A stretch of 33,670 nucleotides of DNA. It comes from a virus. A program made the translations under genes and the position numbers. Positions 1 through 33,670 of this stretch are shown here, piece by piece (positions within the stretch are counted from its first letter, which is position 1; the number at the start of each line of letters is the position of its first letter). The notes under the pieces were generated by a model. That model did no database searches. It worked only from the letters and a program-made list of their open reading frames with translations, and was not told the DNA's origin. Where the stretch lies: positions 1 through 33,670 of IMG/VR virus record IMGVR_UViG_3300032296_003280; one strand, 5' to 3'.

Positions 1-342
1 AAAACAACACAAGAACAACTAATTGAGTTGTACGAACAACAGATTCAAGACCTTGTTATGATGTCTAAAATTGAATTGGGTGATGATGTAATAGCAAAAA
101 TTAAAGAACTCAAATCACAAATTCATAAACAGCAGACAGCAGTAGAATGGTTAATCAATGCCGTTGAAGCAAACATGGATGATATTCCACTTGAAGTACA
201 AGAACAAGCAAAAGAACTTGAAAATCAGCAAAAACAAAACTATTTAAAAGAGTATTTTGCGTGGCACAATTCAATGGGGTTTGTTTCCCATACACACGAA
301 GATATTATTGAGTTTAACAAAACATACGGAGGTGCAAAATGA
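1..342 (+). CDS. Hypothetical protein, 5'-truncated by window edge
   Basis: The frame is open from the first base, so the gene begins outside the window and at least 114 residues are visible. The internal TTG at 28 is not needed as a start. The product is acidic, Gln- and Glu-rich and probably helical or coiled-coil. It contains KQQTAVEWL around residue 45 of the visible part, and a related QTAVEF string opens the next gene, so the two may be distant paralogues or share a short module. The stop overlaps the next start (ATGA), which suggests translational coupling. I do not recognise a function. Confidence 0.8.
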   Translation, partial: KTTQEQLIELYEQQIQDLVMMSKIELGDDVIAKIKELKSQIHKQQTAVEWLINAVEANMDDIPLEVQEQAKELENQQKQNYLKEYFAWHNSMGFVSHTHEDIIEFNKTYGGAK

Positions 343-740
343 AACAGACAGCAGTAGAATTTTTGGAAGAAGTATATCAAAGAGATGGCTACATAACAGC
401 AGAAGAATTTAAACAAGCCAAAGCAATGTTCAAACAACAAATGATTGAATTTGGATATGCTTGTACAAAACAAATTGAAATGAATGAAGCAGGTGAACTA
501 CTAATGGTTAAATCACCTGAGGAACTTTACACCCAAGTGTATGGGGGTGAAATGAATATGGGTGAGACGACAATGACAACGACGATGAATACCAATCCAG
601 GTACAACCATGAGACAACAGGTTCAAATCTACATTAACACTATAAATGCATTCGGTGAGGAATTATCTGATGTGGAAACAGATACGTTGTATGATTTTGC
701 TGGGTGGGTGGATAGCATAGATGAATTTTACGGAAGCTAA
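339..740 (+). CDS. Hypothetical protein with QTAVEF N-terminus
   Basis: 133 residues. The start overlaps the preceding stop by 4 bases. The N-terminus carries KQTAVEFLEEVYQR, similar to the QTAVEW string in the gene upstream. The first 60 residues look helical, the middle is a Met/Thr-rich low-complexity stretch (about residues 68-88), and the C-terminus is an acidic helix. Short acidic proteins of this kind are common in phage early regions. No enzymatic motif is visible and function is unknown. Confidence 0.85.
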   Translation: MKQTAVEFLEEVYQRDGYITAEEFKQAKAMFKQQMIEFGYACTKQIEMNEAGELLMVKSPEELYTQVYGGEMNMGETTMTTTMNTNPGTTMRQQVQIYINTINAFGEELSDVETDTLYDFAGWVDSIDEFYGS

Positions 741-752
741 TTTGAATAATTT

Positions 753-932
753 ATGCAAGATATAGTAATAACAAGAATACAACTTATAAACGTGTTAGAT
801 GAAGTCAAATCGATAATACATGATTTGACGGAGGAGGAATTGGATGCGTTAATAGAAGATATAACAGTGTTATATGAGAAATCTACTGATAGGATTGACG
901 CACGAAAAAATATAAAAGGTGACAAACGATAA
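753..932 (+). CDS. Small acidic hypothetical protein (59 aa)
   Basis: ATG at 753, 12 bases after the previous stop, reads 59 codons to TAA at 930-932. The product is one predicted helix with regularly spaced Leu/Ile (a coiled-coil pattern through LDEVKSIIHDLTEEELDAL) and a basic tail. It lies in line with the two genes before it and probably shares their transcript. The ORF on the opposite strand at 737-925 is its shadow. No function recognised. Confidence 0.6.
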   Translation: MQDIVITRIQLINVLDEVKSIIHDLTEEELDALIEDITVLYEKSTDRIDARKNIKGDKR

Positions 933-1220
933 GTGAGTATGTGTCACAAGGTAATGCAAATAAGATTGTATGTGAAAAACAGGGAGCGTGGTGGGTGAGG
1001 TGAAAAGGGCGGTGGGTTAACCCCTTTTCCTTGCGCCTGCCCGTAACTCCTACCTCTCGAAGTATATACTTTACGGAAAATCACAAACCCCATCACACGC
1101 ACATTACGGAAAATGGCAAACGAAAATAACTCTCATCGGATGAGATTAAAATTGATTTGCCAAAATCCGTAACTTGTACTCTTACGTTTGCCAAAATCCG
1201 TAAAAACCTTTTAACAAAAA
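933..1220. other. Gene-free region with inverted repeats
   Basis: No convincing ORF. It holds three items: a palindrome (GAAAAGGG at 1002-1009 with CCCTTTTC at 1022-1029) that may end the upstream transcript, a 7-bp hairpin TCTCATC/GATGAGA at 1131-1145, and a set of related 17-base elements described separately. Candidates are an operator cluster or a replication/packaging site. The repeats are visible; the role is inferred. Confidence 0.6.
1104..1203. repeat. Inverted/direct repeats TTACGGNNNNTGGCAAA
   Basis: TTTGCCAAAATCCGTAA occurs at 1156-1172 and 1187-1203, and again at 3384-3400. The near-inverse TTACGGAAAATGGCAAA is at 1104-1120, with a weaker copy starting TTACGGAAAA at 1071. The arms TTACGG and TGGCAAA are conserved and the central A/T bases vary in orientation, as in a two-half-site protein binding element. 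Each cluster lies just upstream of a class A promoter. Confidence 0.7.
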
Positions 1221-1252
1221 TTTGGAGGGGCAAGATCCCCGTCGTACATTCA
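1221..1252 (+). promoter_or_regulatory. Class A promoter
   Basis: TTTGG at 1221-1225, 19-base spacer, TACATTCA at 1245-1252. This fits the Bacteroidota -33 TTTG / -7 TAnnTTTG pattern. The spacer contains GGGGCAAGATCCCC, an inverted repeat that could be an operator. The transcript would start the metalloprotease gene. Confidence 0.8.
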
Positions 1253-1268
1253 CGGCATAATAAAGGTT

Positions 1269-1655
1269 ATGATAGAAAATATTAAAAGAAACCACGTGGT
1301 ATGGATGTTTGATTGGTGCAAATCTAGATTTGGTACCTCAAAATTCAATAATATGTTTGACGTTAAAATATCACGTAAGGAAAAAGATAAATACGGGTGC
1401 TATCTAGATGATTTGGATGTTATCCAGGTAAACCTTAACGCACACAAATCACTTATTGAACTGTGTGATACTGTGATTCACGAGTACACTCATTACCTTC
1501 AAAACATGTACATGTACAACCAGTACTTTTTGAAACACAACAAGAGTTACAACTCACACCCGTATGAGATTTCGGCTGATAACAAGGCAAAGAAATACCG
1601 TAAGGAATTGAGAGCCGAATTTAAGAAAGCATTTGCAAAAGATTTGGCTTCCTGA
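1269..1655 (+). CDS. SprT-like zinc metalloprotease
   Basis: 128 residues. The motif H71-E-Y-T-H75 is a gluzincin HExxH, with a downstream H97-P-Y-E100 and Ala-rich helix that could supply the third zinc ligand, as in SprT/wss1-type minimal metallopeptidases. The rest is short and basic at the C-terminus (RKELRAEFKKAF), as expected for a protein working near nucleic acid. The start follows the AATAAAGGTT leader used by many genes here. Family assignment rests on the HExxH and size; substrate unknown. Confidence 0.7.
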   Translation: MIENIKRNHVVWMFDWCKSRFGTSKFNNMFDVKISRKEKDKYGCYLDDLDVIQVNLNAHKSLIELCDTVIHEYTHYLQNMYMYNQYFLKHNKSYNSHPYEISADNKAKKYRKELRAEFKKAFAKDLAS

Positions 1656-1674
1656 GATAGGGTTCGTACATTCA
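1643..1674 (+). promoter_or_regulatory. Class A promoter inside gene end
   Basis: TTTGG at 1643-1647 lies in the last codons of the metalloprotease gene. After 19 bases comes TACATTCA at 1667-1674. It would transcribe the tRNA-like RNA at 1708 and the gene at 1865. Confidence 0.8.
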
Positions 1675-1707
1675 CGGGGTAGAAGTTCATTGAAATAAGA
1701 AATAAAT

Positions 1708-1846
1708 AGTCAGGTGGTCATAGGAGACCTTTGGTAACATGGAGTGGCCACGAAGTGTTACATGGCAGGTAAAGCAAGGAGTAATTACCTTGTGTAACTG
1801 ATAGGGGAATCAGCCCTTGGTACAGGTTCGAATCCTGTCCTGACTG
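1708..1846 (+). ncRNA. tRNA-like RNA 1 (139 nt)
   Basis: 5' AGTCAGG pairs perfectly with 3' CCTGACT (7-bp acceptor-like stem). A canonical T-arm, ACAGG-TTCGAAT-CCTGT, abuts the 3' strand. The interior is not a tRNA: it has hairpins GGTC/GACC, GTAACA/TGTTAC, CAAGG/CCTTG and CTGAT/ATCAG, and no 5-bp/7-nt anticodon arm. The same acceptor and T-arm recur in four other RNAs in the window. Expected to be processed by RNase P/Z like a tRNA, but it cannot decode. Confidence 0.75.
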
Positions 1847-1864
1847 CAAAAATAAATTAAAATT

Positions 1865-2125
1865 ATGTTTATAGAAAGATTTTTTAACCCTATAGTATCT
1901 TCTAATGAAAGAGTATTGTACGATACTAATAAAGCAATTGAGCATTGTTTGAAATATCATACATGGATTAGACATTATTCATTTGAAGGTGATGAATACA
2001 TCAAAAATGTTGATGGTAAATTAGTTTGGAATGATGGTAGTAAAGTTGATAAAAGAAAATTACCTAAAAAAGGAAATGGATGGGGTAGATATTCAAGTGA
2101 ACTTTATAATTTATGTTCATTTTAA
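1865..2125 (+). CDS. Hypothetical protein (86 aa)
   Basis: ATG at 1865 is 18 bases after tRNA-like RNA 1, behind an A-rich leader. The sequence is rich in aromatic and charged residues, including HTWIRHYSFEGDEY and a basic GSKVDKRKLPKKGNGWGRY stretch. It is flanked on both sides by tRNA-like RNAs and is probably co-transcribed with them. No signal peptide or membrane segment. Function unknown; location suggests a possible link to the tRNA-like RNAs, but that is only context. Confidence 0.65.
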   Translation: MFIERFFNPIVSSNERVLYDTNKAIEHCLKYHTWIRHYSFEGDEYIKNVDGKLVWNDGSKVDKRKLPKKGNGWGRYSSELYNLCSF

Positions 2126-2130
2126 AATAT

Positions 2131-2256
2131 AGTCAGGTGGCGGAAAGGTAGACGCATGAATAAAGGTTAACAGTAAGGATAACGTAGAGTAACCTTGAAA
2201 GACCCGTAAAGTCTAGCTCATAAGTTATCATACAGGTTCGAATCCTGTCCTGACTA
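2131..2256 (+). ncRNA. tRNA-like RNA 2 (126 nt)
   Basis: Starts 5 bases after the previous stop. Acceptor AGTCAGG/CCTGACT, a tRNA-Leu-type D region (TGGCGGAAAGGTAGACGCA) and T-arm ACAGG-TTCGAAT-CCTGT, then A73. Between D and T arms lie about 75 bases with stem AAGGTTA/TAACCTT around a 20-nt loop and a small AGAC/GTCT hairpin. That hairpin has a 7-nt loop, CCGTAAA, that lacks U33. No usable anticodon arm. Confidence 0.75.
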
Positions 2257-2476
2257 CAAACGTGTAAGAAATTTATCTTGCACATATTTATAAACGTACA
2301 AAGGTACAATCAGTAGCCCCAGACCCGCCCGAGCGCGTATAAGAATGTCGATTGTGGAGTCCTCAGTATTAAGCCAATGTGCAAAACAACGTACTAAAAA
2401 CAAAAAATATGCCCGTAAGGGCTTTCGGTGTCTTGTCATTTGGAACCATTCTAAATGAAAAACATTTTACAAAAAA
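2257..2476. other. Gene-free stretch, possible small RNA
   Basis: No credible ORF on either strand. A TATTTATAA box at 2285-2293 lacks a -33 element. CAATC/GATTG arms near 2310-2355 and a GCCC-GTAA-GGGC hairpin at 2411-2422 followed by TTTC could bound an RNA of about 130 nt. A degenerate 19-base palindrome sits at 2438-2456. All weak; only the hairpins are seen directly. Confidence 0.3.
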
Positions 2477-2508
2477 TTTGGCTCCCGCACCCCTGGTTCG
2501 TACATTAA
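2477..2508 (+). promoter_or_regulatory. Class A promoter
   Basis: TTTGG at 2477-2481, 19 bases, TACATTAA at 2501-2508. Drives the small genes at 2541, 2750 and 2875. A degenerate palindrome is centred 30 bp upstream of the -33 box. Confidence 0.75.
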
Positions 2509-2540
2509 TGGGGTAGAAGTTAAATAAATAAATAAAGGTT

Positions 2541-2744
2541 ATGCAAAACGGAGATTATATGTTAAAAAAGGATGTGTTAAACTATTTCAAACGCATCAGA
2601 AGTATGAGGTTCATGGACATCAACTTGACTGAACATGATGGCGAATACTATAGTACTGAGGATATTAAGGAACTTATGCCAGCCTCACTGTTTAGAGAGA
2701 TGGAATGTCACGTTATAACCTTCATGTTTAGAAATAATAAATAA
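2541..2744 (+). CDS. Hypothetical protein (67 aa)
   Basis: ATG at 2541 follows the AATAAAGGTT leader; a second in-frame ATG 18 bases on is possible. The product starts with a basic helix (LKKDVLNYFKRIRSMRF) followed by an acidic section (STEDIKELMPASLFREME). First gene behind a class A promoter, followed after 5 bases by a tiny membrane-protein gene. No recognised domain. Confidence 0.65.
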   Translation: MQNGDYMLKKDVLNYFKRIRSMRFMDINLTEHDGEYYSTEDIKELMPASLFREMECHVITFMFRNNK

Positions 2745-2749
2745 AAGTT

Positions 2750-2860
2750 ATGATAAAGAAAATAGTTAAAGAAACAGTAATCGCTACTATGATTATGTTT
2801 GGTATGGCAATGGGTGGAGCAGCCCTGATTATTGGTTTGTATAATATGTTTGGTAATTAA
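2750..2860 (+). CDS. Tiny single-pass membrane protein (36 aa)
   Basis: ATG at 2750 preceded by AATAAAAGTT, the same leader as neighbouring genes, reading 36 codons to TAA at 2858. Five polar/basic residues (MIKKI) are followed by a hydrophobic Gly/Met/Ala-rich segment of about 20 residues, so an inner-membrane peptide is likely. Its promoter and spacing match real neighbours. Function unknown. Confidence 0.55.
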   Translation: MIKKIVKETVIATMIMFGMAMGGAALIIGLYNMFGN

Positions 2861-2874
2861 TAGGGGAAAATACA

Positions 2875-3114
2875 ATGACTCAAGAACTATACGATCAAAT
2901 GAACAAACAGTCCCTGAATATGGCCTCGGCTGTAGGACACCTTCGTGGAACAGTCATTAGTGAAATGCTATACAATGACGACATCACACCATCCAAATTC
3001 AAACGTTTTTATGAGACACTCCAATACTCACATACATTGACAGGCAATACAATGGATGAATTTGATATATCCAGGATACAAAAACGCGCCGAGGAACTTG
3101 GTGTGACACTATAA
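2875..3114 (+). CDS. Hypothetical protein (79 aa)
   Basis: ATG behind GGGGAAAATACA, 14 bases after the 36-codon gene. Helical, polar sequence with no cysteines, no membrane segment and a mixed charge. It is last in the short operon that begins at 2541; a gene-free stretch follows. Not recognised. Confidence 0.7.
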   Translation: MTQELYDQMNKQSLNMASAVGHLRGTVISEMLYNDDITPSKFKRFYETLQYSHTLTGNTMDEFDISRIQKRAEELGVTL

Positions 3115-3427
3115 TTGAACCTTTATTTTATTTATACTACATACGTGGGGTACTCCGTTGGGGGTACTCCCGTACTACTAACGTGGGGTGGCCGGTATAT
3201 ATGCGGCATATGTACGTAATAGGGCACCACGCGCGCTGATGTCAGTAACGCGGGCAGTACGTGGGAAAGGGACTTAGATCGCTTTTTAGATCTAATATAA
3301 CTATAACCCATCGACAAGTATATACAAATATCCCTCACCACACCACCCCCCACAATGCATCCAAAAGTCCATATAGCCAAAAATTTGCCAAAATCCGTAA
3401 AAGCAATCTCGAGATCTTAAAAAGAAA
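3115..3427. other. GC-rich gene-free region
   Basis: No convincing ORF. Bases 3143-3265 are clearly richer in G and C than the surrounding A/T-rich genome. They contain repeated GGGGTACTCC / GGGGGTACTCC and ACGTGGG units (3145, 3180, 3259). A hairpin TTAGATC/GATCTAA lies at 3274-3295 and a copy of TTTGCCAAAATCCGTAA at 3384-3400. Candidate replication origin or protein-binding region, or recently acquired DNA. Confidence 0.55.
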
Positions 3428-3459
3428 TTTGGCTATCGCAAAGGATATACGTATATTCA
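3428..3459 (+). promoter_or_regulatory. Class A promoter
   Basis: TTTGG at 3428-3432, 19 bases, TATATTCA at 3452-3459, upstream of the cysteine-peptidase-like gene at 3510. Confidence 0.75.
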
Positions 3460-3509
3460 TGTCATAATAAAGCAATAATCACATTAGTGCTTATTTAAAA
3501 AGGTTATAT

Positions 3510-4046
3510 ATGATTACAGAACAAGTAAGAGCAACAAATGGTAGAATGGTTGAATCCCTTAAATCTCAATATTTTGTAGATAGTATCAAATTGGCTCATG
3601 CTACAAGTAAATTAGCTCAAGTCGAAAATAATGATTGTGTAGTAAGGGCTTTTATGTGTGCCTTAGATATTCCATATGAGCAAGCACACGCTTGGGTTAG
3701 AAAAGAATTAAAACGTGATTCTCGTAGAGGTACTTTTGTACATGCCTATGGTAAAAACATTATTGGTAAAACCAAAAATGGTAAAAAAATTAGTTTTATA
3801 GGTTCTCACCCCTCACGCAATATGAAACATTTGATTGGTAGTGATAAAGTATTATCAAACACCAAATACAAAAAAGCAACCGGCTATACTTTAAAATCAT
3901 TTATGGAAAACAATCCAGTTGGTCGTTTTGTATTGATCGTTCAAGGTCATGCTGTTGCTGTTTGTGAAGGAGTTTTATGTGGTAATACTTACGAAAAATA
4001 TAATGGTTTGTATCGTTCAGTATGGTTTGGATTTGAATGTAAATAA
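3510..4046 (+). CDS. Papain-like cysteine peptidase-fold protein
   Basis: 178 residues. Residues 41-50 read NDCVVRAFMC with Cys43 at the start of a helix, and H147 lies in QGHAVAV within a predicted strand. That is the Cys-then-His order and spacing of papain-like/C39-like folds, and the NDCxxRA start is typical of a small phage family of this type. An Asn/Asp (N159) follows as a possible third residue. Substrate unknown. It could be a phage maturation or anti-host peptidase; catalysis is inferred from motif only. Confidence 0.55.
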   Translation: MITEQVRATNGRMVESLKSQYFVDSIKLAHATSKLAQVENNDCVVRAFMCALDIPYEQAHAWVRKELKRDSRRGTFVHAYGKNIIGKTKNGKKISFIGSHPSRNMKHLIGSDKVLSNTKYKKATGYTLKSFMENNPVGRFVLIVQGHAVAVCEGVLCGNTYEKYNGLYRSVWFGFECK

Positions 4047-4066
4047 AAAATTAATAATATATTATC

Positions 4067-4291
4067 ATGGCAAAATTAATTAAAAAAGCAAAAGTAGAGG
4101 AAAACCAGTTCAATCTTGAAGATAAGGTTTACTTTTTAACAAGTTCACACGACGGAAGAACTTATTCCACAAATAAAACCTACGGAAAAGTAGTCCAAAT
4201 AAACAAAGTCACTGTCGACATTGAAGATTCATATGGAAATGTTTGGAGAGAAAGAAAATCCGAAGTTCAAAAAATAAATTTGGAATTTTAA
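4067..4291 (+). CDS. Hypothetical SH3-like small protein (74 aa)
   Basis: ATG behind AATAATATATTATC. A basic N-terminus (MAKLIKKAKV) is followed by alternating hydrophobic and polar residues, as in a small beta barrel: DKVYFLTSSHDGRTY, then YGKVVQINKVTVDIEDSYG. The pattern resembles KOW/SH3-like domains but no signature residue fixes it. Downstream of the peptidase-like gene, probably on the same transcript. Function unknown. Confidence 0.65.
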   Translation: MAKLIKKAKVEENQFNLEDKVYFLTSSHDGRTYSTNKTYGKVVQINKVTVDIEDSYGNVWRERKSEVQKINLEF

Positions 4292-4310
4292 ATTTTTGTT
4301 CGTACATTCA
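4279..4310 (+). promoter_or_regulatory. Class A promoter
   Basis: TTTGG at 4279-4283 inside the end of the previous gene, 19 bases, TACATTCA at 4303-4310. Starts the run of small overlapping genes 4334-5724. Confidence 0.8.
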
Positions 4311-4333
4311 CCCCATAATAAGAAATAAAGGTT

Positions 4334-4567
4334 ATGCAAAATTTAGAAATAATAGAAGGTAATTTAAAAGCAACTAAAGTAGAATTTGGTACTAGCTCAA
4401 ACTTGTGGTGTTTGTGGATCAAATCAACAAGAGGTTTTTGGGAGGATGTAACAATTATGGGTAGATCCAAAATCCAAGAACTATTTACCACACCCTTCCC
4501 AATATTTGAAGAAAAAAAAATAAATAATAAAGGTTATGTTAGAAATCCCAGTAAGTTTTGTAATTAA
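4334..4567 (+). CDS. Hypothetical protein (77 aa)
   Basis: ATG after the AAATAAAGGTT leader. First of a chain of small overlapping genes. The N-terminal half looks beta-rich, with Trp-rich NLWCLWIKSTRGFWED. The last 32 bases overlap the next gene in another frame, so the C-terminal tail partly reflects the leader of the next gene. Unknown function. Confidence 0.6.
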   Translation: MQNLEIIEGNLKATKVEFGTSSNLWCLWIKSTRGFWEDVTIMGRSKIQELFTTPFPIFEEKKINNKGYVRNPSKFCN

Positions 4568-4730
4568 AAGTCATTTGAATGACGCAATGATTGAAATCCA
4601 GTACAACCCCGAGTTGGCTCAATCACGTTTAGAGTTTGTAAAGTATTTGGTTCACATGTTTCCAAATACCGATACAGAAATCGATGTAAAAGAAGTTCAC
4701 AATCAATTTAAATTAGGCCATGCAAAATAA
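4536..4730 (+). CDS. Hypothetical protein (64 aa)
   Basis: ATG at 4536 follows AATAATAAAGGTT, the strong leader motif, although it lies inside the preceding gene. Ends His-Ala-Lys-stop using GCAAAATAA, which also contains the start of the next gene (ATGCAAAATAA, 11-base overlap). No domain recognised. Confidence 0.65.
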   Translation: MLEIPVSFVIKSHLNDAMIEIQYNPELAQSRLEFVKYLVHMFPNTDTEIDVKEVHNQFKLGHAK

Positions 4731-4890
4731 TTCAAGACAACAAGCCCTAGAGTGGTGGAGAAGTCTTCCCTCCAACACCCAACTAGAGTTTTGGAGACAA
4801 TACCAAGAAACTACTTTCACCCCAAGTGGTTCCCCCGACCAATTAACCGGAAGAGAAATTGAACAAATTTACACCCAATATGCAAAATAA
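4720..4890 (+). CDS. Hypothetical protein (56 aa)
   Basis: ATG at 4720 overlaps the previous stop by 11 bases and the ORF ends with another ATGCAAAATAA overlap. The product begins MQNN, is Gln- and Trp-rich (ALEWWRSLPSNTQLEFWRQYQ) and ends YAK. Identical junctions on both sides and matching termini with the neighbours make it a real member of a cassette run. Function unknown. Confidence 0.65.
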   Translation: MQNNSRQQALEWWRSLPSNTQLEFWRQYQETTFTPSGSPDQLTGREIEQIYTQYAK

Positions 4891-5269
4891 TATTAAAAAC
4901 GAATTTATACCATACGAACAAGCATTAGCTTTAAAGGAACTTGGGTTTGATGAACCGTGTTTCAAAAAATACATAGCAGGATGTTTATGGAGCAGTCCAA
5001 CAACTAATGAAACATATCAAAAGATACATCCAAATAGTTCTGATTCTTTAGCACCACTATATCAACAAGCATTTAGATGGTTTGATGAACATACGGAGTG
5101 TCAAGGATTTGTTGTGCCATCTATTAAAGAAGGTCATTTTGATTGGTGTATTATAGATGAAAATACAACAATTGAATGTGAAGAGTATTACGTGGAGAGA
5201 ATTGAAGCAGAACTTGCTTGTCTTAAAAAACTAATAGAAATAGTAAAATCCCAAAACAATGCAAAATAA
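4880..5269 (+). CDS. Hypothetical protein with YEQALALKELGFDEPC motif
   Basis: The start is ATG at 4880 (129 residues), chosen over the upstream TTG because the ATGCAAAATAA junction recurs here. Begins MQNN and ends NNAK. Residues 11-26 (YEQALALKELGFDEPC) match a small-protein family that I recall as common in Bacteroidota and their phages and of unknown function. Aromatic-rich centre (QQAFRWFDEH, FDWCIIDENTT), helical C-terminus. Function unknown. Confidence 0.8.
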   Translation: MQNNIKNEFIPYEQALALKELGFDEPCFKKYIAGCLWSSPTTNETYQKIHPNSSDSLAPLYQQAFRWFDEHTECQGFVVPSIKEGHFDWCIIDENTTIECEEYYVERIEAELACLKKLIEIVKSQNNAK

Positions 5270-5540
5270 TTCAATCCAGGAACTCCTCGACAAGCAAATC
5301 ACTTTACATGATATCGCCTCCGTATTATATGGTGACAATTATATATTTCGAAAACAATTCTGGGGCTCTCCCACCGAATTGGAAATGAAAGAAATCTATG
5401 AACAACTCGATATTTTGGGATATGAGGAATCAATCTCTGAGGAAATGTGGGCTCTAGGTGATATAATATTTAACGATCTTAAAAACCAAGGCTTTTTTCC
5501 GGAAGATGATGAAGATGGGGAGGACGATTTATATGAATGA
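5259..5540 (+). CDS. Acidic hypothetical protein (93 aa)
   Basis: Third gene joined by the 11-base ATGCAAAATAA overlap and again beginning MQNN. Strongly acidic, ending in a run of Asp/Glu (EDDEDGEDDLYE), a feature seen in DNA-mimic proteins, though that function is only a possibility. The end overlaps the next gene by 8 bases (TATATGAATGA). Confidence 0.75.
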   Translation: MQNNSIQELLDKQITLHDIASVLYGDNYIFRKQFWGSPTELEMKEIYEQLDILGYEESISEEMWALGDIIFNDLKNQGFFPEDDEDGEDDLYE

Positions 5541-5724
5541 TGTAACCAAACAAGCTCTTGATGCTTTAAAAAATTGTCCCCAATGTCTACAATCCTTACG
5601 TGACCTAAAGTGTTATGACTATGAGGCGCGTTTTGGTGCGTTTATACGCGTTAAATGTGGTATTATATTGTTGAGTATGGTTGAGTGGGACATTGTGGCG
5701 CAAGAATTGGAGAAATGCTTATAA
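5533..5724 (+). CDS. Small cysteine-containing protein (63 aa)
   Basis: ATG at 5533 chosen because it overlaps the previous stop, as at the other junctions; ATG at 5506 would give a longer overlap. Contains NCPQC with another Cys ten residues later and two more downstream, so metal binding is conceivable but the spacing is not a classic zinc ribbon. Last of the small-gene chain. Not recognised. Confidence 0.6.
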   Translation: MNDVTKQALDALKNCPQCLQSLRDLKCYDYEARFGAFIRVKCGIILLSMVEWDIVAQELEKCL

Positions 5725-5803
5725 TACGTTTATAGGTAATATTGGATATGGAAGTATATACGGATAGATGGATGAGGTATGGTAAGCAAAATAATGTGTG
5801 ATT

Positions 5804-6298
5804 ATGTTAAATTATTTACCTGCTGATAAATTAGAAAACAATCCTGAGTACTTGCCTGTGGTTTTAAAACCTGATGGTGAGGGAGGTCATAGGTTGGCTA
5901 AAGTAACCCACTTTACTATGAAATCTTTAGGAGATGGTTGGGATGAAGTTTTTTACTATAGATACATTGGTTCTCATACTGATTCTGAATCTCGTAAAAA
6001 TGGTCTTGGTGGTTATGTTTATGTTTTAATAAATCATCAATATCCTAATATGTGTAAAATAGGGATGACAACAAACCACCCAACAAAAAGACTTCAACAA
6101 ATCAACAACGCTGGTGTTGTAGTGGATTGGGAAATTGCTTATACTTTTAAGTGTGCTCGTCCTTATGATTTTGAACAAGCAATCCACCAAAAACTAGAGG
6201 ATATTAGGTCTAGAAAAGATAGAGAATTTTTTGACATAGAGCTAAAAGATGCTATTGCTCTAATAGAGGAAATGAGTCCTGTGTTCGGTCCTATTTAG
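5804..6298 (+). CDS. T5orf172-like GIY-YIG domain protein
   Basis: 164 residues from ATG 5804; an in-frame GTG at 5798 is an alternative. Residues 70-90 carry the degenerate GIY (G70-Y-V-Y-V) and YIG-equivalent (C84-K-I-G87) strands, followed by KRLQQINNAG, a helix ending FEQAIHQKLEDIR, and EFFDI. That order is typical of the T5orf172/MUG113 branch of GIY-YIG nucleases, often found in phages and viruses. DNA cleavage is possible, but the family's roles are poorly defined. The stop lies in a 19-base palindrome. Confidence 0.7.
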   Translation: MLNYLPADKLENNPEYLPVVLKPDGEGGHRLAKVTHFTMKSLGDGWDEVFYYRYIGSHTDSESRKNGLGGYVYVLINHQYPNMCKIGMTTNHPTKRLQQINNAGVVVDWEIAYTFKCARPYDFEQAIHQKLEDIRSRKDREFFDIELKDAIALIEEMSPVFGPI

Positions 6299-6311
6299 AA
6301 TCATTCTAAAT
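6293..6311. promoter_or_regulatory. 19-bp palindrome ATTTAGAATNATTCTAAAT
   Basis: Perfect 9-bp inverted repeat with a single central base, spanning the TAG stop. Identical copies at 8033 and 10444. Its centre is 30 bp upstream of the -33 box of the next promoter. Either an operator/activator site or an mRNA 3'-end hairpin. Confidence 0.75.
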
Positions 6312-6313
6312 GA

Positions 6314-6335
6314 CAAAAAAAGGAAAGCCTTTTTG
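6314..6335 (+). terminator. Intrinsic terminator
   Basis: AAAAAAGG-AAAG-CCTTTTT forms an A/T-sided hairpin ending in a T run after the GIY-YIG gene. Its T run leads into the -33 box (TTTGG at 6332) of the next promoter, so terminator and promoter are interlocked. Confidence 0.6.
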
Positions 6336-6363
6336 GCTCTCCGAATCCCTTTTCGTACATTCA
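6332..6363 (+). promoter_or_regulatory. Class A promoter
   Basis: TTTGG at 6332-6336, 19 bases, TACATTCA at 6356-6363, then ATGTCATAA and an A-rich leader into the RadA-like gene. Confidence 0.85.
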
Positions 6364-6393
6364 TGTCATAAGATTAAAAAATAAATAAAGGTT

Positions 6394-7203
6394 ATGAATA
6401 CAATTGAAATGAAAAATGTTAATGTAGTAAAAAGAGGTCGTCCTTCTAAACAGTCTGAAGTTAAAGCTTTTGATCCTAGTAGTATTCAGTTGCTTAGAGG
6501 TTCTGATTTGAAGTTTAATGACTCTTTGTTCCAACCTATGAAAACTAATTCTGAAGTTGATGTAATTATGTCAACTGAAGGTGGTGTAATGCCCGGTACT
6601 AATATGGTACTTGTTGGTGGTCCTGGTTCAGGTAAATCAACAGTTGTTTTAGATATGCTTTCTAACTTTACTCGTCAAGGTTACAAATGTTTGTTTGTAA
6701 GTGGTGAAATGGATGAAGTTGGTTATTACAAGTATTGTAAGCGTTTACCTAAATTTGCTTGTGTTCAAACCTTGTTTTTGAAAAACTATGCTGAAACAGT
6801 TAAAGAAACTCTTGAATATGTTTTTGCTCAAGGTTATGATATTATTGCTGTTGATTCAATTGCCGAAGTTATTGAAATGGTAAAAGATAATTACCGTACA
6901 ACTGAAAGTGCTGCTGAAAGTTGGTTTTTGAATTTGCAAGATCAGCATAAAAAAGGTAATAATAAAAATAATTACTATACTACCTTTATTAATATTCAAC
7001 AAGTTACTAAACAAGGTGAATTTGCTGGTTCAAACCGTTTGAAACATATGACTGATGCAATGTGTCATATTGAGCGTTCAAAAGATGGTTTGCAACGTAA
7101 AATGTATTTTAGTAAAAACCGTGATTGTGATAAAGATTTTGATGTTTACTTCACAATTCATAAAGATTCAGTTTATTATTCATATGAGACAATTTCTGAA
7201 TAA
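6394..7203 (+). CDS. RadA/RecA-like ATPase
   Basis: 269 residues. Walker A GGPGSGKST at 75-83 and Walker B IIAVDS around D154, with the central RecA-fold order. The section INIQQVTKQGEFAGSNRLKH and the following MCHIER resemble the KaiC/RadA motif where branch-migration ATPases read GEIAGP...LEH. An AT-hook-like KRGRPSK lies at 13-19. No N-terminal zinc finger and no C-terminal Lon-like domain, so it is a core-only version. Likely role in phage recombination or as a DnaB-family ATPase. Start fixed by the AATAAAGGTT leader. Confidence 0.75.
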   Translation: MNTIEMKNVNVVKRGRPSKQSEVKAFDPSSIQLLRGSDLKFNDSLFQPMKTNSEVDVIMSTEGGVMPGTNMVLVGGPGSGKSTVVLDMLSNFTRQGYKCLFVSGEMDEVGYYKYCKRLPKFACVQTLFLKNYAETVKETLEYVFAQGYDIIAVDSIAEVIEMVKDNYRTTESAAESWFLNLQDQHKKGNNKNNYYTTFINIQQVTKQGEFAGSNRLKHMTDAMCHIERSKDGLQRKMYFSKNRDCDKDFDVYFTIHKDSVYYSYETISE

Positions 7204-7207
7204 TAAA

Positions 7208-7239
7208 TTTGGAAAATCAAAATAAATTTCGTACATTTA
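7208..7239 (+). promoter_or_regulatory. Class A promoter
   Basis: TTTGG at 7208-7212, 19 bases, TACATTTA at 7232-7239. The ATG of the next gene is only 5 bases beyond the -7 box, so the message is leaderless or nearly so, or the start is further in. Confidence 0.75.
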
Positions 7240-7243
7240 CATT

Positions 7244-8029
7244 ATGAGAAAAAATATAAATTTAATCCCAATTAATAACGACATTAACAAATTATCTGCT
7301 TTTATCCCTTCTTTAGATAAAGATTGGAGAGATAACCAACGTATTAAATCAAAACCAGTAATGGTTGAATCCTTGGATGCTGTAAGAGAATTTCAACGTC
7401 AAGGTTGGAATATAGCTGGTGCCTATGAAACTAGAGGTAAAAATCGTAAAGTTAATTCCCATTTTATTAGAATGGAACATCCTGATTTTACTATTAAAAA
7501 CTCTAAAGGTAAAACAGAGGCTATTGCTACTATGAATATTTCAAATTCTTGTACAGGAGCACAACCTATGGAACTTGATTTAGGTGCTTATCGTCAGGTT
7601 TGCTCTAATGGTTTGGTTGCTCATACCTCTTATAGTAATGCTAGAGTACCTCATACTGAAAAAGGTCAATATACATTACAAGAAATCCTTTGTGATTTAG
7701 GTATTCGTACTCAAGGTATTATGGAAGAATTTGATAAATTTAAAGAAAAACAATTGTCACCTAAAGAAATGATTAATTTAGCTACACAAGCAGCAAATTC
7801 TCGTTTTGGTAAAGGCCATCGTATTGATGCTTCTCAGTTACTTAATGTAGTGAGAGAAGAAGATAAGAGTGATGATGTTTGGACTGTATTTAATCGTATT
7901 CAAGAAAACCTTACTCAGCCACATCGTATTGTAGATCATATGGGAAATATGATTGGTGGTGTATCTAGTATTGAAGAAGATACTCGTATTAATAAAGAGT
8001 TGTTTGAAATGGCTTACGCTATGGCTTAA
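7244..8029 (+). CDS. DUF932-family protein, copy 1
   Basis: 261 residues. The block LDLGAYRQVCSNGLVAHTS carries the CSNGL signature of DUF932 phage/plasmid proteins, followed by the usual helical C-terminal half. A second, diverged copy is at 10545 (ICENGLVVSS in the same place). The biochemical role of the family is not settled; members are commonly found in phages and plasmids. Start is close to its promoter, with no AAAGGTT leader, unlike its neighbours. The end runs into a 19-bp palindrome. Confidence 0.75.
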   Translation: MRKNINLIPINNDINKLSAFIPSLDKDWRDNQRIKSKPVMVESLDAVREFQRQGWNIAGAYETRGKNRKVNSHFIRMEHPDFTIKNSKGKTEAIATMNISNSCTGAQPMELDLGAYRQVCSNGLVAHTSYSNARVPHTEKGQYTLQEILCDLGIRTQGIMEEFDKFKEKQLSPKEMINLATQAANSRFGKGHRIDASQLLNVVREEDKSDDVWTVFNRIQENLTQPHRIVDHMGNMIGGVSSIEEDTRINKELFEMAYAMA

Positions 8030-8032
8030 GTT

Positions 8033-8051
8033 ATTTAGAATGATTCTAAAT
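8033..8051. promoter_or_regulatory. 19-bp palindrome, second copy
   Basis: ATTTAGAATGATTCTAAAT, identical to the copies at 6293 and 10444 apart from the central base. Centre is 20 bp upstream of the next -33 box, ten less than at the other sites. Confidence 0.75.
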
Positions 8052-8059
8052 GAAAGAAA

Positions 8060-8083
8060 GGGTTGGATTTCCAATCCTTTTTT
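8060..8083 (+). terminator. Intrinsic terminator overlapping promoter
   Basis: GGGTTGG-ATTT-CCAATCC (7 bp with one G-U) followed by T6. The GTTGG arm doubles as the -33 box of the next promoter. Confidence 0.75.
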
Positions 8084-8093
8084 CGTACATTTA
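8062..8093 (+). promoter_or_regulatory. Class A promoter inside terminator
   Basis: GTTGG at 8062-8066, 19 bases, TACATTTA at 8086-8093. The -33 variant is G instead of T at the first base, fitting its second role in the terminator stem. Confidence 0.7.
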
Positions 8094-8116
8094 TACCATA
8101 ATAAAAAATAAGAGTT

Positions 8117-8815
8117 ATGAATAGTTTCAATGAAAGAAAAGAATCCTTTATTAAGGAAAGTAAAAAACAGAGTAGAAAATTAATTGATATTAAAGATAAA
8201 GGTTATAATGCCTATAATCTTAAAGTTGCTATTAATAGAAAATATTATGCCTTAAAAAACAATATTAATTTATTAACTAATATGGCAACTATGGAATCTA
8301 AACAATTTGATTCTTTTATGATAGAGGATGATATATTATTTGAAAGAATAGTTTTTTTAGTTCCTAAAGATATAGAAATTACTTTAGAAAATATTAATGA
8401 TTATATTGAACTTAATTATGGGTATAATAGATATGTTGAAGCTGCTTTAAATATAGAAAAATATCCTATAAGAACAATTAGTGGAATTCATGATACTGTA
8501 GAAGATTTTACTATTACCTCTCCTTTAATTTTAAATAAAATTGAAAGTGGTAAAATGTCTGAAAAGTGGTTTAATTATGTAGTAGCTAATCAAGATTTAT
8601 ATCCTGAATTTTCAGGTAAAACTGGAAAGAGATTGATTTTGACTTTTACAGATTGGAAAGAAGATGAAAAAGCTATTAACAGTATGTTAAAAATGTTTGG
8701 ACAAGATCCTGATGAACTTTTAGAGAGAGCAAGAAGTTATAGTAGAGGAAATACAGTAGGTTGTAAAAGAGAGGATCTTTATAAAAAGTTTGAGAATTTA
8801 GCTCCTACTCTCTAA
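8117..8815 (+). CDS. Hypothetical protein (232 aa)
   Basis: ATG after AATAAGAGTT. Basic, helical N-terminus (Lys/Arg-rich, residues 5-30), an acidic middle and a predicted globular C-terminal half with YPIRTISGIHDTVEDF and KTGKRLILTFTDWKEDEKA. A monocistronic unit: own promoter in front, terminator behind. No domain recognised. The lysine-rich start could bind nucleic acid, but that is weak. Confidence 0.75.
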   Translation: MNSFNERKESFIKESKKQSRKLIDIKDKGYNAYNLKVAINRKYYALKNNINLLTNMATMESKQFDSFMIEDDILFERIVFLVPKDIEITLENINDYIELNYGYNRYVEAALNIEKYPIRTISGIHDTVEDFTITSPLILNKIESGKMSEKWFNYVVANQDLYPEFSGKTGKRLILTFTDWKEDEKAINSMLKMFGQDPDELLERARSYSRGNTVGCKREDLYKKFENLAPTL

Positions 8816-8842
8816 TATAACAATATTAAAAAAAGAAAGAAA

Positions 8843-8866
8843 GGGTTGGTTTTCCAACCCCTCTTT
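8843..8866 (+). terminator. Intrinsic terminator overlapping promoter
   Basis: GGGTTGG-TTTT-CCAACCC, a perfect 7-bp stem, then CTCTTT. As at 8060, the GTTGG arm serves as the -33 box of the following promoter. Confidence 0.75.
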
Positions 8867-8876
8867 CGTACATTCA
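8845..8876 (+). promoter_or_regulatory. Class A promoter inside terminator
   Basis: GTTGG at 8845-8849, 19 bases, TACATTCA at 8869-8876. Drives the operon esterase, ART-like protein, second tagged protein. Confidence 0.75.
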
Positions 8877-8895
8877 TGGTATGGAAATAAAGGTT

Positions 8896-9378
8896 ATGAA
8901 AAAAATAATGTATTTACACGGTTTAGAGAGTTCCAACGTTTGTGATAAAGTTGACTTTTTAAAAGAAAATGCTGTTGTTTTAGCTCCTTCAATTGATTAT
9001 CGTAAATCAAATATTGAAAAAGAGCTTATGGATATGGTTGAATCTTTCCAACCTGATTTGATTATTGGTTCTTCAATGGGTGGTCACGTTGGTTTGATGT
9101 TAGGTAATTATTATGATATTGAGGTTATTGCTTTTAACCCTGCTATTCACTCTCGTCCTATTGAACCTAAATTGGATAGATTAGAAGCTAGAGACCCTAG
9201 AGTTAATTTTCAGCCTTTGATTGTTTTAGGTCTTGAAGATGATGTTATTAATCCTTTGATTACTAAAGAAATTCTTGATGATGCTTTATTTTATTGCGAT
9301 ATTGAAGAAGTAGAAGGTTTAGGTCACCGTATTTTATTTGATGTATTTGTTGATATTTATAACAAATATGTCATTTAA
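8896..9378 (+). CDS. YqiA-like alpha/beta-hydrolase
   Basis: 160 residues from ATG 8896, chosen because AAATAAAGGTT precedes it; an ATG 15 bases upstream is less likely. Nucleophile elbow G58-S-S60-M-G62, acid at D115 or D116 in LGLEDD, and H144 in GLGHR complete a Ser-Asp-His triad. The opening MYLHGLESS supplies the oxyanion loop. Size and motif spacing match the YqiA/UPF0227 esterases. Substrate unknown. The last bases overlap the next gene (ATGTCATTTAA). Confidence 0.75.
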   Translation: MKKIMYLHGLESSNVCDKVDFLKENAVVLAPSIDYRKSNIEKELMDMVESFQPDLIIGSSMGGHVGLMLGNYYDIEVIAFNPAIHSRPIEPKLDRLEARDPRVNFQPLIVLGLEDDVINPLITKEILDDALFYCDIEEVEGLGHRILFDVFVDIYNKYVI

Positions 9379-9892
9379 TTTACTTGAATATCTAAAAAAT
9401 AATCCTTTATTAGAAGAAAAATATAAATCATTTGATACATTAAGTGATAAGGATTTAGAAGATATAGCACAATGGGGACTTAATGATGAGTTCGATTTTA
9501 GTGCTTGTGAGAGTGTTGAATGTGTTGTTAAGTCATTTAAGAAATCTCTATCAGTTTCTTATCCTGAAGGGTTGGGGAATGTTTCTAATGAATTAGAAAT
9601 ATACAGAATTATTAGATTAAAAGATGAAAAAGATTTAAACATATCTAATTTAGGAAAAAGCTGGTTTTCTAATCCTGAACAATATAATAAGCCTGAATTT
9701 TTTGATTCTTTAAGTTATTTAAAAGACAAAAAAACGGATAAAGGAGAGATTTACTTATTAAAAGGGTTAACTAAAATATCTAATGTAGATATCCCTAGAA
9801 CTTTATGGCAAAGAAGTATCACATTTTTTGAAAATGAAATTGTCATTAAAAATCCTTCCCAAGTAAAATTACTAAAAATAAATAAAATATAA
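9368..9892 (+). CDS. Putative ADP-ribosyltransferase with capsid-targeting-like N-terminus
   Basis: 174 residues from ATG 9368, which overlaps the esterase stop and begins the same 17 residues as the next gene (MSFNLLEYLKNNPLLEE). An R-S-E type ART pattern is visible in order: Arg in IYRIIR (R80/R83), Ser block GKSWFS (96-101), and ExE at E155-N-E157 in a final strand ENEIVIKNPSQVKLLKI. T4 Alt is an ART packaged in the head and processed at its N-terminus by the gp21 protease, which cuts after LxE or IxE. Here LLE ends at residue 16. ART activity and packaging are inferences. Confidence 0.6.
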   Translation: MSFNLLEYLKNNPLLEEKYKSFDTLSDKDLEDIAQWGLNDEFDFSACESVECVVKSFKKSLSVSYPEGLGNVSNELEIYRIIRLKDEKDLNISNLGKSWFSNPEQYNKPEFFDSLSYLKDKKTDKGEIYLLKGLTKISNVDIPRTLWQRSITFFENEIVIKNPSQVKLLKINKI

Positions 9893-10449
9893 TGTCATTT
9901 AATTTACTTGAATACCTAAAAAATAATCCATTACTAGAAGAATTACCTAAAGATAAATGGGTTGATATTACTCCGGATGAAAAAGCCGAATATGCTAAAG
10001 ATATATTCGACCTAATCAATACAGCATATGCTCCTATAGGTGGTAATATAAATTATAAAAGCGCAGCCGACGTATTAGGTTCGGAAGCCGATGCTGATTA
10101 TGAGGTAATTAATATAGACGATGATCCTGAACCTGATGCTTTAGTTTCTTATAAAGAAAAAACTACAGGTAAAAAATTAACAGCTATGGGACATGATGGT
10201 ACCTCTGGAGCAAAATCTCTATCTGTGAACCATACAGCTGATTTACTTAAAAAACCAGGTTACTATATAGAAGTTTCAGGTAAATTACAAGATATTTTAT
10301 TAGCTAAAGGTGCTCCTGTAGTAAAAGATAAAGAATTAGTACAAAAAGTATTAAAAGGTAAAGAACTAGAATTTAATGAAGATGGTACTTACCAACGTTA
10401 TATTGGTGGAAAAAAACACACTAAAACATTGCTTGGAAATCCTATTTAG
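9892..10449 (+). CDS. Second protein with the shared N-terminal tag
   Basis: 185 residues; ATG overlaps the previous TAA (TAATG). The first 17 residues are identical to those of the upstream protein, then the sequences diverge completely at ELPKDKW. The remaining body has features I associate with a phage family loosely resembling GNAT acetyltransferases: DDDPEPDALVSYKEK, a GKKLTAMGHDGT turn, YIEVSGKLQDIL, and a C-terminal YQRYIGGKKHTKTLLGNP. Family name not certain. The tag suggests it is packaged together with the ART-like protein. The TAG stop lies in the third palindrome. Confidence 0.65.
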   Translation: MSFNLLEYLKNNPLLEELPKDKWVDITPDEKAEYAKDIFDLINTAYAPIGGNINYKSAADVLGSEADADYEVINIDDDPEPDALVSYKEKTTGKKLTAMGHDGTSGAKSLSVNHTADLLKKPGYYIEVSGKLQDILLAKGAPVVKDKELVQKVLKGKELEFNEDGTYQRYIGGKKHTKTLLGNPI

Positions 10450-10462
10450 AATGATTCTAAAT
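10444..10462. promoter_or_regulatory. 19-bp palindrome, third copy
   Basis: ATTTAGAATGATTCTAAAT over the stop codon of the preceding gene. Centre is 30 bp upstream of the -33 box at 10483. Confidence 0.75.
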
Positions 10463-10482
10463 GACATTTCCTTTGCAGTAAA

Positions 10483-10514
10483 TTTGGCTCCCCAGGATCC
10501 CTTTCGTACATTTA
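10483..10514 (+). promoter_or_regulatory. Class A promoter
   Basis: TTTGG at 10483-10487, 19 bases, TACATTTA at 10507-10514, upstream of the second DUF932 gene. Confidence 0.85.
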
Positions 10515-10544
10515 TGTCATAGAAAAAAATAAAAAATAAAAGTT

Positions 10545-11345
10545 ATGTTAAACATTCAAAATTCCGAGTTCATTTCAAAAGAACAAATTCGTCAACAAGC
10601 TCCTTCAATTTTTACTACTACCAGTGCTCCTGGAACTAGTGAAAAGTATGCTCACATTCCTACCGATAAAATTATCGATGATATGGCTGCCCTTGGTTGG
10701 GGTGTTGTAGATGCTAAACAAGTTAAAGCTCGTAAAGGAGTAGGTTTCCAAAAACATTTGGTTGTATTCCGTAATAACGATATTCAAATCACTGCTGAAG
10801 ATGGTGATAATGTTTTCCCACAAATCCTATTGACTAACAGTCATGATGGTAAAAATGCCTTTACCTTTACTGCTGGTTTGTTCCGTATGATTTGTGAAAA
10901 TGGTTTAGTTGTATCTTCCCGTGAGTTTGAAAATATGAAGATTCGTCATATGGGTTATTCATTTGAAGAATTGCAAAATACCATTAAAACTATGGTTGAA
11001 AAATTGCCTTTGACTGTTGAATCACTTAATAAGTTCCGTCAAGTAGAATTAGGTCAAGAACAAGCTCTTGATTTTGCTAAAAAAGCTCTTGAAGTTCGTT
11101 TTGGTGATGATGTTGAAAACATTAAAGTTGATTTGAATGATTTGCTTACTGCTACTCGTCCAGCAGATAAAGGTTCTGATTTGTGGTCAATCTATAATGT
11201 AGTTCAGGAAAAATTGGTTCATGGTATGTTTAATTACACATATGGTTCCAAAGTTCGTAAAGCTCGTAAAATCAAAAACTTCCAACAAGATTTGGTTTTG
11301 AACGAACGTTTGTATGATTTGGCCCTTGAGTACGTTCCCGCATAA
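10545..11345 (+). CDS. DUF932-family protein, copy 2
   Basis: 266 residues. The core block AFTFTAGLFRMICENGLVVSS aligns with the CSNGL block of the copy at 7244, and both continue with a long helical region ending in a short Leu/Ala helix. The two are old paralogues: little identity outside the core. Single-gene transcript with its own promoter and AATAAAAGTT leader. Keeping two copies with separate promoters suggests different partners or timing. Role of the family unknown. Confidence 0.75.
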   Translation: MLNIQNSEFISKEQIRQQAPSIFTTTSAPGTSEKYAHIPTDKIIDDMAALGWGVVDAKQVKARKGVGFQKHLVVFRNNDIQITAEDGDNVFPQILLTNSHDGKNAFTFTAGLFRMICENGLVVSSREFENMKIRHMGYSFEELQNTIKTMVEKLPLTVESLNKFRQVELGQEQALDFAKKALEVRFGDDVENIKVDLNDLLTATRPADKGSDLWSIYNVVQEKLVHGMFNYTYGSKVRKARKIKNFQQDLVLNERLYDLALEYVPA

Positions 11346-11360
11346 GGGAATGTACTTAAG

Positions 11361-11392
11361 CTTGGTAATATAAAGATCTTTTTATATATTTA
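11361..11392 (+). promoter_or_regulatory. Class A promoter, CTTGG variant
   Basis: CTTGG at 11361-11365, 19 bases, TATATTTA at 11385-11392, ending 4 bases before the ATG at 11397, so nearly leaderless. It may also start the first tRNA. Confidence 0.65.
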
Positions 11393-11396
11393 TATC

Positions 11397-11588
11397 ATGA
11401 ACGAATTAGAAGAACAAGCAAAACAAGAAGCAATTTTTAATGCTAAATGTGATGAGATTTTATCTCAATCAGATAAAGCAGGAGTTCAGCTTGAAGTAAT
11501 TTGGTCAGCTTTTAAACACAAAGAACAATTCCGTAATGCTTCATTACTTGAATGCCTACAAGTAGGAGCAGATGAGTGGGATGTTTAA
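11397..11588 (+). CDS. Small acidic protein (63 aa) upstream of tRNA-Leu
   Basis: A polar, acidic, probably all-helical protein. The stop is 7 bases before tRNA-Leu, so gene and tRNA are likely on one transcript. It has one Cys in each half and no basic patch that would point to RNA binding. No family recognised. Confidence 0.65.
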   Translation: MNELEEQAKQEAIFNAKCDEILSQSDKAGVQLEVIWSAFKHKEQFRNASLLECLQVGADEWDV

Positions 11589-11595
11589 AGGATAT

Positions 11596-11681
11596 GCTGT
11601 TGTGGCGGAATAGGTAGACGCGTTGGACTTAAAATCCAATGGACCGAAAGGTTCGTGCCGGTTCGATTCCGGCCAGCAGTA
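11596..11681 (+). tRNA. tRNA-Leu(TAA)
   Basis: Class II tRNA: acceptor GCTGTTG/CAGCAGT, anticodon loop with TAA (GGACTTAAAATCC), variable arm, T-arm GCCGG-TTCGATT-CCGGC, A73. No encoded CCA. The first pair is G1-U72. Its D region is the closest canonical relative of the tRNA-like RNAs. Confidence 0.92.
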
Positions 11682-11715
11682 CAAAAAAAAGAAAAAAACA
11701 AATTTTTCACTTAAA

Positions 11716-11747
11716 TTTGGATTTTTCAAAAATTTTTGTTATATTTA
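11716..11747 (+). promoter_or_regulatory. Class A promoter of the large ncRNA block
   Basis: TTTGG at 11716-11720, 19 bases, TATATTTA at 11740-11747. There is no coding gene for nearly 2 kb downstream, so the product is RNA. Confidence 0.75.
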
Positions 11748-11754
11748 TGATATA

Positions 11755-12636
11755 ATAAAAAACGTTCTTAAATTTATTAGATATCCATTTCAACGCAAGT
11801 TGAATAAAAGATATTGGCAGCCTATGGTCGTTAAATAAACTGGGAAACCAGGATAAAGTGAATTGCTAGACTAAGCAGTTTGCGGCTTTGAAAAGAGCTC
11901 GAGTAGGCAAGCGAGATATCATTTGGTCCTAGTATCCGAGGGTAACACTTTAGGAGAATTGATTGAATGACTTGGCAATGTGGTTTGTCAGGTTGAGTTC
12001 GGAAGAGCAATAAGAATAACTCGTAGAAACAATGCAAAAAATACTTCCATCCAGTTGTATTATTGCGTTTTTCAATATCAGAGGATGCTTAAAGTCGGAA
12101 GACATGTTAATGTACAGGTGGTGCTGTTATTAACCTTGACCTTAGTCTACCAAGACATGAGTCATGAAGTAATCTCAAAGTATGGAGGTAGGGATATCTC
12201 AGAGAGTAGTTTAGTATTTTCTCGCTCAAAAGGTGGGGAAGCTAGGTTGGTAGGCCACTACTTTCACAATCCACAAGTCAAAACTTTAATAATTTGCCTT
12301 ATTGGTCGCAAAACCTATTAAATCAAAAATTAAAGCAAAAGTGCTTACCAGTTGCCGACGAAAGGTGCCTACACAGTATTGGGTTGTCCAATGCCATCAA
12401 TGATCGCAAGTCAAAGATGATTCGTTCGAAAAATTTGTAGCCTCGGCAGAGGTTTATCAGACCGCAAGTTTGAACAGATAGAGTAAAACGAGAGTAGTCG
12501 AATAAAAGCAACTTAAAGAGTGGTTTACTTAAATAACCGGCATTGTTAGGATACGAATCAAAAGTTCGTGGATAAGAAGGGAACACATAATCCAACAAAA
12601 GACCTAACACCAAAACGTATAGTCTCAGCGTTTTAT
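11755..12636 (+). ncRNA. Candidate giant structured RNA (~880 nt)
   Basis: No credible ORF, higher G+C than its surroundings, a dedicated promoter at the 5' end and a hairpin AAAACG/CGTTTT at 12612-12634 followed by ATTT at the 3' end. Many local stems with GNRA caps are visible: TTCAAC-GCAA-GTTGAA near 11790, CTGG-GAAA-CCAG near 11840, TGCT/AGCA near 11865, CTCG/CGAG near 11900. At the 3' end TGTTAGG (12543) pairs with CCTAACA (12603) around two inner stems. Known giant RNAs of phages that sit beside tRNA genes are GOLLD and ROOL. Size and context fit that class, but I cannot confirm family membership. Confidence 0.6.
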
Positions 12637-12638
12637 TT

Positions 12639-12711
12639 GCCCCCTTAGCTCAGTTGGTAGAGCTTCTGATTTGTAATCAGATGGTCGGCGGTTCGAGTCC
12701 GTCAGGTGGCT
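12639..12711 (+). tRNA. tRNA-Thr(TGT)
   Basis: Acceptor GCCCCCT/AGGTGGC with one mismatch, D-arm GCTC/GAGC, anticodon arm TCTGA-TTTGTAA-TCAGA, T-arm with TTCGAGT. Starts just after the terminal hairpin of the large RNA. Confidence 0.92.
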
Positions 12712-12713
12712 CT

Positions 12714-12782
12714 AAGGTATGTAAAACCAACAAGTGTATGTTAACAGCTTACTGGTTGACTTAAGCTAAATAGGAATACCTT
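12714..12782 (+). ncRNA. Structured spacer closed by a 7-bp stem
   Basis: AAGGTAT (12714-12720) pairs with ATACCTT (12776-12782), with AACCA/TGGTT or AGCTTA/TAAGCT inside. It is about tRNA length but has no T-arm. Probably folds in the precursor between two tRNAs. Confidence 0.35.
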
Positions 12783-12786
12783 TTAA

Positions 12787-12858
12787 GCAGGTATCGTATA
12801 ATGGTTATTACTCTAGTCTTCCAAACTGGAGACGCTAGTTCGATTCTAGCTACCTGCT
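12787..12858 (+). tRNA. tRNA-Gly(TCC)
   Basis: Acceptor GCAGGTA/TACCTGC, anticodon loop CTTCCAA, T-arm CTAG-TTCGATT-CTAG, discriminator T. Confidence 0.92.
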
Positions 12859-12876
12859 CAAAAAAATTAAATATAG

Positions 12877-12908
12877 TTTGGTATCTTAAGATTCCTTTCG
12901 TATATTTA
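12877..12908 (+). promoter_or_regulatory. Class A promoter of the attenuated tRNA operon
   Basis: TTTGG at 12877-12881, 19 bases, TATATTTA at 12901-12908. Transcription would begin a few bases later, leaving a short A-rich leader before the 31-codon ORF. Confidence 0.8.
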
Positions 12909-12930
12909 TAACAAATAAAAAATTTCAAAA

Positions 12931-13026
12931 ATGAAACATTGTATATCATATCAACTAAGTCCCCAGAAGTCGTTTTGGATGAATCCAGTGGCTGAGGACA
13001 TTAGATTGATTGGGCTTACGATGTAA
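12931..13026 (+). CDS. 31-codon leader peptide containing all 20 amino acids
   Basis: ATG at 12931 behind the A-rich leader AATTTCAAAA; TAA at 13024. All 20 amino acids occur, including single His3, Cys4, Tyr7, Phe15, Trp16, Asn18, Val20, Ala21, Glu22, Asp23, Arg25, Gly28 and Thr30. Amino acids used more than once take different codons: Leu CTA, TTG, CTT; Ser TCA, AGT, TCG; Ile ATA, ATT; Lys AAA, AAG; Gln CAA, CAG; Pro CCC, CCA. It therefore reads nearly every tRNA in the array; Arg uses AGA only. Codons 28-30 are one arm of the anti-terminator. Interpreted as the sensor of an attenuator, not a functional protein. Translation itself is unproven. Confidence 0.75.
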   Translation: MKHCISYQLSPQKSFWMNPVAEDIRLIGLTM

Positions 13027-13084
13027 CGTTTTTAAAACATATTAAAAACACTAGTAAGCCCGGTTCAAAAGATCGGGCTCTTTT
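12959..13084 (+). promoter_or_regulatory. Attenuator: competing anti-terminator and terminator
   Basis: Three stems are visible. (1) GTCCCCAG 12959-12966 with CTGAGGAC 12992-12999, one C-A mismatch. (2) GGGCTTAC 13012-13019 with GTAAGCCC 13054-13061, enclosing an 8-bp hairpin GTTTTTAA/TTAAAAAC (13028-13049). (3) AGCCCG 13057-13062 with CGGGCT 13074-13079 followed by CTTTT. Stems 2 and 3 share 13057-13061 and cannot coexist. The ribosome finishing the leader ORF at 13026 would cover 13012-13019 and favour stem 3. This is classical attenuation geometry. Confidence 0.75.
13057..13084 (+). terminator. Conditional intrinsic terminator
   Basis: AGCCCG-11 nt-CGGGCT then CTTTT, just before the boxA and tRNA-Phe. 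It blocks the tRNA operon when the upstream anti-terminator cannot form. Confidence 0.7.
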
Positions 13085-13096
13085 AGTTCTTTGACA
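13085..13096 (+). promoter_or_regulatory. boxA-like antitermination site 1
   Basis: AGTTCTTTGACA, close to the NusB/S10 boxA consensus TGCTCTTTAACA and like the sequence ahead of Bacteroidota 16S rRNA genes. The motif plus ATATGAGAA is repeated at 14570. Lies between the terminator and tRNA-Phe. Confidence 0.7.
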
Positions 13097-13109
13097 TATG
13101 AGAAAAAAT

Positions 13110-13182
13110 GCGGCAGTAGCAAAGATGGTCAATGCACTGGACTGAAAATCCAGCCATGCAGGTTCGAGTCCTGCCTTCCGCA
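13110..13182 (+). tRNA. tRNA-Phe(GAA)
   Basis: Acceptor GCGGCAG/CTTCCGC (one mismatch), anticodon arm TGGA-CTGAAAA-TCCA, T-arm GCAGG-TTCGAGT-CCTGC, A73. First tRNA after the attenuator. Confidence 0.92.
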
Positions 13183-13188
13183 CAATAT

Positions 13189-13264
13189 AGCGTAGTAGAG
13201 GAGTCAGGTTTATCTCATCTGCTTTGGGAGCAGAGGTACGCCGGTTCGAATCCGGCCTACGCTA
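13189..13264 (+). tRNA. tRNA-Pro(TGG)
   Basis: Perfect acceptor AGCGTAG/CTACGCT, anticodon arm TCTGC-TTTGGGA-GCAGA, T-arm GCCGG-TTCGAAT-CCGGC, A73. Confidence 0.93.
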
Positions 13265-13270
13265 CAAAAT

Positions 13271-13344
13271 GACCTTATAGCTCAATTGGTTAGAGCACTA
13301 CACTTTTAATGTAGGGGTTGAAAGTTCGAGTCTTTCTGGGGTCA
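13271..13344 (+). tRNA. tRNA-Lys(TTT)
   Basis: Acceptor GACCTTA/TGGGGTC, D-arm GCTC/GAGC, anticodon arm CTACA-CTTTTAA-TGTAG, T-arm GAAAG-TTCGAGT-CTTTC, A73. Confidence 0.93.
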
Positions 13345-13350
13345 CAATTT

Positions 13351-13426
13351 CTTTCCTTTGCTTAGTTGGTTTTAAAGCGTCTCTTTTACACGGAGAAGAT
13401 CGTTGGTTCGAATCCAGCAGGAAAGA
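13351..13426 (+). tRNA. tRNA-Val(TAC)
   Basis: Acceptor CTTTCCT/AGGAAAG, D-arm GCTT/AAGC, anticodon loop TTTACAC in stem TCTCT/GGAGA, T-arm GTTGG-TTCGAAT-CCAGC, A73. Confidence 0.9.
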
Positions 13427-13432
13427 CAAAAT

Positions 13433-13514
13433 GCCTGTATCGCATAGCGGCAATTGCAGCTGACTGTAAATCAGCTCTCTTTTGAGTTCGGAGGTTCGAG
13501 TCCTTCTGCAGGCA
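13433..13514 (+). tRNA. tRNA-Tyr(GTA)
   Basis: Class II: acceptor GCCTGTA/TGCAGGC, anticodon arm GCTGA-CTGTAAA-TCAGC, variable arm CTCTTTTGAG, T-arm GGAGG-TTCGAGT-CCTTC, A73. Confidence 0.92.
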
Positions 13515-13520
13515 CTAAAT

Positions 13521-13594
13521 AGAAATATAGCTCAATTGGTTAGAGCACTTGTCTGATACACAAGAGGTTACAAGTTCGATTCTTGTTATTTCTA
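13521..13594 (+). tRNA. tRNA-Ile(GAT)
   Basis: Acceptor AGAAATA/TATTTCT, anticodon arm CTTGT-CTGATAC-ACAAG, T-arm ACAAG-TTCGATT-CTTGT, A73. Confidence 0.93.
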
Positions 13595-13600
13595 CTAAAC

Positions 13601-13673
13601 GGTGTATGTAGCTCAAAGGAAGAGCGTTTGCTTGTGGCGCAAAAGGTTGGGATTTCGAAATTCCTCATATACC
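13601..13673 (+). tRNA. tRNA-His(GTG)
   Basis: Acceptor GTGTATG/CATATAC with an encoded G(-1) at 13601 opposite C73, the His identity pair. Anticodon arm TTTGC-TTGTGGC-GCAAA. The D-loop is short. Confidence 0.9.
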
Positions 13674-13680
13674 CTAAAAA

Positions 13681-13764
13681 GGAAAGTGACCCTTGACGGT
13701 GATAGGGCTTGCCTGCTAAGCAATGTGTACCTTCGGGTATTTGGTTCGACTCCAACTCTTTCCG
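13681..13764 (+). tRNA. tRNA-Ser(GCT)
   Basis: Class II: acceptor GGAAAG/CTTTCC, anticodon arm TTGC-CTGCTAA-GCAA, variable arm GTACC-TTCG-GGTAT, T-loop TTCGACT, G73. Confidence 0.9.
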
Positions 13765-13776
13765 CTATGTAAAAAC

Positions 13777-13785
13777 TATTTATAA
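13777..13785 (+). promoter_or_regulatory. Class B (late-type) box TATTTATAA
   Basis: TATTTATAA eight bases before the ATG at 13793, with no TTTGG at the -33 position. Same box precedes genes at 21617, 24108 and 33282. Confidence 0.45.
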
Positions 13786-13792
13786 TAAAACT

Positions 13793-14245
13793 ATGGAATT
13801 CAGAACATTAACAAACCGGAAAAAAATCAATTTGGTTGACTACGTTAGAGCGTATTTAAACGACAATCCTCATGTTGAGGTGTTGGTTGGGTGTGACTCG
13901 CAAGGTTATTGGGATAAAACGATATATGCAACTGTAGTAGCACTTTATAAACCGGGTAATGGTGCACATGTTTTATATTATAGAGAAACACTACCTGTTG
14001 AAAGAGTTCGTCAAGTACGTTTAATGACTGAGGTTTGGAAATCAATTGAAGTAGCTGAAGTACTTAAAAATGCAGGTTTACCTCAAGTTAAATATATTGA
14101 CATAGACATTAATCCTGACAAAAGATATAAATCAAACGAGGTTTTAAGAGCAGCGGTTGGTTTAGTTGAAGGGATGGGTTATCAAGTTAGATATAAAACA
14201 CTAGGTGCAATGGCAACATTTGCAGCTGATACGTTAGTAAAATAA
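13793..14245 (+). CDS. YkuK/DUF458-type RNase H-fold protein
   Basis: 150 residues from ATG 13793; an upstream in-frame extension would run into tRNA-Ser and is rejected. V-G-C-D35-S-Q starts the RNase H-like first strand, with E80 on the following helix and D103-I-D105 in the next strand (YIDIDINPD), giving the acidic residues of a two-metal nuclease. The pattern matches the YkuK (DUF458) family, predicted RNase H-like nucleases. It is the only protein gene between the tRNA-Phe and tRNA-Arg(TCT) genes, so a role in tRNA or RNA maturation or turnover is plausible but inferred. Confidence 0.7.
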   Translation: MEFRTLTNRKKINLVDYVRAYLNDNPHVEVLVGCDSQGYWDKTIYATVVALYKPGNGAHVLYYRETLPVERVRQVRLMTEVWKSIEVAEVLKNAGLPQVKYIDIDINPDKRYKSNEVLRAAVGLVEGMGYQVRYKTLGAMATFAADTLVK

Positions 14246-14251
14246 CTAACT

Positions 14252-14325
14252 GGTTCCTTAGCTTAATGGATTAGAGCACTTCGCTACGGACGAAGGGGTT
14301 GGGAGTTCGAGTCTCTCAGGAACTA
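14252..14325 (+). tRNA. tRNA-Arg(ACG)
   Basis: Acceptor GGTTCCT/AGGAACT with G1-U72, anticodon arm CTTCG-CTACGGA-CGAAG, T-arm GGGAG-TTCGAGT-CTCTC, A73. ACG would need host TadA to make inosine at position 34. The only array tRNA whose codons are absent from the leader ORF. Confidence 0.92.
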
Positions 14326-14332
14326 CTAATAA

Positions 14333-14403
14333 GGTCAGTTGTCCGATTGGTAAGGTGGGTGTCTGCAAAATTCCCTATATAGGTTCGAATCCTATACTGA
14401 CCT
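14333..14403 (+). tRNA. tRNA-Cys(GCA)
   Basis: Perfect acceptor GGTCAGT/ACTGACC, anticodon loop CTGCAAA in a weak stem (one mismatch), T-arm ATAGG-TTCGAAT-CCTAT, U73 as expected for Cys. Confidence 0.88.
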
Positions 14404-14409
14404 CAATAC

Positions 14410-14480
14410 GTGTCTGTGGTGTAATGGTAACATAGTGGTCTCCAAAACCTCTGTTGGGAGTTCGAGTCTCTCCAGGCATG
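14410..14480 (+). tRNA. tRNA-Trp(CCA)
   Basis: Acceptor GTGTCTG/CAGGCAT with G1-U72, anticodon loop CTCCAAA, T-arm GGGAG-TTCGAGT-CTCTC, G73 (Trp identity). Confidence 0.9.
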
Positions 14481-14511
14481 CAAAAAGAAAGTTAAAGATT
14501 TTTATAAAAGA

Positions 14512-14543
14512 TTTGGCTTTTTAAAGAATGTTTCGTACATTCA
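14512..14543 (+). promoter_or_regulatory. Class A promoter, second tRNA sub-operon
   Basis: TTTGG at 14512-14516, 19 bases, TACATTCA at 14536-14543. A boxA follows 26 bases later; no leader ORF or terminator is seen here. Confidence 0.85.
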
Positions 14544-14569
14544 TTGGGTTGTTGAGATAATAACAAAAT

Positions 14570-14581
14570 TGCTCTTTGACA
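14570..14581 (+). promoter_or_regulatory. boxA-like antitermination site 2
   Basis: TGCTCTTTGACA matches the boxA consensus TGCTCTTTAACA at 11 of 12 positions and is followed by TATGAGAA as at site 1. Lies between a promoter and tRNA-Leu(TAG). Confidence 0.75.
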
Positions 14582-14594
14582 TATGAGAACAAAT

Positions 14595-14676
14595 ACCGAG
14601 GTGGTGAAATTGGTAGACACGCCGGTCTTAGAAACCGGTGCTTAATCGCTTGCGAGTTCGAGTCTCGCCTTCGGTA
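14595..14676 (+). tRNA. tRNA-Leu(TAG)
   Basis: Class II: acceptor ACCGAGG/CTTCGGT, anticodon arm CCGGT-CTTAGAA-ACCGG, T-arm GCGAG-TTCGAGT-CTCGC, A73. Confidence 0.93.
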
Positions 14677-14681
14677 CAAAT

Positions 14682-14781
14682 AGTCAGGTGGCGGAAATGG
14701 TAGACGCACCCAAAAGGATAGTGATGAAGGTAGGAGTACCCCATGTAAAACTATATACAGGTTCAAGTCCTGTCCTGACTA
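14682..14781 (+). ncRNA. tRNA-like RNA 3 (100 nt)
   Basis: Acceptor AGTCAGG/CCTGACT, Leu-type D region TGGCGGAAATGGTAGACGCA, T-arm ACAGG-TTCAAGT-CCTGT (T-loop differs from the other copies). The interior has GGTA-GGAG-TACC and ATAGT/ACTAT stems but no 5-bp/7-nt anticodon arm. Confidence 0.7.
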
Positions 14782-14869
14782 CAAGGAGTGTCAACCTCAA
14801 GTGCTGGGTAGTTAAAAACTATCAGATGAGCCCATCAAAGTTGGTGACAGCTTGGAAAGACAAGTACAC
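14782..14869 (+). other. Structured tRNA spacer
   Basis: Contains GTCAAC pairing with the GTTGGTGAC region and a CAAG/CTTG outer pair, with GGTAGTT-AAA-AACTATC inside. No ORF and no tRNA features. Confidence 0.3.
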
Positions 14870-14941
14870 GTCTTGGTAGCTCAGTGGTAGAGCAAGCGGC
14901 TGTTAACCGCTAGGTCGTAGGTTCGAAACCTTCCCAGGACG
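14870..14941 (+). tRNA. tRNA-Asn(GTT)
   Basis: Acceptor GTCTTGG/CCAGGAC, D-arm GCTC/GAGC, anticodon arm AGCGG-CTGTTAA-CCGCT, G73 (Asn identity). Confidence 0.93.
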
Positions 14942-14947
14942 CTAAAT

Positions 14948-15019
14948 GGCCCTTTCGTCTATCGGTTAGGACATCAGATTTTCAATCTGTAAAGACGGGT
15001 TCGATTCCCGTAGGGGCTA
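14948..15019 (+). tRNA. tRNA-Glu(TTC)
   Basis: Acceptor GGCCCTT/AGGGGCT with G1-U72, anticodon arm TCAGA-TTTTCAA-TCTGT, T-arm ACGGG-TTCGATT-CCCGT, A73. Confidence 0.92.
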
Positions 15020-15025
15020 CAAATT

Positions 15026-15162
15026 TCAGGAGTAATTAACCTGAAACTGACAGGTTCGAAACTGTCGATTGGCTATGGTGTAATGGAGCACAGCAGAACG
15101 GAGTACGAGATTCAATCTCAGAAAGGGGACGCAGGATTAAGGTTCGAATCCTTATTAGTCAG
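15026..15162 (+). ncRNA. tRNA-like RNA 4, Gln-type, with upstream extra T-arm
   Basis: The core 15070-15162 has acceptor TGGCTAT/TTAGTCA (one mismatch), a GGTGTAATGG D region like tRNA-Trp/Gln, and T-arm TAAGG-TTCGAAT-CCTTA with G73. Where the anticodon arm should be there is only GAGAT-TCA-ATCTC and loose sequence. Just upstream, 15026-15066 has hairpin TCAGG/CCTGA with loop AGTAATTAA, matching a hairpin inside tRNA-like RNA 1, and a stray T-arm-like GACAG-GTTCGAA-ACTGTC. Not a normal tRNA; could be a rearranged relic or a functional decoy. Confidence 0.5.
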
Positions 15163-15172
15163 CAAATTAAAT

Positions 15173-15246
15173 TGCGGGGAAGTTGAGCTGGTGCACACAG
15201 GGGTCTCATAAGCCTCTCTAGGTGGATTCGATTTCCACTCCCGCAA
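15173..15246 (+). tRNA. tRNA-Met(CAT), possibly initiator
   Basis: Acceptor TGCGGGG/TCCCGCA, anticodon loop CTCATAA in stem GGGGT/GCCTC, T-arm GTGGA-TTCGATT-TCCAC, A73. The G-rich anticodon stem and weak T1-A72 pair hint at an initiator, but the D-arm is irregular, so elongator is not excluded. Confidence 0.82.
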
Positions 15247-15250
15247 CAAA

Positions 15251-15324
15251 GTGTTGTTCCCTTGAGAAAGGAATGTTAAGACAAAGAGTGATTAATTGTC
15301 TTTAATAACGAACCACTACAACAC
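15251..15324 (+). ncRNA. Structured spacer, tRNA-sized, 7-bp closing stem
   Basis: GTGTTGT (15251-15257) pairs with ACAACAC (15318-15324). Inside are TTCC/GGAA and a long TTAAGACAA/TTGTCTTTAA stem. 74 nt with a 7-bp end stem like a tRNA, but no T-loop. Confidence 0.45.
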
Positions 15325-15346
15325 AAAGGACTTCTCATCCTTAAAC

Positions 15347-15417
15347 TACCCTCTCGTCTAACGGCAGGACAAGTGGTTTTGGTCCACTTAATCGAGGTTC
15401 GAATCCTTGGGGGGTAA
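15347..15417 (+). tRNA. tRNA-Gln(TTG)
   Basis: Acceptor TACCCTC/GGGGGTA, D-arm GTC/GAC, anticodon arm AGTGG-TTTTGGT-CCACT, T-loop TTCGAAT, A73. Confidence 0.9.
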
Positions 15418-15418
15418 C

Positions 15419-15524
15419 TAGGTAGAAGTAAGTAACACCTGTTGCAGGCAACATAAAGTAAGAACCACAACTTGACTGGTCGTTACTTCTTATAATAGAT
15501 AATGTGGATATTGTAAGCTACCTA
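15419..15524 (+). ncRNA. Structured spacer, 7-bp closing stem
   Basis: TAGGTAG (15419-15425) pairs with CTACCTA (15518-15524). Inside are an AGAAGTAA/GTTACTTCT stem and hairpin TGTTG-CAGG-CAACA. No tRNA arms, no ORF. Confidence 0.4.
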
Positions 15525-15527
15525 TTT

Positions 15528-15600
15528 GGGGTTGTAGCTCAACTGGCTGAGCGCTTCCTTTGCAAGGAAGAGGTCATGGGTTCAAATCCCTTCAACTCCA
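15528..15600 (+). tRNA. tRNA-Ala(TGC)
   Basis: Acceptor GGGGTTG/CAACTCC with the G3-U70 Ala identity pair, anticodon arm CTTCC-TTTGCAA-GGAAG, T-arm with TTCAAAT, A73. Confidence 0.93.
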
Positions 15601-15826
15601 CAATGAGTAAGAGATACTCAGCAGTCTTTAATCCAAGACTCATTTAACAATGGATTCGTTCAATCCGGACAGCGAGAATGCCGGATCTTGGGAATAAAGG
15701 ATAAAGACACAAATCCTCCCAGTAGTGTTGATTTATATTTTTATGTGGTAAGACACTAATGTGTTTGTTTTTAAGAAAACTAAACCGTTAAAATCTACTC
15801 ACTTTGAATCTCAGAGTGGGAAAAAC
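15601..15826 (+). other. 226-nt structured gene-free spacer
   Basis: A series of hairpins: GAGT/ACTC, AGTCTT-TAATCC-AAGACT, GGATT-CGTTC-AATCC, TCCGG/CCGGA, TGGGA/TCCCA, ACAC-TAAT-GTGT and CTCACTTT/AGAGTGGG, leading into tRNA-like RNA 5. No ORF. Density of stems suggests a structured RNA rather than filler. Confidence 0.4.
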
Positions 15827-15952
15827 AGTCAGGTGGCGAAATTGGATAGACGCTAAGTGAGTTCAAATGTGTTACTGTTTAATTCAGTGTACAGTTCGCA
15901 GGTAGGATAGTCTGCCACAATGAACATACAGGTTCGAATCCTGTCCTGACTA
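15827..15952 (+). ncRNA. tRNA-like RNA 5 (126 nt)
   Basis: Acceptor AGTCAGG/CCTGACT, D region TGGCGAAATTGGATAGACGCT, T-arm ACAGG-TTCGAAT-CCTGT, A73. Inside, GTTCA/TGAAC encloses a TACTG-TTTAATT-CAGTG arm and a GCAG/CTGC hairpin. The 7-nt loop would present TAA (Leu) with U33, so this copy keeps a trace of an anticodon arm displaced by insertions on both sides. Confidence 0.7.
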
Positions 15953-16170
15953 CACGGTCCGAAACACGACAACGGATAGTGTGCCCAACACGATGAGAAA
16001 CGGAGTGATGACCGTATGGGACTGATGATAGGACAAGGTTCTATTCGGTTTGACTAACCGCGGGGAATATCAAAGAGATGTAAAGAACAACGTACTCTCA
16101 AAGTCTATTTCTAACCCGGTAACGGGGACAGCCACAACACCTGTAAGTTGAATAAATTAGGGTGTTATTT
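15953..16170 (+). other. 218-nt structured gene-free spacer
   Basis: ACGGTC (15954-15959) pairs with GACCGT (16010-16015), enclosing GTGT-GCCCA-ACAC. Then CGGTT-TGACT-AACCG, a GNRA hairpin CCCG-GTAA-CGGG, and AACACC/GGTGTT just before tRNA-like RNA 6. No ORF. Confidence 0.4.
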
Positions 16171-16260
16171 AGTCAGGTGGCAATTGGTGTCACAGCTGCT
16201 TCGGGGGCTGTACAACGTTCCCTGTAATGGGGAATACAGGTTCGAATCCTGTCCTGACTA
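16171..16260 (+). ncRNA. tRNA-like RNA 6 (90 nt, most tRNA-shaped)
   Basis: Acceptor AGTCAGG/CCTGACT and T-arm ACAGG-TTCGAAT-CCTGT, A73. The arm at the anticodon position is ACAGC...GCTGT with a loop TGCTTCGGGG too long for decoding. A second arm TTCCC-TGTAATG-GGGAA takes the variable-arm place. Class II-like fold without a usable anticodon. Confidence 0.7.
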
Positions 16261-16265
16261 CAAAA

Positions 16266-16337
16266 GGTCTATTAGTGTAGTGGTTACCACGTCTCACTGT
16301 CTATGAGATAACCTCGGTTCGAATCCGGGATAGACCG
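16266..16337 (+). tRNA. tRNA-Asp(GTC)
   Basis: Acceptor GGTCTAT/ATAGACC, anticodon arm TCTCA-CTGTCTA-TGAGA, T-loop TTCGAAT, G73 (Asp identity). Confidence 0.92.
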
Positions 16338-16345
16338 CAAAATAC

Positions 16346-16430
16346 GGAAAGTTGGCAGAGTGGTTTAATGCGGCAGTCTTGAAAACTGTTGACTGTAACA
16401 GGTCCGGGAGTTCGAATCTCTCACTTTCCG
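16346..16430 (+). tRNA. tRNA-Ser(TGA)
   Basis: Class II: acceptor GGAAAGT/ACTTTCC, anticodon arm CAGT-CTTGAAA-ACTG, T-arm GGGAG-TTCGAAT-CTCTC, G73. Confidence 0.92.
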
Positions 16431-16540
16431 CACCTTAAAACCGATTCGGGTTCGTGAACAAGGGAGGCCTGCGACTTGAAATACAGACAAATCACGTTAA
16501 ATCTCCTCACACTAGGTGGCATCGGTGACCTAGTACTTAT
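16431..16540 (+). other. Structured tRNA spacer
   Basis: Hairpin ACTAGGT (16511-16517)/ACCTAGT (16528-16534), plus CGTG/CACG and an ACCGAT/ATCGGT pairing that competes with it. No ORF. Confidence 0.35.
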
Positions 16541-16614
16541 GTTCTCATAGCTCAGCTGGATAGAGCAACTGCCTTCTAAGCAGTAGGTCAATGGTTCGAA
16601 TCCATTTGGGAATA
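16541..16614 (+). tRNA. tRNA-Arg(TCT)
   Basis: Acceptor GTTCTCA/TGGGAAT with G1-U72, D-arm GCTC/GAGC, anticodon arm CTGC-CTTCTAA-GCAG, T-arm AATGG-TTCGAAT-CCATT, A73. Confidence 0.92.
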
Positions 16615-16622
16615 CAAATAGG

Positions 16623-16634
16623 AGTTCTTTGACA
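16623..16634 (+). promoter_or_regulatory. boxA-like antitermination site 3
   Basis: AGTTCTTTGACA followed by TATTAAAA, identical in its core to site 1. It lies inside the tRNA operon just before a protein gene and the last tRNA. Confidence 0.65.
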
Positions 16635-16657
16635 TATTAAAAAAGAAAGGAATAAAA

Positions 16658-16954
16658 ATGGAAATAACATCATTTATTTTAGGTATGCTCTCAGTGGTAG
16701 CTGTGATTGTAATTGCAGTTATTGTTAAGGGTATGGTTAAGATTGTAAAACTAGAAAAAGAGTTGAAAAATACTCAAGAAAGCATTGAATGGAGAGATAG
16801 AAATAATTCAGATGCTAATCGTGAAATATACGATAGATTATCAATGATGGATGAACATGCTTATCGTCAATTAGAAGAAATAAAAAGAGATCTTATCTCT
16901 TATGTAGATTCTCGTATAGACAAGCTTCAGTCTAAAAAGGAGGCAACCAAATAA
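16658..16954 (+). CDS. Membrane-anchored coiled-coil protein (98 aa)
   Basis: One N-terminal membrane segment (about residues 4-27, Val/Ile-rich) followed by a charged coiled coil to the end (LEKELKNTQESIEWRDRNN onward). AGAAAGGAATAAAA before the ATG is the closest thing to a Shine-Dalgarno site in this half of the window. Sits between boxA 3 and the last tRNA. The topology resembles an i-spanin or a small membrane scaffold, but the lysis genes are downstream and separate. Function unknown. Confidence 0.7.
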   Translation: MEITSFILGMLSVVAVIVIAVIVKGMVKIVKLEKELKNTQESIEWRDRNNSDANREIYDRLSMMDEHAYRQLEEIKRDLISYVDSRIDKLQSKKEATK

Positions 16955-16989
16955 TTTAAGTTAAACCCGTCAAAGAATTCCTATTTACT

Positions 16990-17063
16990 GGATCCTTAGC
17001 TCAATTGGTTAGAGCAACTGACTCATAATCAGTAGGTCATAGGTTCGATTCCTATAGGATCCA
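16990..17063 (+). tRNA. tRNA with CAT anticodon (Ile2 or elongator Met)
   Basis: Perfect acceptor GGATCCT/AGGATCC, D-arm GCTC/GAGC, anticodon arm CTGA-CTCATAA-TCAG, T-arm ATAGG-TTCGATT-CCTAT, A73. With a second CAT tRNA at 15173, this may be the tRNA-Ile whose C34 is changed to lysidine by host TilS to read ATA; the leader ORF contains ATA. Confidence 0.88.
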
Positions 17064-17091
17064 CGCCACTGAAGACGAAGCGTTTATTCGC

Positions 17092-17128
17092 TATGAACCC
17101 ATCAATTAATTTTGGTGGGTTCTTTTTT
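17092..17128 (+). terminator. Strong intrinsic terminator ending the tRNA array
   Basis: GAACCCA pairs with TGGGTTC (7 bp, plus inner TCA/TGG-type pairs) and is followed by seven T. Closes the RNA region. Confidence 0.85.
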
Positions 17129-17192
17129 TGCTCTTTTGTATATGTATCATTGATCAAGGTTGTTATTAATGGTTTTTTTAATTTTAAAAACT

Positions 17193-17447
17193 ATGAAACT
17201 ACCAATTAGCTTTGAACAATTTTCAAAAGACCCAGTTAAAGGTCTTTTATTTCTAGTATTACTTGCCATTGGTTATCTTTATGTAGATAACAAAATGAAT
17301 TATCAAGGTCAAGTTGAAAACTGTGGAAAAACAGTAGAAAAATTACAAACCAAATTAGACGGATTAGAAGAAAAACTTCGAAAAAGTGATAGTACGCTTG
17401 CTCGTGCTGCCGCTAAATTAGAGGTATTAAATGGAGTTAGCAAATGA
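17193..17447 (+). CDS. Probable inner-membrane spanin (i-spanin-like)
   Basis: 84 residues from ATG 17193, preceded by an A/T-rich leader; upstream TTG and ATG extensions are less likely. One membrane segment (about 17-33, GLLFLVLLAIGYLYV) then a periplasmic coiled coil (VEKLQTKLDGLEEKLRK). The stop overlaps the start of a lipoprotein gene by 4 bases. Inner-membrane coiled-coil protein plus outer-membrane lipoprotein next to an endolysin is the Rz/Rz1 arrangement. Assigned by architecture only. Confidence 0.6.
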   Translation: MKLPISFEQFSKDPVKGLLFLVLLAIGYLYVDNKMNYQGQVENCGKTVEKLQTKLDGLEEKLRKSDSTLARAAAKLEVLNGVSK

Positions 17448-17809
17448 AAAAGTTAATATTAATACCTGTTTTACTTTTATCTTGTTCTAAAAACTCAGTT
17501 GAAACCAAAGAATCATATACTGATTCAACAACTGTTACTTCTTCAGACACTATTACTGTTTTAGAAAAAACTGAGAATATGTTAAAAGAAACTGAAGGAT
17601 TAGAAAAAAAGATTGAACAAACTTACAAATCAAAAGAGACTTTAGAAAAAGAAAATAATACTTTAAAACAAGAACTTAAAGTAACAAAAGATTCTTTAGC
17701 ATCTAAAGATTATCAATTAAAAGAAACAATTAAAAAAATGCCTAAGAAAAAGAATTTAATAGAAAAAGTCTTTAATTTAGGTCCTGATTCAGTAGAAATT
17801 AAAAATTAA
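17444..17809 (+). CDS. Lipoprotein, probable outer-membrane spanin
   Basis: 121 residues. Signal peptide MKKLILIPVLLLS with lipobox L-L-S-C14, then a long charged coiled coil rich in Lys/Glu, ending in a short Asn/Lys tail. ATGA overlap with the i-spanin-like gene. Longer than E. coli Rz1 and not proline-rich, so it may be a different o-spanin type. Confidence 0.65.
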   Translation: MKKLILIPVLLLSCSKNSVETKESYTDSTTVTSSDTITVLEKTENMLKETEGLEKKIEQTYKSKETLEKENNTLKQELKVTKDSLASKDYQLKETIKKMPKKKNLIEKVFNLGPDSVEIKN

Positions 17810-17814
17810 ATAAC

Positions 17815-18114
17815 ATGAGAAAATTTTTTAGAGAATTATTTGACGATAACAATTCAATCAACGAAAAAGCAGTAGTTGGTTTTATCGCATTTTTTATGCT
17901 TTGTATAGCATTAGCTGTTGATCTTATTACAGGATACTTTGGTGCTCCTTTAATAATTAATGAATTCATTTTTGATGGATTTATGGTATTAGTATTAGGT
18001 TCATTTGGTATTGCATCTGTTGATAAATGGATGAATAAGAAAGACAAAAAAGATACTATGGAAATTCAACAAGAAGAAAATAAAGAAGAAAACACACAAA
18101 ATTTAGAAGGATAA
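17815..18114 (+). CDS. Holin-like membrane protein (99 aa)
   Basis: Two hydrophobic segments (about residues 20-40 and 45-67) separated by a short turn, a charged N-terminus and a strongly acidic/basic C-terminal tail (WMNKKDKKD, then Glu-rich). Class II holin-like topology within the lysis cassette. Overlaps the next start (TAATG). Confidence 0.65.
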   Translation: MRKFFRELFDDNNSINEKAVVGFIAFFMLCIALAVDLITGYFGAPLIINEFIFDGFMVLVLGSFGIASVDKWMNKKDKKDTMEIQQEENKEENTQNLEG

Positions 18115-18275
18115 TGAAAGAAATATTTTTAAATTTTTGGAAAGCAATTGTTAAACATTTATTAAGTAAAACAACACTTGATGAAGAAATTGCTGCCAAA
18201 GTAAATGAAATTAACGAGATAGACGAAGAAAAACCCAAGAAAACTAAAAAAACTAAAACTAAAAAGGAAGAATAA
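18114..18275 (+). CDS. Small lysis-cassette protein (53 aa)
   Basis: ATG overlaps the holin-like stop. Amphipathic N-terminus (MKEIFLNFWKAIVKHLL) and a Lys/Thr-rich tail (PKKTKKTKTKKEE). Only 2 bases separate its stop from the endolysin start. It may modulate the holin or associate with the membrane. Not recognised. Confidence 0.65.
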   Translation: MKEIFLNFWKAIVKHLLSKTTLDEEIAAKVNEINEIDEEKPKKTKKTKTKKEE

Positions 18276-18277
18276 TT

Positions 18278-18994
18278 ATGTTATTAAAAATTGGTTCAAC
18301 AGGAGAAAATGTAAAAAAATTACAAGAAAAATTAGGGGTTGATGCTGGAAGTGCTGCTGGTACTTTTGGTCCTAAAACCGAAGCGGCTGTAAAAGCTTGG
18401 CAAAAAGCTAATGGTTTATTAGATGATGGAATTGTAGGTCCTAAAACATGGGAATTAATGTTTCCATTAGTAATTCCAGAATCACCTTTTAAATTGAAAA
18501 ATTTAGTAGGTCATATTCCAGGAGATGTTATTGTTCAAATTCCTGATACTGCTGCTAAATTCAATATTACTAATACTTTAAGATTAACACACTTTTTAGC
18601 TCAATGTGCTCATGAATCAGGAAACTGGATTTACAGAACTGAATTAGCATCAGGTGCTGCTTATGAAGGTAGAAAAGATTTAGGTAATACTCAACCTGGT
18701 GATGGAGTTAAATTTAAAGGAAGAGGATATATCCAATTGACTGGAAGAGCTAACTATAAATCATTTTCTAATTTTGTAGGAGTAGATTGTGTTGCTAATC
18801 CAGAATTAGTTGCCACTACTTATCCTATGATGTCGGCTGCTTTCTTCTTTAATTCAAATGGACTTTGGACTATTTGTGATAGAGGAGCTACTGATGATGT
18901 TGTTACTTCTGTAACTAAAAGAGTAAATGGTGGTACAAATGGTTTAGCAGATAGATTAAGACATTTTAAAGAATACTATCCGTTATTAGCGTAA
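18278..18994 (+). CDS. Endolysin: PG-binding domain plus GH19 lysozyme
   Basis: 238 residues. Residues 3-62 form a peptidoglycan-binding type 1 domain (LKIGSTGENVKKLQ..., DGIVGPKTW). Residues 75-238 are a glycoside hydrolase 19 (chitinase-like) domain: AHE113SGN with catalytic Glu113, a second Glu at 122, and the KGRGYIQLTGRANY block at 147-160. Cuts the glycan strand of peptidoglycan at lysis. No signal peptide, so release depends on the holin-like protein upstream. Confidence 0.92.
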   Translation: MLLKIGSTGENVKKLQEKLGVDAGSAAGTFGPKTEAAVKAWQKANGLLDDGIVGPKTWELMFPLVIPESPFKLKNLVGHIPGDVIVQIPDTAAKFNITNTLRLTHFLAQCAHESGNWIYRTELASGAAYEGRKDLGNTQPGDGVKFKGRGYIQLTGRANYKSFSNFVGVDCVANPELVATTYPMMSAAFFFNSNGLWTICDRGATDDVVTSVTKRVNGGTNGLADRLRHFKEYYPLLA

Positions 18995-18997
18995 TTT

Positions 18998-19074
18998 TGT
19001 GTCTTTCGACACAATCCATGAATTTTACGAGATAATTTATTATAGGCGTTATACGAAAGTTTATGACGCCTATA
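18998..19074 (+). terminator. Two hairpins after the endolysin gene
   Basis: TTGTGTC-TTTC-GACACAA at about 18997-19014, then TAGGCGT/ACGCCTA at about 19042-19070 followed by TATATTTATT. The first is the likelier terminator, though its T tract is poor; the second leads into the next promoter box. Confidence 0.45.
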
Positions 19075-19081
19075 TTTATTA
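19073..19081 (+). promoter_or_regulatory. Class B (late-type) box
   Basis: TATTTATTA immediately before the ATG at 19085; no TTTGG at -33. Confidence 0.35.
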
Positions 19082-19084
19082 TCG

Positions 19085-19525
19085 ATGGACATAAATAAAA
19101 TATTTGGATTATTTGATGGAGAGGAATTCGGCTCCATGAAGGAAAAATCCCAAGCCACTGATATTTTATTAAAAGATTATAAAAATCATCCTTTGTTTTG
19201 GGTTGGTATGTTTAAAAAACTTATTTATAATCACCATTTATTTAATGCCCAAATTATAAAATTTTTCGATAAAATAGATGATAGTTTAGATCCTGTAGAT
19301 ATAGATAAAGCAGGAGAATTTGTAGTATTTACTAGAGCCTGGGATTATATTAAAAAAGTTAATCCTGAGGATAGGCAACACCAAGAAGCTCTTTATCATT
19401 TTTTAGATGTAGATTTAAAAGTTGCCTTAGAATTATCATTAAATTACTTCCAGGAACAAGAAGAATACGAAAAATGTGCACATTTAAAAAAGAATTTAGA
19501 GTTTGTAAAACTTCTTTTAACTTAA
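19085..19525 (+). CDS. Hypothetical protein with UVR-like C-terminus
   Basis: 146 residues. Mostly helical, with a hydrophobic LFWVGMFKKLIYNHHLFN stretch around 36-53. The end (EQEEYEKCAHLKKNLEFVK) resembles the UVR motif of UvrB/UvrC-type proteins, a helical hairpin for protein contacts, but one motif is weak evidence. The start is nearly at its promoter box. Confidence 0.7.
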   Translation: MDINKIFGLFDGEEFGSMKEKSQATDILLKDYKNHPLFWVGMFKKLIYNHHLFNAQIIKFFDKIDDSLDPVDIDKAGEFVVFTRAWDYIKKVNPEDRQHQEALYHFLDVDLKVALELSLNYFQEQEEYEKCAHLKKNLEFVKLLLT

Positions 19526-19526
19526 G

Positions 19527-19558
19527 CTTGGAGTTAAATTTTTTATTTGTTATATTAT
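19527..19558 (+). promoter_or_regulatory. Class A promoter, CTTGG variant
   Basis: CTTGG at 19527-19531, 19 bases, TATATTAT at 19551-19558. Upstream of the 66-residue gene and the HD hydrolase. Confidence 0.55.
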
Positions 19559-19585
19559 AATCACGGGTTTTGAAAAAATAAGAAT

Positions 19586-19786
19586 ATGAAAAACAGAGAT
19601 ATAATAATGAGACGGTTGGAGAAAATAGAGGGGTGTATTGAGAAACTCAATTTCGCTCTCCGTCGTGGACAAAGTTGGGAGATAGTTAATGAACATATCA
19701 CCGAAATGAGAGATAGTATCAATGATGCTAAAATGTTTGTACAACAAGAGCCTTTAGGACCAAACGAAATAAATACTTCATTATAA
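19586..19786 (+). CDS. Small helical protein (66 aa)
   Basis: Heptad-like pattern over residues 5-55 (RRLEKIEGCIEKLNFAL..., ITEMRDSINDAKMFV), so a helical hairpin or coiled coil. Stop is 3 bases before the HD hydrolase start; same transcript. Unknown function. Confidence 0.65.
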   Translation: MKNRDIIMRRLEKIEGCIEKLNFALRRGQSWEIVNEHITEMRDSINDAKMFVQQEPLGPNEINTSL

Positions 19787-19789
19787 TTT

Positions 19790-20578
19790 ATGAATTTAAC
19801 AGCAGAAGATATCCAACATAATTGGATGAGGTTATTAGGTTTTATTGAGGATCATATTTCGGAACCTCGTAAAACAAAACTAATGGAATTTTATGAAAAA
19901 TATTCTGAGCGTCTAATGTTGATGCCTGCTGCTCATAAAAAAGAATACCATAATGCTTTTCCTGGGGGTTATGTAGAACATGTTAATCGTGTTATTACTT
20001 GTGCTCTTCATCTTCATGATTTGTGGGGAATGATGGGGGCTGATTTATCTACTTACACCAAAGAAGAATTAGTATTTTCTGCTCTTAATCATGACCTGGG
20101 TAAAATGGGTTCCGAAGAAGAGGAATCATATATCCCTCAGACTGATAATTGGAGGAAAGAAAAACTTGGTGAGGATTATATGTTTAACACCAAAGTCCCA
20201 TTTGCTTCTGTTCCTGATAGAGGATTATTTTTACTCCAGTCTCATGATATTCAGTATACCTTTAATGAAATGATTACCATTCAGACTCACGATGGTTTAT
20301 ATGATGAAGCAAATAAAAAATATTTAATGTCATACCTTCCAGAGCAAAAACCTCGTACTTCTCTTCCATTTATAGTACACCAGGCCGATTTGATGGCTGC
20401 TCGTATTGAATTTGAAAGAGAATGGTTACCAAAATTACAGGGTAACGTGGAGACCCCAAAGAAATCATTTATATTGGAATCAAATAAAAAATCAGCTCCT
20501 GCTCTTTCAGATAAAAAAGTCAAAGCTTTAAATACTGTTAAGAGTGAAGGACTAAAAAATCTATTAGATAATTTATGA
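19790..20578 (+). CDS. HD-domain phosphohydrolase
   Basis: 262 residues. The H...HD...D metal-binding set is complete: H64 in GGYVEHVNRV, H101-D102 in NHDLGK, D200 in HQADLMA, with H167-D168 (THDGLY) between. The order matches small HD hydrolases acting on nucleotides or nucleic-acid ends. T4-like phages often carry such an enzyme near structural genes; substrate not readable. The C-terminal 60 residues are polar and lysine-rich. ATGA overlap with the next gene. Confidence 0.8.
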   Translation: MNLTAEDIQHNWMRLLGFIEDHISEPRKTKLMEFYEKYSERLMLMPAAHKKEYHNAFPGGYVEHVNRVITCALHLHDLWGMMGADLSTYTKEELVFSALNHDLGKMGSEEEESYIPQTDNWRKEKLGEDYMFNTKVPFASVPDRGLFLLQSHDIQYTFNEMITIQTHDGLYDEANKKYLMSYLPEQKPRTSLPFIVHQADLMAARIEFEREWLPKLQGNVETPKKSFILESNKKSAPALSDKKVKALNTVKSEGLKNLLDNL

Positions 20579-20874
20579 TATTAACAATTTCAATTCTTTC
20601 AATATTGGTCGTGTTATTAAGTTACACGACCTTTAACCTCCTACGTAAAAACGAAATCCAAGAGGATGAATTAGTAAAACAACAAGAAATTCTTCTCTCT
20701 TATCAAACCTATCTCAATAAAATTTCAGATACGATTGAGGAATCAGATAAAAAATTAAAAGAATTAGACTACAAAGGTTCGTTTAAGGCCGATGATGAAA
20801 TTGGATTTGTGTTTGAACAAATTAAATCTATTCAAACCATTTTGAATGTTTTTATTATTAAAGATTTAAAATAA
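20575..20874 (+). CDS. Membrane-anchored coiled-coil protein (99 aa)
   Basis: N-terminal membrane segment (residues 2-22, ILTISILSILVVLLSYTTF) and a cytoplasmic or periplasmic coiled coil. Overlaps the HD gene by 4 bases and is 1 base from the sigma factor gene, so it is in the same operon. No function recognised. Confidence 0.7.
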   Translation: MILTISILSILVVLLSYTTFNLLRKNEIQEDELVKQQEILLSYQTYLNKISDTIEESDKKLKELDYKGSFKADDEIGFVFEQIKSIQTILNVFIIKDLK

Positions 20875-20875
20875 G

Positions 20876-21583
20876 ATGATAGGGGTGGAGGAAAAAAAGA
20901 AAAAAGGGGTACAATACTTTACCCAAGAAACCGAGGATTCTATTGTTTTATATAACAACACTCAAGATCCTAATGTTAGAAGTAGACTTTATAGGGATAA
21001 AATCCATTATGCTTTTTTCAAGCTAACAGAAAATATTATTCATACTTTTAAATTTTATTATACTGAAGAAACTAATTTAGAGGATCTACAACATGAGGTA
21101 ATTACTTTTCTTTTATCCAAAATCCATCTTTATGATCAAACAAAAGGTACCAAAGCATATTCTTATTTTGGAACTATTGCAAAACGCTATTTAATTTTAT
21201 CTAACCAGAAAAATTATAAAAAACGTGTTGATACTTTATCTATAGATGTTTTAGAGGAAGATGAAAATCACTCATACACCCTAGAAGATAGTCCCGTTAA
21301 TGAACGTTTATCTATGTATATAGATGAATTTACTGAATATTGCACCGAAAATATTTATAATCTATTTCCTAAAGAATATGACGCTCAAATAGCTGATGCT
21401 ATTTTAGAATTATTTAGAAAAAGAGAATATTTAGATGTATTTAATAAAAAAGCTCTTTACATTTATATCCGTGAACAAGTTGATGCTAAAACTCCTAAAA
21501 TAACTAAAATAGCAAATCAACTTTATGACATATTTAAAAAAGGTTACGTATTTTATTTAGAACACGGATATACAAGTTTTTGA
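20876..21583 (+). CDS. gp55-like late sigma factor
   Basis: 235 residues. The section from YFYTEETNLEDLQHEVITFLL to KGTKAYSYFGTIAKRYLILSNQKNYKKR has the helix order of sigma-70 region 2, with the aromatic/basic end used for -10 recognition (KAYSYFGTIAKRYL). There is no region 4, as in T4 gp55, which recognises a -10-only late promoter. Position just before the tail genes fits. The likely target in this genome is the TATTTATAA box that precedes several late genes and lacks a -33 element. Confidence 0.7.
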   Translation: MIGVEEKKKKGVQYFTQETEDSIVLYNNTQDPNVRSRLYRDKIHYAFFKLTENIIHTFKFYYTEETNLEDLQHEVITFLLSKIHLYDQTKGTKAYSYFGTIAKRYLILSNQKNYKKRVDTLSIDVLEEDENHSYTLEDSPVNERLSMYIDEFTEYCTENIYNLFPKEYDAQIADAILELFRKREYLDVFNKKALYIYIREQVDAKTPKITKIANQLYDIFKKGYVFYLEHGYTSF

Positions 21584-21589
21584 GTTTCA

Positions 21590-21598
21590 TATTTATAA
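21590..21598 (+). promoter_or_regulatory. Class B (late-type) box TATTTATAA
   Basis: TATTTATAA 18 bases before the ATG at 21617; a second TATTTATG overlaps the start codon. No -33 box. First promoter candidate of the tail gene block. Confidence 0.55.
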
Positions 21599-21616
21599 GA
21601 AACTAATTGTATATTT

Positions 21617-21952
21617 ATGTCACAATTTGAAAATATTGTTTTTGGTAAGAAAAAATTCTCTGATTTATTAGAGGAAATTTACAATAACCAAAAGAAAAAA
21701 GACCAACAAGTTAATGCTTTGATTTCAGAATTAAAACCACTTATTTCTGATATTGGAGATGCTACTTTAGTAGTTCCTTTAATTAAAGAATACATGGAAA
21801 TAAGTGTTAAAAATGATGATATTTTAATTAAAATGGCAGCGTTAGCTCAACGTGCTATGCAAACACAAACCGCAGATGGTGCTTTAACTATTTCTGATGA
21901 GGAAAAAGAACAATTACTTGCTGCTATGAATGAATTAAAAGGAGATAAATAA
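21617..21952 (+). CDS. Helical structural/assembly protein (111 aa)
   Basis: All-helical prediction, polar, with an Ala/Met-rich section (MAALAQRAMQTQT). First gene of the baseplate block, stop overlapping the hub/spike gene start (TAATG). Could be a chaperone or small baseplate protein. Not recognised. Confidence 0.7.
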   Translation: MSQFENIVFGKKKFSDLLEEIYNNQKKKDQQVNALISELKPLISDIGDATLVVPLIKEYMEISVKNDDILIKMAALAQRAMQTQTADGALTISDEEKEQLLAAMNELKGDK

Positions 21953-23220
21953 TGGCAACCAAATTTGGATTTTCTGCTCTTAATAATAATTTAAACCAAA
22001 ATTTAAATAATGGATTTGGAACCCTCCAAGCTATTTCTCAAGCAGGATTAATTCAATCAGTTAGAGTTTTAAGTGTAGTATTAAATGAAAATCATCCAAG
22101 ATTTATAGAATTAGGAGAATGGAATGGATTAGGAACTATAGAATATGAATCTGTCGAAAATCCTTTACCAAGTCAAAAACCTTCAACAGCAAAACCATTA
22201 TATAGTAATAATAAAAAATATCCTTTAGTAAATGAAGTAGTTTATTTATTATCATTACCAAATAATAATTTAAATGTTTTTTCTACCTCAGCTTCTGAAT
22301 ATTATTTAGATGTTGTTTCTTTGTGGAATCATTGTCATCATAATGGATATCCTACTCTTCCTAATGAATTACCACCCCAACAACAAAAAGATTACAGACA
22401 AACATCTATAGGTAATATTAGAAGAATTACAGATCAATCAACTGAAATAGATTTAGGTAAAACTTTTATAGAAAGACCTAATATTCATCCTTTAAAACCA
22501 TTTGAGGGTGATATAATTTATGAAGGTAGATGGGGTAATTCAATTAGGTTTGGTTCAACAATAAAAACAAAACCTCCAGTAATTGCTTCTTTAAATAATT
22601 GGTCAACAGGAAATAGTATTTCTGGTGATCCTATTATTATTTTAAGAAATGGCCAGGGTAAACAAAGTGATGAAGGTTGGATTCCTGTTGTAGAAGATAT
22701 CAATAATGATGAATCCTCTATTTATTTAACCTCTACCCAAAAAATTCCTTTAAAATCCTCAAGTAATAATTACTCAAGTTATGTTTCCAACCCCCCAATT
22801 AATCCAGGATTATATGAGGGAAAACAAGTAATTATAAATTCAGGAAGATTAGTATTTAATTCAACTAATGATCATGTTTTATTAAGTTCTAATAAATCTA
22901 TTAATTTGAATTCTCAAAATGGATTAAATATAGATACTAATACTGCTACATTTCAGACAAAAAATATTTATTTAGGTTCAAAATCAGCAACCGAACCTTT
23001 ATTATTAGGAAATAAAACAGTTGAATTATTAAAAACATTAATAATAAATTTAAAAGCATTCATGCAAGTAGCATCAACTCAAGTATCTACTGCCCCTGGT
23101 ACTCCTTTAGGACCTTTGAATGTAGCTGCTTCCCAAATGCAACTAATATTAGAAAATATAAATGCTGATTTAACATCTGAACAGGGAGATATTAGATCTA
23201 AAAATAATTTTACAACATAA
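21952..23220 (+). CDS. Baseplate hub/spike protein (gp5-like)
   Basis: 422 residues. Residues around 183-205 (PFEGDIIYEGRWGNSIRFGS) match the OB-fold entry of gp5/VgrG-type spike proteins. Residues 300-345 (VLLSSNKSINLNSQNG, TATFQTKNIYLGSK) have the short-strand periodicity of the spike beta-helix. The C-terminus is helical. No lysozyme insertion is seen, unlike T4 gp5. Coupled to the next gene by a TAATG overlap. Confidence 0.65.
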   Translation: MATKFGFSALNNNLNQNLNNGFGTLQAISQAGLIQSVRVLSVVLNENHPRFIELGEWNGLGTIEYESVENPLPSQKPSTAKPLYSNNKKYPLVNEVVYLLSLPNNNLNVFSTSASEYYLDVVSLWNHCHHNGYPTLPNELPPQQQKDYRQTSIGNIRRITDQSTEIDLGKTFIERPNIHPLKPFEGDIIYEGRWGNSIRFGSTIKTKPPVIASLNNWSTGNSISGDPIIILRNGQGKQSDEGWIPVVEDINNDESSIYLTSTQKIPLKSSSNNYSSYVSNPPINPGLYEGKQVIINSGRLVFNSTNDHVLLSSNKSINLNSQNGLNIDTNTATFQTKNIYLGSKSATEPLLLGNKTVELLKTLIINLKAFMQVASTQVSTAPGTPLGPLNVAASQMQLILENINADLTSEQGDIRSKNNFTT

Positions 23221-24089
23221 TGCAAAGAATACCTGATATAGATGTTAATAATATATTAAATGCTACTCCCTCAGATTTAAAATCAACCGGTTTAGCTAAG
23301 TTACCTAATTTAATAATTACTTTAGGTAATCAAATTCTTACTATTATTAATCCTTCTCTTGAAACATTAATTTCTAAATATAATATAACTTCTGGAGACT
23401 GTCTTACAGAAGCTCAATTTAATGAATTAATAAATCAAAGAAACAATATAGTAGATCAATTAAATAGAATTAGTAAAACTTTAAATGTTGTTACTATAAC
23501 CTTAACAGGTGCTTCTACTTTTTTAAATTTATTACAATCCGCTATAAATGGGATAGAAATAGCTAAAATAGCCGCTAAGATCGCTGCTCTAGCTTTCCCA
23601 GCATTAGCTGCTACTTTACCAATAACTTTAAATACCCTAAATTCAGCGAAAACTCAACTTTTACTTGATAATAAAGGTAATTCAAGATTAACAAAGATTT
23701 CAAATATTATAGGAGGAGCAGCTTTAGCTGCCTCTATAGTAGGAGGATATGTATTAAAAGCTATTACTTTATTAAAATCTATAGATTCATTTTTACAAAA
23801 ATGTGATCCAAATATATCATCACTAACTTCTATCTCAAAAGAAACTCAAGATATAGCAGATGCTCAATTACAAGCTGAAGCAACCCAAAACCAAGTAACT
23901 TATAATGGTTTTATAATTGAAATAGAAGAAGTACCTTACTCTCCAAGAGTTATAAGAAGAAGAGCAATTGGTAAAAATCAACAAGGTATTGTTTTAATAC
24001 AAACAGAATTATCATTTACTACAGATAATCAAACTCTAATTAACGAACTTAAATTAATAATTGACAGAGATAATTTAAAAGCTTACTAA
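23220..24089 (+). CDS. Putative baseplate/tail protein with hydrophobic core
   Basis: 289 residues. Polar N-terminus, then two Ala/Ile/Leu-rich helices (about 105-130 and 162-185) that look like membrane segments, and a beta-rich C-terminal 60 residues (TYNGFIIEIEEVPYSPRVIRRRA). Position between the spike and the gp25 gene implies a baseplate part; the hydrophobic helices could be a membrane-contacting or lumen-packed segment. Family not recognised. Confidence 0.6.
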   Translation: MQRIPDIDVNNILNATPSDLKSTGLAKLPNLIITLGNQILTIINPSLETLISKYNITSGDCLTEAQFNELINQRNNIVDQLNRISKTLNVVTITLTGASTFLNLLQSAINGIEIAKIAAKIAALAFPALAATLPITLNTLNSAKTQLLLDNKGNSRLTKISNIIGGAALAASIVGGYVLKAITLLKSIDSFLQKCDPNISSLTSISKETQDIADAQLQAEATQNQVTYNGFIIEIEEVPYSPRVIRRRAIGKNQQGIVLIQTELSFTTDNQTLINELKLIIDRDNLKAY

Positions 24090-24095
24090 TTTTAA

Positions 24096-24104
24096 TATTT
24101 ATAA
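24096..24104 (+). promoter_or_regulatory. Class B (late-type) box TATTTATAA
   Basis: TATTTATAA three bases before the ATG at 24108; no -33 box. Confidence 0.5.
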
Positions 24105-24107
24105 ATA

Positions 24108-24491
24108 ATGAAAATCGATGGTTTAAAAAAATTAATCAAAGAGGCTGTAAAAGAAGCTATTCAAGAAGAATTAAAAGAAATTCTTTTAGAGGCTATTGTA
24201 GCCCCTAAAGGTACTCCTGTAGGTACAGGTGGTTATTTAACTACAAATAATCCTATAATAGAATCAAAAGACTTATATGCTCAACCTCATCTTGAAAAAC
24301 CAAGACAACTGACTGCCGCAGAACGTAAAGAAATGTTTTCTAGTATTATAGGAGAAATGCAAAGAGGAGGAACTATTAATTCGGCTTATGCTGGAAATTT
24401 ACAAGTAAATGGACCTGTAGATACAGTTAATGGAACTTTACCTGAAGGACAAGTTGGTTTAGATCAAATAATGGCTTTAATGAATAAATAA
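24108..24491 (+). CDS. Small virion-associated protein candidate (127 aa)
   Basis: The N-terminus is a long amphipathic Lys/Glu helix (residues 1-30) ending ILLEA, another LxE site compatible with a T4-type prohead protease. The rest is Gly/Thr-rich and flexible, with GGYLTTNNP and NGPVDTVNGT. Own promoter box, coupled to the gp25 gene. Could be a head-associated or baseplate protein; not recognised. Confidence 0.6.
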   Translation: MKIDGLKKLIKEAVKEAIQEELKEILLEAIVAPKGTPVGTGGYLTTNNPIIESKDLYAQPHLEKPRQLTAAERKEMFSSIIGEMQRGGTINSAYAGNLQVNGPVDTVNGTLPEGQVGLDQIMALMNK

Positions 24492-24898
24492 TGGCATTTG
24501 GAGCTAAAAGAATATTTCCTATAGATACGGCACCAAGTGTTGGTGTTGGTGTTGCTTTACCTTTTAATGCTCCTGCTGTATTTAAAACAACATATACAAC
24601 TCAAGAATCTATTAAATATAATTTAATCAATTTTTTCTTAACAAACCAACCAGAAAGATATTTAAACCCTACTTTTGGTGCTAATTTAAGATCCTTTATT
24701 TTCCAACAAATTTCAAGTGGAAATATAGAATTTTTAAAACAAGATATACAATCCAAATTACAATTATATTTTAAAAATGTGATTGTTGCTAGTTTAGATA
24801 TTTTTTCTAATCCCGATTCAAATTCAATTAATGTTGTATTAAAATATAGTATACAAGACACCGGACTAAATGATTCAATACAATTAAGCTTCGTATAA
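24491..24898 (+). CDS. gp25-like baseplate wedge protein
   Basis: 135 residues, close to T4 gp25 (132). Contains the family pattern: SIKYNLINFFLTNQPERYLNPTFG-type helix-turn with NP.FG, then LRSFIFQQ and a C-terminal beta-rich half (VVLKYSIQDTG). GPW/gp25 family proteins join the sheath-proximal baseplate wedge. Overlaps both neighbours (TAATG), the usual gp25-gp6 order. Confidence 0.85.
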   Translation: MAFGAKRIFPIDTAPSVGVGVALPFNAPAVFKTTYTTQESIKYNLINFFLTNQPERYLNPTFGANLRSFIFQQISSGNIEFLKQDIQSKLQLYFKNVIVASLDIFSNPDSNSINVVLKYSIQDTGLNDSIQLSFV

Positions 24899-26754
24899 TG
24901 ACTAATAAAAAAAGAAACATACAATATATAAATAAAGATTTTACTGAACTAAGAGCTAGTTTAATAGATTATGCTAGAACTTATTTTCCAACAACATACA
25001 ATGACTTCAGCCCAGCATCACCAGGAATGATGTTTATGGAAATGGCAGCTTATGTAGGAGATGTTTTATCTTTTTACATGGATAACCAAATTCAAGAAAA
25101 CTTTTTACAATATGCTCGTCAAACAAATAATTTATATGAATTAGCTTATATGTTTGGTTATAAACCAAATGTAACTCAAGTTGCTACTACTTTTATAGAT
25201 TTCTATCAACAAGTCCCCTCTAAACTTTCAGGATCAATTTATGTTCCTGATTTTGATTATACATTAATAATACCTTCAAATTCTTCAGTTCTTTCACCTA
25301 TTGATAATGTTTCATTTATAGTTGAAGACCCAGTAGATTTTTCAGTATCAAGTTCAGGAGATCCTACAGAAGTTACGGTTTATTCATCCGCTGGGAGTAA
25401 TCCTACTTATTTCTTATTAAAGAAAACCAGAAAAGCAATTTCAGCAACTATTAATTCTACTACTTTTTCTTTTGGAGCTCCTGTTCCTTTTTCAACAGTA
25501 GAAATTAATACCAGTAGATTAATAGGAATTTTGGACATTGTAGATACTGATGGAAATATTTGGTATGAGGTAGATTATTTAGGTCAAGAAATGATTTTTG
25601 ATTCAATAAAAAATATCAATATTAATGACCCCAACTTATCTCAATATTCAGGAGATACTCCTTATCTTCTAAAATTAGAAAAAACTCAATATAGATTCGC
25701 TACCCGTTTTATAAGCCCAACAGCTTTACAAATCCAATTCGGTTCAGGAACAGCTTTAGATACAGATGAAGAGATAATTCCTAATCCAAATAATGTAGGT
25801 ATAGGTTTACCTTTTGAAAAAAATAAATTAACTACAGCTTATTCTCCTGATAACTTTTTATTTACAAAAACATATGGTATTGCTCCTTCAAATACTACTT
25901 TAACAGTAAGATATTTAACTGGTGGAGGTACTATATCTAACGTACAGGCTAATAGCTTAACCCAACTAAACTCTTCTATTACTTTTTTAAATAATAATTT
26001 AAATCCAACAACAGCAAATTATATATTAACCTCATTAGCTGTTACTAATCCACAAGCAGCAGATGGTGGAGGAGATGGAGATACAATAGAGGAAATTAGA
26101 CAAAACTCATCAGCTAATTTTGCTACTCAATTACGTAACGTAACTCAAAATGACTATTTAGTAAGAGCACTTTCAATGCCTGCCAAATATGGAGTAATTT
26201 CTAAAGCATATATTGAACCAACTAAAGCTCAATCTATTTCAGCAGGTGAATCCCAATCAGTTTTAGATTTATATGTTTTATCATATAATATAAACAATCA
26301 ATTAACAACTGCCTCTCCTGCTTTAAAACAAAATTTAACTACTTATCTTTCTCAATATAGAATGGTTAACGATTCTGTAAATATTAAAGATGGATTTATT
26401 ATTAATATTGGGGTTAATTTTGATATTATAATTTTACCTGAATACAACAGTAATGAAGTACTAACAAAATGTGTTTTGGCTTTACAAGATTATTTTGCAA
26501 TAGATAAATGGCAAATAAATCAACCAATTATTTTAAGAAACATTTACATACTACTTGATAGAATAGAGGGAGTTCAAACAGTTAAAAATATTGAAATAAC
26601 TAATTTGGTAGGAGAAAATTTAGGATATAGTAAATATGCTTACGATATACAAGGAGCAACTCAAGGAAATGTAATTTATCCTTCTTTAGATCCTTCAATA
26701 TTTGAAGTTAAATATCCAAACCAAGATATCCAAGGAAGAGTGGTACCTTTATAA
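24898..26754 (+). CDS. gp6-like baseplate wedge protein
   Basis: 618 residues (T4 gp6 is about 660). The N-terminal IQYINKDFTELRASLIDYAR and SPGMMFMEMAAYVGDVLSFY blocks are typical of gp6/baseplate J proteins. A QNDYLVRALSMPAKYG block near residue 420 is the conserved gpJ-like core. Forms the dimeric ring of the inner baseplate wedge. Directly downstream of gp25-like, as in many contractile phages. Confidence 0.85.
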   Translation: MTNKKRNIQYINKDFTELRASLIDYARTYFPTTYNDFSPASPGMMFMEMAAYVGDVLSFYMDNQIQENFLQYARQTNNLYELAYMFGYKPNVTQVATTFIDFYQQVPSKLSGSIYVPDFDYTLIIPSNSSVLSPIDNVSFIVEDPVDFSVSSSGDPTEVTVYSSAGSNPTYFLLKKTRKAISATINSTTFSFGAPVPFSTVEINTSRLIGILDIVDTDGNIWYEVDYLGQEMIFDSIKNININDPNLSQYSGDTPYLLKLEKTQYRFATRFISPTALQIQFGSGTALDTDEEIIPNPNNVGIGLPFEKNKLTTAYSPDNFLFTKTYGIAPSNTTLTVRYLTGGGTISNVQANSLTQLNSSITFLNNNLNPTTANYILTSLAVTNPQAADGGGDGDTIEEIRQNSSANFATQLRNVTQNDYLVRALSMPAKYGVISKAYIEPTKAQSISAGESQSVLDLYVLSYNINNQLTTASPALKQNLTTYLSQYRMVNDSVNIKDGFIINIGVNFDIIILPEYNSNEVLTKCVLALQDYFAIDKWQINQPIILRNIYILLDRIEGVQTVKNIEITNLVGENLGYSKYAYDIQGATQGNVIYPSLDPSIFEVKYPNQDIQGRVVPL

Positions 26755-26763
26755 TAAAATAAA

Positions 26764-27894
26764 ATGGCAGTATTAAAAATATTCCCCGAAAAAGATGCAA
26801 CATTATATTCCGCATACCCTAGTATGAATACAGGGTTAGATGAGATAATAGAGGCCTCTCTTACTACTTTTACTGATGGATCTCCAAGTCCTCAAGCAAG
26901 CCGATTTTTAGTACAATTTGCTGATGATGACATTGATTCTGCAATAGCACTGATTCCTGCAAACAAATACCAATCAGGAAGTTGGAATGCTAAATTACAA
27001 TGTTTTGTAGCCGAATCTGAAGGATTAAGTTTAGATACAACTGTAAAATGTTTTCCTGTAGCAAAATCTTGGGGAATGGGAACAGGTCATTACTTGGATG
27101 TTCCTATGGTAACAAATGGTACATCTTGGGTATGGTCGGATTATTCAGGAAGCACTCCTTGGATATCAAGCATACCAACAGGAGCAACATCTTCTTATAC
27201 TTCCTCAGTATTTGCAGGTGGTGGTATTTGGTATACAGGTTCTCAATATTCTGCTTCTGTTACTTTTAATTATAGAACAGATAAAGATATTGATTTAAAT
27301 GTTACTAATACTGTTAGAGCATGGACAACAAGTTCAGTACCAGCTCAACTACCTAATTATGGTTTTATAATAAAACAGGATTTAGAATTTGTAGATAATA
27401 ATAATTATCAACCCCAATTAAAATATTTTTCGGTTGATACAAATACTATTTATCCTCCTGCTTTACAAATTAGTTGGGATGACTATACTTATTATGAAGC
27501 AGCTTCTCCTATTTTAAATACATTACCTGCAACAATCAATTTAGCAGAAAATCCAGGAGTATTTTATAAACAAAGTATTAATAGATTTAGATTAAATGCT
27601 AGACCTGAGTATCCTGTTCAGTTATGGACAACATCTTCAGTTTATTTAAATAATTACTATTTACCTCCTTTAGTAACCACTTGGGCTATAAAAGATTTAG
27701 AAACTAATGAATATGTAATTGATTTTGATGATATCTATACACGAGTAAGTGCTGATAATATATCAAGTTATTTTGATGTTTATATGAATTTCCTTGAACC
27801 AGAAAGATATTATACTATTTTAATAAAAACCACTATTGATGGTTCAACTATTGTATTTAATAATCAATACTCATTTAAAGTAATTAACGGATAA
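26764..27894 (+). CDS. Tail/baseplate protein with DNRLRE-like start
   Basis: 376 residues. The opening LKIFPEKDATLYSAYPSMNTG and following ASRFLVQF resemble the DNRLRE/CBM96-like beta domain used in surface proteins. The Ser/Thr/Tyr-rich middle and final beta-rich domain (YYTILIKTTIDG) suggest an exposed trimeric or wedge-attached protein. Between gp6-like and the large tail gene. Function as a peripheral baseplate or fibre-connecting protein is inferred. Confidence 0.6.
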   Translation: MAVLKIFPEKDATLYSAYPSMNTGLDEIIEASLTTFTDGSPSPQASRFLVQFADDDIDSAIALIPANKYQSGSWNAKLQCFVAESEGLSLDTTVKCFPVAKSWGMGTGHYLDVPMVTNGTSWVWSDYSGSTPWISSIPTGATSSYTSSVFAGGGIWYTGSQYSASVTFNYRTDKDIDLNVTNTVRAWTTSSVPAQLPNYGFIIKQDLEFVDNNNYQPQLKYFSVDTNTIYPPALQISWDDYTYYEAASPILNTLPATINLAENPGVFYKQSINRFRLNARPEYPVQLWTTSSVYLNNYYLPPLVTTWAIKDLETNEYVIDFDDIYTRVSADNISSYFDVYMNFLEPERYYTILIKTTIDGSTIVFNNQYSFKVING

Positions 27895-28250
27895 TGGCAG
27901 AAACAGTATCTTTAAATAAACAGGTATATGCAAAAGGTCAATATGAAAGAGTAATTGATACCTCTTTTACTCAATTAATACAACCTCAAGTTACTGCTTC
28001 CGTAGGACCAACTATTTCTGTTCCTGAATTTTTTCAGAATTATCAAGATATTTTCTTTCTTATACCTAAATTTGGAGAAACAAATTCTCATGAGTATCTT
28101 ATTAAAACGAGTCAAGAATATATTGGCAATACTCAATTAAATGATGCAACAATCCAGGCTTTAGTTGAGGAAGTTACATCATTAAGACAAGAAAATTTAG
28201 AATTACAACAACAGCTTTCACCACAACAATTGTCAACAGGTAGTATATAA
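27894..28250 (+). CDS. Small tail protein with C-terminal coiled coil (118 aa)
   Basis: Beta-rich first 65 residues, then a coiled coil (QALVEEVTSLRQENLELQQQL) and a Gln/Ser tail. TAATG overlap with the gene before and 2 bases from the gene after. Size and coil fit a connector or oligomeriser of the large tail protein. Not recognised. Confidence 0.65.
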   Translation: MAETVSLNKQVYAKGQYERVIDTSFTQLIQPQVTASVGPTISVPEFFQNYQDIFFLIPKFGETNSHEYLIKTSQEYIGNTQLNDATIQALVEEVTSLRQENLELQQQLSPQQLSTGSI

Positions 28251-28252
28251 CA

Positions 28253-31200
28253 ATGGCCGAAATAATCAACATATCATCAATTAATCCTATAACATTTGAG
28301 TTTCAAGATTATTCTATTGAGGATACTAACCTTATTACTAATCTAGAAGTTTCTTCTGTTTTTGATCCCCAAAAAGATAAAATTGAATTTTTTATTTATG
28401 ATTTAAATAATAATGTAATTTATCAAAATGTTAGTAATTTTAATCAATATACTGTAACTAACAGTGATACTATTGTTTTAGACCCTGGATTAAATGTTAC
28501 GAGTCAAGGATTTACAGAAGGTGAATATAATGTTGTTTATAATTTTATTGAAAATAAATTATCATCTTCCCCAGAACAAAAATATTTTATTTCAGAAATT
28601 TCTCCTGACAGAACCGAAATAAGATTAGATACTACCCAAATTCCAAATGATTTGGTAGTTTCCTCTTCTTTAGAATTAATTTCGGATATTCAAAATTCAA
28701 CAGGAAGTTATTATGATTTCTATTTAGATTTTAGTTCAAACAATTTAATTATAGCTGTAAATGCTTTACTTGATACCTCAAGTATTGATAATCCAACAGT
28801 ATTAATTAAGTTATATGAACCTTTACCTTCTGAATTTGACTTAAAATCAGAATGTTGGTCTGTAATTAAAGTAGCTGATTCTTTAGCTTACAATGTAAAT
28901 ATTGATTTTATTTTTGAATTAGCGGATATTAATGTTAGATTAAAAGGTCCTAATTTTAATTTAGCTATTTCTGATCAAATTAATAATTCTACTCAATATC
29001 TAAATTATTCCGGATTAAAACAAACCACAGGTTCTTTATATCAAGGAACAGGTAGTTTAAGTTATCAATTAAATAATGTATTAGCACAAACAGGAATAAC
29101 AGTAAACATTGATTATTCTGATTATTCTAATTTTATTCATTTTTCCTCAGCCCAAACTCGATTAGAAAATTTTTATTATAAATTACAATTATTAGAAGGG
29201 TATACTTATAGTGCTAGTTTATCTTCTAATTCATCAAGTGGTTCTTATTATGTTTCCTCAAGTAACATAGTTTGGCAAGCCAAAATTGATGAAATAATTA
29301 CTGGATTTGATAATTACGAATACTATTTATACTATACCTCAGGTTCAACCTCTTGGCCTAAAACAGGACCAACTCCTCCTTATACAAATGTTTCAACTAC
29401 TTCGGTTACAGGTTTAAATTGGTTAGCTAATCAATTATTAGTTGCCGAGGAATATGATATAGAAAACAACAATGCTTTAACTTTAGCTATTCCTTCTTAT
29501 ATAAGAGATGATTCTCAAAACGAAAAGTTTGAACTATTTGTTGAAATGGTAGGTCAACTTTTTGATGATATATTTGTTTATTTACAAAATATTACTACAA
29601 AATTTGATGCCGATAACCGTTTAAATTATGGTGTATCAAAAGATTTAGTAGCCGATATTTTAAGAGATATGGGTATTACTATATACCAAAATAATTTCTC
29701 TTCAAACGATGTATATCAAGCTTTACTCGGTTTAACACCGTCTGGTAGTTTATATAACCTACCTTATACAACGGTTCAATACCCTGTACCATCCGGTTCT
29801 TTCCTTGATTATATAACAAATTATGTAACTGCCTCTTCTACTTCCTCATTAATTCCAACTGATGATATTAATAAAGAAAGATATAAGAGAATTTATCATA
29901 ATTTACCTTTATTACTAAAGAAAAAAGGTTCGGTAGCTGGTTTAAGAGATTTAATTACTACCTTTGGTATTCCTGATACTATTTTAAGAATTAATGAATT
30001 TGGTGGTAAAGACAAAAACCCAAACACTTGGGATAACTGGCAAGATGAATATAACTACTGTTTCTATACCAGTGGTTCTGCTTATATTACCTCATCTTTT
30101 GATTTAAATGTAGATTGGAACTCAGGAGATGGTAAACCAGGGGCTGTTGAATTTAGATTTAAAACTGATGGTTTACCACAAAATACAGCAAGTATTGCTT
30201 CTCAAAGTTTATTTACTTTAGATACTGGTTTAACTTTAAGATTAAGATACACAGGTTCTGGTTATACTACTTCTTCTTTAATTTCAAGTAGTGCAGACCC
30301 TGTTAATCCTTATTACCAATATTCTTTATTAGAACTTATAGCTAATCCAGCAACCCCCTCTATATCAGCAAGTGTTTATTTACCTTTTTATAATGGAGGT
30401 TGGTGGTCTGTTTTAATAAATAGATTAAATGTAGGTCCTACTTATAGTTTATATGTTAAGGATAAAAATTATGAAGGTGAAGATGGAAATACATTAGGTT
30501 TTCAAGCATCTTCTTCAGTTGTAGTTATTACTGATAATCCTTGGATAAATGCAGGTGATGCTTTTTTTGGTACTTCATCTGTTTTTGGTAAAGCATTTAC
30601 TGGTTCTTTCCAAGAAATAAGATATTATTCCGAACCAATTTCAGAAAATACTTTTGATGCTTATGTAATGAATCCTTACTCTACAGAGCAAAGTGAGTAC
30701 TTGGCTTTCAGAGCAACCTTAGGAGGAGAATTATATACATCATCTATTTCTGTACATCCTAAAGTAACAGGTTCTTGGGTTACTACTTCTTCGTTCGCTT
30801 CAAATAGTAATTTCTACACAAGCTCAGGAGCAGAATATATTCCAAATACAGAAGTATTTTACTTTGATCAAGTACCAGCAGGTATTCAAAATGCTATTTC
30901 TCAAAAGATAAAACAACAATCTACTATTTTACCCTACAATAGTACAGATGCAAATATTCCATCTAATACTGTTTTATCTCCTTACATTTCAGTTCAACAA
31001 TATCCTGCAGTAAGTGCAAGTTATACTAAGGATGTTGATTATGTTGAGATTGCCTTTTCTCCTCAAAATGAAATAAATGAGGACATAAATTCACAAATAG
31101 GATATTTTAATATTGGTGAGGTAATTGGTGATCCAAGATTCCAAACCTCCTCATTATCTTCTTATCCTGATTTAGATGCTATAAGATATAGATATTTTGA

Positions 31201-33244
31201 AAAATATACTTCAAATTATGATTATACTGATTATATAAGATTAATTAAATTTTTTGATAACTCTTTATTTAAAATGTTGCAAGATTTTGTTCCCGCAAGA
31301 ACAGATTTATCAGCAGGTATAGTAATAAAAAATACTTTATTAGATAGAAATAGATATAGAATTCCTCTTGTTAGTCCTTCTTCATCACTTGCTTTTATTG
31401 GTAGTGGTTCAACAAATATTCCTTACATTGTTGAAGATTTAACTATTACAGGTTCAATAGATGTTGGAACAATTTCAGGAGGAAATGGTGGTTCAATGCC
31501 TGACTTATTTGGTCAAACTCAATCTTTTGATAGATATGTAAATATTACCCAAGTATGGTCAGGTTCTACTCCTTCATTAACAGGTTCAGTTTCATTTATT
31601 CAATCATCTCAAGTAGAATTTTATAATGGTGAATTAAGTGGTTCTGCTATTTTAGTTGAAAATGGAGATCTAAGTGATTGTAATGTTGAAATAATACAAG
31701 TATATACAACAGCTTCAATCCCTTTACCTGATTTAGGAGCACTTGCTGATCCTTTTATACTTAGAAATTATGATTTAGATGTTGATAAAACTTACTATTT
31801 ATCATTTACAGTAAGTAATGATGCAGGAGCAACAGGTAATGGAGGTGTTTGGATTTTATACCCAGGTATAGATGGTTATGCTGGTACAATTTATTTAAAT
31901 GCTAATATAACTCCTGGTTCCTCAATATCAGTAAATCAATTAGAGATTAGTAATACTTTAGGTATAGAAGCTATTAATTTTAATTCTCCTTTATGGTTTT
32001 GGGAAGTAGGAGATACAAGTAATTCTATTATTACTTTAACGGATTTTACAATATATGAATCTTACATAGAACCAGATTGTTTAGTAATAGCAAATGATGC
32101 TCAAATCAATAGACCAAGTTCAAAATACATGGATATTGATTTTAGTGAGGGTCAAATATTGCCTGTAAATCAACAAGTTATTTTAAGTGGAAGTGCTGTT
32201 AAAGCTGCTGTTCCTGATTCATATTATTCTCCTGAAACAGGATGGGCAAATGCAAGATATTTTGGTTCTGACTACACAGGACAATACAATTATTCTCAAT
32301 CATTTGCAACCTCAAGTTTTCCTGTTGGTTATCCTATAGATAATTTTGTAAACTATTTTATTTATTATGATTGGATTGGAGGATCAGATCCTCAATATCC
32401 TGGTGGAGGTAATTTACATGGAGTGTATTTAATTAGTACTGAAGGAATAGCTACTCCTTTAACAGCAGAAAATAAAAACTTATTTACTATAGAAAATATT
32501 TTTATTGGAGGCCAAACAGCTTATATATCCCCAGCAGTATACTCCTCAGGTAAACCAAGTAGTATTCCTGTAAAAATAGTTGATGGAGGTGCATATTATC
32601 AAACAATTTTATACAAATCAGGATCAATAGTAGGATCAGGAGTTTCATTTACAGCAAGTTATTCATCAGGTCAAGCTCCATATAAAGCAACTTTTAATAC
32701 AACAATATCAAACAATTTAGATGATTTAGGAGGAGATAATGTTGGATGGATTTATGCTCTTAATACAACTTCTTCATCTGTTGTAGGGACTCTAGATACT
32801 ACTAATTCATATCTTATATCATCTAGTTCTCCATTTGCTATTTGGGATAATAATTCTGGTAATTACGTAACTGGTGGTATGACTGCCTCAAGAGAAAACA
32901 CTTTATTACCAATTCAACCTTATGATTTTATTAGGTTCGGAGATTCTACAACTGGGGGTCCTGATTTGAACTTTACTAATAATGGAAATATGTATACTAT
33001 TTCTAGAATATCTTTAGGAAGTAATTATATTGGTTCTTCAACTTTAGTTATAACTCCTACTGCTTCTTCAATTCCTAATTCTTCTGTTCAAAATTATAGA
33101 ATAATGAGACGAATCCAAAATGAATCTTTTGTTTTAATTCAAAACAAACCCTCATATTTAGACCCAGGATTCTTAATACCATTTAACTTTAATCCTAATT
33201 ATAATCCATACGAACTTGCCAAAAAAGCAGGAGTAATTCAATAA
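28253..33244 (+). CDS. Giant tail/baseplate protein with LamG-like domain
   Basis: 1,663 residues, the largest protein in the window. Residues about 541-590 (YKRIYHNLPLLLKKKGSVAG, LRDLITTFGIPD) form a helical block like those in tail proteins that join baseplate to fibres. Residues about 600-810 look like a concanavalin/LamG jelly roll (FYTSGSAYITSSFDLNVDW, AVEFRFKTDG, FQEIRYYSEPIS), a common glycan-binding fold. The rest is Ser/Thr/Gly/Tyr-rich beta sequence with many short GSG repeats. Likely a gp7-like wedge or fibre-base protein that helps host recognition. Exact homologue not identified. Confidence 0.65.
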   Translation: MAEIINISSINPITFEFQDYSIEDTNLITNLEVSSVFDPQKDKIEFFIYDLNNNVIYQNVSNFNQYTVTNSDTIVLDPGLNVTSQGFTEGEYNVVYNFIENKLSSSPEQKYFISEISPDRTEIRLDTTQIPNDLVVSSSLELISDIQNSTGSYYDFYLDFSSNNLIIAVNALLDTSSIDNPTVLIKLYEPLPSEFDLKSECWSVIKVADSLAYNVNIDFIFELADINVRLKGPNFNLAISDQINNSTQYLNYSGLKQTTGSLYQGTGSLSYQLNNVLAQTGITVNIDYSDYSNFIHFSSAQTRLENFYYKLQLLEGYTYSASLSSNSSSGSYYVSSSNIVWQAKIDEIITGFDNYEYYLYYTSGSTSWPKTGPTPPYTNVSTTSVTGLNWLANQLLVAEEYDIENNNALTLAIPSYIRDDSQNEKFELFVEMVGQLFDDIFVYLQNITTKFDADNRLNYGVSKDLVADILRDMGITIYQNNFSSNDVYQALLGLTPSGSLYNLPYTTVQYPVPSGSFLDYITNYVTASSTSSLIPTDDINKERYKRIYHNLPLLLKKKGSVAGLRDLITTFGIPDTILRINEFGGKDKNPNTWDNWQDEYNYCFYTSGSAYITSSFDLNVDWNSGDGKPGAVEFRFKTDGLPQNTASIASQSLFTLDTGLTLRLRYTGSGYTTSSLISSSADPVNPYYQYSLLELIANPATPSISASVYLPFYNGGWWSVLINRLNVGPTYSLYVKDKNYEGEDGNTLGFQASSSVVVITDNPWINAGDAFFGTSSVFGKAFTGSFQEIRYYSEPISENTFDAYVMNPYSTEQSEYLAFRATLGGELYTSSISVHPKVTGSWVTTSSFASNSNFYTSSGAEYIPNTEVFYFDQVPAGIQNAISQKIKQQSTILPYNSTDANIPSNTVLSPYISVQQYPAVSASYTKDVDYVEIAFSPQNEINEDINSQIGYFNIGEVIGDPRFQTSSLSSYPDLDAIRYRYFEKYTSNYDYTDYIRLIKFFDNSLFKMLQDFVPARTDLSAGIVIKNTLLDRNRYRIPLVSPSSSLAFIGSGSTNIPYIVEDLTITGSIDVGTISGGNGGSMPDLFGQTQSFDRYVNITQVWSGSTPSLTGSVSFIQSSQVEFYNGELSGSAILVENGDLSDCNVEIIQVYTTASIPLPDLGALADPFILRNYDLDVDKTYYLSFTVSNDAGATGNGGVWILYPGIDGYAGTIYLNANITPGSSISVNQLEISNTLGIEAINFNSPLWFWEVGDTSNSIITLTDFTIYESYIEPDCLVIANDAQINRPSSKYMDIDFSEGQILPVNQQVILSGSAVKAAVPDSYYSPETGWANARYFGSDYTGQYNYSQSFATSSFPVGYPIDNFVNYFIYYDWIGGSDPQYPGGGNLHGVYLISTEGIATPLTAENKNLFTIENIFIGGQTAYISPAVYSSGKPSSIPVKIVDGGAYYQTILYKSGSIVGSGVSFTASYSSGQAPYKATFNTTISNNLDDLGGDNVGWIYALNTTSSSVVGTLDTTNSYLISSSSPFAIWDNNSGNYVTGGMTASRENTLLPIQPYDFIRFGDSTTGGPDLNFTNNGNMYTISRISLGSNYIGSSTLVITPTASSIPNSSVQNYRIMRRIQNESFVLIQNKPSYLDPGFLIPFNFNPNYNPYELAKKAGVIQ

Positions 33245-33260
33245 AACTTAAAAACTAATA

Positions 33261-33269
33261 TATTTATAA
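33261..33269 (+). promoter_or_regulatory. Class B (late-type) box TATTTATAA
   Basis: TATTTATAA 12 bases before the ATG at 33282, no -33 element, followed by an A-rich leader. Confidence 0.55.
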
Positions 33270-33281
33270 TAAAATACAAAA

Positions 33282-33670
33282 ATGGGATATTTAAATAATA
33301 CCGTAGTAACAGTAGATGCTATTTTAACAGACGTAGGACGCCAGTTATTAGCCCAACAAAATGGTCAATTTAGAATAACACAATTTTCTTTAGCAGATGA
33401 TGAAATTGATTATACACTTTACAATCCAAATCATCCTTCAGGTTCTGCTTATTATGGACAAGCAATTGAAAATATGCCTTTGTTAGAAGCATTTCCTCAA
33501 GCCACTCAAGTAATGAAATATAAATTAGTTACTTTACCTCGTGGTACAGCCAGAATGCCTATTTTAGATATAGGATATTCTTCTATTAGTTTAAAACAAG
33601 GTGCTTCATTAGCAATTCGTCCTCAAACATTAAATTATTTAGGAAGTAACACATTTGAAACTTCAGGATA
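33282..33670 (+). CDS. Structural protein, 3'-truncated by window edge
   Basis: 129 codons visible. The start TVVTVDAILTDVGRQLLAQQ then GQFRITQFSLADDEIDYTLYNP matches a structural protein family I recall from T4-like marine and freshwater phages (tail or virion protein, function unclear). Own late-type promoter box and A-rich leader. The frame is open at the window end. Confidence 0.75.
   Translation, partial: MGYLNNTVVTVDAILTDVGRQLLAQQNGQFRITQFSLADDEIDYTLYNPNHPSGSAYYGQAIENMPLLEAFPQATQVMKYKLVTLPRGTARMPILDIGYSSISLKQGASLAIRPQTLNYLGSNTFETSG

What the first reader, a model, noticed from the sequence alone, without database searches (positions are those of the whole stretch)
9368..10449. Shared 17-residue N-terminal tag looks like a T4-style capsid-targeting peptide
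Two adjacent, otherwise unrelated proteins begin with the identical MSFNLLEYLKNNPLLEE, and the DNA is nearly identical there too. In T4, internal head proteins carry an N-terminal targeting helix cut by gp21 after LxE or IxE; here LLE ends the tag. So both proteins may be packaged and injected with the DNA.
Basis: partly seen in the sequence, partly recalled or inferred. Interest (0 to 1): 0.85.

Follow-up and report, generated by a model that had tools for sequence, protein, structure and literature searches.

The report
Swappable capsid-targeting tags on phage cargo
Two neighbouring phage genes share the same 17-residue front end, and related phages put this and similar tags on dozens of otherwise unrelated proteins, which fits a removable address label that loads proteins into the virus head so they are injected into the bacterium with the DNA.

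Summary
In detail: proteins A (9368-9892) and B (9892-10449) both start MSFNLLEYLKNNPLLEE, 48/51 nt identical with only synonymous differences, and have unrelated bodies. The capsid-targeting reading survives every comparative test I could run, but packaging, cleavage and injection are not shown. (1) In IMG/VR the motif Y[LI]KNNPLL[EQ]E sits at the N-terminus at 30 of 32 sites, on at least six unrelated bodies, one an acidic protein in a head cluster containing gp20-23. (2) A sister tag, NFD[LF][KR]KYLAEG[KR]L, sits at the start of 102/104 ORFs. The tagged proteins form 45 body clusters, and one cluster is B itself, so tags are interchangeable. (3) An LxE (T4 gp21) site follows the sister tag in 37/41 clusters, against 11% background. 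(4) A 150-kb colinear relative carries B with this tag and a gp21-type protease; the window is only a 33.7-kb fragment. (5) The empty site in a near relative shows that A was inserted with the crossover inside the tag. B has a GNAT-like fold. A has no detectable relatives and its function is unknown. This is a new variant of the T4 CTS system, with a much larger and exchangeable cargo set.

The parts
9368..9418 (+). Tag copy 1 (MSFNLLEYLKNNPLLEE), predicted capsid-targeting propeptide of protein A; predicted gp21-type cut after E16 (LLE, 9415|9416) or after E17 (LEE)
   Evidence: sequence; motif N-terminal at 30 of 32 IMG/VR sites
9368..9892 (+). Gene A, 174 aa; tag plus a 157-aa body without detectable relatives
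9419..9889 (+). Body of A: inserted segment absent from near relatives L020/L022
   Evidence: empty-site comparison
9892..9942 (+). Tag copy 2 (same 17 residues), predicted capsid-targeting propeptide of protein B
9892..10449 (+). Gene B, 185 aa; tag plus GNAT-like acyltransferase-fold body, conserved in at least 15 IMG/VR contigs, pT24 and megaphages
8881..9378 (+). Untagged alpha/beta hydrolase (UPF0227/YqiA-like); gene partner of B in distant phages; its stop overlaps the tag start
   Evidence: Pfam PF05728 2.6e-9, NCBIfam YqiA 1.6e-6; neighbour of B in pT24, L017, L027, G027
8864..8878 (+). TTTCGTACATTNATG promoter-like repeat before the hydrolase-A-B cluster
   Evidence: 8 copies in the window, 0.22 expected
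10502..10516 (+). Next copy of the same promoter-like repeat, after B; brackets the cluster

Best explanation
MSFNLLEYLKNNPLLEE is a capsid-targeting propeptide of the T4 type. SHOWN by sequence: it is a mobile N-terminal module carried by unrelated bodies, it is interchangeable with other tags on the same body, it is under amino-acid-level purifying selection, it ends in an LxE site, and close versions of it occur in a genome with gp20-21-22-23 and on a head-cluster protein. INFERRED: during prohead assembly the amphipathic tag (F3...Y8-L9) docks the cargo in the scaffold core; the gp21-type protease then cuts after LxE (after E16) and the freed A and B bodies stay in the head with the DNA; on infection they are ejected into the host and act at once, B as a GNAT-type acyltransferase and A as an unknown effector. 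For this locus the empty-site comparison SHOWS an insertion of A bounded by tag copies; INFERRED from three diagnostic sites is that the crossovers lay inside the tag DNA, so the tag also served as the homology that captured a new, already addressed cargo gene.
For: Motif Y[LI]KNNPLL[EQ]E: 30 of 32 sites in IMG/VR start 7-9 codons after an ATG; bodies include B, A, the L209 334-aa protein, the head-cluster acidic protein (L210/L211/L213-L215/L217), the L203 66-aa protein, and three tandem genes in L212. Head context: G016 23965-24393 MAEFNYTEYIKNNPLLQEE lies in a head cluster with gp21 39753 (PF03420), gp22-like 40474 and gp23-like 41754. Same contig: G039 has B with MSFDYKAYLKNNPLLEE at 2495 and gp21 at 55547 (E 4.3e-31) with further tags in the core cluster. 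Sister tag: 102/104 sites N-terminal, 117 tagged proteins in 45 body clusters, B itself with MDNFDLKKYLAEGRLFNE in L273 and a similar tag in L243. LxE after the sister tag in 37/41 clusters against 10.9% background, x variable. In G039, 15/20 core-cluster genes have [LIM]xE in residues 5-27, against 44/155 elsewhere and 24-25% internal, p=7.5e-5. Tag pN/pS 0.20 against body 0.33, with high pS (0.67) in the tag. The genes seen in the slot between hydrolase and B in relatives (about 5 bodies besides A) carry tags. B model confidence falls at the tag (pLDDT 63-67 against about 90). T4 CTS: residues 4 and 7 target, 8 and 10 process (PMC9026906); T4 record MKTYQEFIAEA.
Against: No virion proteomics or cleavage data. 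The window record itself lacks gp21 and gp23 (it is a 33.7-kb fragment; gp23). The tag is not alignable to the T4 CTS beyond a shared aromatic-[IL]...E pattern. The hydrolase that pairs with B is untagged, so if B needs it at the same time, delivery in the virion would separate them. L028 B has no obvious tag. LxE is a short motif; the KYLAEG search pattern contains one by design (the test used the next, unconstrained LxE), and the tag-bearing clusters share tag ancestry, so the binomial p overstates independence. The core-cluster limits in G039 were set after seeing the tags.
Confidence: 0.8

Rival explanations
1. The tag docks proteins onto the scaffold or another phage structure (core, replication or membrane site) but is not cleaved and the proteins are not injected.
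For: Docking alone would explain a shared N-terminal helix on unrelated bodies and the head-cluster context; in giant phages not all internal head proteins are processed (PMC5694885).
Against: The LxE at the tag end is kept while the residue between varies and through one-residue indels, and a gp21-type protease is encoded.
Confidence: 0.12
2. The shared start is only a recent partial duplication or recombination scar without function.
For: The two copies are 48/51 identical and flank an insertion.
Against: The same peptide is conserved for its amino acids while synonymous sites are strongly diverged (pS 0.67, pN/pS 0.20) and recurs at the start of unrelated proteins in other phages.
Confidence: 0.03
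3. A DNA-level element (recombination site, promoter or translation enhancer) that happens to be coding.
For: The insertion of A used this stretch.
Against: Synonymous divergence in the tag is higher than in the body, different tag peptides replace each other on the same body, and the motif is position-locked to the start codon in frame.
Confidence: 0.03
4. A Nif11-like leader peptide: A would be a peptide precursor with a leader processed by a maturation system.
For: Weak Pfam Nif11 match to A residues 5-48 (E 0.038, 14.7 bits).
Against: Below the curated cut-off of 23.8 bits; B, with the same tag, does not match and has a folded enzyme-like body; no homologous leader-carrying family was seen.
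Confidence: 0.02

Closest known systems
T4 capsid targeting sequence (CTS) of IPI/IPII/IPIII and Alt, cut by gp21
   Same: 10-20-residue N-terminal peptide shared by unrelated cargo, aromatic plus [IL] residues, ends at an [LI]xE site, gp21-type protease and gp20-22-23 in the genome; sister tag ...KKYLAE|G resembles T4 ...QEFIAE|A
   Different: Different sequence and aromatic spacing (F-Y 5 apart, against Y-F 3 in T4); several interchangeable tag classes; 45 cargo body clusters over the two tags sampled, against the eight internal proteins reported for T4; cargo inserted through the tag DNA
Phage P1 DarB capsid targeting signal (Dar antirestriction system)
   Same: N-terminal signal (within 30 residues) sufficient to direct a foreign protein into the capsid (PMC9024508)
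   Different: The P1 paper found no consensus among Dar N-termini and P1 appears to lack a separate scaffold; here the tag is shared and recognisable
Head-packaged ADP-ribosyltransferases and polyvalent/MuF-fused effectors of myoviruses (PMC9503650)
   Same: Enzymatic effectors inferred to be packaged and injected; slot neighbours L011 and L209 have LYHAT/LYHRT starts reminiscent by eye of KptA/ART folds (weak KptA hits for L011 only)
   Different: Here delivery would rest on a short cleavable tag, not a MuF or portal fusion; A itself gives no ART match
GNAT acyltransferases
   Same: The B model's best PDB matches are GNAT enzymes
   Different: No Pfam GNAT match by sequence; substrate unknown; capsid-type tag in front

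Membership tests
T4-type CTS / internal head protein | Same N-terminal peptide on otherwise unrelated proteins | tested here: met
   A and B; at least six bodies with the window tag, 45 body clusters over both tags
T4-type CTS / internal head protein | Peptide ends at a gp21 consensus site (LxE/IxE) | tested here: met
   LLE16/LEE17; LLQE in relatives; 37/41 sister-tag clusters
T4-type CTS / internal head protein | gp21-type prohead protease (Peptidase_S77) in the same genome | tested here: inconclusive
   Not seen in the 33.7-kb window fragment; present on the same 150-kb contig as tagged B in the colinear relative G039 and in 19/29 other related contigs
T4-type CTS / internal head protein | Tag also on a protein encoded in the head-morphogenesis cluster | tested here: met
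   G016 23965, G046 (L217); other tag classes in the G039 core cluster
T4-type CTS / internal head protein | Sequence homology to T4 MKTYQEFIAEA | tested here: not met
   Only a pattern-level resemblance
T4-type CTS / internal head protein | Tag targets protein to prohead, is cleaved, cargo is ejected | not testable with these tools
   Needs virion proteomics or fusion experiments
GNAT acyltransferase (protein B) | GNAT fold | tested here: met
   AlphaFold pLDDT 88.5; Foldseek PDB top hits nearly all GNAT, best E 5e-5, TM about 0.4-0.55
GNAT acyltransferase (protein B) | Acetyl-CoA binding and activity | not tested
   -
ADP-ribosyltransferase (protein A) | Profile or fold match to an ART family | tested here: inconclusive
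   No Pfam, PHROGs, NCBIfam or PDB sequence match; model too poor (pLDDT 43) for a fold search. The suggestion rests only on an R...S...ExE-like spacing seen by eye
Nif11 leader | Pfam match above cut-off | tested here: not met
   14.7 against 23.8 bits

The most novel reading that the evidence does not exclude
Uncultivated T4-like phages (probably of Bacteroidota) use a plug-in delivery platform. A small set of interchangeable cleavable head-address tags labels a large, fast-changing pool of injected effectors, and the tag DNA doubles as the homology by which phages capture new, already addressed cargo from one another in tandem cargo islands.
Probability: 0.5. Interest if true: 0.85.

Novelty: new variant of a known kind. 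Interest (0 to 1): 0.75.

Why it matters
If right, the tag is a sequence-only predictor of which phage proteins enter the cell with the DNA, which normally needs virion proteomics of a cultured phage. It would turn dozens of families of unknown proteins in environmental phages into candidate first-minute effectors (takeover, anti-defence), and would show how a phage gains an injected effector in one recombination step. It would also provide new targeting peptides for loading proteins into phage heads.

Tried and rejected
Protein A: tblastn against phages and plasmids, back-translated scans of IMG/VR (two) and of 84,980 genomes (two), Pfam, PHROGs, NCBIfam and PDB all gave nothing; the single-sequence AlphaFold model is too poor (pLDDT 43) and its fold search meaningless. 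An apparent similarity of the A body to proteins with a shared FFKKYSYKFPKGYPDMNNEQD start (E about 0.05-0.08) is chance level. gp21 and gp23 not found over cut-off in G001 or G002, and no gp23 in the window; these are fragments or other parts of the genome. Named phage isolates with either tag: none found with short queries. Pfam over 44 tagged representatives gave only four weak single hits, including Thoeris inhibitor Tad5 at E 0.0076, about what chance gives in that many scans. Considered and rejected: scar without function, DNA-level element, Nif11 leader (see rivals). Literature searches found CTS work only for T4, P1 and giant phages, none describing these tags; only open-access papers were searched.

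Full report
Observation. The window holds two adjacent genes, A (9368-9892, 174 aa) and B (9892-10449, 185 aa), that begin with the identical MSFNLLEYLKNNPLLEE. The DNA matches at 48 of 51 positions with three synonymous differences, and the match ends sharply at both sides. The next best 51-mer in the window matches 30/51 and shuffles reach 32 at most. The bodies are unrelated.

The tag beyond the window. B is conserved with its tag in close relatives found by whole-protein search. Searching IMG/VR for the bare motif Y[LI]KNNPLL[EQ]E gave 32 sites. Thirty lie 7-9 codons after an ATG; the other two have no ATG in frame. The tagged proteins include B, a 334-aa protein next to B in L209, a 66-aa protein in L203, three tandem genes in L212 (two of which share a C-terminal stretch by eye), and an acidic protein of a head cluster. 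That last case is the most telling: in G016 the protein MAEFNYTEYIKNNPLLQEE... lies in the cluster that also encodes gp21 (PF03420 match), gp22-like and gp23-like proteins.

Interchangeable tags. In the part analysed, 102 of 104 sites are at the start of the ORF, and the tagged proteins of both motifs fall into 45 clusters with no detectable body similarity. One cluster is the B family itself: some B proteins carry this second tag (L273, L243). More distant B homologs carry still others: MVNISEYLEEKI in Tenacibaculum phage pT24, MKHIKLFEEF in G003, MKKSELRQLIKEEI in G027, MKHLKAFEEY in a megaphage. So the tag and the body are separate modules.

The LxE site. The T4 protease gp21 removes short N-terminal propeptides from internal proteins; the CTS of IPIII is 10 residues, with targeting residues 4 and 7 and processing residues 8 and 10 (PMC9026906; T4 sequence read). 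The window tag ends LLE/LEE; relatives with an extra residue read LLQE and keep LxE. In the second tag the search pattern stopped at the L of [KR]L. In 37 of 41 clusters an E follows two residues after this L or after an adjacent L, against 10.9% for L residues in the bodies, with a variable residue between (Y, K, N, F, H, Q, T, S). Clusters share tag ancestry, so the p-value overstates the evidence, but fixed L and E with a free middle residue and shifting position is what a protease site would look like.

Protease in the same genome. The window is a 33.7-kb fragment; gp23 was searched and not found in it, and no ORF in it reads as gp21. The contig of L206 (G039, 150 kb) is colinear with it by gene order: recombinase, hydrolase, B, baseplate genes. 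G039 holds B with MSFDYKAYLKNNPLLEE at 2495-3055, gp21 at 55547-56152 (E 4.3e-31), and by order and sequence terminase, portal, gp22 and gp23. In its core cluster (30-45 kb) 15 of 20 genes have [LIM]xE in residues 5-27, against 44 of 155 elsewhere and a quarter of internal windows (p 7.5e-5); the cluster limits were set after inspection. Of 29 further related contigs, 19 have gp21.

Selection. Over 12 B genes found without reference to the tag, the tag has pN/pS 0.20 with pS 0.67, the body 0.33 with pS 0.435. The amino acids are kept while the DNA is free to change, which argues against a DNA element or a recent scar.

How A got there. In L020/L022, which lack A, the hydrolase end (59/60 identical to the window) runs into one tag and the B body (37/39 identical). 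In the window the same flanks enclose tag, A body, tag. At the diagnostic synonymous sites the left part of tag 1 and the right part of tag 2 match the empty-site tag, while the right part of tag 1 and the left part of tag 2 do not. The simplest account is insertion of an already tagged A by recombination within the tag. Only three sites are diagnostic. The slot between hydrolase and B is a hot spot: other contigs have other genes there, and those seen carry tags.

What the cargo does. B folds with good confidence as a GNAT-like domain (pLDDT 88.5, tag region 63-67; Foldseek top hits GNAT). Its partner gene encodes a YqiA/UPF0227-like hydrolase, untagged, next to B even in pT24, G003, G027 and the L027 megaphage; the second BFVD match of B is a 406-aa protein named as an esterase, possibly a fusion. 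A has no relative in any collection searched and no usable model; the idea that it is an Alt-like ADP-ribosyltransferase is a by-eye lead only. L011's slot protein has a weak KptA-like match. In T4 the comparable proteins are Alt (modifies RNA polymerase) and IPI (anti-restriction) (PMC9026906), and ART and related enzymes are inferred to be head-packaged in many myoviruses (PMC9503650).

Verdict. The tag works like a T4 capsid-targeting sequence with confidence 0.8. Membership in the strict sense remains open because targeting and cleavage were not tested. The kind is known; the new parts are the tag classes, the number of cargo families, tag exchange, and tag-mediated cargo capture. The host (Bacteroidota) is an inference from relatives such as Tenacibaculum phage pT24, not a test.

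Noticed in passing
window 11596-17064: An array of 24 tRNA genes on the + strand, covering nearly all amino acids.
   Followed up: no
window 2496, 6351, 7227, 8081, 8864, 10502, 12896, 14531: Promoter-like repeat TTTCGTACATTNATG, 8 copies (0.22 expected), several just upstream of gene starts; similar text precedes genes in relatives. Possibly a phage-specific promoter.
   Followed up: partly
L077 10001, L123, L144, L153, L155, L156 and others: A second shared N-terminal module of about 45 residues (MDxxDKFFKKYSYKFPKGYPDMNNEQDVLLLESIL) on proteins with different bodies; about 35 of 80 loci match only there. May be another head-delivery module.
   Followed up: partly
window 24108-24491; G001 85271; G039 15682: A gene beside the gp25-like baseplate gene starts with another tag-like helix (KLIKEAVKEAIQEELKEILLEA), similar to starts of other proteins (MKKSELRxLIKEEI).
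   Followed up: no
L122, L125, L134, L235: Repeat proteins (LPDNLxVGGxLxL leucine-rich-like repeats), often tandem, with the tag MIKLLDILKE, related to the C-terminal part of the tagged L209 protein.
   Followed up: no
L212 1786-968 (-): The tagged 272-aa protein has a second, internal copy of the tag core (NEAKNNPLLKES).
   Followed up: no
G001 30646-31909 (L035); G039 143213: Two adjacent genes share yet another start, MKKADNFDxxxWLVENKITxQSRLNEE; a relative in G039 has it too.
   Followed up: partly
L027 3854-8076: In a 635-kb megaphage several adjacent genes start with MKxLKxFE-type tags, B among them, beside the hydrolase.
   Followed up: partly
window 7244-8029 and 10545-11345: Two genes with DUF932-like sequence (the second by Pfam; the first by eye) flank the hydrolase-A-B cluster.
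   Followed up: no

Follow-up and report, generated by a model that had tools for sequence, protein, structure and literature searches.

Organization of the locus

The window, i.e. the whole stretch of DNA analysed here, is a 33,670-base virus record from an environmental collection, and its gene content, with baseplate and endolysin genes, is that of a tailed phage. A short open reading frame (ORF) lies in it with a Gly tRNA gene on one side and a Phe tRNA gene on the other. The features of this locus are as follows.

12878-12906, + strand: weak promoter candidate, 9 of 12 matches to the sigma-70 pattern
12931-13026, + strand: leader ORF, 31 codons from ATG to TAA with all 20 amino acids; homologous leaders occur in related phages
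13012-13019, + strand: arm 2, the 5' strand of the antiterminator, GGGCTTAC, leader codons 28-30
13054-13061, + strand: arm 3, common to antiterminator and terminator, GTAAGCCC
13057-13079, + strand: intrinsic terminator hairpin of arms 3 and 4, then a T run
13087-13098, + strand: boxA-like sequence, exact TTCTTTGACATA
13110-17064, + strand: tRNA operon behind the terminator, 21 tRNAs called for 18 amino acids, no Thr and no Gly
13793-14242, + strand: RNase-H-like gene (PF04308) inside the array, used as bait for relatives

The leader ORF uses all 20 amino acids with varied codons (28 different ones among the 31, most residues occurring once) and has no CGN codons for Arg, as a preliminary description of this DNA had reported. 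That description had also proposed a chance estimate, which comes to 1e-4 to 2e-4 by composition: the probability of finding all 20 in 31 codons is 1.0e-4 under the protein composition of the window and 2.1e-4 in random DNA of its base composition. A second, longer ORF with 20 kinds (49 codons, TTG start) occurs by chance at 2254-2403 on the - strand, and hence the amino-acid breadth alone is not decisive.

Two other elements of the description are not borne out. Its promoter corresponds to a single sigma-70-type match at 12878-12906, in a region where shuffled sequences yield 8.3 such matches, i.e. the real sequence has fewer than the shuffled ones. The operon was said to cover all 20 amino acids; 18 are called downstream of the terminator, and the Thr and Gly tRNAs lie upstream of the leader together with one Leu tRNA. 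ARAGORN overlooks some tRNAs, and hence all operon sets given here are lower bounds. By eye, we noticed uncalled tRNA-like stretches at 13682-13765, 14683-14781 and 15036-15163, the first of which resembles a Ser-GCT tRNA. The boxA of the description corresponds to a boxA-like TTCTTTGACATA at 13087, which is repeated in the array exactly at 16625 and with one mismatch at 14572; this sequence may have the role that boxA has in rRNA leaders.

Other structured RNAs accompany the arrays. A GOLLD RNA (RF02032, 278 bits) lies at 12202-12631 of the window, just upstream of the Thr tRNA, and GOLLD was also found in L012, L117, L045 and L023, i.e. in five of the six sources searched including the window. 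PMC12286853 places GOLLD often close to tRNA islands and gives its function as unknown. We also observed tmRNA genes near the tRNA arrays of relatives (L023 2733-3107, L117 13597-13998, L012 4452-4807 and L108 14402-14803), a freshwater-1 RNA (RF02979) among the second-block tRNA genes of L108 at 7147-7208, and tRNA calls with anticodon CTA (Pyl according to ARAGORN) in L110, L111, L129, L130 and L148, which are possibly amber suppressors.

Alternative RNA structures

The layout of the window leader is the classical anatomy of an attenuator. The short ORF ends at the antiterminator arm, and the two mutually exclusive hairpins that had been described are both found, sharing arm 3, with one of them being an intrinsic terminator. 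The antiterminator GGGCTTAC/GTAAGCCC can be extended to 12 pairs, 5 of them G-C. We compared the folds with those of shuffled sequences and found that the leader at 12908-13090 has a z score of -5.39, with 0 of 200 shuffles as good. When the whole leader is folded, part of arm 2 is paired inside a hairpin of the ORF itself and the terminator is formed; when the fold starts at the end of codon 25, the antiterminator is formed instead (z -3.57, 1 of 200 shuffles as good). The window leader is without the repeated codons for a single amino acid that are typical of ribosome-mediated attenuators, though not strictly required in them.

Survey of related leaders

We gathered relatives through the RNase-H-like gene (PF04308) on virus contigs, and more of them by DNA pattern using two leader patterns. 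The scan required a terminator in front of a tRNA and, upstream of this terminator, an ATG ORF able to pair through its later part with the terminator's 5' arm. At least 226 loci were surveyed, which are redundant with several per contig, and our counts are therefore made on distinct leaders. The survey yielded at least 87 rows. They comprise 83 distinct leader peptides, which we sorted by motif into ten families, taking F3 and F4 together as F3/4. The family motifs were written after the survey matches were in view, and F1, the family of the window leader, may be related to F2. In seven leaders the start was moved to an inner ATG by five motif rules, likewise after the matches were in view.

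All 83 distinct leaders, which come from uncultured phages, have a terminator and an overlapping antiterminator before tRNA genes, and 31 of the 83 contain the complete set of 20 amino acids, e.g. MKHCQSYQFSLTASWMNRPEVKDIRLKGLMM before a Phe tRNA (L004), MKTLTLHTNCSQPTLRNEWAGIRMFSTISNPANLGKVDYICTQLEEASGW before an Asn tRNA (L064) and MKLTIHTKHWQLNQEKGYCFTSINDVQAPSTVPGLYRTS before a Lys tRNA (L192). Broad short ORFs before the tRNA clusters of related phages, a check that had been suggested, are thus found in number, and the ORF and the stems are conserved together in these phages, in line with the proposed attenuator with an exceptionally broad leader. Cys, His and Trp occur in more leaders than protein composition predicts: of 64 distinct leaders, 55 contain Cys (17.5 expected), 52 His (31.0) and 48 Trp (26.1).

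We counted the candidates that have 19 or more kinds, no more than 55 codons and a solid antiterminator. There are 40 of them at the 103 distinct terminators that have an upstream ORF and precede tRNAs, and 1 at the 236 such terminators located elsewhere. The lone candidate elsewhere (L186) has a peptide identical to that of the L181 leader, which precedes a tRNA. These numbers bear on the view that a broad ORF simply happens to lie next to an ordinary terminator. ORFs with 20 kinds do occur by chance in these loci, but a single one has a probability of about 1e-4, the comparative data already contradict chance through the recurrence of terminator and antiterminator before tRNAs, and the match to the operon described below is a further argument against it; we give this explanation almost no probability.

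Neither the block of tRNAs from Phe to Asn nor the leader is present in L006, L007 and L036. L006 and L036 are close relatives (85% in the RNase-H-like protein), and other genes occupy the site of the missing block. Of the 17 matches on genome contigs, 15 have no called tRNA. Phage-like contigs bearing the array were binned into a Flavobacterium genome (L173, with array and leader) and a Candidatus Peregrinibacteria genome (L159, whose 5.8 kb contain a partial array without a leader); assignments by binning can be wrong.

The searches among cultured phages returned no counterpart: a DNA similarity search with the leader gave matches only at E about 0.8, tblastn with one leader peptide gave no match, and the RNase-H-like protein had no match at 60% identity or above in the cultured-phage records. 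No such leader was seen in the portions covered of Flavobacterium phage immuto (30 of 160 kb), Bacteroides phage DAC15 (25 of 99 kb), DSS3_MAL1 (36 of 150 kb, 31 tRNAs) and two metagenomic phages (40 of 484 kb and 40 of 735 kb).

Leader content and operon content

The regulatory codons are cognate to what the operon supplies. Across 80 distinct leader-operon pairs, 1129 of 1147 operon residues are found in the own leader, compared with 222 of 373 residues for which the operon has no tRNA, and 66 of the 80 pairs miss no operon residue. The 18 absent residues are E (6), C (4), R (4), A (2), Q (1) and D (1). Thr is absent from 6 of 9 F1 leaders and Gly from one. Five F5 leaders (L122, L123, L130, L020 and L096) were left out of the 1129/1147 count since the leader of their second block had been missed by the filter. 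A matching ORF upstream of the second block was later found for four of the five, with none at L130; these four ORFs, on the same contigs, are L115 with a terminator, and L122, L123 and L100 without one at the settings used.

We permuted the operons within families, and the observed match was reached in 0 of 5000 permutations overall, 5 of 5000 in F5 and 0 of 5000 in F6. F1, F2 and F3/4 show no association of their own because their arrays hardly vary. We also calculated the probability that protein windows of equal length cover the operon as well as the leader does. The family medians are 0.0006 for F1, 0.01 for F5, 0.02-0.03 for F2 and F3/4, 0.07 for F9 and 0.12-0.15 for F6, F7 and F8, i.e. 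in the last three families the operon coverage of a single leader is not rare. The strength of the match thus rests on its recurrence and on the complementarity of leaders described below. If the leaders are read in the other two frames, 2.7 and 3.2 operon residues on average are missing, compared with 0.27 in the real frame.

Our analysis thus suggests a sharper rule than the one first put forward, namely that the content of a leader is the content of the tRNAs of its own operon. The preliminary description had the leader sampling the whole pool of charged tRNAs. We rejected this reading, as narrower leaders match narrower operons in relatives with split arrays; what the leader appears to sample is the tRNAs encoded behind it. 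Its interpretation as an attenuator with a broad leader, now seen to be conserved, is retained, and the pool-wide sampling is given up.

Split arrays

In several phages the array is divided into two blocks, each with its own leader, and the two leaders complement each other. L108 is an example. Its leader MRRFTHTMSFTICSKWAEVADICMSRGVL, without N, P, Q and Y, precedes the block Lys, Val, Trp, Arg, Cys, His, Ile, Met, Thr, Asp, Ser, Glu, and its leader MMKMVYIQQPLNNPLSGNGRGIYLCDPCSEFLKV, without A, H, T and W, precedes the block Leu, Arg, Pro, Asn, Leu, Tyr, Ile, Met, Gly, Gln, Ser. We considered the residues exclusive to one block, Met left out, in 12 two-block loci, and found all 187 of 187 in the own leader but 91 of 187 in the other leader. 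An earlier count gave 177/177 with the start Met counted and 188/192 without it, all four misses being Met. Eleven of the 12 loci share one pair of leader families and are not independent; L197 has an unrelated pair following the same rule, with its second leader chosen from three ORFs before one terminator as the only one containing arm 2, and with 3 of its 14 counted residues at codons that are non-permissive in the fold model given below.

The leaders differ accordingly where tRNA genes moved between blocks. The Asp and Glu tRNAs are in the F6 block of L016 and L062, where D and E are both in the F6 leader and neither is in the F5 leader. In L101 it is the F5 block that carries these tRNAs; D and E both occur in its F5 leader, and its F6 leader has D but no E.

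In these split arrays the match extends to isoacceptors. Where the F5 blocks have Arg-ACG, the leaders contain CGN in 12 of 12 cases and AGR in 5 of 12; where the F6 blocks have Arg-TCT, AGR is found in 11 of 11 leaders, and CGN in 3 of 14. With Ser-GCT in the F6 blocks, AGY occurs in 12 of 12 leaders, compared with 2 of 12 F5 leaders. The isoacceptor match is less clear in the single-array families, where the Arg codons fit poorly, with CGN in 11 of 22 leaders of F3/4 and 2 of 5 of F2, and all ten F1 leaders (10/10) have AGY although no Ser-GCT tRNA is called. We also noticed that the Ile codons are ATA in F6 leaders (e.g. L124 and L101) and ATY in F5 leaders, whose blocks hold Ile-GAT, and hence the Met-CAT tRNAs of the F6 blocks may be Ile-CAU.

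The two-block loci also speak to a general sensor of translation rate, in which any slowing of ribosomes would open the operon and the breadth of the leader would merely ensure that some slow codon is present. Such a sensor would have the same architecture, and a leader with many codons would respond to general slowing too. The distribution of the block-exclusive residues between own and other leader speaks against it, as does the joint change of leader and operon content in F5 and F6, and we regard it as unlikely, though the least so of the alternatives considered.

Residue order, covariation and selection

The operon residues tend to be placed early in the leaders. Those present are first met more than three codons before arm 2 in 98.3% of cases, compared with 88.0% in shuffled order, the highest of 300 shuffles being 90.9%. 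We also used a fold model that assumes a footprint for the ribosome. In this model 1120 of the 1129 operon residues are at codons where a stalled ribosome permits the antiterminator. The antiterminator persists in 4 of 80 leaders once the ribosome is at the stop codon, and an untranslated leader forms the terminator in 73 of 80.

In the window, codon 24 of 31 is the latest at which a stall is still permissive in the model. Stalls at the seven codons that follow (R, L, I, G, L, T, M) should then not open the switch, leaving the 17 kinds of codons 1-24 as the effective set. The residues met only after codon 24 are R, G and T. The operon encodes no tRNA for G or T. It does encode Arg tRNAs, and the only Arg codon of the leader (AGA, codon 25) comes one codon too late in the model. 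The caveat of the preliminary description, that stalls at the last codons would cover the antiterminator arm, is answered in part by this finding.

The arms have covaried in the largest family. Among the 21 sequences of F3/4, cells changed on both sides number 12 in the antiterminator and 9 in the terminator, each reached in 0 of 500 shuffles; the number of further pair types in the antiterminator is not raised. Covariation in F1 is weak, with 3 cells changed on both sides among 8 distinct sequences, a value that 30 of 500 shuffles reach. Real arm pairs outscore pairs swapped between families, the mean fraction of swaps that are as good being 0 to 0.08 by family. Computation shows the parts themselves, that they are conserved and covary, and that the leader matches the operon.

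The dN/dS of the leader codons before arm 2 is 0.11 to 0.62 in the six families with usable pairs, and 0.32 in F1 (20 pairs), values that bear indirectly on translation of the leader. A conserved reading frame with dN/dS below 1 would also be expected of a short functional protein, e.g. an anti-defence peptide, located by accident between promoter and tRNAs. Ten dissimilar families at the same place, a coding sequence doubling as the antiterminator arm and the match to the operon all count against such a peptide, which we consider very unlikely.

Proposed mechanism

We consider it highly probable from these comparisons that a ribosome-mediated transcription attenuator guards the phage tRNA operon, with regulatory codons cognate to the operon's own tRNAs. 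Translation of the leader, stalling, read-through and feedback are steps that we infer. Nearly all amino acids with a tRNA in the operon are represented by a codon in the leader gene. If a charged tRNA became scarce, the leading ribosome would stall in the first part of the leader, leaving arm 2 free to pair with arm 3, so that the terminator would be blocked and the operon transcribed. If all tRNAs of the set were sufficient, the ribosome would reach the stop codon and cover arm 2, and arms 3 and 4 would terminate transcription; an untranslated leader RNA would take the terminator form as well. The attenuator would then act as an OR gate over the tRNA set, opened by the shortage of any one tRNA and closed by sufficiency. 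The leader codons are read by tRNAs that the operon itself encodes, so that the circuit should be self-limiting.

The trigger would most likely be that individual tRNAs are severely depleted in the course of infection. With about one codon per tRNA, a leader should ignore a mild shortage and answer a near-complete loss, which would favour tRNA cleavage or host shut-off as the trigger. In a wider reading, to which we give only a little more than even chances, large phages keep a near-complete private tRNA reserve behind a self-matched sensor of the OR type; any single loss, by an anticodon nuclease or host shut-off, would switch the set on, its products would switch it off, and the leader codons would be kept in register with the operon as tRNA genes move between blocks.

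Relation to known systems and biological meaning

The arrangement resembles the attenuators of amino acid operons (trp, his, thr, ilvGMEDA and pheA) in its leader ORF and overlapping antiterminator and terminator, in the covering of arm 2 by a ribosome at the stop codon and in the terminator form of the untranslated RNA. It differs from them in having one or a few codons each for up to 20 amino acids, a codon set that appears to be dictated by the tRNAs of a viral tRNA operon. In the leaders of known attenuators (PMC1183508), codons for one amino acid or a few are repeated, and the genes under control are biosynthetic. The window leader scores below the gathering thresholds of two Rfam leader families, with 19.6 bits for Trp_leader (threshold 41) and 17.7 for Thr_leader (55).

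T-box riboswitches also respond to the state of tRNA and control transcription termination. The likeness to the leaders described here ends there, as a T-box binds one uncharged tRNA directly and needs no leader peptide. For 12860-13110 of the window, the matches with E up to 1 did not include a T-box family.

The replacement of tRNAs struck by tRNA-cleaving defences of the host has been proposed or shown as a role of phage tRNAs (PMC10264068 and PMC11555353). Compared with such defence-evading tRNA sets, the loci described here additionally have a control element that appears tuned to the set. A word search of the available portion of PMC10264068 returned none of the words attenuator, terminator, leader, operon and promoter, and among the matches listed in the open PMC literature, none dealt with attenuation of a phage tRNA cluster or with a leader containing all amino acids.

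Why phages carry large tRNA sets is a long-standing question, for which the attenuator offers a specific and testable control logic, i.e. the set would be produced on demand with every member monitored. Attenuation would no longer concern just one or a few amino acids but an entire decoding set, and the leader would be a natural reporter for tRNA loss. The comparative rule that leader content equals operon content should help to recognise similar leaders elsewhere. If the reading as a self-matched sensor is true, we would have here a regulatory sequence that evolves as an inventory of the genes under its control.

What the first reader, a model, noticed from the sequence alone, without database searches (positions are those of the whole stretch)
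12931..13026. Leader codons appear chosen to read different isoacceptors of the array
Leu is read by CTA, CTT (TAG tRNA) and TTG (TAA tRNA); Ser by TCA/TCG (TGA tRNA) and AGT (GCT tRNA); Ile by ATT (GAT tRNA) and the rare ATA (a CAT tRNA with lysidine). Both members of each two-tRNA family in the array are sampled except Arg. This goes beyond needing one of each amino acid.
Basis: seen in the sequence. Interest (0 to 1): 0.8.

Follow-up and report, generated by a model that had tools for sequence, protein, structure and literature searches.

The report
Codon-matched attenuators guard phage tRNA arrays
A bacterial virus seems to test whether the cell is short of exactly those transfer RNAs that it can supply, by making ribosomes read a tiny gene built from the matching codons, and to switch on its own tRNA genes only when they stall.

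Summary
The 31-codon ORF at 12931-13026 is best read as the leader of a ribosome-mediated transcription attenuator in front of a phage tRNA array. It encodes all 20 amino acids, and its last codons (GGGCTTAC) pair with the 5' arm of a terminator just upstream of the array. The codon choice is not private to this phage. A search without any amino-acid criterion found 120 leader/array records (41 clusters). The leaders' amino acids follow their own downstream tRNA set (z 10.7; reading frame only; 27 of 27 within-contig pairs), and only upstream of the antiterminator strand, as attenuation requires. In the window itself details are weaker: tRNA-Leu(TAA) lies upstream of the leader, ATA is not rare, and sampling both boxes is no more than chance. 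Cultured Cellulophaga phages phi4:1 and phi17:2 carry three such leaders each, splitting the array into codon-matched operons. Attenuation is a known mechanism; its use to sense and replace a virus's own tRNA set appears new. No experiment was done.

The parts
12901..12912 (+). promoter-like -7 element TATATTTATAAC (Bacteroidota type, recalled)
   Evidence: sequence; promoter-like motif upstream of 35 of 54 leaders, shuffled mean 15.1
12931..13026 (+). leader ORF, 31 codons, all 20 amino acids; codons 2-23 sensing, 24-31 not (model)
12936..13024 (+). predicted hairpin of the leader RNA with itself (possible protector); seen in the fold of the window only
13012..13019 (+). antiterminator strand GGGCTTAC inside the last leader codons
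13054..13061 (+). GTAAGCCC, antiterminator partner overlapping the 5' arm of the terminator
13057..13084 (+). terminator hairpin (9 bp stem) and short T tract
13086..13104 (+). boxA-like sequence GTTCTTTGACATATGAGAA (name recalled)
   Evidence: sequence; also used as search seed, so not an independent feature
13110..17064 (+). controlled tRNA array for 18 amino acids (all but Gly and Thr)
11596..12859 (+). tRNAs upstream of the attenuator: Leu-TAA 11596, Thr-TGT 12639, Gly-TCC 12787 (not controlled by it)

Best explanation
The leader belongs to a multivalent ribosome-mediated attenuator that senses shortage of the very tRNAs encoded behind it. Transcription starts shortly before the leader (inferred). 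If all charged tRNAs are plentiful, the ribosome runs to the stop codon and covers GGGCTTAC; the terminator folds and the array stays off. If any tRNA needed by leader codons 2 to about 23 is scarce, the ribosome stalls, GGGCTTAC is left free, pairs with GTAAGCCC, blocks the terminator, and the array is transcribed. Codons upstream of the antiterminator strand are therefore selected to match the tRNAs of the downstream array, strongly at amino-acid level and detectably at isoacceptor-box level; codons inside that strand are set by base pairing. Shown here: anatomy, complementarity, frame-specific and position-specific codon-array match over many unlike leaders. Inferred: stalling, the direction of regulation, and the trigger (host tRNA loss, for example by tRNA-cleaving defences or host shut-off).
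For: (1) Amino-acid match over 41 clusters: leader residues covered by own array 0.677 vs permuted 0.521, sd 0.015, none of 20,000 reaches it. (2) Only the leader's frame: z 12.7; other frames -1.8 and 0.6; antisense -0.3, -1.3, 0.0 (55 leaders). (3) 27 of 27 within-contig leader pairs favour the own array, 739 vs 255 array-specific residues; pairs share families, so they are not all independent. (4) Position: match 0.80 (expected 0.37) at 5-9 codons before the antiterminator strand, 0.74 at 10-16, 0.40 (expected 0.38) in or after it. (5) Antiterminator complementarity p<0.05 against shuffles in 37 of 55, median strand start 14 nt before the stop; the set had been chosen for a pairing score of at least 14. 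(6) Stall model: window codons 1-23 give antitermination 0.56-0.93, codons 24-32 do not (0.08-0.21); the same switch on average over 55 leaders. (7) 465 of 501 array amino-acid kinds occur in the sensing part of the own leader, permuted 323.9, max 361. (8) Cultured phages phi4:1 and phi17:2: three leaders each; for phi4:1 the own assignment is the best of 6 (0.629 vs at most 0.382) and no array amino acid is absent from its leader. (9) Leader lost together with most of the array in close relatives L007 and L008.
Against: No expression data. With full-length RNA at equilibrium the terminator still dominates on average (P 0.69-0.78 for stalls 14-31 codons before the stop), so the switch must act during transcription. 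The window's terminator has a broken T tract (CTCTTTTA). Arg in the window occurs only at codon 25, outside the modelled sensing range, although two Arg tRNAs are downstream; Ile is sensed there only through ATA, not through the ATT read by the GAT tRNA. The first codons match little more than expected (0.45 vs 0.37). Arrays without leaders exist.
Confidence: 0.88

Rival explanations
1. The leader is a general attenuator for any translation stress; having many amino acids is enough and the choice of codons is not tied to the array.
For: The window leader holds all 20 amino acids, including Gly and Thr, whose tRNAs are not in the controlled array.
Against: Small arrays have restricted leaders that match them; leader-array match z 10.7 and 27 of 27 within-contig pairs.
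Confidence: 0.05
2. In the window the isoacceptor pattern is a by-product: the codons are fixed by amino-acid need and by RNA pairing, without selection at isoacceptor level.
For: With three Leu and three Ser codons, using both boxes is expected by chance; TTG, CTT and both ATT codons lie in the unsensed part; rare codons are enriched most in the antiterminator part, 21% vs 6% expected, but also in the sensing part, 14% vs 5%.
Against: Over relatives the sensing codons match the single isoacceptor box present, 74 of 105, p 1e-4; phi4:1 uses CGT before Arg-ACG and AGA before Arg-TCT.
Confidence: 0.45
3. The ORF encodes a small protein with its own function, and terminator and tRNA genes are merely neighbours.
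For: Some orthologues are conserved at protein level (L004, L006, L010, L069).
Against: Unlike leaders at the same place differ wholly in sequence but agree in array match and in pairing of their 3' end with the terminator.
Confidence: 0.02
4. The leader works in the opposite sense or by another route, for example as a codon-matched ORF whose translation itself lets polymerase read through (coupling, boxA-dependent antitermination).
For: A boxA-like sequence follows the window terminator.
Against: Match is lost exactly inside the antiterminator strand, which a coupling model does not predict; no boxA-like sequence was found in the phi4:1 and phi17:2 arrays.
Confidence: 0.05

Closest known systems
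Multivalent ribosome-mediated attenuators of amino-acid operons (trp, his, thr, ilvGMEDA leaders of enterobacteria; recalled)
   Same: Short leader ORF rich in control codons, intrinsic terminator, mutually exclusive antiterminator, control codons placed so that a stalled ribosome frees the antiterminator.
   Different: Here the controlled genes are tRNA genes, not biosynthetic genes; up to about 17 or more amino acids are sensed at once; the antiterminator strand lies inside or next to the leader's own last codons; found in phages; several leaders may split one array.
T-box riboswitches (recalled)
   Same: Sense tRNA charging and control transcription termination.
   Different: A T-box needs no ORF and no ribosome; no T-box match up to E 1 in window 11300-17300.
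Phage tRNAs that replace host tRNAs cut by defence systems (eLife e85183, PMC10264068; Nat Commun 15:9586, PMC11555353; passages seen)
   Same: Phage tRNAs restore translation when host tRNAs are lost.
   Different: These papers deal with supply, not with sensing: 'attenuat' and 'leader' do not occur in the text of the first, 'attenuat' and 'leader peptide' not in the second.
GOLLD RNA (RF02032) beside tRNA islands (PMC12286853, passages seen)
   Same: Present here at 12202-12631, next to the array.
   Different: A separate structured RNA upstream; neither the leader nor the terminator.

Membership tests
Ribosome-mediated transcription attenuator | short leader ORF between promoter and intrinsic terminator | tested here: met
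   ORF 12931-13026, terminator 13057-13084; promoter by motif only
Ribosome-mediated transcription attenuator | antiterminator mutually exclusive with the terminator | tested here: met
   the two share 13057-13061; both pairings kept in all cells of 6 homologues (few variable pairs, covariation not above shuffles); RNA from 13000 folds into the antiterminator, from 13027 into the terminator
Ribosome-mediated transcription attenuator | leader codons correspond to the product of the controlled operon | tested here: met
   z 10.7 over 41 clusters; frame and position controls
Ribosome-mediated transcription attenuator | ribosome at the stop codon masks the antiterminator strand | tested here: met
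   by folding model only: mean P(antiterminator) 0.13 with the stop codon in the A site, 55 leaders
Ribosome-mediated transcription attenuator | derepression on shortage of the cognate charged tRNA | not testable with these tools
   needs a reporter or infection experiment
Known Rfam leader families and T-box | covariance-model match over the leader region | tested here: not met
   no match over the leader up to E 1 in a scan of 11300-17300

The most novel reading that the evidence does not exclude
Phages of Bacteroidota carry a demand-driven tRNA replacement system: arrays are divided into operons, each behind its own attenuator whose leader is a codon-by-codon test of the tRNAs in that operon, isoacceptors included, so that the virus detects which host tRNAs a defence nuclease or host shut-off has removed and restores that set.
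Probability: 0.6. Interest if true: 0.95.

Novelty: new variant of a known kind. Interest (0 to 1): 0.9.

Why it matters
[quoted passage not shown] If these leaders work as inferred, they show what the virus itself measures, namely shortage of the tRNAs it supplies, and so speak for replacement on demand rather than constant codon compensation. The leaders are also a readable record of which tRNA losses each phage expects. Cultured phages with three such modules (Cellulophaga phi4:1 and phi17:2) make the idea directly testable. It would extend attenuation from amino-acid operons to tRNA genes and to many amino acids sensed at once. None of seven literature queries aimed at such a system gave one (an open-access PMC library only, so subscription journals and most preprints were not searched).

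Tried and rejected
Tried without result: BLAST of the leader region against phage records listed tRNA genes or unannotated places, none covering most of the query. tblastn of two leader peptides in phage records gave no true match. Near-identical DNA was sought for three contigs: one gave nothing, two gave only short tRNA-gene matches, one of which led to the Cellulophaga phages. Flavobacterium phage immuto 30-80 kb shows no tRNA. The genome contigs pattern scan gave 9 hits, none of them among the leader records.

Rejected: that every leader must hold 20 amino acids (small arrays have restricted leaders); that ATA is rare; that the leader controls the Thr, Gly and Leu(TAA) tRNAs (they lie upstream).

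Rows dropped: one search dropped 10 of 109 rows (weak pairing or wrong spacing), among them real-looking leaders in L189, L237, L256 and L501. L036, L038, L039, L040 (a conserved 47-aa ORF, taken as false positives) are in the 41 clusters but not in the 55-leader set. The position test left out arrays of more than 14 amino-acid kinds and one L454 case. 13 of 55 arrays run to the end of the sequence held. In one search the loci L011, L060, L090, L093, L099 and L154 show no leader only because they had been removed as duplicates or replaced by longer regions.

Bias: most contigs came from patterns of a T run plus a boxA-like sequence, so prevalence is unknown. Arrays without such leaders: crAss-like cr116_1, mycobacteriophage Myrna, Erwinia phage IT22, and window relatives L012, L014, L076, L152.

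Full report
WHAT IS THERE. The ORF at 12931-13026 has 31 codons and encodes all 20 amino acids; among all stop-free 31-residue stretches in six frames of the window only this one, and the same stretch shifted by one codon, does so. It starts about 20 nt after a Bacteroidota-type -7 element (type recalled) and is followed by a terminator hairpin (13057-13084), a boxA-like sequence (13086-13104) and a tRNA array for 18 amino acids. The last leader codons, GGGCTTAC (13012-13019), are complementary to GTAAGCCC (13054-13061), the 5' side of the terminator. RNA 13000-13085 folds into this antiterminator (-23.7 kcal/mol); RNA 13027-13085 folds into the terminator (-17.8). In six homologues both pairings are kept in every cell. 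One antiterminator pair changes between C-G and U-A, with one U-G, but with so few variable pairs the covariation is not above shuffles. That change turns the Thr codon ACG into Met ATG, in keeping with this Thr codon being set by pairing and not by tRNA-Thr, whose gene lies upstream of the attenuator.

STALL MODEL. Folding the RNA downstream of a ribosome at each codon (footprint 12 nt past the A-site codon) gives antitermination for window codons 1-23 (P 0.56-0.93 when transcribed to the terminator loop) and not for codons 24-32 (0.08-0.21; full-length terminator 0.92-0.95). Arg, Gly and Thr are the only amino acids found solely in the unsensed part. Gly and Thr are also the only two with no tRNA in the downstream array; their tRNA genes lie upstream (12639, 12787). 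Arg is the exception, with two downstream tRNAs and one unsensed codon.

RELATIVES. Loci were gathered by two protein searches and four DNA patterns in viral contigs, with 32 extended regions. Leaders were then called by structure alone: a terminator upstream of tRNAs, an ATG ORF ending about 10-60 nt before it, and pairing of the ORF's 3' end with the 5' arm; no amino-acid criterion. This gave 120 records, 41 clusters at 50% identity, or 55 leaders below 60% identity once four likely false positives were removed. Examples: MSNIINIQPQPQHHPQGC before Pro His Gln Gln; on the same contig MKTLLDILLVSLMAVALLWDDDAEEVRKVGFIEGDRG before Asp Asp Glu Val Leu Leu Ala Trp, and MRSFRKYYYGKKSYKKYLIGIGDSMF before Tyr Lys; MKTILNILPSILRPSIRRS before Ser Arg Pro Ile Met Leu; MTTIINIFEFNVIEDRSLGLGYLCV before Asp Glu Ile Phe; MKKGFNILPLHSSLSSSTRRPITPVENLGN before Ser Thr Ser Leu Arg His Pro Ser Met Leu Arg. 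The 46 loci that hold the 55 leaders fall into 24 groups by shared proteins (partial contigs, so a rough measure of diversity).

STATISTICS. Leader residues covered by the own array: 0.677 against 0.521 for permuted arrays (sd 0.015, none of 20,000 as high). Arrays of at most 12 kinds (24 clusters): 0.506 against 0.327. The signal is confined to the leader's frame: z 12.7, against -1.8 and 0.6 in the other frames and -0.3, -1.3, 0.0 antisense. On contigs with more than one leader every pair favours its own array, 27 of 27, though several pairs belong to the same families. Of 501 array amino-acid kinds, 465 occur in the sensing part of the own leader, against 323.9 when permuted (max 361 of 5,000).

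POSITION. The match is 0.74 and 0.80 at 10-16 and 5-9 codons before the antiterminator strand (expected 0.37), 0.55 (0.39) at 1-4 codons before it, and 0.40 (0.38) in or after it; the first codons reach 0.45 (0.37) and codons more than 16 before it 0.58 (0.37). This is what a stalled ribosome needs, and none of the other readings I considered predicts it.

THE ISOACCEPTOR CLAIM. For Leu, Ser and Arg, where an array holds one of the two codon boxes, 74 of 105 sensing codons lie in the matching box (permuted 52.6, sd 5.4, p 1e-4); 40 of 43 cases use it and 19 of 43 also use the other. In or after the antiterminator strand the figure is 10 of 26. Counting all codons without regard to position, the match is 79 of 124, p 0.0066. 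Arrays with both boxes do not sample both more than chance. In the window, Leu fails (the TAA tRNA is upstream), Ser holds, Ile is undecided, and Arg is unsensed. Leaders use codons rare in their own contigs more than expected, 14% against 5% in the sensing part and 21% against 6% in the antiterminator part, so part of the unusual codon choice probably comes from structure.

NATURAL LOSS. L007 and L008, 97% identical to the window in the DUF932 protein, have 9 tRNAs in the array where full-size relatives have 24-26. In L007 the stretch that should hold the leader and the first tRNA block holds other genes; L008 was seen only as a tRNA list. Loss of the controlled tRNAs goes with loss of the leader.

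CULTURED PHAGES. Cellulophaga phages phi4:1 (NC_021788) and phi17:2 (NC_021798) have three modules each. Leader A, MKIQRLHLQELEQPIISGGTGV, precedes Pro Glu Gln His Leu Leu Arg(ACG). Leader B lies within annotated gp075 (gp077 of phi17:2); read from a GTG it continues QLTKTGITVIDKTKGARAYLGDTVIG and precedes Ala Lys Ile Gly Met Asp Thr Val Arg(TCT) Met. Leader C, MKTNYCTYNNSNWSFSYDTGSVCTLGSDGLIG, precedes Tyr Ser Ser Asn Trp Phe and a last tRNA, annotated as a pseudogene, that I read by eye as Cys. Arg codons are CGT in A and AGA in B, matching the isoacceptor in each array. In phi4:1 the own assignment scores 0.629, the best other of six 0.382. Leader B was recognised by reading, not by the pipeline. 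A and B share one promoter-like sequence. No boxA-like sequence was found in these arrays, so boxA is not essential. Modelled stalls in A and C give antitermination for the first 13 and 14 codons respectively; in C the model is less clean, with some later codons also above 0.5.

LIMITS. No expression data exist here. The search seed biases the sample, so prevalence is unknown; arrays in cr116_1, Myrna, Erwinia IT22 and several window relatives show no leader. Equilibrium folds of full-length RNA favour the terminator on average, so the switch must act during transcription. The set was chosen for a pairing score of at least 14, so the pairing test is not independent of selection; before that cut 99 of 109 rows passed it together with the spacing rule. 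The trigger, host tRNA loss, is inferred from work showing or proposing that phage tRNAs rescue phages from tRNA-cleaving defences (PMC11555353, PMC10264068; passages read).

KNOWN OR NEW. A 2019 survey of viral tRNA clusters names Cellulophaga phages but its text holds neither 'leader' nor 'attenuat' nor 'promoter' (PMC6409571, passages seen). Seven literature queries gave no such system. The mechanism is that of enterobacterial leader attenuators (recalled); the target, the breadth of sensing and the splitting of arrays into matched operons are what appears new.

VERDICT. A codon-matched attenuator class in phages, supported by anatomy and statistics and unproved by experiment.

Noticed in passing
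window 12202-12631: GOLLD RNA (RF02032, 278 bits) directly upstream of tRNA-Thr/Gly and the leader.
   Followed up: partly
window 14683-14782, 15833-15955, 16171-16261: Three tRNA-like elements share the same acceptor and T-arm ends (GTCAGGTGG...CCTGACTA) with unusual middles; only the last is called by ARAGORN at its default, as Pro(CGG).
   Followed up: no
window 15070-15163: Odd tRNA-like element called Ser(CGA) only at a lowered threshold.
   Followed up: no
window 13793-14242: RNase H-like protein gene (PF04308) inside the tRNA array; a similar reading frame is still there in L007 after loss of the leader and neighbouring tRNAs.
   Followed up: partly
L007 4000-5330: Other genes stand where the window has the leader and first tRNA block, so this site looks like an exchange spot.
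   Followed up: no
L559 (NC_021788) 8638-8757: Annotated hypothetical protein gp075 of Cellulophaga phage phi4:1 is in its 3' part a leader peptide of the kind described.
   Followed up: yes
L559 7654-7713 and 8614-8673: The same promoter-like sequence precedes two of the three phi4:1 leaders, as if the promoter-leader-terminator module had been copied.
   Followed up: no
L520, L547: Array tRNAs called with anticodon CTA or TTA at the lowered ARAGORN threshold: possible suppressor tRNAs or false calls.
   Followed up: no
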